Origin: Verrucomicrobiota bacterium
GTDB lineage: Bacteria > Verrucomicrobiota > Verrucomicrobiia > Limisphaerales > JACDHS01
Direction: 5' to 3'
Length of the DNA stretch: 36,833 nucleotides
NCBI GenBank assembly: GCA_013820875.1
Contig: JACDHS010000042.1
Location: forward strand, 1-36,833
Part shown: piece by piece, positions 1 to 36,833 of the stretch
How the letters are laid out: each line of letters begins with the position of its first letter
How positions within the stretch are numbered: position 1 is the stretch's first letter
The notes under the pieces: model-generated
Told to the model about the DNA's origin: nothing
Databases searched by the model: none
What the model saw: the letters and a program-made list of their open reading frames with translations, nothing else
Program-made: the position numbers and the translations under genes

Positions 1-388
1 TCCAACCCACGTTCCGGGCGTCTCTAAGAAGAAAACCCCTTATTTTTCGATAGTGTAGTTTTTTGACCACCTGCGATTCGCGGTTTAACTGCCGTTTTTA
101 GGTTCAGTCCTCCAAACTATTCTGGAGCGCTAAAATCGGCAATTTCAGTCTTCCAAAACATTTTGGAGACCCAAAATTGCTGTCGGAGCCGTCTAATCTG
201 CGCAAACAACTGTTTTCAACAGCTATATAAAAGGTCACTCGGTGGGAGCCACACGCACACACTTTGAAAAAATTCATTGCGCCTTCGCGCTAAATCCAAC
301 TGCCGTTTTAAGTATCCATCAAACCTCAGCAAAAACCGTGAACCTCTTGCAGGTTGATTTCGATAATTGTGAGTTCTAACCTGCGACA
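1..388. other. Intergenic region upstream of the LOG-family gene
   Basis: I see no coding region here. The stretch is AT-rich and contains two tandem copies of a hairpin-bearing element (annotated separately at 103-177). It also has a TATATAAAA stretch near 224-232 and two copies of the short string AACTGCCGTTTT (near 87 and 299). It must carry the promoter for the gene starting at 389, but no clear -35/-10 pair can be assigned with confidence. The start codon at 389 has no recognisable Shine-Dalgarno sequence. Confidence 0.5.
103..177. repeat. Two tandem imperfect repeats (41-bp period), each with a hairpin
   Basis: The segment starting TTCAGTCCTCCAAAC at 103 is repeated imperfectly, starting TTCAGTCTTCCAAAAC at 144, an offset of 41 bp. 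Each copy contains an inverted repeat: CTCCA...TGGAG in the first, and CCAAAACATTTTGG, an almost perfect palindrome, in the second. Each copy then runs into AAAAT. Two adjacent dyads about four helical turns apart, upstream of a gene, could be operator sites or RNA hairpins in a leader. No function can be assigned from sequence alone. Confidence 0.5.
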
Positions 389-1429
389 ATGGAACGACAA
401 GAAAAGATTGAGAAGCCTGCGGTGGATCCTGAACTGAAGCGGCGCATCCGGGAATTGATCGAATTTCGTGGCGCCGGACACAATGCCGACCTGGTCGAGG
501 ACATTATCCTGAACGCTTTAAAACTAATGACCGATGTCGAAGATCGTGGCGACGTGCGGGTCATTCGTACCGCAATCAGAGAATTGCGCTACGCTTTTCG
601 TTTGTTCGCCCCTTATGCGGATCGTCGCAAAGTAACGATCTTTGGTTCCGCCCGAACGCTTCCGACGAAGCAGGAATACGTGCAATGCGTTGAGTTTGCC
701 CGGGACATTGCGCAAGCCGGTTTCATGGTGATCACCGGCGCGGGTCCCGGCATCATGCAAGCGGGACATGAAGGAGCCGGGTTGGAAAACAGTTTCGGCG
801 CGAACATCCGTTTGCCATGGGAACAGGAGGCCAACCCGGTCATTCTCCTGGATAAAAAACTCGTCACGTTTAAATACTTTTTCACTCGCAAACTCACTTT
901 TCTTCGCCACTCGGATGCGATCGTTCTTTTTCCCGGCGGATTCGGCACGCTCGATGAAGGTTACGAAGCGCTCACGCTGATGCAGACCGGTAAGAGCCGT
1001 CTTATGCCATTGGTATTGATGGATCGGCCGGGCGGCACCTATTGGAAAACATGGGACAAAAATGTGCGGGAACATCTGCTCCGTGCGCAGCTTATTTCAC
1101 CGGACGACCTGCATCTCTTCCAGGTAGTTGAAACATCGGAAGAAGCGGTAAAAATCATCACCCGCTTTTACCGCAATTATCATTCATCGCGTTTCGTCAA
1201 GGATCTCTTCGTGCTGCGACTCAAACATGCCCCGAGCGAATCTGCCATTGAGGGACTGAACGAAGATTTTGCCGACATCATTGCGGGAGAAAAAATCCAT
1301 GGCATCGAAGCAACGCCGGAAGAAAGGGACGACAACGATTTCGTGGAACTGCCGCGGATCGCTTTTGGGTTCGATCGCCGGCATTACGGACGGTTGCGGC
1401 AGTTACTGGACGTTTTGAATAGCTTTTGA
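389..1429 (+). CDS. LOG-family nucleotide 5'-monophosphate phosphoribohydrolase-like protein
   Basis: A 346-residue protein of the LOG ('Lonely Guy') / former 'lysine decarboxylase' family. These are cytoplasmic Rossmann-like enzymes that split nucleoside 5'-monophosphates into base and ribose 5-phosphate. The family signature is plain: GSART near residue 87, TGAGPGIMQAGHEGA around 116-130, and PGGFGTLDE around 182-190, which contains the PGGxGTxxE nucleotide-binding and catalytic loop. The protein is longer than the minimal ~190-residue LOG proteins. It has an N-terminal helical extension of about 80 residues and a C-terminal extension of about 90 residues, as seen in larger bacterial members. 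Substrate (cytokinin ribotide or general nucleotide salvage) cannot be decided. The gene ends 27 nt inside the 3' end of the convergent transporter gene. The ATG start has no Shine-Dalgarno sequence. Confidence 0.88.
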   Translation: MERQEKIEKPAVDPELKRRIRELIEFRGAGHNADLVEDIILNALKLMTDVEDRGDVRVIRTAIRELRYAFRLFAPYADRRKVTIFGSARTLPTKQEYVQCVEFARDIAQAGFMVITGAGPGIMQAGHEGAGLENSFGANIRLPWEQEANPVILLDKKLVTFKYFFTRKLTFLRHSDAIVLFPGGFGTLDEGYEALTLMQTGKSRLMPLVLMDRPGGTYWKTWDKNVREHLLRAQLISPDDLHLFQVVETSEEAVKIITRFYRNYHSSRFVKDLFVLRLKHAPSESAIEGLNEDFADIIAGEKIHGIEATPEERDDNDFVELPRIAFGFDRRHYGRLRQLLDVLNSF

Positions 1430-2371
1430 TGCGCGTTTCGCGGCGCGGGCTGCCTGGGCAAGGATGAAAATGTTGGCCGCCACGATCAATCCACCACCAA
1501 AGAATTGCTGCTGGGTGACGGTCTCATTGCTGTAATCGATCGAGGCAAAGATGGAAATCCATTGCGGCAGGAACAGGGCAAAGATGCTGGTGAAGACTGG
1601 TTCACTGCAATAGATCAGTCCGGCGCGGGTGGCATCCACATGCGGTTGCCAATAGTTCATCAGACCATAAGCGATGTTCGTGCAAAAGATGGCGATGAAC
1701 ACGATGAGCGCAATGGCTGGCAGCGATTTGTAAGCGGCAATACTCATTGCAAGGCCGCCAGTGCTCAAGGGTACGGGGATGAAAATAATCGCCACCACAA
1801 TAAACATTACGAAGGTGAAATTGTGGGGATTATTTTTGGCGAACAACGGGCGTTCCAACCAAAGGATTTGCGCGGTGAAAAAGAGGGAGGCAATGATTAC
1901 CTCAAGTTCGCCCCGACCCATTTCCATTTTCCGAAAATCGAACTGGGAAAGAATCGCCACGCCGGCCAGGACCATGGCCGTGCTGAGGGCAATGGTTCGG
2001 GACGGCCACTCCCGCTTGCGACAGGCCACCAGGAGTGGGATAAAAATACAGTAACACTGTGTCAGGAATGCTGCCGTGGAAGCGGAGGTGTGATTCACGC
2101 CATCCATCTGAAATAATAATCCCAGGCCGCCAACGACACCGAGCCCTGCCCCTTCATAGAATTCCAGCCAGGTCATCTTGCGCAGTTGGCGCATGTTCCA
2201 GAACAACAGGAGCAACCCGGCAATGCCGAACCGAAGGATCAAGGAAAGTGCGGCGAGATGCCAGGTGCTGGCTTCAACCAGATCTTGCTGCAACACAACC
2301 AGCCCTTTCATCAGAATGAAGCTCGTGCCCCAAAAAAAGGTGGCGAGCAAGAGCATGCCCATCGCTTTCAT
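1403..2371 (-). CDS. EamA/DMT-family transporter
   Basis: A hydrophobic inner-membrane protein of about 322 residues with roughly ten transmembrane segments. It belongs to the drug/metabolite transporter superfamily with two EamA repeats. The first starts MKAMGMLLLATFFWGTSF (typical FWGxxF of EamA helix 1). The second repeat covers the C-terminal half, including the segment around 'LMNYWQPHVDATRAGLIYCSEPVF', where the conserved xxxPVF motif of this family is visible. The frame opens upstream at a GTG (2410), with ATGs at 2392 and 2371. I prefer 2371 because the first helix begins directly after it; none of the three has a Shine-Dalgarno sequence. Substrate is unknown, since DMT proteins export or import amino acids, sugars or metabolites. 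The 3' end overlaps the convergent LOG gene by 27 nt. Confidence 0.85.
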   Translation of the reverse strand: MKAMGMLLLATFFWGTSFILMKGLVVLQQDLVEASTWHLAALSLILRFGIAGLLLLFWNMRQLRKMTWLEFYEGAGLGVVGGLGLLFQMDGVNHTSASTAAFLTQCYCIFIPLLVACRKREWPSRTIALSTAMVLAGVAILSQFDFRKMEMGRGELEVIIASLFFTAQILWLERPLFAKNNPHNFTFVMFIVVAIIFIPVPLSTGGLAMSIAAYKSLPAIALIVFIAIFCTNIAYGLMNYWQPHVDATRAGLIYCSEPVFTSIFALFLPQWISIFASIDYSNETVTQQQFFGGGLIVAANIFILAQAARAAKRASKAIQNVQ

Positions 2372-2776
2372 TCTATCGTGACCCGGTAACATCGCGGGCG
2401 GGTTTAACACTTCGCGACGAGAAACTAAAACGAATTTTTTCGGTGAGTCCTAAAAAGTTCGCCGCAACGGGAAGGTTTAAGGTTCGCAGTTCAAGTTGGG
2501 AGCGCGACCTGCCATCCACTTTGCCTCCGTCGCAATCAGGCAGACTCCGGCTCAAAAAAAATGGCGGCAATCCCGGATTTTATCATGACTGCCAAGGAGC
2601 AGGAGGCGGTCACCAGGACGACTGCTAAATCCCCGATGAAATGGATTCCCTCCATGCGCGCCAATACTTTGCCCAATCACATTGCAAATGCAATCGGGCT
2701 TCTGGAGCAAAGCGTTGCAATGGCAGAAAAAAAGCCCGCTCGAGGCGGGCTTTGCAAAATTGTATCCTAAAGAAGC
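2372..2776. other. Intergenic region between efp and the DMT transporter gene
   Basis: No coding region is supported here. Short open frames on both strands have no recognisable content. The only clear element is the efp terminator at 2727-2753. The transporter promoter should lie in the left part, but no convincing box can be named. Confidence 0.5.
2727..2753 (-). terminator. Rho-independent terminator of efp
   Basis: A perfect 9-bp stem, AAAGCCCGC (2731-2739) and GCGGGCTTT (2745-2753), encloses a 5-nt loop. On the minus strand it is followed by an uninterrupted run of T residues formed by the A-run at 2727-2733. It lies 23 nt beyond the efp stop codon, in the right orientation to end that transcript. 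Confidence 0.9.
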
Positions 2777-3334
2777 CTACGCTCGCTCCATGTATTTGCC
2801 GGTGCGGGTATCAACTTTGATTTTCTCGCCTGTCTTGATGAAGAGCGGCGCTTGCACGGAAATGCCGGTTTCGAGAATGATCGACTTCTGCACATTGTTG
2901 GCCGAATCGCCGCGAATACCTTCCGGCGCTTCGGTCACAGTCAGAATCACACTGGAGGGAAGCTCAATCTGCACCAACTTGTCTTCGACGAATGTGGCTG
3001 TGATAACAGCGTTCTCGACGAGGTAGTTCTTCGCGTCACCGACGAGTTCCGGGGTCACGCTCACAGTTTCGTAAGTTTCCGGGTCTGAGAAAACGTAATC
3101 TTCGCCATCCTTATAGCTGAATTCCATCTTCTTGGTGATCATCGGAACGACATCAATGCGCTCGGTCGAACTGAAGCGCACATCAGCGGATTTACCGGTT
3201 TTCAAACTGCGAATTGTGGCCTGCACAAAGGCGCGCAGGTTACCGGGGGTGCGATGTTGGCTATCCTGGACAACGGCGACGTCACCATTGTAAATTATCG
3301 CCATTCCTTTTCTTAAATCGTTTGCTGTAGGCAT
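2777..3334 (-). CDS. efp: Elongation factor P
   Basis: A 185-residue EF-P, the translation factor that binds between the P and E sites and rescues ribosomes stalled on polyproline. The three beta-barrel domains are present in order: an N-terminal KOW-like domain starting MPTANDLRKGMAIIYNGD, a central OB domain, and a C-terminal OB domain ending GEKIKVDTRTGKYMERA, the usual EF-P C-terminus. The ATG at 3334 gives the normal family length; the open frame extends 17 codons further but adds no family sequence. The domain I loop reads HRTPGNLRAF. Where E. coli has PGKGQAF with modified Lys34, this protein has Asn. No epmA- or earP-like modification gene is in the window. The gene is a single cistron with its own terminator. 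Confidence 0.95.
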   Translation of the reverse strand: MPTANDLRKGMAIIYNGDVAVVQDSQHRTPGNLRAFVQATIRSLKTGKSADVRFSSTERIDVVPMITKKMEFSYKDGEDYVFSDPETYETVSVTPELVGDAKNYLVENAVITATFVEDKLVQIELPSSVILTVTEAPEGIRGDSANNVQKSIILETGISVQAPLFIKTGEKIKVDTRTGKYMERA

Positions 3335-3436
3335 AGTGTGAATCCGCGTCGTATTCGGAGAGCGGAGGGTGAAGATAATAAACAAGACCCCGTTTGCAAG
3401 CGGGAATTGACCACCAACTGCGGCGGGATGCGCATT

Positions 3437-6400
3437 TCATTTCGGAGCAGCAATTCGCCATGTGCCGCCAAGAGGCTGACCATTTCGCAACAAGGTTGCG
3501 CTTATGAAATTCGTTCCATCCATGAACCAGACCGCCAATCGCCGGTCCTTGTGTTGAAACAGAATGTCGTCCTTCCCATCATCATTGAAATCATTCATTC
3601 CCACAGCGCGCCAGTCCGAATTCGCCGTTCGCAGGTTGCTCACTGCCACGAACTCAGTTGCAACAAAGTGCCACACCCGCAGTCGTCCATCCTGATGCTG
3701 CCAGAGAATATCATTCTCTCCGTCGCCATCGAAATCGCTGACGCCACAAATCCGCCATCCAATCCCTGCGGGCATCTGATTGCGTAAATGTTGTCCGCCA
3801 AGAAAGTTGGTTCCATTCATAAACCAAACCGCCGAGCGAGTATCCTGGTGCTGCAACAGGAGATCGGCGTTTCCATCCTGGTTGAAGTCGGTTGCGCTCA
3901 CCACTTTCCAACCTGCGCCGAGTGGAACTCCATCTCGCAGAAAAACGGATTTCACAAAATTTGTTCCATTTGTCATGCACCAGGCGGCCAGTTGTCCAGT
4001 TGCGCCCTGCAGAATAATTTCCAACTCACTGTTCCCAAGGAGATCCGCGGCGGCCATCACTTTCCAACCAGTCGCAGCAGGTTTCTTGTTTCGCAACGGA
4101 ATGGCTTCCACTAACTCGGTCCCCTGCATGCACCAGGCGGCAACGACCCCTTCAATGTTTTGCAAAACAATGTCATTTCGAGAGTCCCCGTTGAAATCGG
4201 GACGACCGGTTCGTGTAGCGAAGATACCGGATTGTGTTTCGCCAGACTCATGTTGCAGGTTAAAGACGCCTGCAGCGGGCGATGCGAACGTCAATCCGGC
4301 TATGTAATTTGTCGTTCCAGATAAAGTGAGTGTCGCTGAAGACGAACTATTCCTGCTGTAGGAAAAAGTGCCTTCATCCGCAGGCAGGGATTCAGTCAAT
4401 GGAACGATCCGGAAAGCCGCCGCGTCTCCGCCAATGGAGGTCGCGAGCAAAAATGTACCATTATTCGGAAGTGATCCTGACGCATTGGTCACTGTCATTG
4501 AAATGGATTGTCCAAACATTGAACCTGGCGCAGGAATTCCGTATTGCCGAACCAGGAACCTGCGATTGCCGACGGTCAAAAACCCGGCGCGCGCAAAACT
4601 GCTCTCATTCGGAGCGACGGAAAAATGGAAAGGGGTGTCGGCAGTTCCGGTAGTTGATGAATCGAGCGTGATCCAGGAATTTGTCTTTTCCACACTCCAC
4701 GAGCAACCGCCGGTCATCGTGATTCCGAAATTGCCACTCCCGCCTGCGGAATCGAAGCTCGCAGTGGATGGACTGACGGTGACATTGCATAAGGCGAGGC
4801 TGGCCGCAGTGCTCGCAGCGGAACCGGCTGCATTGCTGACCAACACAGAGTAATTGCCAGCATCGGCGACCTGGACATTGGACAGTGTCAATGAGGTGCG
4901 TGTCGCGCCTGAAATGTTGGCTCCATTTTTTCTCCATTGATAGGTCAATGGCGAGGTGCCGGTCGTGTTTACGGAAAAGTTAACGTTCGTTCCGACAAAT
5001 GCAGAAAGACTCGCCGGTTGCGAGGTGATTGCGGGAGATACGCCGAGGAAAATAACCTCATCCAAAAACGCTTTGTCCATCCCGCCGCTATATGAGTCAT
5101 CCTTCACGTATCTCCAGGTCAGGGTGTTATTCCCGGACGGCAGGTCGAAGTAGCGTTTTGCCCAGGCGGTTGCGCCTGAAATTCGGGCCTGCTCCGAACC
5201 ATTTACATAAAAGACCAAAAAGTCGTAGTTCGGTTCGGAGGAAACTTTCCACCAGAAGGACATCTTTCCCGGACCTGTTCGAGTTGTTTCCAGGCGGGAT
5301 TCCTCGTTGTGCCATACTTTGCCGCTCTCTGCTGAATCCACTCCGTCATGAGAAAAGATCTTCCCCCCGAACCAGGGAGCATGTCCGCTCGTGGTCCAGG
5401 TGAAACCATTTCCATCCAAAGCTTCGGCAAGAGTTGTCTTCGGCACCAACGCTTTATAGGCGTTGAGTCGTCCTCCAGTGGTGCATTTGCCGTTCAGACT
5501 TGGCACTTTGTCCACGTTATTCAGAATGCGTGTGCGAATCCGAAAACAATCCCAGCCCGGGTGTTGAGCTTGTAACAAAGCCGCCACACCGGTCACCAGT
5601 GGCGCGGCAAAAGACGTGCCCGAGTACGTCGCGTAACTGTGATCGAGAGTCGTGCTGCTGATAGCGATTCCCGGTGCGCCGAGATCAACGGTGGACGGGC
5701 CGTAGCTCGAAAACGCAAGCAAGGAGTCGTGCCGGCTGGTTGCTGCCACTGAGATAATATTCTGATTGGGGTAACTCGCCGGGTGCAATGGAATGTTGTC
5801 TGTGTTCTCACTGTAATTCCCGGCCGCAGCTATCAGCAGAACTCCGGCTGCCTCCAAATTGTCCACCGCACGTCTCATTACAGAGGCGCCTGTTCCTCCG
5901 TGAGAAGCGTTTATAATCTTAGCCCCATTTTTTCGCGCGTAATCGAATCCCTCGGCGATGTCGCTGCTAAAACCGCCATCCGTGTCCAGCACGCGCATAA
6001 TCATTAATTTACAATTCCAGGAGACTCCTGAGATGCCTATCCCGTTATTTCCACGCGCTCCGATGATTCCGGCCACAAACGTCCCGTGACCATCTTTGTC
6101 CATCACATCTTTGTTTCCCTCATAAAAATTCCACCCTCGAAAGTCATCCCGATAACCGTTCCTATCATCATCCAACCCATTCGCCTTTTCGGCTAAATTG
6201 GTCCAGATATTGTCCTTCAAGTCGCTATGGTTGTAGTTCACCCCGGTATCAGAAATGGCGATCACAACATCCGGACTACCGGTACGAATGGCCCACGCCT
6301 CGGCAGCATCAATGTCCGCGTCCGGCAGGCCGCCGCTTTGGCCCGTGTTATGCAAATACCACATGTTGTTAAAACGCGCGTCGTTCGGGATCACCGTCTT

Positions 6401-7048
6401 GCGCGAAACGCCGTCGCCATCTACTTCCGCAATGATTTTTGAATAGGCAGAGAGATGCTCGATGGCTTCGGGAACAGCGTCCAGGGTTGGTTCCGGAAGT
6501 CCTATCAAGTAGGTTTCGGCATATTCCAGGTTCAACTTCTTGCGGATGTATCCACCCATTGGCTCAATCGCCGCAAGCAGTTCAGCTTCCGTTGCTCCGG
6601 GTTTCAACTCCACGGAAACGTGATCCGCCACCACTTCGTGGCGCCCCAAAATAATCTCTTCAATTCCTTCATTCCGAAAACGGGTTTCCAGACGGATGAA
6701 CGGGTATTTCAGGGTGGTTTCAATCAACTCAGTCCGGCGAAATTCGCTGGCAGAAAGTTGTTCGAGGCGGCTATCGAGCACAGTGCCTTTTGGAAAATGC
6801 TTTAGGGCGAGCGCGGATGGACTATTTGTTTGATTAGCATTTTGTGCCGGGGGTATGAATCGTCCTGGAAACGATGCATTCTGCTGCGCAACCGCAGGAT
6901 TACCTTGCGACCAATGAGTAGAGGAAGTTAAGGGTGGTTTTCGATCATCTGATTTCTCGAGTTGTTCGGGAAGTTGCCGAGTGCCGAAGAAGTCGAACGC
7001 CGCTAACAGCAGGAAGCCGCCGACTACAATTTTACGCAGGTGTTTCAT
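3437..7048 (-). CDS. Secreted subtilisin-like (S8) serine protease with Ig, BACON-like and FG-GAP-like repeats
   Basis: An exported protease of about 1203 residues. The start chosen is the ATG at 7048 (MKHLRKIVVGGFLLLAAFDFFG), which gives a direct signal peptide and has an AGGGGG stretch just upstream; the frame is open for 22 more codons. Domain order: a propeptide-like region to about residue 220; an S8 catalytic domain with Asp267 (SDTGVN), His321 (GHGTFVAG) and Ser479 (SGTSFAAP); a jelly-roll-like domain (about 545-670, WHNEESRLET...MSFWWKVSS); an Ig-like domain (about 673-755); a BACON-like domain (about 755-845, with CSW and SWIT); and five FG-GAP/VCBS-like repeats of about 48 residues. 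Each of these repeats has a D(F/L)N.DG.xD-type calcium loop followed by an AVWFM.GTNF-like strand; one loop (DLLGNSELEI) is degenerate. Acts outside the cell; substrate unknown. It is the last gene of the sigma/anti-sigma/DUF3106 group and may belong to that regulon. Confidence 0.88.
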   Translation of the reverse strand: MKHLRKIVVGGFLLLAAFDFFGTRQLPEQLEKSDDRKPPLTSSTHWSQGNPAVAQQNASFPGRFIPPAQNANQTNSPSALALKHFPKGTVLDSRLEQLSASEFRRTELIETTLKYPFIRLETRFRNEGIEEIILGRHEVVADHVSVELKPGATEAELLAAIEPMGGYIRKKLNLEYAETYLIGLPEPTLDAVPEAIEHLSAYSKIIAEVDGDGVSRKTVIPNDARFNNMWYLHNTGQSGGLPDADIDAAEAWAIRTGSPDVVIAISDTGVNYNHSDLKDNIWTNLAEKANGLDDDRNGYRDDFRGWNFYEGNKDVMDKDGHGTFVAGIIGARGNNGIGISGVSWNCKLMIMRVLDTDGGFSSDIAEGFDYARKNGAKIINASHGGTGASVMRRAVDNLEAAGVLLIAAAGNYSENTDNIPLHPASYPNQNIISVAATSRHDSLLAFSSYGPSTVDLGAPGIAISSTTLDHSYATYSGTSFAAPLVTGVAALLQAQHPGWDCFRIRTRILNNVDKVPSLNGKCTTGGRLNAYKALVPKTTLAEALDGNGFTWTTSGHAPWFGGKIFSHDGVDSAESGKVWHNEESRLETTRTGPGKMSFWWKVSSEPNYDFLVFYVNGSEQARISGATAWAKRYFDLPSGNNTLTWRYVKDDSYSGGMDKAFLDEVIFLGVSPAITSQPASLSAFVGTNVNFSVNTTGTSPLTYQWRKNGANISGATRTSLTLSNVQVADAGNYSVLVSNAAGSAASTAASLALCNVTVSPSTASFDSAGGSGNFGITMTGGCSWSVEKTNSWITLDSSTTGTADTPFHFSVAPNESSFARAGFLTVGNRRFLVRQYGIPAPGSMFGQSISMTVTNASGSLPNNGTFLLATSIGGDAAAFRIVPLTESLPADEGTFSYSRNSSSSATLTLSGTTNYIAGLTFASPAAGVFNLQHESGETQSGIFATRTGRPDFNGDSRNDIVLQNIEGVVAAWCMQGTELVEAIPLRNKKPAATGWKVMAAADLLGNSELEIILQGATGQLAAWCMTNGTNFVKSVFLRDGVPLGAGWKVVSATDFNQDGNADLLLQHQDTRSAVWFMNGTNFLGGQHLRNQMPAGIGWRICGVSDFDGDGENDILWQHQDGRLRVWHFVATEFVAVSNLRTANSDWRAVGMNDFNDDGKDDILFQHKDRRLAVWFMDGTNFISATLLRNGQPLGGTWRIAAPK

Positions 7049-7140
7049 TGCGGAACCCCCTGCTGAAAGAGTTTGGTTGGAATCACGCGCAGACAAGCCT
7101 ATCAAGAATCCCAACTTCTACAAACAGGGTTTTTCCGTCC

Positions 7141-8124
7141 TCACTTTGGAGCGTTTGTCTTAGCCACAGATGAAGGCATGGGTGGGGTCTTCTTTACCCC
7201 GGGAGGCAGAGGAGGTAGCGGCGGGGGAGGTGGTGGCTGTGATTTTCGCACCAGCGCACTCCATGCCTCTCTCTCAGTCGGAGACATCGACTGCCAGCGC
7301 TCGGCGTTCCTGAGAAATTGATTCCGCTCCTCAGGAGTCATCTGCAAAAACCGTTTGAATGCCTCTATAGATTGCTTGCGCTGATCTGGGGGGAGACCTT
7401 CCAATGATTTCAACGCCACCTCCATTTGTTGCCGGTCAGAGGTGGAGAGGTTGTCCAGAATTCTTGATTTTTCGCGGTCGTCCAGGTCGAAGAACTGATT
7501 GAACCGCGTGGTCATTTCTTCGCGGTGTTGCTCGGACAAAGAATTCCATTTGGCCAATTCTCGCTCCAGCTTCTGCCGCCGCTCCGGAGGGAACGTTTCC
7601 AACATTTTGGCACGTTGTTCAGCAGTCGTGCCACGCCATTTCATCAGATAACCAAGATGCAGTTCATTTTCTAAAAAATCCTTTTGCACCTGTACCGGAA
7701 TCTCGTCCCAAAGCTTCAAGCGACGTTCGATCAATGGCCTGTCCTCGTCTGGAATGCCCGCAAGTAATCGTTGTCTTTCGACCACGGAACTCTTCATGAG
7801 CGGAACCAGGTACCAGCGCAATTGGGTCATCCGGAGGCGCAGTTCCCGTTCTTCAAGCGACATGCCCTCGTATTCTTCAATTTTCGAAGCCAGAATCGCC
7901 TTCTTTTCCGGAGTTTCATTGGCCAACGCCTTTTCCCGTCCTTCAGGCTTCATTGCCAGCAATTCGCGAAAGTATTCAACCGGCGAAGTTACCTGGATTT
8001 TGTGAACAACAGGCGGAGGAGGCGGCACGCTATTCGTTTCCTGGGCAGCAATCCCTGAAGCCGTGGCAACGGAGATCGCCAGCAGCCATTTCCCTGACAC
8101 ATAATATTCCAGCCGAAACTTCAC
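7141..8124 (-). CDS. Exported DUF3106-like helical protein
   Basis: A 327-residue protein with an N-terminal hydrophobic segment (WLLAISVATASGIAAQ) that looks like a signal peptide. A proline run (SVPPPPPVVHK) follows, then a long charged helical region. This region repeats short units of the type 'L..MPPEER...L.....W..LSP.ER', for example FPPERRQKLERELAKWNSLS and MTPEERNQFLRNAERWQSMS. The pattern is characteristic of DUF3106-like periplasmic proteins found next to ECF sigma/anti-sigma pairs. A second Pro-rich stretch lies near the C-terminus. The start is GTG at 8124, only 6 nt after the anti-sigma-like gene, which supports co-transcription. It could be a periplasmic sensor acting like a zinc-resistance/CpxP-type heavy-metal or stress sensor; that is inference. 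Confidence 0.65.
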   Translation of the reverse strand: MKFRLEYYVSGKWLLAISVATASGIAAQETNSVPPPPPVVHKIQVTSPVEYFRELLAMKPEGREKALANETPEKKAILASKIEEYEGMSLEERELRLRMTQLRWYLVPLMKSSVVERQRLLAGIPDEDRPLIERRLKLWDEIPVQVQKDFLENELHLGYLMKWRGTTAEQRAKMLETFPPERRQKLERELAKWNSLSEQHREEMTTRFNQFFDLDDREKSRILDNLSTSDRQQMEVALKSLEGLPPDQRKQSIEAFKRFLQMTPEERNQFLRNAERWQSMSPTEREAWSALVRKSQPPPPPPLPPLPPGVKKTPPMPSSVAKTNAPK

Positions 8125-8130
8125 TGGGAA

Positions 8131-8613
8131 CTATTTTAAAGCAGCCAGCAGTTCATCATCCACCGGCGATGCTGAACCCAAATGCTGGATGGTATCAAAA
8201 TTAAGCAACCACTCCGATGGGAGCGCGCCAACATTGGAAAAATTAGCAACACTTTGCGCCAGTTCAATCCGTTGATTGGATTGATGCTTCTGAAAACTGA
8301 AAATCCCCGCGGCTAAAACCAAACCAGCCATGGCAAGTCGGGAAACCCATCCAAAACCGACCCGCCATGCTGGCCTCTCCCGTCTGTCACGGAAACGCTG
8401 TAAATCGTCCTGTTGCACCGCCTGCATCACGCGTGCTGTAAAGTTCGAAGGCACGGGAGCATCCGGTAAAGTATTCAGCAACTGGCTCAATCTGGCTTCT
8501 TCAGCCAAATCGGGTTGTGCGGCAAGCAACTCGCTGATCCGGGCCTTCTCGGCCGAGGTCAAGCCAGTCCGCCACGTCAACTCACGCAACTCACTGTCGC
8601 CAGGTTCTTTCAT
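8131..8613 (-). CDS. Putative anti-sigma factor, single-pass membrane protein
   Basis: A 160-residue protein lying 71 nt downstream of the ECF sigma gene. The N-terminal half (about 1-60) is cytosolic and helical (ELRELTWRTGLTSAEKARIS, EEARLSQLLNTLPDAPVPSNF), like many verrucomicrobial and planctomycetal anti-sigma proteins. A single transmembrane segment lies at about 90-110 (VSRLAMAGLVLAAGIFSF), and a short periplasmic tail of about 50 residues follows. No zinc-binding HxxxCxxC (ZAS) motif is present, so it is not a classical zinc anti-sigma. The assignment rests on size, topology and position. It would hold the neighbouring sigma factor inactive until an envelope signal arrives. Confidence 0.7.
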   Translation of the reverse strand: MKEPGDSELRELTWRTGLTSAEKARISELLAAQPDLAEEARLSQLLNTLPDAPVPSNFTARVMQAVQQDDLQRFRDRRERPAWRVGFGWVSRLAMAGLVLAAGIFSFQKHQSNQRIELAQSVANFSNVGALPSEWLLNFDTIQHLGSASPVDDELLAALK

Positions 8614-8684
8614 CGTTATTACATAAATTCAAAACCCGCCGGTTCTGAAAAGTTTCGTTTTTTGTTTTCCGACGCGTCACTTGT

Positions 8685-9296
8685 TCATTTTTCCGCATCC
8701 TTCCACGCGCCAGTCTGTAGATACGGCTTTAATTTCTGCTTAAGCGCCTCGCGACCGCGATGAATCAGCGATTTTGTCGCTGATAACGTCGTCCCAAGGA
8801 CTTTTGCGATGTCTTCATAGGAAAGTTCATCCTGACGGCATAACAGGATGGCAGTGCGCTGATTTTCTGGCAGGTCATGCAGCGCTTCCTGAATTTTTTC
8901 CTCCAATTCACCATGCAAAACTGTGTCCGGCGGTGAAAACGTCTTCACATCTTCATACTGCCGGGCTGGTTGATCTTCATCTTCCGAAAGGCTGGCTTCC
9001 AGCGATTCCGCTCGATGCCGGGAACGCCGCCGGATCTCATTCAGGCACAAATTGCGTGTGATAGTGAATAACCAGGTGGTAAATTTGGCGGTTGCCTGGT
9101 AGCGATCGGCGGACTTGTAAACCTGCACAAAAACATTTTGGGCAAGATCCTCCGCTTCATCGAGATCGTGAATAGTGCGGAAGATGACATTAATGACAGG
9201 CTGCTTATACTTGTTGACCAGTTCTTCAAATGCCGAGGAGTCACCACGCTTTACGCGTAGCATTAACTCTGCATCAGGATCCTGTTGAGCGCCCAT
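8685..9296 (-). CDS. ECF-type RNA polymerase sigma-70 family factor
   Basis: A 203-residue sigma factor with region 2 and region 4 only. Region 2: a helix with SAFEELVNKYKQPVINVIFR, then the core-binding stretch DEAEDLAQNVFVQVYKSA and the -10-recognition part with FTTWLFTITRNLCLNEIRRR. A linker rich in Glu/Asp follows, then region 4: LPENQRTAILLCRQDELSYEDIAKVLGTT with the helix-turn-helix LSATKSLIHRGREALKQKL. The frame is open to a TTG at 9335, but the ATG at 9296 gives the usual N-terminus. It is divergent from glnD across an 89-nt gap and leads a minus-strand group with an anti-sigma-like gene. Region 2 and 4 features place it among SigE-like ECF factors common in Verrucomicrobia. Confidence 0.92.
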   Translation of the reverse strand: MGAQQDPDAELMLRVKRGDSSAFEELVNKYKQPVINVIFRTIHDLDEAEDLAQNVFVQVYKSADRYQATAKFTTWLFTITRNLCLNEIRRRSRHRAESLEASLSEDEDQPARQYEDVKTFSPPDTVLHGELEEKIQEALHDLPENQRTAILLCRQDELSYEDIAKVLGTTLSATKSLIHRGREALKQKLKPYLQTGAWKDAEK

Positions 9297-9385
9297 CCGG
9301 GTGGTTACATTACTTGAAAACCGCGTTCCGGGCAAAGTTGCGTTCCTTGCTTCATGTAATTCATGCCTCTAAGCTGACACATCAG

Positions 9386-12163
9386 ATGCCAAGTTTGCTC
9401 GAAAAAATTGAAAGCAGCGCTGCCACAAGGCTCGCCGTGCCTGGAAATCGCAAACCCTCCGAGGAGTTGCCTCGGTTCAAAAACTTCCTCAAGGTCGAGA
9501 CGCACCGGTTGAAAATGTTGCATCGCGCCGGCGCCAGCGGCCACGAAATTTGCCATGCCCGCGCGACCATTCTCGATGCCCTGTTGTGTTATATCCTGAA
9601 AGCGGCCAGGAACAGCACTCCGAAAACGGACAAAATGCCCGACTTTGCCATGGTAGCCCTCGGCGGGTTCGGGCGATCGGAACTAAATCCTTACAGCGAT
9701 ATCGACATCATGTTTCTGCATGACGGAAAAATGGTATCGCGCGGCAAACCGGTTCCCAGCCTCACGGCACTCAATGAATCCATGCTCTACACGTTGTGGG
9801 ATATTGGGGTGAAGGTGGGGCATTCCGTGCGCAACATTGATGAATGCGTGAAACTGGCGAACGAGGACATGCAATCCAAAACCTCGCTCATTGAGGCGCG
9901 TCTCATCTGTGGCAGCGCGAAGTTGTTTGAAAGATTTCAAAAAACAATTCTCGCGAAGTGCGTCGCGGGACACGAGAACGAATACGTCCAGCAACGTTTG
10001 CAGGACCAGGCTGCTCGCCGCGCCAAATTCGGCAACTCTCCTCTCCTGCAGGAGCCCAACATCAAGAACGGTTGCGGCGGCTTGCGCGATTTCCAAAATC
10101 TTATCTGGATGACTTTCTTCAAATATCGCACCCGCTCCCTAAGGGAACTGCAGGAAAAAGAAATGATCAGTCCGGCGGAACGCAAACAACTCGAAGCGGC
10201 TTACGACTTTCTCCTCCGCACCCGGAATGAACTTCATTACCACGTCGGTCGCCCGGTGGATGTTCTGACCAAAAGCGTGCAGCCCTCGGTGGCGAATTAT
10301 CTCGGCTACACCGATCGTTCGCCGAGCCTTCGCCTGGAGAAGTTCATGCGCGTTTTTTACACGCACACGCGCAACATTGATTTGATCACCCGCACGGTGG
10401 AGCAGCGACTCGCGCTGGTGCCGCAAAAAACTTTCCTGCCGTCCTTCCGCCGCATGCTGAACAACCAGCGCGAGAAGATGCGCGCGCAGATTGTGGATGG
10501 TTTCAAACTTTTGGACGGCGAGATAATGCCCGCCACGTCGTTCGTTTTCCGCGATCGTCCCTGGCGTTTGATGCGGGTGTTTCTTTACGCCCAACAACGA
10601 AACCTGAAGCTCCACCCGGATCTCGCGCAAATGATTCGCAACCAGCTTCACCTGGTGGACAATTCGTTTCTTCGCGATGCTCACGTGCGTGAAACCTTCC
10701 TGGAAATTTTGGATCAACGCGGGAACGTCGCGCCGGTTCTCCGCCAAATGCACGAAGTCGGTTTGCTCGGAAAGTTTCTGCCGGAATTTGGCAAACTCAC
10801 CTGCCTTGTCCAGCACGAGTTCTACCACCAATACACTGCCGATGAACACACTCTTGTTTGCATCGAAAAACTGGACAGGGTCTGGGGCGGTGAGGAAGCG
10901 CCGTTTGCCGGCTATACAGAACTGTTTCAGAGTATCGAACGTCCGTTCGTTTTGTACCTCGCTTTGTTGCTGCACGATGCGGGCAAGGCCTATGAAGGCA
11001 AGGGTAAGCGACACGAGGAAATCGGACGGGAACTCGCCGGTAAAGTAGCCCGACGCCTCGGGATTGATGGCGCAACGACACACATTTTAAGCCTGCTGAT
11101 TGAACAGCATCTCACCATGGCCGTTATCTCGCAACGGCGCGATCTCGATGACCCAGTGGTGATTCGCAATTTCGGCGGCACCATTCAAACCACTGAGAAT
11201 CTCGATCTGCTCACACTTCATACCTTCGCCGACTCCATGGGCACCAGCGACCAACTGTGGAACAGTTTCAAAGATTCGCTCCTGCACATGCTTTATATCA
11301 AGACGCGGGATTTCCTCCTCGGCGGCACCACCATGATTCGCGCTGAGGCGAAACAACGCGAGTTACTCGCCGATGAAGTGCGGCGGATGATGCCGAAAAC
11401 TTTTACCGAAGAGGAACTGCAGGGACACTTTGAGAATCTTCCCGCACGTTATTTCCAAATCAATTCCGCCCGGGAAATCGTTGCCGACCTGACCCAGGTC
11501 CATCGCTTCATGCACCTGCAACTCAGCGACAAGGAGGAAGCCCTTGCACCCATCATCGACTGGCGCAATGAACCAGATCGCGGCTATACCCTGGTGAAAG
11601 TTTGCACCTGGGATCGTGAAGGTTTGTTCACCAACATCACCGGATCCCTCTCGGCCGCAGGATTAAACATTCTCGCCGCGGAAATCATGACCCGCGCCGA
11701 CCGCATTGTCCTCGACAGTTTCTTTGTCACCGATGCACAAACCGGCTTGCTGGCGAAACGCGAAGAGAAAGAAGCGTTTGAAAAGTTGCTCGAAGAAATT
11801 TTGCTCGGTGGAGAAGTGGATCTGACCGGTTCGATCGCCCGCCAGAAACGCAACGTAACGACCTACAACTCGGTGGAAGACGAAAAGATTAAAACCATCA
11901 TCAGCTTCGATAACGAAAGCTCGGAAACCCAGACCGTGATCGATGTGGAAACAGAGGACAAAATCGGGCTGCTCTATACCATTTCGCAGAGGCTCACGGA
12001 GTTGGAAATAAATGTTTCCCTCGCAAAAATTGTGACTGAGAAGGGAGCAGCCATCGACAGCTTCTACGTGACCGATCAGTTTCAAAACAAACTATTAGAT
12101 CCCGATCAATTAAAGCACATCGAACGAAAGCTCCGCAGGGCAATCGATCGGCTGGGTAAGTAA
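9386..12163 (+). CDS. glnD: [Protein-PII] uridylyltransferase / uridylyl-removing enzyme
   Basis: A 925-residue bifunctional nitrogen sensor that uridylylates PII (GlnB/GlnK) when glutamine is low and deuridylylates it when glutamine is high. Domains in order: a nucleotidyltransferase domain with the signature GGFGRSELNPYSDID at about residues 93-107 (two catalytic Asp); a GlnD-specific helical domain containing NIKNGCGGLRDFQNL; an HD domain (HxxxAxEH-like QYTADEHTL, then LLLHDAGKA near residue 530) for uridylyl removal; and two C-terminal ACT domains for glutamine sensing (starting near 733 and 851, each with a D.xGLLYxIx-like core and FYVTD-like end). Length fits the family (E. coli about 890). 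The frame opens at 9230 inside the sigma gene, but the ATG at 9386 avoids a large overlap. No PII or glutamine synthetase gene is in this window. Confidence 0.95.
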   Translation: MPSLLEKIESSAATRLAVPGNRKPSEELPRFKNFLKVETHRLKMLHRAGASGHEICHARATILDALLCYILKAARNSTPKTDKMPDFAMVALGGFGRSELNPYSDIDIMFLHDGKMVSRGKPVPSLTALNESMLYTLWDIGVKVGHSVRNIDECVKLANEDMQSKTSLIEARLICGSAKLFERFQKTILAKCVAGHENEYVQQRLQDQAARRAKFGNSPLLQEPNIKNGCGGLRDFQNLIWMTFFKYRTRSLRELQEKEMISPAERKQLEAAYDFLLRTRNELHYHVGRPVDVLTKSVQPSVANYLGYTDRSPSLRLEKFMRVFYTHTRNIDLITRTVEQRLALVPQKTFLPSFRRMLNNQREKMRAQIVDGFKLLDGEIMPATSFVFRDRPWRLMRVFLYAQQRNLKLHPDLAQMIRNQLHLVDNSFLRDAHVRETFLEILDQRGNVAPVLRQMHEVGLLGKFLPEFGKLTCLVQHEFYHQYTADEHTLVCIEKLDRVWGGEEAPFAGYTELFQSIERPFVLYLALLLHDAGKAYEGKGKRHEEIGRELAGKVARRLGIDGATTHILSLLIEQHLTMAVISQRRDLDDPVVIRNFGGTIQTTENLDLLTLHTFADSMGTSDQLWNSFKDSLLHMLYIKTRDFLLGGTTMIRAEAKQRELLADEVRRMMPKTFTEEELQGHFENLPARYFQINSAREIVADLTQVHRFMHLQLSDKEEALAPIIDWRNEPDRGYTLVKVCTWDREGLFTNITGSLSAAGLNILAAEIMTRADRIVLDSFFVTDAQTGLLAKREEKEAFEKLLEEILLGGEVDLTGSIARQKRNVTTYNSVEDEKIKTIISFDNESSETQTVIDVETEDKIGLLYTISQRLTELEINVSLAKIVTEKGAAIDSFYVTDQFQNKLLDPDQLKHIERKLRRAIDRLGK

Positions 12164-12266
12164 TCCGAACGGTTTTTCTCTCAATGTCACGGCTGAACAA
12201 ATGAAGTAATCCTTTTAGCAATTTTGGTAGAGAGCCCATCCAGGGACAGGTTTAGATTCAAGCACC

Positions 12267-12785
12267 ATGAAATCAACGGTGCCAGATCGGGAACAGTTTG
12301 TCTGCAATGATCCATTTATCACGGTCATTGTTTACGAGAATTCCGCCGCCATGCAGCGCGCCCTTCCCACTTTCCAAAGATTGGTCCAGGAATTCGCCAG
12401 CGAAACTGAATTTAAATGCGTTTGGGTTAGCTTTGAGAACCTCACCACCGAATGCGTCCACCACGATGCCTCTGCCAACGCCATCAAAGCAGACATGGTC
12501 ATCTTTTCCGCTGAAACCAATGAAATTCCGGAGCATGTGCGTGAGTGGGTCGAAGGCTGGCTACCGCGTAAAAACCTGAGCCACAGCGCCCTGGTCGCAT
12601 TGATCGGAACATCCGCCGCCCCTCACGAAGACATCACACCGGCTCACCGGTATTTGGAAAGTGTCGCCGCACGGGCCGCCATGGACTTCCTGAGCGAGGT
12701 TAACAATAGCGCAGGAACGGAATCATCCGGAAACGAATCAGATTCCACCCGCTCTCTCCCAGATCGCTGGGGTATAAACGAATAG
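12267..12785 (+). CDS. Conserved-looking hypothetical protein, small cytosolic alpha/beta protein
   Basis: A 172-residue protein with no signal peptide or membrane segment. It starts at an ATG 103 nt after glnD on the same strand. The N-terminal 130 residues alternate predicted strands and helices: FITVIVYENSAAM, then a helix with FQRLVQEFASE, then FKCVWVSFENL, then KADMVIFSAET, then helix EHVREWVEGWL, then HSALVALIGTS. This resembles a receiver- or flavodoxin-like layered fold, but no phosphoacceptor or flavin motif is visible. The last 25 residues are Ser/Glu/Asn-rich and probably disordered. I do not recognise a function. Spacing allows co-transcription with glnD, but nothing else links them. 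Confidence 0.7.
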   Translation: MKSTVPDREQFVCNDPFITVIVYENSAAMQRALPTFQRLVQEFASETEFKCVWVSFENLTTECVHHDASANAIKADMVIFSAETNEIPEHVREWVEGWLPRKNLSHSALVALIGTSAAPHEDITPAHRYLESVAARAAMDFLSEVNNSAGTESSGNESDSTRSLPDRWGINE

Positions 12786-12888
12786 AGTTACTTTGTAAGT
12801 TTGTAAGCGTCCACCCCAAGCTTCATCATTGATTGAGCCGCCGTCTCACGCCTGCGCACCGCGCTTACCGCTTACTTTTAATCGCACC

Positions 12889-13476
12889 CTATATTGTTGT
12901 CGTGAAAATGCGCTTCCATTGTGCGGCATGAACTTCCAAGTTGGTTTCCGTCCACACAACGTAATCCGATGCGCCAATCTTCTGTTCAACCGGCCATTGC
13001 GCAGAAATTCGCGCGGCGATCTGGCTCTCATTCCACCCGCGCGATTTTAAGCGTTCCAATTGTGTTGCCGCAGAACAAGCCACGCAAACAACCGCATCAA
13101 ATAAAACAGCGGCATTTGTTTCGAAAAGCAAAGGTATGACAACGAAACCGACCGCTTTTCCCTGTGTGCGCCAGTTTTGAATTTCCGCCTGCCAGGCAGC
13201 GCGGATCCGGGGATGAAGAATCGACTCCAGCTTCGATCGCGCAGCGGAATCGCTAAAAACTATCTTGGCCAAATCGTCTCGCCGCAATTTTCCTTCAGCG
13301 GAGATTATTTCATTTCCGAAATAACTTTTGATCTCGCATAAGGCTGGGGTATCAGGCTGAACAATTTGACGAGCGATGTCGTCCGTATCAATCAGTGAAT
13401 AGCCCTCCTTTACAAGCAAATTACCGGCGGTGGATTTTCCCATTCCAATGCCGCCGGTAATTCCGAAAAGCCTCAC
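12889..13476 (-). CDS. coaE: Dephospho-CoA kinase
   Basis: A 195-residue P-loop kinase that carries out the last step of coenzyme A synthesis: ATP-dependent phosphorylation of the 3'-OH of dephospho-CoA ribose. It opens with the Walker A sequence GITGGIGMGKST (about residues 5-16) and continues with LIDTDDIARQIVQ, in which the DxD motif typical of CoaE is visible. The segment LHPRIRAAWQAEI and the strand/Walker-B-like VVIPLLFET complete the family picture. Length is normal. The start is GTG at 13476, only 12 nt after the stop of the 953-residue exported protein gene. This essential housekeeping gene therefore appears to be the last cistron of the large exported-protein operon, unless an internal promoter exists. 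Confidence 0.95.
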   Translation of the reverse strand: MRLFGITGGIGMGKSTAGNLLVKEGYSLIDTDDIARQIVQPDTPALCEIKSYFGNEIISAEGKLRRDDLAKIVFSDSAARSKLESILHPRIRAAWQAEIQNWRTQGKAVGFVVIPLLFETNAAVLFDAVVCVACSAATQLERLKSRGWNESQIAARISAQWPVEQKIGASDYVVWTETNLEVHAAQWKRIFTTTI

Positions 13477-13488
13477 GTTGTTGCTGTC

Positions 13489-16350
13489 TTAAGGCGAATA
13501 GCTAACTTTGAATGTGCAAGCGTTGGTCAGCACAGGAATCTGGACTCCTAACAATCCAACGGTGGAACCACTTGTAATTTCGGTGACCTGTTCCCATGTG
13601 GTGAAATCGTATGTGCACCAGAGAATGTATGTCGTATTCGCAGCAGCATTCCAATCCAACTGAACCGCTCCAGTTTCGGTGATTTGAGTCTGCAGCACAG
13701 GCCCATCAAACGGAAACTCGTCATCTTTGTTCACGATTCCATCCCCATCAGAATCAATTGAATTACTGTCACGTAAAGCGGCATCAACATCGATCGTCCC
13801 GATAATATTACCCTGCGCGTCCCGTAGGTTTACAGCAGTACGACCTGCTCCCATCCAGCGGATACGTCCCCCGGTCTTGGATTCAAATGCACTTGGATCA
13901 AAAGGACTTTCTTCCAGAGTAATATTTCCAAACTCGGACTTTAAGCTCTGTAAATTCTCGAAATAAATAGTGAAATTAGGATCAACATTCAGAGCGTCTG
14001 TATAGCCTGCCTCAAAATCTTCTTCAATTTCCTCACTGAGGGCCAAATTCCTGACGTAAAGAGCGTTCTGCGCACCAATAGGACGAAAGCTATAAATGCT
14101 TGCAAACCCGCCGTCCAACCAAAGATGGCCAAGTGCCGCGTTGTTCTGAAACCCAGAACTACTGAGCCCGCGATCCTCGCCAGCCCAACGAATTTCCACC
14201 TCGCTAAATGCGTTTGCGTATCCCCAAATCGTAGTTCCTAACAAGTCGCCGCTTGCAGGTTTAACAGGCAAGTCGAAACCGTTTCCACTGCGCCATAGAT
14301 TGTTCCCATCTATCCCCGTGTCATTCAAGGTGCCGGCAACGGCTAGCGTCATGCGTCTATCAGCAAATATTATCGTATTCGACACAATCAAATTATTCCC
14401 CGACAGGCTAATACCTCCACCAGCCCCGACAACGGAGATCGTGCCATTTGTAAGCGCAGCGTTGCCGAAACGAAGGTCAGCATTACCAAATCGAGTCAAC
14501 AGTTCTCCAGAATGAATTAAGTTATTCGCCGAAACCGTCAAACCGCCTACTTCTATCCTGCCATGATTAACAAACCAGTCATAGGGAGCACCATCTGGTG
14601 CATTTGGCTGGCTGCCCTGCATGAATTTGACTTCATTGATTGCAGAAATCACACCGCCATCCAGGTTCGTCAGCGCAGTCAATCTCGGCAAAGAGTCCTC
14701 CCATACAATTCGTTCCGAAGTTATATTCAGATGGCCTGCGTTGCTAATGGTCAGGGAGATGCAGTCGAGATTCAGATTCTCTTGCACATTGAGCCGATCG
14801 TTCAATACCAGATGGTCCGCCGTCAGCTTGAGATGGTGAACTGTCGGTTGACCTACTCTCAATGAACGGGCATCAACAATCAGGACGGCGAAATTATCTC
14901 TGTATGGTTCGTTATCTATGGTGTAATTCCGTCCCCAAAAAGAAGAATATGCTTTGACCTCGCCAACAAGAGTGGGGAGTTCATCCGGAATCAAATCGTC
15001 TAGCGTGAGAAGACTATTTGTACTCCTGAGCGAGACATCCACGAAAGGCGATACAATGACTGACCGACGGTTTCCATAGAAATGATTCGTGGCTTTGATG
15101 GAAAGATAATTCTCCGCATTAATGCGTGCAGCAGCGAGATTTAACTCACCTGCTGTGATTTCGATCCGTCCAGGCAAGTTGGTAACCGATGCGGTATCCA
15201 AAACGTTCGTGTCGTGTCGAACGGAGTTGGCTTGCAAAGTCGCTGCCCAGGCACTGTACCTGATAGGAATGATAGAAGTAAACACCGGCAAGGGAGAATT
15301 GGGCAAGGCCGCAGTCGTTTCGACATCCCATCCGAAAAACCTCCTGAATCTCAAGAGATCGAAATTGCTTGGTTGGTATGTGTCCTTCGGCAGAGTAGGA
15401 CTAAAAGAGGAATCCCGAAAAAATATGATGTTTGGATCGTTTGCGAAATCATCAAAAAACGAAAGTTCAACATCAAGGTCTTCTCCCGTAACCGGATGAA
15501 CGACAGTTGTATACCAATTAATCCCAACTGGTGAAAATTCACCATCGTATGGATCGAATCCGCCGGACTTGAAGAAAGTTAATTCGGTGGCGAGTCGCGA
15601 ACCTACAGTACCATCCGGTTCAGTGGGAAGTATCACGTAAGCAACCTGAACGTAACTTGTTCGACCGGAATTCAAGTCGAATGTCTCACGAACAAATTGC
15701 TGCATTGTAGGTTCCGTACCGCTTACGTTGACGAAGCGGGTTCTATAACCTGAACTCACGACATTGGTCACCAAGTGACTTGGGCTAAAAGCAGACGCCC
15801 CAAACGCATCATTGTAAGAACCTCTGCCCAAGATTCCCCCATCAGAACCCCAATATTCGTTGAATATTCCAGAAGTCAAAAACCCTGAAAAACCAAATGC
15901 ACCGGCACTGATTACACTTTGGCTCAAATCAGCTGTTCGAGCTTTTAACGTCACTCTTCCGAATGATCCGCTGGTCAAAGTACCACGATTGTGGATATTT
16001 GTAGCCGCGATTTCCAGATTCCCTCCAACCCTGATCACTGCCCCATTCTCGTTGATGAAGTTCCTCCCTGGAATTGTCGGCTCCGTCCCTGTTGGAACGG
16101 TATGAAAGCGGAATCCAATATTGGATTCCATTAGCCCCTTATTCGTGTGATTTAGAGTGCTGTAGGTGAAGTACGGCCCCTGAAGGAAACCATTGGTTGC
16201 ATAGAATTGGCCTTCATTCAAAAAGTTCCTCGCGTCGATATGTGGCGCGGTGGTGACAATGCCACTGTTGACATAGTTCTCAACCGTTTGCCCCACAACC
16301 GTCTGAACGACCAAACCCGTAACGAGAGCTGAAACTAAAATTCTATGCAT
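13489..16350 (-). CDS. Large exported haemagglutinin-like (beta-helix) protein
   Basis: A 953-residue protein with a signal peptide (MHRILVSALVTGLVVQTVVG). The body resembles filamentous haemagglutinin-type beta-helix repeats: short units with ITNSG/NRGTL/GNLEIAATNIHNRGTL, repeated 'L.L.NN.IVSNTI.' rungs and many Asn-Ser turns, for example around residues 100-190 and 540-700. Near residue 870 there is a calcium-loop DSDGDGIVNKDDEFPFDGP. It is followed by a C-terminal beta domain of about 70 residues (LDWNAAANTTYILWCTYDFTTW) of the kind that ends many verrucomicrobial exported proteins. No transporter barrel or TPS partner gene is present. The gene starts 20 nt after the upstream 876-residue protein gene and is followed by coaE. 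It probably acts on the cell surface or outside the cell. Function unknown; adhesion or matrix role is inference. Confidence 0.75.
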   Translation of the reverse strand: MHRILVSALVTGLVVQTVVGQTVENYVNSGIVTTAPHIDARNFLNEGQFYATNGFLQGPYFTYSTLNHTNKGLMESNIGFRFHTVPTGTEPTIPGRNFINENGAVIRVGGNLEIAATNIHNRGTLTSGSFGRVTLKARTADLSQSVISAGAFGFSGFLTSGIFNEYWGSDGGILGRGSYNDAFGASAFSPSHLVTNVVSSGYRTRFVNVSGTEPTMQQFVRETFDLNSGRTSYVQVAYVILPTEPDGTVGSRLATELTFFKSGGFDPYDGEFSPVGINWYTTVVHPVTGEDLDVELSFFDDFANDPNIIFFRDSSFSPTLPKDTYQPSNFDLLRFRRFFGWDVETTAALPNSPLPVFTSIIPIRYSAWAATLQANSVRHDTNVLDTASVTNLPGRIEITAGELNLAAARINAENYLSIKATNHFYGNRRSVIVSPFVDVSLRSTNSLLTLDDLIPDELPTLVGEVKAYSSFWGRNYTIDNEPYRDNFAVLIVDARSLRVGQPTVHHLKLTADHLVLNDRLNVQENLNLDCISLTISNAGHLNITSERIVWEDSLPRLTALTNLDGGVISAINEVKFMQGSQPNAPDGAPYDWFVNHGRIEVGGLTVSANNLIHSGELLTRFGNADLRFGNAALTNGTISVVGAGGGISLSGNNLIVSNTIIFADRRMTLAVAGTLNDTGIDGNNLWRSGNGFDLPVKPASGDLLGTTIWGYANAFSEVEIRWAGEDRGLSSSGFQNNAALGHLWLDGGFASIYSFRPIGAQNALYVRNLALSEEIEEDFEAGYTDALNVDPNFTIYFENLQSLKSEFGNITLEESPFDPSAFESKTGGRIRWMGAGRTAVNLRDAQGNIIGTIDVDAALRDSNSIDSDGDGIVNKDDEFPFDGPVLQTQITETGAVQLDWNAAANTTYILWCTYDFTTWEQVTEITSGSTVGLLGVQIPVLTNACTFKVSYSP

Positions 16351-16370
16351 AGAAAAGGTTTATCGTTTGT

Positions 16371-18968
16371 TCAACGTCCGAAAATGTTGTCTTCCAGTTG
16401 CTGAAGATTACTGCCTGTCGGATAAATAATTGGCGCGTTTGTCGATCCATCAAAAGAACCCCACACCCGTGTCATCGGATTGCTATCATTTAACAAAAAT
16501 CCAAGCCTAGGCTGGTTCAGGAACTGGTTCCCCAATCCGGCATTATAGTTGAAGTACATTGGAAAGTTTCGGTTGAACGTAATCGTGATTCGCGGGAAAA
16601 TGACACCGGGCCCTGCAAGGCCCGAATTTCCGTTTTCAGAACCGTTATGAATATTGCTATTGTCAATCCAGTTCCCTGTATCGGTTCGCGCGGCGGCTGT
16701 AAAGTTTAGATCATTTGCAGAGAAAACAATGTCGGGATGTGTGGCAGTTCGACGAACCACCTGATTGATCACTTGGTTGGAAACAATCACAGTATCCACG
16801 TATTCATTGGTAACCGAAAGGAACGCAGCCCCCACCAACGAATCGAAATGAACCCGCACAAACGTTAACTTATCAATCCCCGGACGAAGCCCGATACTAT
16901 TGGTCGGTGCCAACAATCCCACTGGATACACTTCAAAAATTCTGTTAGTCGCAAAGGTATATACCTCGCGTCGAATTCCAAAAATGTTAGTAGCAAGATC
17001 ATTTGTGCTAACAAATTCAATTGGGAAGACATTCAGGAAATAGTTGGTTTCGTTTCGAATGTAAGAAACGGTATTTGTTTGTTCAATACCCCCGTTTGCC
17101 AGATTGGTAAATACGATCGTATTCGTTACCGAGACGACATCTACCAATTGAGTCGACAGGATTTGATAACCAAACAAATTCGTAGGTACAATATAGATAC
17201 TGCCCACCGGAACATTTGTTAAAACAAGGCTTGATATAACATTTGTTGCAAATGGACTTCCAGCAGGATCATATGGATTAGGCGCTACAATGGTTTCCTC
17301 GACAAGAATTGTAGCGTTTGTCCCAATCGAACTGGAATCTCCAAAATTAGTAACAACATTGCCAAAAACGTAATTGTAGTTTGTGGCAATGTTCGTCGTA
17401 AAGAACCACTGATGATCGATACTATAGATCACTGCAGGATCCCACGGAGAATTGGTCAGGTAGGCAACGTAATTCGAACTAACAATATTTGTAAAGTAAC
17501 GATTGCTGGATAAAATCAGCAAGTCGGGATACAAACCCAGCAAGCTCCCCGGATCGTTGGTGCGCGACTGCTCGAAAAACGTAGTCAGGTCTGTGGTTAA
17601 CAGAAGCTCCAATTGAGAGGTGTTTGTCCGAATGGTGAATTGGGCTTCCGCGAAGAAATCTGTGTTGGTGCTAATAACCACGTTGGTAATAAGAGCGTCT
17701 GTCGAAAATATATCGGGAACGAAACGGACCAAATTTGTCGGCATAATGAAGAACTCACCATTTCTAATGAACTCCGTATCAAAGTATTCCTCGACAACGT
17801 TCGTCTGCACGGTAGGCATGAAAGGGTTATATTCCAAGGCCGGAACAATATCTAAAATCCGAACGTAAATCGGACGTTCGCTGTGTTCGTCATAAATCAC
17901 AACATTGCCAAACTCGTAATTGTAAAGAGTTACAATATTGGTTGTGTAGATTTCTTCGATTACCTGGACTGGATTCGCGGGGTAATTAGTAAAATAAGTG
18001 ATTCTGTTTGTCGTAATCAAGGCACCGAGACTTGCGTTTGTCCCAGTAATCCACAGATTGGTATACATTATGTTGGTGGCATAAAGATCCGCTACTGTAT
18101 TCGTTGTATTCTGCGATTGCTTGAGTAATTCGGCAAGATCGAGTGTCAGCAATTGAATCGGATTTAGAAGGTTTGTATGCACAACCCGGACATCTGGAAG
18201 AAGTTCCTCAACGTTGTAGTTGTTCGTTTGCAGCAAGTACTTCAGCCCACCCGCGTCATCGCGTGTGAAACCAGAGAAATACGCACCGGGCTGGAAAACT
18301 GTCGAAACCGATGAAACTGCTCCACTAGCAAAAAACTCTGTAGCATCCAATGGCTCTACCAGTGGATAAGCTCCAATGGGAGGGCCAGCATCCTGAATGT
18401 CAATAATCGTACTATATGTGTAAATTTTACCGTTAATGTTGGGCGTGGGCTCATATGAATAAGGATCGAAATTTCGCTGAATGACGTGGTAGTTTGTCAA
18501 CCCTGGAAACACAACACGCTCCCGCAACCGCCAAACACCAACATCAGGATCCGCCAACCCCATTTCTTCTAGAAGCAAATGCATCCCAAAAGATTTGATA
18601 TCGTAAATCTGCAATGACTGAGCACGATAGTTGAATCGCTGACTTTCCAACGGAAAATCGTCCAAATTCATTTGAGAGGCAGGAGGGAGTGCATTGAAAA
18701 TGGCGATCCCTTCTTCGATTGCTTTAACACCGTTTGTCCCAAAATAATTGATGAAAGAAGAGTCAAAACCATAAGTGACAATAGGTGTATTCCAGCGATA
18801 CTCCTCATCTCTGTTCATCCAACCGCCTATGTCACCGGGTTGATCATAATTCAACCTCCTGGTCTGCCACGACTCCAAAGGACCGAGCAGGGAAAATGCC
18901 CAGGTCGCAGGCGCAACGAAACAGAAGAAACCAACCAGAACTAAAAAACTAATTTTTTTAAATCGCAT
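16371..18968 (-). CDS. Large exported Asn/Thr-rich protein with a duplicated ~185-residue module
   Basis: A protein of about 865 residues from the ATG at 18968 (the frame is open to a TTG at 19001, inside the upstream stop region). MRFKKISFLVLVGFFCFVAPATWA is a clear signal peptide. An N-terminal domain of about 200 residues (TPIVTYGFDSSFINYFGTNG) vaguely recalls matrixin-like exported proteins, but no HExxH zinc motif is present. Two related modules follow. The first has YNYEFGNVV (about 349-357) and FFIMPTNLV (about 406-414). The second has YNYVFGNVV (about 531-539) and IYIVPTNLF (about 591-599). Their starts also match (PIQLLTLDLAELLKQSQNTT and TSQLELLLTTDLTTFFEQSR). The protein is very rich in T-N dipeptides. 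Codons are AT-rich compared with glnD. I do not recognise its function. Confidence 0.75.
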   Translation of the reverse strand: MRFKKISFLVLVGFFCFVAPATWAFSLLGPLESWQTRRLNYDQPGDIGGWMNRDEEYRWNTPIVTYGFDSSFINYFGTNGVKAIEEGIAIFNALPPASQMNLDDFPLESQRFNYRAQSLQIYDIKSFGMHLLLEEMGLADPDVGVWRLRERVVFPGLTNYHVIQRNFDPYSYEPTPNINGKIYTYSTIIDIQDAGPPIGAYPLVEPLDATEFFASGAVSSVSTVFQPGAYFSGFTRDDAGGLKYLLQTNNYNVEELLPDVRVVHTNLLNPIQLLTLDLAELLKQSQNTTNTVADLYATNIMYTNLWITGTNASLGALITTNRITYFTNYPANPVQVIEEIYTTNIVTLYNYEFGNVVIYDEHSERPIYVRILDIVPALEYNPFMPTVQTNVVEEYFDTEFIRNGEFFIMPTNLVRFVPDIFSTDALITNVVISTNTDFFAEAQFTIRTNTSQLELLLTTDLTTFFEQSRTNDPGSLLGLYPDLLILSSNRYFTNIVSSNYVAYLTNSPWDPAVIYSIDHQWFFTTNIATNYNYVFGNVVTNFGDSSSIGTNATILVEETIVAPNPYDPAGSPFATNVISSLVLTNVPVGSIYIVPTNLFGYQILSTQLVDVVSVTNTIVFTNLANGGIEQTNTVSYIRNETNYFLNVFPIEFVSTNDLATNIFGIRREVYTFATNRIFEVYPVGLLAPTNSIGLRPGIDKLTFVRVHFDSLVGAAFLSVTNEYVDTVIVSNQVINQVVRRTATHPDIVFSANDLNFTAAARTDTGNWIDNSNIHNGSENGNSGLAGPGVIFPRITITFNRNFPMYFNYNAGLGNQFLNQPRLGFLLNDSNPMTRVWGSFDGSTNAPIIYPTGSNLQQLEDNIFGR

Positions 18969-18988
18969 AGGACGAACGCAAGATTGTA

Positions 18989-20893
18989 TTAGCGTAAACA
19001 AATGACCCGATAAAATGCGGGATCTTCTTCTGCACTGATTTGAATCAAATCAAAATTCCCGTAAGCAAAGCGAGGTGTTCCCACATTGCTCCAGCCCGTC
19101 AAATTACTCGCACGCTGCACCTGATAGACAAATCCCAATTGAGTATTCCATGAAAACCGCATCCCTTGCAACGTTCTCTGCATGTGTGTTTTAAGAACAC
19201 TGGCTGCGTCCATCGGGTTTGTGCCTGCTAAAAACTCTGCAAAATTGGATGCGCCATCTCCGTCGGAATCAGTATCACCAGCAGGCCAATCTGCGGGATT
19301 ATCCCCCCAAATGGATGCCTGCCAATCATCCGGCAAGCCATCACCATTCAAATCTTCACCCCAAGTACGCCCCTCTACCGGAGCAGACAATGGCGACCGC
19401 CGACCATCAGTCAACTCATACAACAGGCGAAAAGTATAATGAGTTCCAGGCGAAAGATTAATGACCGCGATTTGCATCCCTGTCACGATCATGGGAGAAG
19501 AAAGCCCACCATCCATGTGAAGTTCGTAGAAAGCGACTGGATAGCCCGACAATTCAGGCCATGTGACGCTGAGTTCAGTGGAACTCAACGCCGAAATGTA
19601 AGGTGAATCTGGGGGATAAAGACCACCATTTTCTCCTTGCACAACATAGCGTTGCGCAAATAGGTCGAGACTTGCCGTACCACCAATAAAGCTGGACCAA
19701 GCAACCAGAAAACGCCCAGTCTCATCTGCGGCAACAGTCGGTTGGATTTGCCTATTGATGCTCGTTGTGTTGATTTGGATTTCGTTTCCAGCAAGGTCGC
19801 CGGCAGAAGTCAGCAAACGACCAAATACCCCGTCATGAGAACCATCTTGTCCGAGACTGGTCCAGACCACCAACGCGTTTTCATCATGGCTGGCCAGTTT
19901 AGGAGCAAATTGGTCTCCGTTTCGATATGTATTCACTACAACCGGTGCGCTGATCGGTGAATTATTCACATCGAAGGCCCTGGCATATATATCCCAACTG
20001 TTCGTGTGCGCAGGTGTTAATTGTCCCCACGCAACCAGAAAACCACCAGATTCTCTCGCCGCTACAGATGGCTGCGACCCAATTGCATCCAGAGCACTGA
20101 GTTGAAACTCATCGGAAAGAGGCAATCCCACAGGACTAAACACCCGCCCCATGATATCAACCACATGAGAACCAGCGTTGGTCGCGCCAACACCACTCAA
20201 TCTCTCAGAGGCCCAGACAAGAACAAAGTTACCATCAGCGAGAGCAGCGACGCTTGGATTTCGCTGATTCAGATGGGTGGTTTGGTTGACCTGGAGGTCG
20301 CTGCTTAATGACACACCTTCTGGGGAGATCACCTTAGCGTAAACGCCCTGCAAGCTGCCGTCCTGCCCCTGGCTCGACCATGCGACGACCAAATTCCCAT
20401 CATTCAAACATGCAATGACCGGGTGCGCCTGCTGTTGGTTTGTGTAGGTATTAACCAACAAATCTCCCGTCGCGAATATTCCATTAGAACCCAGGATGCG
20501 AAGGTAAATTTCCTGCATTCCGATTGAACCACCCTGCCAGACAAAAGCGACCCCGCCGTCGTTCAGCAATGCAGCTTGTGGGTTTTCCTGCTCCCCAACT
20601 CCGATTTCATTAATGCGAAATGAATTGTATTCCCCGGACAAACTACTGCCCAAGCGGCGGGCACTGATGCCGGCACCAAAGCCATCGGTCACGTTATCCT
20701 GCCAAACCACCCACCCGCCGTCCGGGCCTATAGCGACATGACTCGCCACCTGATCCCCAGGCAAGGTTCCGATGATTGCATATTCGCCAGCAAGCGTTGT
20801 AAAGTTGTTTTGACCGCCTACTGCAGTTGCAAAGACGACAAAGCTGAGCGAAATCGCACAGAATGCTGAACGTAAAAAAATACAGCTACGCAC
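18989..20893 (-). CDS. Large exported 7-bladed beta-propeller protein with FN3 and calcium-loop modules
   Basis: A 634-residue protein starting at GTG 20893, with a signal peptide (FLRSAFCAISLSFVVFATAVGG). Residues about 45-420 hold seven repeats, each with a 'DGGFVVAWxSxGQDGS' core: WVVWQD, VAFVWQG, LVVAWSS, FVLVWAS, FLVAWGQ, LVVWTS and FLVAWSS. They are spaced about 50-60 residues apart, which predicts a seven-bladed propeller. Next comes an FN3-like domain (PPDSPYISALSSTELSVTWP, about 425-510), then DLNGDGLPDDW and DSDGDGASNFAEFLAGTNP calcium loops of the thrombospondin-3/dockerin kind. A C-terminal beta domain ends in AFYRVICLR. It leads a run of three exported-protein genes 20 nt apart. 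It probably acts on the cell surface or outside the cell; function unknown. Confidence 0.8.
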   Translation of the reverse strand: MRSCIFLRSAFCAISLSFVVFATAVGGQNNFTTLAGEYAIIGTLPGDQVASHVAIGPDGGWVVWQDNVTDGFGAGISARRLGSSLSGEYNSFRINEIGVGEQENPQAALLNDGGVAFVWQGGSIGMQEIYLRILGSNGIFATGDLLVNTYTNQQQAHPVIACLNDGNLVVAWSSQGQDGSLQGVYAKVISPEGVSLSSDLQVNQTTHLNQRNPSVAALADGNFVLVWASERLSGVGATNAGSHVVDIMGRVFSPVGLPLSDEFQLSALDAIGSQPSVAARESGGFLVAWGQLTPAHTNSWDIYARAFDVNNSPISAPVVVNTYRNGDQFAPKLASHDENALVVWTSLGQDGSHDGVFGRLLTSAGDLAGNEIQINTTSINRQIQPTVAADETGRFLVAWSSFIGGTASLDLFAQRYVVQGENGGLYPPDSPYISALSSTELSVTWPELSGYPVAFYELHMDGGLSSPMIVTGMQIAVINLSPGTHYTFRLLYELTDGRRSPLSAPVEGRTWGEDLNGDGLPDDWQASIWGDNPADWPAGDTDSDGDGASNFAEFLAGTNPMDAASVLKTHMQRTLQGMRFSWNTQLGFVYQVQRASNLTGWSNVGTPRFAYGNFDLIQISAEEDPAFYRVICLR

Positions 20894-21048
20894 TTTGCAA
20901 TCCTATCAGGTTAAAGATTAATATGTCCATCTTATTGTCGGAGAAACCGGAGCGACCAAGGTCTGGTGCGCAACTCGGGCACTTCTATCCGACGAGTTCG
21001 TGTTTACAAGACAATGGCTGGTTGTTTTTCGCACAAAAATTTAAAGTT
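20894..21048 (-). promoter_or_regulatory. Presumed promoter region of the exported-protein operon
   Basis: This 155-nt gap precedes the first cistron of the three-giant-protein plus coaE run and follows the prepilin gene. It is AT-rich close to the GTG start. An inverted repeat AACTCG...CGAGTT flanks 15 nt near 20972-20998. No confident -35/-10 pair or Shine-Dalgarno sequence is visible. The assignment as promoter is by position only. Confidence 0.35.
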
Positions 21049-21855
21049 TTATTTCAAAGCAGATGTCGCTTCGGCTAACCGTTCCCAATCTTTATTCTGC
21101 CCGGACGGCGCTTGGATTGGCGCAGACCAGTTCGGTGAATTCCAATTCCGCATCTCACGGTCTGTCAGCCTCCATGCTTCGACGTGACCATCCGCAAATG
21201 AGAGAACATAGCTTGAATCATGCCGCTTATTGGCTGGCATACTAACGAATTTCCCCGATGGGCCTTGCCGAAGAAAGAACTTACCATCGCTAATACTGTC
21301 TTCGTGCTCATCGAGCAGAACAGCCAACCCTGCCGGAGAAGGGCGCGTAATATCAGTGAACTTTCGATAGATCCGATAATCCCCCTGGTTTTGGCCGGAA
21401 ACGTTCAGCCCATTAATCCAACCGTTCATTGAGTAACTGCGCGTGCGGGGAACTCCATCCATGCGACTGTTGTCCGCCGGGCAACGGTAAATGGATAAAG
21501 ATTTGTGGAATTGGTATAATTTGCTTTGCACGATCAAATTAAAATTGGTGGCTTCTTCCGGTTTTCGCATATCACCGAGAACCCACACCTCTTCATTCGG
21601 GGTGGGGGTCAGACCCCTGGGCTCACACCGAAGCAGATTGTCTTTGTTCTCATGGGAATACATGGTCCAAGCCAGTGTCAATTGCTTCAAATTGTTCAGG
21701 CAAGACGCTCTCAGTGCTTTTCCCTTAGCTTTCGACAACGCCGGCAGCAGCATTCCAGCGAGAATCGCGATGATCCCGATCACAACCAGCAACTCAATTA
21801 GCGTGAAGGCCGCGCCTGATGAGTGAGTCTCACGCTTTTTAAATGCGTTCTTCAT
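21049..21855 (-). CDS. Prepilin-type protein, H-X9-DG family
   Basis: A 268-residue type II secretion/type IV pilin-like protein. The N-terminus has the class III prepilin signature: a short positively charged leader ([17 protein letters not shown]), then [20 protein letters not shown]. The leader peptidase should cut before Phe, with Glu at +5 and a 20-residue hydrophobic helix after it. The globular part follows (about 60-245). Near the end, [13 protein letters not shown] contains the H-X9-DG motif (His, nine residues, Asp-Gly). This motif defines a large subfamily of prepilin-processing-associated proteins in Planctomycetes and Verrucomicrobia. No prepilin peptidase is in this window. It could be the pilin-like subunit for the nearby PilM/secretin cluster; that is inference, as many genomes carry dozens of such genes. 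Confidence 0.92.
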
Positions 21856-21916
21856 GCTCAGCCCGACAGATTAACAACAAAAAACCGACAAAAAAGCTTA
21901 ATCTAAGATCCGTGAC

Positions 21917-22849
21917 TCAAAGCAACGAATCCTGTTGCGGACCTAGTTTTCTTTCCAATTCCTGTTGAAGCGTTTTGAAACCCCATTCTTTATAGCATTC
22001 AAGCAATAATTGAGTCTCAGGCGCCGCAATCGCCAAATCGTCACAACAGAGAACATCCGGCAAATTGTCGTGTAGCTGAATCAAATCACGATTTCGCTTC
22101 AACAAAGGCTCCGAAGCTTTCAATGCTGCCTGAATTCGAGAGGAACTCACCTCATCCAAGCGCCTGTAAAGTTCTTCAATGGAACCAAATTGCTTCAGCA
22201 ATTTGGTTGCCGTGCCCGGACCTATGCCAGGCACTCCCGGAATATTATCGACGGTGTCCCCAATTAAACTAAGCCAGTCAACGATTTGCGAAGGTTCGAC
22301 TCCTGTCTTGGTGCGAACATCCTCCACTGTCCAAACCTTTGGTTCTTTGTCGTTTGGATTCAATAGACCAACATTTGCGTCTATAAGCTGGAGGAAATCT
22401 TTATCGGAACTGGCAATGACGACGGAGAAATCTTCCCTCACGGCCCGCTTCGTAAGAGTCGCAATCCAGTCATCTGCTTCGATTCCGTCCCGGTGATAGG
22501 ATCGAATGTTTGCCGCCTTCAGAAAACGCACAATTTCGTCCATCTGCATTTCCAGCAAGGAAGGCATTGCGGGACGATGTGTCTTATACTCGGGATGCAA
22601 GGCCATCCGTTCGGATGCCAAGCCGCCGTCCCATACGACCATTTGATGGGTCGGTTGCAGGAATGCCTGCATTTTCCCCAGCATCCGGATAAAACCATAA
22701 ATGGCGTTGGTAGGCTTGCCAGTCACCGGAGAGGCGAGCTGGCGAATTGCATAAAACGCCCGATACGCATACGCATGTCCATCCACGATGAACAGGCGTT
22801 TTGCAGAAGGCTGCTCGGCAGTCTGTTTGGACACGTTATCCAGTGACAT
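21917..22849 (-). CDS. Stand-alone 5'-3' exonuclease (PolA N-terminal/flap nuclease family)
   Basis: A 310-residue nuclease matching the N-terminal exonuclease domain of DNA polymerase I, without the polymerase. It starts its fold with LFIVDGHAYAYRAFYAI (metal-binding Asp), then WDGG, then the helical arch region EYKTHRPAMPSLLEMQM. DGIEADDWIATLTK and VVIASSDKDFLQLI carry the conserved acidic residues, with an H3TH motif and PGVPGIGPGTATKLLKQF afterwards. It should cut 5' flaps during replication and repair. The ATG at 22849 is 33 nt after the secretin stop, so it is probably the last cistron of the pilus-like cluster. That placement is unusual but the spacing is clear. Confidence 0.9.
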   Translation of the reverse strand: MSLDNVSKQTAEQPSAKRLFIVDGHAYAYRAFYAIRQLASPVTGKPTNAIYGFIRMLGKMQAFLQPTHQMVVWDGGLASERMALHPEYKTHRPAMPSLLEMQMDEIVRFLKAANIRSYHRDGIEADDWIATLTKRAVREDFSVVIASSDKDFLQLIDANVGLLNPNDKEPKVWTVEDVRTKTGVEPSQIVDWLSLIGDTVDNIPGVPGIGPGTATKLLKQFGSIEELYRRLDEVSSSRIQAALKASEPLLKRNRDLIQLHDNLPDVLCCDDLAIAAPETQLLLECYKEWGFKTLQQELERKLGPQQDSLL

Positions 22850-22882
22850 GTCGCAGCAGGTAAACTCCGCGCAAAGACGCTT

Positions 22883-25543
22883 TTATTGACCAATGGCGGC
22901 TTGCGATGGAATCGCTGTCCGCGCAAATGGAAGATCCTCATCCGCATGCACGCGCCTGCCAGAAGGATCAATGATCGTCGGGGTCACAAAAATCACCAAG
23001 TTGCGCTTGTCTGAAGTTTGCGACTCGCTGCGGAACAAACGTCCGACATACGGGAGGTCGCCGAGCATCGGAACCTTGTCTTTGATTTTCCGGATATTCT
23101 CAGAAATCAGGCCACCCAGAACGATCGTCTGCCCATCGTAAACAATGCAACTGGTCGTCACTTGCCGAATTCGCATCCGCGGCAGAGGAAGCGACACAGT
23201 CAAGCTTTGACCTTGTTGCGTGACAGCAGACGGAACAAAGTCACCGGGGTCTTCATAGCCGAGGAACTCGGTCAACGTCGGAATGAGTGTCATCTGAATC
23301 GAGTAACCATCCGCTGAGACATATGGAATAACGTCCAGGACAGGACCAAACGGAATGGCAGCGACGTCAAACGTAAACCTTGGCTGGCTATTCTGAATAA
23401 TAGTATCACTGCCTGAGGCCGGAGCTGAGCTTTGATTGTCATCTGATTCAACCCCAACGACGATGGTGCGAAGATCCAAAACAGAAATTTGAGCCTGGCG
23501 TCCGCTCAAAGTAGTTACCCTTGGTGCGGAAAGGACGTCCGCGCCGCTCCGTTGTTCCAACGCACGGATGACCACCCTAAACTGCGGATCAGTTAAGATC
23601 CCACTGATCGTGCCCAATTCAGGAATGGATGCGTTGTTCGCGCCGAATTGGTTACGTACCCCCGAGCTAACCAAGCCGTCAGAGGTTCGAGGAAATTGGG
23701 TTGCAGGCCCGACGAATCCCGGACCAAAGCCTGGTCCCGGAAAAATACCACTTGGATTGGCCGGACTCGGCTGACCGGCAAAGGAAGGTGCGGTGCCACC
23801 TTGTCCACCGATACGACCTCCAGCCGCAAGCGTGTTGCCCAGGAACCAATCAAAGCCGAGCGCCTTGCTGTCTTCCTGCCCGATTTCGGCAAATTTCGCT
23901 TCGATTGTAACCTGAGGGGGGGGAGTGTTGAGACGCTGGACAGCCACCTCGATGATTTCGAGATCCTGCAAGCTTCCACGGACAATCAAATCCCCGGATC
24001 TATCGTTGAAGAAAACGCTTTTGGGGGGATCCAGAATCACTCCGGTAGAACTGAAATATTCGCGCACAAGATCGTTGACGGATCGCAAAGTATTGGTTCT
24101 GGTCACAAAATTCAGCCCAACACCACCGCCACCACCACCGCCGCCACCACCCTGGCTGATTTGACTGATCATAACTCGAGGCAAACTGAAGGAACCGCTT
24201 TCCTGACCGCCACCACCACCACCGCCCCCACGACCACCACCACCACCTCCGCCTGAACTGTTAATTTGATCCCCAAGACTCAATGCGCCGACGCTTTCCA
24301 AACCTTGCAGAAACGTATTTGGATCAACCCGAAAAGACCGGGTGAAAAGAGGTGTGGGTTCGGGTGTTCGCGGAGAGAACACAATCGCATAATCGCGGAT
24401 TTCGTAACGAATAGGCTGGTCCGCCGATGTCACGATTGCATCCAGAACATCTGTCATTCTCAAATTACGCAACGGCGGGTTCAATTTCACCGTGACCGTA
24501 GCAATGTCCATGGCCGGCTCAATTTGTTCGATAATTACCGGCGGAGCATAAGGATCGGTCGGAAGAGTTGGGAAAGCTCCAGAAGCATCGCTGTGCGGAT
24601 TGACCATGAAATTGAGACCAAGCCGATCTGGATCGCGCTTGATCGATTCATCTGTTAGATGTTTCAAAACCTCAACCAGCGGCAAACCATCGTAGCCGAC
24701 TTCATTCAAGCGAATCGAATTCAGCTTGCCAGCGATTTCCTGGCGCTGCGGACTGGTATTAACAACGTCTCTTTGGTTTATGACAGGGTTGGGGAATGGC
24801 AGTTGATCCCGCTTTACTGCTGGAGCCCACGCGGTCTTCACTTCGACCATTGCATCGCGAGCGACCAATTCCTGGTCACGAATCTGGCGGCCAAAGCGCT
24901 GGTCTCGGATTAATTGCAGAAAATAATTGGCTGCCCTGTTATCAGGTTCAACTTGAAGGGCTTGCCGGAGCTTGGTTTCCGCTTCATTGATGTGACCTGC
25001 TTCAAACAATAATTTACCATCATGCACCAACGTCCCGGCGGTGATTTTTTCGGCTTGGAACTCGGGAATTCTTGCCAGTGCATCAGGGCTTGGCACCATT
25101 CCGCGCGACGCACTAATTGCCTTGTCGTTTTCCAGTTTGAACTTAAGCGCTGCGGCACTTTGTGGATTCACGCGCAAGGCGCTTTTGATTTGAGAGTCTG
25201 CTTCCTGAAGATCACCCCGACGGCGTGCTTGCTCTGCCAATTGGAGGCGGAGGTTCACCAATCCCTCAACAACTGCAGCTTTATCTGCCTCAACCGTTCC
25301 GCCAACCAACCCTACCCGCGGAAATAAAGCCCAGGCATCTTCATAAGCTTTGGCGGCTTCCACCAATCGGCCCTGGCGTTGCAACGACTGAGCATCTACC
25401 AGCTTCATTCGCAGCAGACGAATAGCCTCCTGACGACGCACAGCCTCCTCTTCCGCCAAAACTGCGGGCGCAGGTTGGGCCTGAAGAACGGCGGTATTAA
25501 ATAAAAAGATTAGTCCTAGGGAGGATACAACTGCTCTCATCAT
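22883..25543 (-). CDS. Secretin (type II/IV pilus outer-membrane channel), Amuc_1098-like, with polyglycine tracts
   Basis: An exported protein of about 886 residues. The signal peptide is MMRAVVSSLGLIFLFNTAVLQAQ; ATGs lie at 25543 and 25540, and the frame opens at a TTG at 25552. Residues about 30-220 are TPR-like helices (LQRQGRLVEAAKAYEDAWAL; LFEAGHINEAETKLRQALQV). Residues about 280-395 form an STN/N0-like domain. Two polyglycine tracts follow, around 431-446 and 465-474, then an N-domain (RTNTLRSVNDLVREYF...FNDRSGDLIVRG). The secretin domain covers about 545-870: VTIEAKFAEIGQED, SGADVLSAPRVTTLSGRQAQ, VLDVIPYVSADGYSIQMTLI, and GQTIVLGGLISENIRKIKDK with VPMLGDLPYVGRLF, the family fingerprint. 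It forms a gated ring in the outer membrane. It lies in the same order as Akkermansia Amuc_1098. Confidence 0.92.
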   Translation of the reverse strand: MMRAVVSSLGLIFLFNTAVLQAQPAPAVLAEEEAVRRQEAIRLLRMKLVDAQSLQRQGRLVEAAKAYEDAWALFPRVGLVGGTVEADKAAVVEGLVNLRLQLAEQARRRGDLQEADSQIKSALRVNPQSAAALKFKLENDKAISASRGMVPSPDALARIPEFQAEKITAGTLVHDGKLLFEAGHINEAETKLRQALQVEPDNRAANYFLQLIRDQRFGRQIRDQELVARDAMVEVKTAWAPAVKRDQLPFPNPVINQRDVVNTSPQRQEIAGKLNSIRLNEVGYDGLPLVEVLKHLTDESIKRDPDRLGLNFMVNPHSDASGAFPTLPTDPYAPPVIIEQIEPAMDIATVTVKLNPPLRNLRMTDVLDAIVTSADQPIRYEIRDYAIVFSPRTPEPTPLFTRSFRVDPNTFLQGLESVGALSLGDQINSSGGGGGGGRGGGGGGGGQESGSFSLPRVMISQISQGGGGGGGGGGVGLNFVTRTNTLRSVNDLVREYFSSTGVILDPPKSVFFNDRSGDLIVRGSLQDLEIIEVAVQRLNTPPPQVTIEAKFAEIGQEDSKALGFDWFLGNTLAAGGRIGGQGGTAPSFAGQPSPANPSGIFPGPGFGPGFVGPATQFPRTSDGLVSSGVRNQFGANNASIPELGTISGILTDPQFRVVIRALEQRSGADVLSAPRVTTLSGRQAQISVLDLRTIVVGVESDDNQSSAPASGSDTIIQNSQPRFTFDVAAIPFGPVLDVIPYVSADGYSIQMTLIPTLTEFLGYEDPGDFVPSAVTQQGQSLTVSLPLPRMRIRQVTTSCIVYDGQTIVLGGLISENIRKIKDKVPMLGDLPYVGRLFRSESQTSDKRNLVIFVTPTIIDPSGRRVHADEDLPFARTAIPSQAAIGQ

Positions 25544-25582
25544 GGGTTTCAATTCTGATTTTCAAAAGCCGCTAGGCGACTT

Positions 25583-26356
25583 TCATGGCGCGGGTTTCCA
25601 TCTAATCGTTGTCTGCTTCTGGTTAGAATTGGCCTGGACTCTAACTTCATTCTCAGTGATGGCAATGATTTTGTAACTCTCACCGCCAAAAGTAATCACG
25701 TTCCCGACACGCTGGTCATTAAACGTTTTGTTTTCCAAATTATAATTCAAATCAGCAGCATAACCTTCCAAACGCTGGAATGGCTGAGTGGGTGTTATGA
25801 CAACTTCCTGTTTACTCTCGTTCAATTCCAAAGTGAATCGCTCGGGAGTTTCTGCGGAGCCCTCCACTTTCTTTAATGTAAACAAATCGGCTTTGCCCCC
25901 TTCATTTACGTAACGTTGAACCTTTCTGCGTTCCGCGGGCCTGGCTGCCGCTTCCTTGGTAATGCCGAAATAAAATCCTGTCCCAGCCTGCCGCTCATAA
26001 TTAATAACCAGGTGCAGCGGTGAAACTTTTGTTATGGCAAGTGCATCCGCCGGGTTGGAAGACTGCATTTTGATCAATGTTCCATCGGCTTTCTGTTTCC
26101 ACATGGCCGGATTAAACAATACGTGGGAACCAGAAAGATCCACGCTTACCGCCTTGCGGGCGTTTTCAAGCGCGGCTTTGTACGGAGCCAAATCCACGGG
26201 AGGAAATGGCTTCGGTTTGCCAGTTTGAGCCAGTGACACCTGAACCTCCTCCTGTTTCTGCTGAATCGCCAAAAAGACCCAGATAGCCGTTGCTGCCAGC
26301 GCTAGCAATGCAAGGCTGAGAACGATTTTTTCGTAATGTTTTTTTAGAAACTCCAT
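25583..26356 (-). CDS. Amuc_1099-like inner-membrane component of the pilus-like cluster
   Basis: A 257-residue protein with one N-terminal transmembrane segment (about 11-31, IVLSLALLALAATAIWVFLAI) and a periplasmic remainder. The C-terminal part has short beta strands with GNVITFGGESYKIIAITENEVRVQ, a small barrel-like module reminiscent of pilus biogenesis proteins of the PilP kind. No enzyme motif is visible. The start codon at 26356 lies 1 nt before the stop of the Amuc_1100-like gene, so translation is probably coupled. It sits between the PilO-like gene and the secretin gene, as does Amuc_1099 in Akkermansia. A periplasmic bridge between inner-membrane assembly and secretin is the likely role (inference). 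Confidence 0.72.
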   Translation of the reverse strand: MEFLKKHYEKIVLSLALLALAATAIWVFLAIQQKQEEVQVSLAQTGKPKPFPPVDLAPYKAALENARKAVSVDLSGSHVLFNPAMWKQKADGTLIKMQSSNPADALAITKVSPLHLVINYERQAGTGFYFGITKEAAARPAERRKVQRYVNEGGKADLFTLKKVEGSAETPERFTLELNESKQEVVITPTQPFQRLEGYAADLNYNLENKTFNDQRVGNVITFGGESYKIIAITENEVRVQANSNQKQTTIRWKPAP

Positions 26357-26357
26357 T

Positions 26358-27344
26358 TTACTGGGTTCGATTCAATTTCACGACTTCAAGCAGCAAAGTC
26401 ACTTGCAACGGCTGCTCCGAAAGCACAGTTTCGGCGACTGAACCAGGCGTCGTTGTTCGGGGACGCTGTTGATAAACGGGCTGCTGCGCGACAGGGCGCC
26501 GTGCCCCGGAATCCTTGCCACCTGCAAGGTCAAATTCCATCGGGGAGACCGTTCGTTGCTGAGCCTGCGGCCTTGGCGCGTAGTAGATTGGAGTCGGCAT
26601 GGCGCCGCCACCGCCGCCACTGCCAAATTCGCCAGTTGCAGGAACGACAAAAACTGATTTTACCACGATGAAATTAGTTGCACGCTGGAATGCTTCCAAT
26701 ACAGCCGCCAATTCACCACTAAACCCGCGAAAGCCAACCTGGTATGGGGCAAAGATGCCAAACTGGTTCGACACTACCGTCCCCCCCATAAACTCTCCCG
26801 TGCCTGTATCCTGAGGCGAAACGGGAACTCGTTGAACGCTATCCAATGCGTTCACACGCGCCGCAAATAAAATGTTACAAATTGCTTCAATATCATTCAA
26901 CTGAGGAACCCAATTTTCGATACTGCCAGCGGGAAAGTTCAATGATCTTCGTTGGGCCGAAAACGTAAAATCAAATTGCTCAGGCAGACTGACTCCGGAT
27001 TGTTCTGCTTTCGTGCGCAACCCTGCTATCGTGTTTCCCAGCATGTTAACGAATGCCTGATCGCTCAGTTTGGGAGCGGCGCTCGCAACGGGGATAACTG
27101 ACGCGGCTTCTTTGCGAAACTGCCGGAGCCGCTCCTGCTCATTCTTCGCTGCCTTAATGTTCTCATCATTCGGGAACGCACCGGCATTCAATTGCTGCCA
27201 GTTAGCCAACTCCTGATTCAGTTCTTCCTGAATCGCAGTGTCCCGACTCATATTGGAAAGCCAAAGCCACACGGCAACCCCCAGTAAAACCAAGGCGGCA
27301 GCAGCGCTGATCACGAACACTAGATTTTTTTTAATCCAAGCCAT
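26358..27344 (-). CDS. Amuc_1100-like (PilO-like) pilus-cluster protein
   Basis: A 328-residue protein with a cytosolic stub, a transmembrane helix at about 9-29 (VFVISAAAALVLLGVAVWLWL), a coiled-coil stretch (about 33-85) and a periplasmic beta-rich domain. The last residues, VTLLLEVVKLN, match the strand that ends the Akkermansia Amuc_1100 fold, and the whole layout (TM, coiled coil, ferredoxin-like/PilO-like domain, low-complexity insert, terminal strand) agrees. Residues about 240-300 are Gly/Pro/Gln-rich (GSGGGGGAMPTPIYYAPRP). Amuc_1100 is the outer-surface protein known to interact with host TLR2. A homologue in a non-gut-type genome points to an ancestral cell-envelope role. It overlaps pilM by 14 nt and the next gene by adjacency. 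Confidence 0.75.
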   Translation of the reverse strand: MAWIKKNLVFVISAAAALVLLGVAVWLWLSNMSRDTAIQEELNQELANWQQLNAGAFPNDENIKAAKNEQERLRQFRKEAASVIPVASAAPKLSDQAFVNMLGNTIAGLRTKAEQSGVSLPEQFDFTFSAQRRSLNFPAGSIENWVPQLNDIEAICNILFAARVNALDSVQRVPVSPQDTGTGEFMGGTVVSNQFGIFAPYQVGFRGFSGELAAVLEAFQRATNFIVVKSVFVVPATGEFGSGGGGGAMPTPIYYAPRPQAQQRTVSPMEFDLAGGKDSGARRPVAQQPVYQQRPRTTTPGSVAETVLSEQPLQVTLLLEVVKLNRTQ

Positions 27345-29169
27345 ATTTCAAGTTAAACGGCTTCTTGAGTTTGGCGCTGACACCAAACGAAAAAGTAATC
27401 GCCCCTTCGTCTTTCACGATCGGTTCCAAACTCAATCCCTCCTTCGTGAAATAGGGACTGGCCTCCAATTCAGCTTTCAAGGCGAACGCCAATTCTGAAT
27501 TAGCGTTGGGGGTAACAGACTCTCTGTCCACCCCACGACAAAGAAACGAGATCATCGAAATTTCATTTTCACCCGGGGGCGCTGACGGCGCCGAATCGAC
27601 TGGTTGTTCAGGCGGGGGGCCGAAGCCCATGAGGCCGCTTAAATCGTCCTGGCCTGGCAAAAAGCGTCCAGGCTGTTCAAAACCAGCAGCGGATTCAGCA
27701 ACATGCGGTGAAAAAGTTTCAATCCAGACTCCCACATCAGTATCGAGCTTTTGTTTTGTCTTGGTTTCGGCCTGGATCACTATCCGGCGCAGTTCGTTCA
27801 AGACTTCAGCCCAGTAACGCCGTGCTGAGATCAATTCAGAGATCTTGTCCGTCTGCTTCTTGACGTTCTGCAATTCCGTCTGCGCACTGCGCATCGTCGC
27901 CTGCTTCGCCATCAACGGTTGCACTTTCTGCTTCAGTTCGTCCAATGTGGTTTCTTTAATTGAGACCACTTTCCCGTGAAACCATCCCACCGCAAAGACG
28001 ATTGCCACCAGCGTAAACATTGCGGCAATCAAAAAAGGCTTTTTCTGCTGGAATTCCTGGCGCTGAATAGAAGTCTCAGGCATCAGGTTCAGCTCGACCG
28101 GGCAATGCGCAAGGTTACGCAAGCCCAACCCGACCACTTCACCAAAGGAATGCGCCACTCGGGACAGATCTTCGACGTTCACGGAAGGATCAATCTGAAC
28201 GTTCCGAAATGGATTAAAATAATCGACGGGAATATTGAGCTTCTCGGCGAAGAACTGCGCGGTATATGCCATCACCGAAGCGCCACCCGACAAAAAGAGA
28301 CGTTGCGGAACCGTTCCACCCTGTTGTCCGCGGTAAAATTGAATGGTCTGGTTCACCTGGATGTGCAGGCGGGTCATCACCTGGCGCGCAATCTTGGAAA
28401 CTGCCGCCGCCTGCGGATCTTCCGGTTCCTCGTAAGCACCACCCAGACTGACAAAACCTTTTTCAATCTTGGCCACTTCAGCCTCGTTGAATTTCAGCTT
28501 CGATTCGTTCGCAAAATCCTGAGTGATCGCGTTTGCGCCGATGTTGATGCTTCGGGAGTAAAACTTGCCTTTTTCGAAGAACAGGAGATTGCTCGTCTTG
28601 GCGCCGATATCGAGCAGCATTGAGCACCCCTCACCTTCCAGATCGCCATAATTATAGCGGAAAGAATTGCAGAGCGCGGCCGGGGAAACATCCACCAACT
28701 GCAGTTTCAACCCACTGCCATCACCAACACGAAAGAGACCATCGACAACATCGGTCTTGATTGCGACCAGAAGAACTTCCAGTTCGCCACCGGCTGTTGT
28801 GCCGACGATTTGATAATCCCAGGCAACTTCCTCCAGCGGGAAAGGAACATTCTGCCGGGCTTCATATTCGATGATTTGCCCGACTTTACCGGTATCCACC
28901 GGCGGTAATTTTACGAACTTGGAGAAAACGTGAAATCCAGGAGCACAGACGTTGGCGATCTTCGAGCGAACTCCTCGCTCCGCGATCAATTCCTGTAGAG
29001 CGCGCAGGACAACCTGTTCGCGAGTCGATTCCTGCGCACCTTCCAACCCTAAGGACTTGGTTCCGTACTGAACCAGTTTCAGTCCACCAACTTCGTTCAC
29101 CTCGAACTCAGCCAGCTTCAGAGTGCCTGCCCCGAAATCTATCGCTATAAATGATTTTGAATTCAGCAC
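27331..29169 (-). CDS. pilM: PilM-PilN fusion protein, Amuc_1101-like
   Basis: A 612-residue protein whose first 370 residues are PilM (actin-like ATPase fold): FIAIDFGAGTLKLAEFE (phosphate-1 loop), SMLLDIGAKTSNLLFFEKG (phosphate-2), and LFLSGGASVMAYTAQFF (adenosine site). A transmembrane helix follows at about 378-397 (PFLIAAMFTLVAIVFAVGWF). Beyond it, a coiled coil with VKKQTDKISELISARRYWAEVLNELRR resembles PilN, then an exported domain reaching residue 612. In standard type IV pilus systems PilM and PilN are separate proteins that bind each other. Here they form one polypeptide, so the cytosolic ring is tied to the membrane. The GTG start at 29169 has only a weak ribosome site. It is the first gene of the cluster and overlaps the next by 14 nt. 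Confidence 0.88.
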   Translation of the reverse strand: MLNSKSFIAIDFGAGTLKLAEFEVNEVGGLKLVQYGTKSLGLEGAQESTREQVVLRALQELIAERGVRSKIANVCAPGFHVFSKFVKLPPVDTGKVGQIIEYEARQNVPFPLEEVAWDYQIVGTTAGGELEVLLVAIKTDVVDGLFRVGDGSGLKLQLVDVSPAALCNSFRYNYGDLEGEGCSMLLDIGAKTSNLLFFEKGKFYSRSINIGANAITQDFANESKLKFNEAEVAKIEKGFVSLGGAYEEPEDPQAAAVSKIARQVMTRLHIQVNQTIQFYRGQQGGTVPQRLFLSGGASVMAYTAQFFAEKLNIPVDYFNPFRNVQIDPSVNVEDLSRVAHSFGEVVGLGLRNLAHCPVELNLMPETSIQRQEFQQKKPFLIAAMFTLVAIVFAVGWFHGKVVSIKETTLDELKQKVQPLMAKQATMRSAQTELQNVKKQTDKISELISARRYWAEVLNELRRIVIQAETKTKQKLDTDVGVWIETFSPHVAESAAGFEQPGRFLPGQDDLSGLMGFGPPPEQPVDSAPSAPPGENEISMISFLCRGVDRESVTPNANSELAFALKAELEASPYFTKEGLSLEPIVKDEGAITFSFGVSAKLKKPFNLKYGLD

Positions 29170-29270
29170 GTTATATCTCAGAGCGTTTCCAGTGCAAAAC
29201 CGTTCGATATTCGCCCGGCAAACGCTAATATTAAATAAAGACCGTGCTGGGTACTGGAATTCAATGGAGG

Positions 29271-29316
29271 GGTCAAACAGAAAATCCTTTTCAGTAGGGA
29301 TTTCACCTATTTGACC
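29271..29316. repeat. Long imperfect hairpin between the UXS gene and pilM
   Basis: Outer arms GGTCAAA (29271-29277) and TTTGACC (29310-29316) pair perfectly. Inner arms AAATCC (29282-29287) and GGATTT (29298-29303) pair as well, with a short internal loop between the two helices and a 10-nt terminal loop. It lies 22 nt beyond the UXS stop and about 100 nt before pilM, with no T-run to make it a normal terminator. It may act as transcript end, processing site or leader structure of the pilM operon. Confidence 0.5.
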
Positions 29317-29338
29317 GCCCTGACAAGCCGTCCTGGTC

Positions 29339-30307
29339 TCAACCCACCTTCGTACGGAAATATTCGATCGTCTGGATCAATCCTTCTTTCAACGGGACTT
29401 TAGGTTCCCATTTGAGAAGTTTCTTTGCCTTGGTGATATCCGGACGACGCTGTTTCGGATCGTCCTGCGGGAGCGGTTTGTGCACGATCTTGCTCTTCGA
29501 TCCAGTTGCCTGGATGATTTCCTGCGCAAACTGCAACATCGTCATCTCGTGCGGATTCCCAATATTCACAGGAAGATCGTAGTTCCCCATCATTAACCGG
29601 TACATCCCTTCGATCAAATCCGCGTAATAACAAAAGGCGCGGGTCTGTTTGCCATCGCCGAAGACGGTGATCGGTTTATTCTTGAGCGCCTGGCTGACGA
29701 ACGCCGGAACCACGCGACCATCGTTGATGCGCATGCGCGGACCGTAGGTGTTGAAAATCCGGATAATCCGCGTCTCCAGCTTGTGTTCCCGGTGATAACC
29801 CATCACCAGCGCTTCTGCAAAACGCTTCGATTCATCGTAGCAACCGCGCGGCCCAATCGTGCTCACGTTACCCCAGTATTCCTCGGTTTGCGGATGCACC
29901 AGCGGATCGCCGTAAACTTCCGAGGTCGATGCCATCAGGAATCTTGCCCCTTTATTCTTGGCGAGCCCCAGTGCCTTGTGCGTCCCAAGTGAGCCCACCT
30001 TCAACGTCTTGATCGGAATCTCCAGGTAATCAATCGGGCTGGCTGGCGATGCCAGATGCCAAACGTAATCCACCGGCACATCGATAAAGATGAACTCAGT
30101 CACATCCTGTTGGATAAATCGAAAATTCTGATTCCCACCCAAATGCGCGATATTATCCACCGCTCCGGTTATAAAGTTGTCTATCCCGATCACTTTATGT
30201 CCTCGCGACAAGAGGAGATCGGTCAAATGCGATCCAAGGAAACCCGCGGCTCCCGTGACGACTGACGTGGGTTGTTGTTTGGATTTCGTCGGACGCTTCT
30301 TTTGCAT
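29339..30307 (-). CDS. UDP-glucuronate decarboxylase (UDP-xylose synthase), extended SDR family
   Basis: A 322-residue NAD-dependent enzyme that converts UDP-glucuronate to UDP-xylose in the cytoplasm, supplying nucleotide sugar for polysaccharides. The Rossmann signature GAAGFLGSH lies at about 19-27. [12 protein letters not shown] motif (about 84-94), highly typical of UXS enzymes, follows. Catalytic residues are visible as Ser in [10 protein letters not shown] (about 126-135) and Tyr157/Lys161 in [30 protein letters not shown] and [11 protein letters not shown] complete the UXS pattern. The N-terminus is a short basic extension with no membrane domain. The ATG at 30307 gives normal length. 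The gene stands between the FN3 gene (same strand) and pilM. It could feed surface glycans, but there are no glycosyltransferases here. Confidence 0.9.
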
Positions 30308-30393
30308 GGGGCCAATGGTTAAAGGAAAATTGGTTTGCCGTCAAAAGGTTGCTTTGCCGGAAATGGCATCGGTGAAGAAGAGCCTTTGAGGAG

Positions 30394-30464
30394 AGGGAAT
30401 TGCAAAATTGCTCCTGTTGAGCCTCCAAACAAAATTGATTGAGCGAGAGAATTTGCAATTCCCT
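30394..30464. repeat. 13-bp perfect inverted repeat with 45-nt spacer, UXS upstream region
   Basis: AGGGAATTGCAAA (30394-30406) and TTTGCAATTCCCT (30452-30464) are exact reverse complements separated by 45 nt. They lie between the UXS start codon at 30307 and the terminator of the FN3 gene, in the likely promoter or leader of the UXS gene. They could be a pair of operator half sites, a large leader stem, or remnants of an element. Confidence 0.5.
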
Positions 30465-30473
30465 GTTGCAAAA

Positions 30474-30505
30474 ACAAAAAAAGCCGCCCGGTTATCCAGG
30501 CGGCT
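30474..30505 (-). terminator. Rho-independent terminator of the FN3 protein gene
   Basis: A 7-bp stem, AGCCGCC (30482-30488) and GGCGGCT (30499-30505), has a loop that pairs GG/CC internally. On the minus strand it is followed by a T-run formed by the As at 30475-30481. It lies 45 nt beyond the stop codon of the 304-residue FN3 protein gene and faces the same way. Confidence 0.88.
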
Positions 30506-30550
30506 CGCGTTTATTCTGCCTACAGTAAACTGAATACTTCTTCAGTTCCC

Positions 30551-31465
30551 TTACAGCGTCTGCACCAGCACCAGAGTGCTCTTCTGGCTTTCGCCGCCGT
30601 TGTTCACAGCGGAAACCAGAACCTCCACCTGCGAGTTGCCCGGCAACCCTTCGATCGTGAAGTCCAGGTCCGCCGGATTTCCGACAAACACAAAGTCGGC
30701 ATCCACACCGATCACCTTTTTCCAAACGCGATAGTGCGACGCGCGTGGTGCGCTATCCCATTTCATCGCGATGGCATTCGTGCCGATCAACACCGCCGTC
30801 AGGTTCTGCGGCACATCTGGAGTCGCCAACGCTCCCGGCTTCTTGAACCCGAACGACAACCAGCGCGGATCCAATGGATCCAGCGTCATGTGCAATTCGC
30901 TCAAGAGCACGCGCAGCGCACGTTCCATTGCTTTAGCCTTTTCGAGGCGGACCATCAGCGCCTGGTTCACAGCATCCTTCTGCTGGATGTGCGCATTGTT
31001 CGCGGCCAGCAAGGCATCGTAATGAGTGCCGGCGATGACTGCGGTGACGCCCAGCGGCGCGTTCTCCAGCGCAGGTGCGGCGAGGAAGTTGCCCTTCGCC
31101 GATTGCAACGCCGGCAACAACCGACCCGCTGTGAGCGGAATCGAGATCGACCCCACCAAACCCATGGCATCCCAGAGCTGGTTGTATTTACTGCCGAAGG
31201 TCGGTTTGACCACATCCCGCGCCACCGTCATGAAGCTGCGGCCAGAAACCACCACCGTATCCACCGCCGTCTTGCGCGCCTTCAACAACACCTTGGACTG
31301 TTTGTGCGCGTTGTCCGCCGCCAGCAAATCCGCGAGCTTCGCGTCGAGGTCTTCTGCCACCGCATAAGGCAAACTGAGTTGTGCGACATAAAGGACCATG
31401 CCGCCAATTGCCTTGCCTGCCTGGGTCACCAGGAAGGGCACCGTATTTTTAATGATGTTTAACAT
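30551..31465 (-). CDS. FN3-domain protein with a duplicated helical motif, probably highly expressed
   Basis: A 304-residue protein with no signal peptide. Residues 1-200 are mostly helical and contain an internal near-repeat: LLAADNAHKQSK (47-58) and LLAANNAHIQQK (152-163). Residues about 217-304 form a fibronectin type III domain (PDVPQNLTAVLIGTNAIAMKWD...VEVLVSAVNNGGESQKS). The start has a strong Shine-Dalgarno sequence, AGGAGA, 5 nt before the ATG, which is unusual in this window. Third codon positions are strongly C/G biased, a clean terminator follows, and a leader of about 340 nt with several hairpins precedes it. Together these suggest high and regulated expression. I do not recognise the function of the helical part. 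A cytoplasmic or structural role is possible, as there is no export signal. Confidence 0.8.
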   Translation of the reverse strand: MLNIIKNTVPFLVTQAGKAIGGMVLYVAQLSLPYAVAEDLDAKLADLLAADNAHKQSKVLLKARKTAVDTVVVSGRSFMTVARDVVKPTFGSKYNQLWDAMGLVGSISIPLTAGRLLPALQSAKGNFLAAPALENAPLGVTAVIAGTHYDALLAANNAHIQQKDAVNQALMVRLEKAKAMERALRVLLSELHMTLDPLDPRWLSFGFKKPGALATPDVPQNLTAVLIGTNAIAMKWDSAPRASHYRVWKKVIGVDADFVFVGNPADLDFTIEGLPGNSQVEVLVSAVNNGGESQKSTLVLVQTL

Positions 31466-31470
31466 AGGTA

Positions 31471-31476
31471 TCTCCT
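31471..31476 (-). promoter_or_regulatory. Strong Shine-Dalgarno sequence of the FN3 protein gene
   Basis: On the minus strand this reads AGGAGA, 5 nt before the ATG at 31463-31465. Most other starts in the window lack any such sequence, so this site both fixes the start and marks the gene as efficiently translated. Confidence 0.85.
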
Positions 31477-31562
31477 ATCTATCTGTCACTGCTGCGAAGC
31501 GCCAGGCCATGGTACAACGGACACACGTCCATTCAGCACCCCGGTTTTCTGCCACTTCGTTT

Positions 31563-31592
31563 TGTTCGATTTTTTTGTTTTTTGATCGAACA
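31563..31592. repeat. 8-bp perfect inverted repeat in the FN3 leader
   Basis: TGTTCGAT (31563-31570) and ATCGAACA (31585-31592) pair across a T-rich 14-nt loop. It lies about 100 nt upstream of the FN3 start codon. On the plus strand it is followed by TTTTT, so it could act as a weak terminator in that direction as well. Confidence 0.5.
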
Positions 31593-31654
31593 TTTTTGGC
31601 TCGTTTCTCGAACCGGGTATTTTTTCACACATTCGCTACCGGGCGCATAAGGGC

Positions 31655-31674
31655 AAAATTTGTCCACAAATTTT
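31655..31674. repeat. 9-bp perfect hairpin in the FN3 leader
   Basis: AAAATTTGT (31655-31663) and ACAAATTTT (31666-31674) are exact complements with two C between them. Outer GGGC (31651-31654) and GCCC (31679-31682) can extend the stem with a small bulge. It is AU-rich, placed mid-leader on the minus strand, and does not overlap any coding region. Confidence 0.55.
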
Positions 31675-31737
31675 ATCCGCCCTCCAGAGGCCTGTCCCTA
31701 TTGGGTTTCGTGCCCAAAAATAATTTTATTTTTGATT

Positions 31738-31771
31738 AAAAAAAGAGGCCGCTTTCAAAATCGAAAAGCGG
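31738..31771 (-). terminator. Terminator-like hairpin early in the FN3 leader (attenuator or small-RNA end)
   Basis: Arms CCGCTTTC (31749-31756) and GAAAAGCGG (31763-31771) pair with one bulged A and a 6-nt loop. On the minus strand the stem is followed after 4 nt by seven Ts (31744-31738). No minus-strand gene lies upstream of it, since the next gene is on the plus strand from 31937. It therefore would stop transcription about 60-70 nt after the proposed start near 31805, before the FN3 gene at 31465. Confidence 0.7.
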
Positions 31772-31811
31772 AAAACCAGGGAGCAATTCCATTGTAAGTC
31801 ATTGGTAGTGA

Positions 31812-31817
31812 ATTATA
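31812..31817 (-). promoter_or_regulatory. Probable -10 box of the FN3 gene promoter
   Basis: A perfect TATAAT on the minus strand. A recognisable but poor -35 candidate, TTTTGG, lies 18 nt further upstream on that strand. A start of transcription is expected near 31805, giving a leader of about 340 nt. Predicted from sequence only. Confidence 0.45.
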
Positions 31818-31936
31818 TAGAACGCTTCAACAAATCCAAAAAACGAAATTAAATCGCGAGAAAAGGTGGGGTCGCCGCGTCACAAGTCCTTGCTAAATAA
31901 CTGTTTACTACCTTTTATTTTGGTTTAAAAAAACAC

Positions 31937-32923
31937 GTGAACTTCATCTTAAACTTCGCCAAAGAGTGGTTACGCCTCCTGGAACTCCCTTTTCGCCGCG
32001 CCGAACTGGCCGGTCCCACCTTCCGGAAGCTCTACGCAATACTTTCGAAAAAGAAATTGAAGGATGAAACCGATCGACTGCGCGCTTACATCATTAAACA
32101 ATGGCTCCTAGTGCCTTTTTCACTTTGGCCAGCAGATTTTTTGGGTATGGGAAAATTTGTCGCCGATCAACTTGCCGAAGGTCACGCCCTCAGCGAGCAG
32201 ATGGTTTTTCTACTCGATGGCCTCGATCGTTTTCCGTTGCCCAGCGCCCAGGAAATTGTCGCCGCCCAGGAACGCCGCGTCGAAACAGGTGATTACTCAC
32301 GTTTCCTCACCAATCCGCTGAAGTTCGCCACGAAGCAATTGGAATTGGTCAACAACATGGAACTGCAACGGCGCTGGAGACGGTTCAAGGAGTTGTTCGA
32401 TGTCGTCAAATACCGCGACGCTGATGGCATCAATCGCCGCACCATGTTGATGGAACGGAATGACCGTCCCGAGAGTTGGGTCTTCGACGGTAAAAACCCA
32501 TATAGCGTCTACCTGACTGCGCTGAATTGCCTCTGTGAAGAATTCGATTTATATGGCTTCGACGGGGATCGACCCCTCCTGCTGAAGCCAACCGTTACCA
32601 TCACCGCTTACGGGACGCTCATCATGATTCCGAAATACATGAGCTACGACGCCCGCCGCGATCTCGTGACCAAGGCCGTGAGCGAAGCACACAACGTCCA
32701 TGAACGGAAACGCCAGGGCTCAAAGTGGAACATTACCCGCCAACAAAACAGCATGAAAGCCGCCCGCACCTTTCTGGCCAACGAAAAGGCATTGAAAGCC
32801 GGATTGGAAGGCGAAGCGCGCCGTCTTGAAGTCATCAAAGAGGCGAAGCTGGACCCAAACACCGACCTGCGCATCATCCGCGAGTTGTCCAGGATTGGGG
32901 CGGCATTGTTTGAGGTGAAGTGA
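31937..32923 (+). CDS. Hypothetical protein, orphan, cytosolic
   Basis: A 328-residue protein starting at GTG 31937. It has no signal peptide and no clear transmembrane helix. The N-terminal third is helical and basic with aromatic residues (FAKEWLRLLELPFRRAELAG; RLRAYIIKQWLLVPFSLWPADF). The central part contains LMERNDRPESWVFDGKNPYS and CLCEEFDLYGFDGDRPLLLK, and the C-terminal third is charged and helical (KAARTFLANEKALKAGLEGE). I see no catalytic motif and do not recognise the family. It stands alone on the plus strand between the AT-rich leader region and the repeat-rich patch. Codon use resembles the window's other genes, so it is likely a real gene. Confidence 0.65.
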   Translation: MNFILNFAKEWLRLLELPFRRAELAGPTFRKLYAILSKKKLKDETDRLRAYIIKQWLLVPFSLWPADFLGMGKFVADQLAEGHALSEQMVFLLDGLDRFPLPSAQEIVAAQERRVETGDYSRFLTNPLKFATKQLELVNNMELQRRWRRFKELFDVVKYRDADGINRRTMLMERNDRPESWVFDGKNPYSVYLTALNCLCEEFDLYGFDGDRPLLLKPTVTITAYGTLIMIPKYMSYDARRDLVTKAVSEAHNVHERKRQGSKWNITRQQNSMKAARTFLANEKALKAGLEGEARRLEVIKEAKLDPNTDLRIIRELSRIGAALFEVK

Positions 32924-32944
32924 GGCATTTTTTAAGCACCAAAC

Positions 32945-33020
32945 GTCGCGTTCGATGAATGATATGTCAGGAGTAAATCGGGTATCGTGTGCGCCGGAAT
33001 ATCGCGGCCCTTCAGGCCGC
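32945..33020. repeat. Direct repeat copy A flanking the restriction-modification patch
   Basis: About 76 bp starting GTCGCGTTCGATGAATGATA and ending in CGCGGCCCTTCAGGCCGC. It is related to copy B at 36274-36350. The first 23 bp differ by one base, the middle 17 or so are divergent, and the last 36 bp or so differ by one base (TCGTGTGCGCCGGAATATCG is shared exactly). Both copies have the same orientation and lie about 3.3 kb apart. Confidence 0.75.
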
Positions 33021-33224
33021 AGGGAATTGCTGGTGACATTACCCAGGCCGATGGCCTGGGCTGAGGAATTGCGCACCTTTGGTGCTGAAGACGAGAGGCG
33101 AGCGAGCATCATGTTCGCCAGTTAAAGTTCGATCAACAAGGCCTAAAGGGCCGCCATCCCTCAGCCCAGGCCATCGGCCTGGGTATGGCATCCCAGAGAA
33201 AATGAGGCCTGAAGGGCCGCGATA
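33000..33224. repeat. Nested inverted repeats, REP/BIME-like, able to form a large cruciform
   Basis: Outer arms TATCGCGGCCCTTCAGGCC (33000-33018) and its exact reverse complement (33206-33224) form a 19-bp inverted repeat. Inside, the palindrome CCCAGGCCGATGGCCTGGG (33042-33060) is repeated in inverted orientation as CCCAGGCCATCGGCCTGGG (33165-33183), with flanking CTGAG/CTCAG also conserved. A further related unit GGCCTAAAGGGCCGCC lies near 33140-33155. It has the mosaic look of repetitive extragenic palindromes. Confidence 0.75.
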
Positions 33225-33271
33225 ATCGAACCTTTAAACCTGCCACAATCAATTATCCTGCATTCTCAATA

Positions 33272-34243
33272 TTAGGTCGCCTTTCGATCTTTGCCTGGCC
33301 AGCCAGTGCTGGCCAGTGCTGCTTCAATCGAAATCCGAAAAACATCGGCATCACGTAACAGAAAAATCGAATCACCTGCTCCAACGACTCTATTCGCCTT
33401 AATCGGCGTCCCTTCCGCATCGCAAAGATCAATCTCCGCTAAAGAGATCACATCCGAGTCCGTGATTCTGAAAAGCTTGTAACGGTCACATTCTTTGTAT
33501 CCTCCACGGAATAGCACAGATGAGCCTGAAATCGCAAATGCATCGGAGCCGGAGACTGGCACCTTCAAATGACGAACGATCCTCGACCCACGAATCTGCA
33601 CCAGCGGAAACTCAGTGTAGTAGTAGATCCAAACAGCCGCTCCAGAGGTGTTCATTGCGTAGCAGTCACAAATGCTACCCAGTCCGGCACTTGGCTCAAA
33701 ATCGTATACCTTTTTGCCGTCTTCATTCCAGGCTACTAACCCGGATGCCCCCAGAGGATGATCCCAGCCACAGTTGCCAAAAATACCCTCATCAAAATAG
33801 CTCGTCCAAATCCGAGCATCTATTCCCACGCGAACATCTTGGATGCCGTCGCCCAATGTTATTGCGCTAACGCAAGTGCCAGCCGAGTCGTAAATGCGCG
33901 CGTTCCTCTCGGGATCACTGCGGTTGTAGTGACACCGCGCGCAAACAAGGAGAAATCTTCCGTCAGGCATCGGTTGAACGAAATGGATATTGAATGGCTC
34001 ATTCCGGATTGTGACCAGTAACTGGAATCCTTCCTTTTCAGCCCGGAAAATTTTGTAGTCTTGCGGTGTTTCCCCCTTACTTTTCGCGAATGTCGCCCCG
34101 CTATCGCCCGTCGCCCTGTAGTCTATTGGTTTTATAGCCGTAACGACGTAAGGGAGGCCGTCGAACCCTACAGAAAACGCCACAAGCTCGCCTATGTCCG
34201 GCTCATCAAACGTGGCCAATGGTTCAAGCGTAATGGTGGGCAT
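33272..34243 (-). CDS. Hypothetical protein with beta-propeller-like strands, orphan
   Basis: A 323-residue protein from ATG 34243 with no signal peptide. Repeated strand pairs, such as LPYVVTAIKP, GRFLLVCARCHYN, ARIWTSYFDEGIFG, AAVWIYYYTEFPLVQI, SSVLFRGGYKECDRYKLF and DSIFLLRDADVF, are spaced about 40-50 residues apart, which suggests a beta-propeller or WD40-like fold. No catalytic motif is evident. There are several Cys (CARCHY, CDCYAM), but no clear metal-binding pair can be named. It lies between the left repeat and the endonuclease gene and could be a cargo gene of the patch or a plain neighbour. I do not recognise the family. Confidence 0.6.
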   Translation of the reverse strand: MPTITLEPLATFDEPDIGELVAFSVGFDGLPYVVTAIKPIDYRATGDSGATFAKSKGETPQDYKIFRAEKEGFQLLVTIRNEPFNIHFVQPMPDGRFLLVCARCHYNRSDPERNARIYDSAGTCVSAITLGDGIQDVRVGIDARIWTSYFDEGIFGNCGWDHPLGASGLVAWNEDGKKVYDFEPSAGLGSICDCYAMNTSGAAVWIYYYTEFPLVQIRGSRIVRHLKVPVSGSDAFAISGSSVLFRGGYKECDRYKLFRITDSDVISLAEIDLCDAEGTPIKANRVVGAGDSIFLLRDADVFRISIEAALASTGWPGKDRKAT

Positions 34244-34355
34244 AATTACTAAACGATTCGTATGGCTTCTGCCGCGTTTTGAACTGATCTAACTCGATTA
34301 GTCGAAAACTGTTTCTCAGAGTTAAAGTCAAGCATACAGCGACCCGGAATCGCCT

Positions 34356-35351
34356 CTAATCCAAACTCCCCGCAATCCCCACCAAAGAAATCAGTCTATC
34401 CCGAAAGTCCGCGAACGCTGTGGAGTCTGCATTGAGCAAGTTGTTCAGGCTGTAGAACTGATTGGTAGTTGGGGACTTCTCATGGGCCATGGCCAGGCTT
34501 AAACTTGGCACGTTGTAAATCGTCCAAAACTCCACGAAACCGCGTTGCTTGGCGGTTTGATGGCTCTTCTCAGCTTCGCCAAGTCGATTCCAGATATTCG
34601 ATTGATCTCCTTTAATCTCAATCGCAACGATATTTCGTTTCGTTGTTTTTGACACTTCCTCGACGATGCTGATGTCCGGATCGGCAGAAAATGCGATGAC
34701 TACTTTGCGTCCGGAAGCATTTCGAATTTCCATCCGGGTGGTGGTCTCTTTTTCAACCTTGTGAGCGACGATTGTATGGATCAATCCAAACACCGCTTCA
34801 TTGGCGAGTTTTCCGATCTTGGTATTATTGCTGCCGCGAAGTTGCGGCCCCAACGTCAGCAGGGTTAAATCATCCAGCAAATTGAGGGAGAATCGTTCCG
34901 CGCCAATTTCATTCAACAATTCAGAAGCGCGTTGGGCGAAGACGCGGCATAACTCTTCGAGTTCTCCTTCGATCCGTTGAGAAATCACACCTCTCTCTTC
35001 CATGGCTTTAAATCGACCCAACTTGCCCTTGTTGAACAATTCTTTTTGGCTGAAACCCAACAGCAATCGGTAATAACCGAGCAACCTTGGGTTGGCCTTG
35101 AGCAAAACTGGAACTGGAAACAGGAACTCGCCACGCAGGCTGCGACTGGCGAGCTGCTGAAGATCAGTAGCGGGTGCGAACTCGTCGAGTTCGGCGTTTA
35201 GGGTTGTGAGGCTGATTTCCTTGATCGTTTGCATCAGCGCTTCCTGAAGGTAGAGGCGACGGAACGTTTCCAGCGCCGTTGCCATAGTCGCCTGAAGTTT
35301 CGAGGAGGGCAGGTGTAAGCTCATAGGATGGTTTTTTCTCGCGCGAACCAT
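34356..35351 (-). CDS. XcyI-like type II restriction endonuclease (predicted CCCGGG)
   Basis: A 331-residue protein close in length and layout to the XcyI/Cfr9I family of endonucleases, which cut C^CCGGG. Recognisable stretches are GEFLFPVPVLLKANPRLLGY (about 75-95), YYRLLLGFSQKELFNKGKLG, and the nuclease core. The core has DPDISIVEEV and, after 10-15 residues, IVAIEIKGDQSN (about 215-245), which fits PD-(D/E)xK. The frame is intact. Possible starts are ATG 35351, 35324 and 35285. The region after 35324 (LHLPSSKLQATMATALETFR) reads as proper protein, so the overlap with the methyltransferase gene (up to 188 nt) is real or nearly so. The methyltransferase partner is on the same strand directly upstream. 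Recognition sequence is a family-based prediction. Confidence 0.75.
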   Translation of the reverse strand: MVRARKNHPMSLHLPSSKLQATMATALETFRRLYLQEALMQTIKEISLTTLNAELDEFAPATDLQQLASRSLRGEFLFPVPVLLKANPRLLGYYRLLLGFSQKELFNKGKLGRFKAMEERGVISQRIEGELEELCRVFAQRASELLNEIGAERFSLNLLDDLTLLTLGPQLRGSNNTKIGKLANEAVFGLIHTIVAHKVEKETTTRMEIRNASGRKVVIAFSADPDISIVEEVSKTTKRNIVAIEIKGDQSNIWNRLGEAEKSHQTAKQRGFVEFWTIYNVPSLSLAMAHEKSPTTNQFYSLNNLLNADSTAFADFRDRLISLVGIAGSLD

Positions 35352-35910
35352 TTTGCGTCAGGGCGCATGGTTCGTTTTTCAGAAGAGTGATAGCCTCGGA
35401 AACGTAGGCAGGATTGAGTTCGATCCCGACGTAGCGACGTCCAAATCGCTTGGCGACGCGCCCGACGGTGCCGGAGCCAAAAAATGGGTCGAGGACAAAG
35501 TCATTCGGCTGGGTGGAGGCAAGGATGCACGGTTCCACAAGAGCTTGGGGAAATGCTGCAATATGCGAACTGCCGGAATTGCTGGTGTTGATATTCCAAA
35601 CGGTCCGACGATTTCGGGTACGGCCATCCTCCGTCAGTTCTTTAACCGCTTCCTGATCGTAATGGTAATGCTCGGCTTTTGTGAGCATGAACAAATATTC
35701 ATGCGCCCTGGTGGGCCGATCTTTCACGCTCTCGGGCATGACGTTGGGTTTGTGCCAAACGATGTCGCTGCGAAGAAACCAGCCATTATCCTGCAACGCC
35801 AATGCGAGTCGCCATGGGATGCCGAGTAAATCTTTGTCTTTCAGCCCCGGCGGATTATCGGGCCGCACGTTCATCGCACGGTTGGGATTTTCTTGTCCGG
35901 CGCGCGCCAT
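35164..35910 (-). CDS. DNA (cytosine-N4)-methyltransferase, C-terminal part (frameshifted)
   Basis: This frame carries the second half of the enzyme: PNRAMNVRPDNPPGLKDKDL, IPWRLALALQDNGWFLRSDI, the target-recognition region with VWNINTSNSGSSHIAAFPQALVE, and then DPFFGSGTVGRVAKRFGRRY, the S-adenosylmethionine-binding motif I (FxGxG). Motif IV is in the other fragment, so the order IV then I indicates a beta-class m4C enzyme. It is linked to the N-terminal fragment by a one-base difference near 35885-35895. The tail after about residue 180 (NGSREKKPSYELTPALLETS...RRVRTRY) reads through the endonuclease N-terminus in another frame and looks unlike protein. Its natural stop may have been lost. 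Alone it cannot be active. Confidence 0.8.
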   Translation of the reverse strand: MARAGQENPNRAMNVRPDNPPGLKDKDLLGIPWRLALALQDNGWFLRSDIVWHKPNVMPESVKDRPTRAHEYLFMLTKAEHYHYDQEAVKELTEDGRTRNRRTVWNINTSNSGSSHIAAFPQALVEPCILASTQPNDFVLDPFFGSGTVGRVAKRFGRRYVGIELNPAYVSEAITLLKNEPCALTQNGSREKKPSYELTPALLETSGDYGNGAGNVPSPLPSGSADANDQGNQPHNPKRRTRRVRTRY

Positions 35911-36212
35911 CCACGATTCCCGCTGGTATATCCGTCACCGATATTGAGCCAGAGAATACCGTCCTGTTTCAAAACCCGCTTAACTTCAGCGAAAACGTTG
36001 GTAAGAGCCTGAATGTATCCCGGCAACGTGGGCTCCAACCCGATTTGTCCTAAAACGCCGTAATCACGCAATCCCCAATAAGGCGGCGATGTGACAACGC
36101 ATTGCACCGATTCGCTGGGCAATCGACTGAGTGCAAAATGCACGTCACCTTCGATCACGACAGAATCCAATAGCTCAACTGGATTTGGCGAAATGAGCTT
36201 AATTGTATGCAT
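35871..36212 (-). CDS. DNA (cytosine-N4)-methyltransferase, N-terminal part (frameshifted)
   Basis: A 113-residue frame with the start of the enzyme (MHTIKLISPNPVELLDSVVI) and the catalytic motif IV TSPPYWGLRDYG (SPPY marks N4-cytosine or N6-adenine methyltransferases; with this context, N4-cytosine of the Cfr9I/XcyI type). It continues ILWLNIGDGYTSGNRGWRAP and ends after DKKIPTVR. In the other frame the sequence continues ENPNRAMNVRPDN, so one extra A in the run at the DKK codons would restore a continuous protein of roughly 290-345 residues. Both halves are otherwise intact. The cause could be a real deletion, phase variation, or a consensus error. Upstream lies the repeat-rich region. Confidence 0.8.
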   Translation of the reverse strand: MHTIKLISPNPVELLDSVVIEGDVHFALSRLPSESVQCVVTSPPYWGLRDYGVLGQIGLEPTLPGYIQALTNVFAEVKRVLKQDGILWLNIGDGYTSGNRGWRAPDKKIPTVR

Positions 36213-36273
36213 CGGCGGGAGGTAGTTTGGATACGATTTCCCGGTTTGTCACGTTTCCGGTTCTTCCAAAATG

Positions 36274-36350
36274 GTCGCGTTCGATGAACGATATGTGTGG
36301 GATTGATTCGTGTGTCGTGTGCGCCGGAATATCGCGACCCTTCAGGCCGC
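36274..36350. repeat. Direct repeat copy B flanking the restriction-modification patch
   Basis: About 77 bp, same orientation as copy A at 32945-33020. It starts GTCGCGTTCGATGAACGATA and ends CGCGACCCTTCAGGCCGC. The ends are nearly identical to copy A and the middle is divergent. Its inverted counterpart and the GGCCTGAAGGGCC arm found beside copy A are missing here, so the right boundary is simpler. Confidence 0.75.
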
Positions 36351-36424
36351 CGGTTTCAAGTCCGTTACGAGGGCCAGAAATTGATTCAACAATGCTTTGG
36401 GTGCGGCAAAGCCGCAATAAGGTA

Positions 36425-36445
36425 GGACAGGCATCTTGCCTGTCC
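36425..36445. repeat. Perfect 9-bp palindrome with GGACAGGCA core
   Basis: GGACAGGCA (36425-36433) and TGCCTGTCC (36437-36445) pair exactly across a 3-nt loop. The core GGGACAGG-type sequence recurs at 36609-36625 and has the look of a REP-like unit. Confidence 0.6.
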
Positions 36446-36608
36446 CATTTGGGCAGACGCAACGGAGAGAGCATGAAAACGCGCAGGTGACCTTCGCAAG
36501 ACCTTCTCCAGAAAAGATAACCAGTAGTTTGTTGCACCATGGAGATCATCCGTGATGCCGAAATGCGCGCACCTCGTTCCCGCTCCGCCCTTCTGTTTGA
36601 AATGTTGT

Positions 36609-36625
36609 CGGGACAGGCTGTCCCG
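36609..36625. repeat. Perfect 8-bp palindrome CGGGACAG/CTGTCCCG
   Basis: CGGGACAG (36609-36616) and CTGTCCCG (36618-36625) pair across a single base. It shares the GGACAGG core with the palindrome at 36425-36445, and lies just before the tandem array. Confidence 0.6.
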
Positions 36626-36660
36626 CCCCCTATGACGCGCACTCATGCCAAGTATACCAT

Positions 36661-36833
36661 TTTTCGTTCTGTTTTCGAACCTTGGTTGGCCAACCTACCT
36701 GTTTTTTCGTTCCGTTTTGGATACCTCGTTGGCCAACCTACCTACTTTTCGTTCTGTTTTAGACACCTCGTTGGCCAACCTACCTACTTTTTCGTTCTGT
36801 TTTGGGCACCTCGTTGGCCAACCTACCTACTTT
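36661..36833. repeat. Tandem repeat array, 42-43-bp unit, four copies, open at window end
   Basis: Units begin with TTCGTTC(T/C)GTTTT and contain TTGGCCAACCTACCT. CGTTC recurs at 36665, 36708, 36750 and 36793, so the period is 43, 42 and 43 bp. The TTGGCCAA in each unit is a perfect palindrome. The most variable part is a short stretch of about 10 bp between the T-run and TTGG, and the last unit is cut by the window end. It is not a CRISPR array, since the whole unit is conserved and no separate spacers exist. Confidence 0.85.

Follow-up and report, generated by a model that had tools for sequence, protein, structure and literature searches.

Amuc_1100 of Akkermansia is an immunomodulator, and secretin/pilus operons that carry an Amuc_1100-type gene are spread across the class Verrucomicrobiia, often with coaE, the gene for dephospho-CoA kinase, behind them. 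The Amuc_1098-Amuc_1102 cluster of Akkermansia muciniphila (PMC5332112) contains homologs of the secretin, 1099, 1100 and PilM-like genes of the locus described here, with an identical gene order. Some outgroup genomes are labelled Akkermansia-type solely from their family-model scores, which are the best; in them coaE directly follows the secretin gene, much as it follows three genes for exported proteins, A, B and C (the trio), in the locus studied here from the order Limisphaerales. Unlike the Amuc cluster, the Limisphaerales locus has this trio, often with an exonuclease gene and genes for exported proteases, between secretin and coaE, and the outgroups examined are without the trio. Essential coaE also lies inside the type IV pilus operon of Acinetobacter baylyi, as in the verrucomicrobial locus, but there the phylum and the pilus genes are different, and the passage on that operon does not mention the trio (PMC5542475). 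The trio is apparently undescribed and sits on a known kind of locus. The open-access literature searched, whose coverage is incomplete, holds no description of it, and sequence searches of Pfam, NCBIfam, PHROGs and the PDB assigned neither B nor C to a named family, in line with the suggestion of the initial annotation that the set may lie outside the named systems. The order is large and largely uncultured, and the three exported families that make up its fixed set are unnamed.

The locus lies in a 5.7-Mb draft genome, within a stretch of 36,833 nucleotides analysed as a whole (the window; Table 1). Four collinear genes on the same strand, in an order that is conserved in relatives, match the Amuc_1098 (secretin), Amuc_1099 and Amuc_1100 (both alignment-complex proteins) and Amuc_1101 (PilM) families, with scores below the NCBIfam equivalog cut-offs (341 against 750 bits for 1098, 22 against 50 for 1099, 54 against 180 for 1100 and 486 against 650 for 1101). 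The genome also has many genes for T2SSE/PilB-type ATPases. This pilus-type secretin operon, which was absent from the initial annotation, is the strongest clue to the function of the trio, and the presence of Amuc_1098-1101-type genes upstream changes how the trio is interpreted. We consider it somewhat probable that A, B and C are a lineage-specific accessory set of the Amuc_1098-Amuc_1101-type secretin/pilus machine and are secreted or displayed by it.

Table 1. Genes of the secretin-trio-coaE locus and a nearby exported protease gene in the window
Feature	Position	Strand	Remarks
Exported subtilase	3437..7114	minus	Ig and FG-GAP domains
coaE (dephospho-CoA kinase)	12889..13476	minus	Pfam 7e-48, unambiguous
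Protein C gene	13489..16350	minus	953 aa; putative signal peptide, predicted interrupted beta-helix, C-terminal beta domain
Protein B gene	16371..19001	minus	876 aa from likely ATG at 18968; putative signal peptide, probable matrixin-fold domain, two Asn/Thr-rich modules
Protein A gene	18989..20893	minus	634 aa; putative signal peptide, predicted propeller, FN3, TSP3-like motif, C-terminal module
Pseudopilin-like protein	21049..21855	minus	N_methyl, DUF1559
Stand-alone 5'-3' exonuclease, PolA N-terminal type	21917..22849	minus	many relatives have it between the secretin and A genes
Secretin, Amuc_1098 family	22883..25552	minus	TPR repeats and secretin domain
Amuc_1099-type pilus-system protein	25583..26356	minus	family-model match
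Amuc_1100-type pilus-system protein	26358..27344	minus	family-model match
PilM-like protein, Amuc_1101 family	27331..29169	minus	family-model match

The initial annotation had described three closely spaced genes for exported proteins with coaE as the last gene, and both parts of this description hold. The stop of A and the likely ATG of B leave a gap of 20 nt (the listed TTG start of B would give a 13-nt overlap with A), B and C are separated by 20 nt and C and coaE by 12 nt, all on the minus strand. A, B and C of the window each have an N-terminal signal-peptide-like segment, as do the majority of the A, B and C proteins in the loci of relatives. The pseudopilin-like gene, which is not conserved and has no counterpart in 60 tabulated loci of relatives, and a 155-nt gap intervene between the exonuclease gene and A, so that the trio may have its own promoter. 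Promoter and terminator scans of the window gave sites not above those in shuffled sequence. The same pilin gene gave the only match, a weak one, to the Verru_Chthon cassette models (TIGR02596-TIGR02600), and A, B and C gave none.

The conservation of the trio was followed in two sets of loci from relatives, 60 cut by place and 80 found independently by B, which share genomes and are therefore not independent of each other. A-like matches occur in all of about 95 relatives, with the strong ones at the locus, whereas 82 of 97 have B and 68 of 94 have C. Loci of about 50 families show, nearly without variation, the order PilM-1100-1099-secretin-(exo)-A-B-C. In the two partly overlapping sets A and B are adjacent in 56/56 and 71/72 loci that have both, and B and C in 50/51 and 60/61, with median gaps of 2-9 nt for both pairs, so that the trio is indeed a conserved unit in relatives. 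Wherever 1.5 kb or more of sequence is available upstream of A (55 loci of one set and 58 of the other), the secretin gene lies there on the same strand, at a distance of at most 2.1 kb; it is within 1.6 kb of A in 50/55 and 48/58 of these loci and at 1.6-2.1 kb in the others. Separate occurrence, which would speak against a unit, is seen as a minority pattern: lone extra B paralogs are present in L314, L318, L319, L225 and L231 (the last two belonging to the 80 B loci), and C is missing in two families that retain A and B. In these two families (L136, L116, L141 and L158) B is about 1,300 aa long and has several paralogs, and one genome (G003) has two complete PilM-to-C loci (L101 and L102), reflecting a duplication or two organisms in a bin that is 4% contaminated. 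The records of the relatives that B retrieved name Verrucomicrobia subdivision 3, Limisphaerales or Pedosphaera, apart from some doubtful names of metagenome-assembled genomes (Akkermansia, Gammaproteobacteria), and the window is therefore assigned to the Limisphaerales.

The distribution across the class was examined in 189 genomes, 34 order-mates and about 155 others, that were searched with alignments of B and of the A propeller. A and B are both present in 32 of the 34 order-mates, and outside the order there was one weak match for each among the approximately 155 genomes. A scan of genome contigs with a single A sequence had returned no matches because its patterns are not conserved, whereas the alignment of B succeeded. 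The Amuc_1098-type secretin is found across the class and the trio is restricted to the order, implying that the trio is an order-level innovation on an older machine. One order-mate without A or B (G034, 95% complete) has the arrangement pilM-1100-1099-secretin-exo-coaE, with exonuclease gene and coaE overlapping by 10 nt (L259), and this locus is an empty site for the trio. In other orders coaE comes directly after the secretin gene in the 15 loci L263-L277 and in L280, L284, L293, L296 and L297, the outgroup locus L300 reads secretin-exo-coaE, and in about half of the outgroup genomes examined coaE was not seen next to the secretin gene. The simplest history is that the trio was inserted, in the ancestor of the order, into an ancestral secretin-(exo)-coaE operon and is specific to this order. 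The initial annotation had regarded the downstream coaE as the odd part of the operon. The outgroups and G034 reverse this view: coaE is the ancestral neighbor of the secretin gene and the trio is the newcomer. The idea that the polarity of an essential coaE, by keeping the trio switched on, caused the arrangement is rejected because the adjacency of secretin and coaE predates the trio. As the ancestral last gene of the operon, coaE is uninformative on the function of the trio. Orphan surface proteins are linked here to a defined machine, with a natural empty site and outgroups as controls, and it becomes possible to test what this secretin does outside the gut.

The slot between C and coaE is variable. 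Among loci with at least 5.5 kb of sequence behind C, taken from the two overlapping sets, C is followed by coaE in 22, by a subtilase gene in 20 and by another gene in 24. Many order-mates encode relatives of the exported subtilase of the window at this place, before coaE; in the window the subtilase gene is separated from this position by glnD on the other strand. Two loci have two giant open reading frames between C and coaE (L261:674-17428, 3224 and 2304 aa; L262:989-17280, 3148 and 2275 aa), and the 3224-aa protein, the one that was scanned, has Calx-beta domains and propeller repeats of the DUF5122 type. The family to which the window belongs has one other genome (G001), in which an exported M36 fungalysin of 2124 aa with P-domains and DUF11 repeats is encoded directly before coaE (L315:8063-14437, minus strand); its contig stops next to the locus, and G001 was therefore left out as a test of the trio. 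The range of this cargo, from proteases to reading frames of 2,275-3,224 aa, and the existence of lone B paralogs away from the locus are what would be expected if the trio consisted of ordinary secreted or surface proteins that exploit a strongly expressed operon and have no physical link to the secretin machine, and the same may hold for the exported proteases and giant proteins that relatives encode in this slot. Because the slot behind C accepts such varied exported cargo, this hitch-hiking has to be weighed, and the co-location of the trio with the secretin may reflect shared expression only. However, the trio is invariant, with the same families in the same order beside the secretin, unlike the variable cargo behind it, and we regard hitch-hiking as rather unlikely. 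The glnD gene that separates coaE from the subtilase gene in the window encodes PII uridylyltransferase (9230-12163, plus strand), and a glnD match is also present near the secretin gene in two outgroup loci (L299 and L304). Immediately upstream of the subtilase gene, 7141-8613 (minus strand) holds a gene for a DUF3106 protein and a 160-aa open reading frame.

In protein A, Trp is conserved in seven columns with a spacing of about 55 (residues 64, 119, 172, 227, 289, 344 and 399), and these sequence repeats, which span approximately residues 37-418, indicate a seven-bladed propeller. They are followed by an FN3 domain at residues 428-508, for which the Pfam match is weak (5e-5, just below the cut-off) and the comparison as a profile with chitinase FN3 gives 4.5e-7, so that the propeller/FN3 assignment of the initial annotation is upheld. 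A TSP3-like motif at residues 542-563 and a C-terminal module complete the protein; the module occurs about 30 times in the genome, on exported proteins. PilY1/PilC tip proteins (PF05567) are also propeller proteins encoded beside pilus secretin genes, raising the alternative that A, B and C form a PilY1-like tip or priming complex and serve this pilus as tip adhesin in place of PilY1. The seven repeats recall the PilY1 propeller, and the trio genes lie beside genes for the secretin, PilM and PilN/PilO-like proteins. PF05567 was not found over the cut-off in 57 genomes of the order, so that the trio could be its substitute, but all 14 control genomes were equally negative and the sensitivity of this search is therefore undemonstrated. 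Against the alternative, the propeller of A is predicted from sequence repeats, neither A nor its relatives match PF05567, A has no vWA domain and a different domain order, and no minor pilins are conserved with the trio, the pilin of the window included. A role in place of PilY1 therefore seems doubtful.

Protein C is a beta-helix in the predicted structure (mean pLDDT 84). The helix is broken by an insert, and its main part, at approximately residues 395-835, is followed by the motif DSDGDGIVN and a C-terminal beta domain. With the model of C, Foldseek by itself returned nothing significant, and the best alignments of a second-look structural comparison were with the secretion domains of the two-partner-secretion exoproteins HMW1, HxuA and EtpA (Z 14.7, 14.5 and 14.2), which are right-handed beta-helices as well. 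The initial annotation called C a haemagglutinin-like beta-helix protein; the beta-helix stands, with a fold closest to these domains, but by sequence C is not a TpsA protein. The fold match would also suit a two-partner system in which C, as a TpsA-type haemagglutinin, has its own outer-membrane route. This is very improbable: the matching region of C is internal (residues 395-835) rather than N-terminal, the Pfam haemagglutination-activity domain was not found in 19 relatives, and no TpsB-type transporter is annotated among the genes neighboring C in the window. The view that the three proteins are unrelated in fold holds in general, although a TSP3-like DxDxDGxxN motif is common to A and C, and their C-terminal modules look alike.

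Protein B begins with a domain that is confidently predicted at residues 36-275 (pLDDT mostly >90) and that probably has a matrixin fold, at approximately residues 36-260 of the model. In the second-look structural alignment the best 50 chains were all matrixins, with karilysin at the top (Z 6.0, in a range below 8 where matches can be due to chance), and many of them superimpose with an rmsd of 2.1-2.5 over about 95-100 residues, as for another karilysin entry (2.2 Å over 98 residues). Foldseek alone gave no significant match with the B model, so the assignment is probable and not proven. The matrixins, MMP family M10, which include collagen-cleaving enzymes of animals, carry the zinc site HExxHxxGxxH with its catalytic Glu, whereas B resembles them in predicted fold but lacks this site: HExxH is absent from all of 132 relatives, and in 48 aligned relatives the Gly-Leu of the active-site helix is invariant, but neither the catalytic Glu nor any of the three zinc His positions is conserved. 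The conserved TRDDVGGLRYLY helix of B presumably resembles the end of the matrixin domain. The retention across an order of a non-catalytic protein with a probable matrixin fold is unusual in itself. Behind this domain, B contains the Asn/Thr-rich duplicated module that had been noticed initially (residues 312-451 against 490-632, 33% identity, E 1e-10; 24% N+T in residues 271-660). The module of about 140 residues is present in two copies here and in 0 to 5 copies in relatives, and a conserved C-terminal region follows at approximately residues 700-876.

As accessory proteins of the secretin machine, A, B and C would be made together with the secretin complex, would cross the inner membrane by Sec, as their signal-peptide-like N-termini suggest, and would then be released or displayed through the outer-membrane secretin. 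Located on the pilus or the cell surface, A, with its propeller and FN3 domain, could form a complex for binding or adhesion together with B and C. In such a complex C would be the beta-helix stalk, and B would contribute a binding domain of matrixin fold that has no catalytic activity and is carried by variable spacer modules. The surface set proposed initially is a plausible idea that is now tied to a machine, and a surface complex is putative. Still more tentatively, A-B-C may possibly be an undescribed extracellular machine of the Limisphaerales built on the Amuc_1098 secretin, an adhesion or capture complex with a dead matrixin center and a stalk of variable length that works together with the exported proteases encoded behind it. 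At the other end of the window, beyond the PilM-like gene, an XcyI-type restriction endonuclease is encoded at 34356-35351 on the minus strand (PF09571, E 7.5e-102), and the neighboring open reading frames at 33272-34243 and 35164-35910 may be part of a restriction-modification system.
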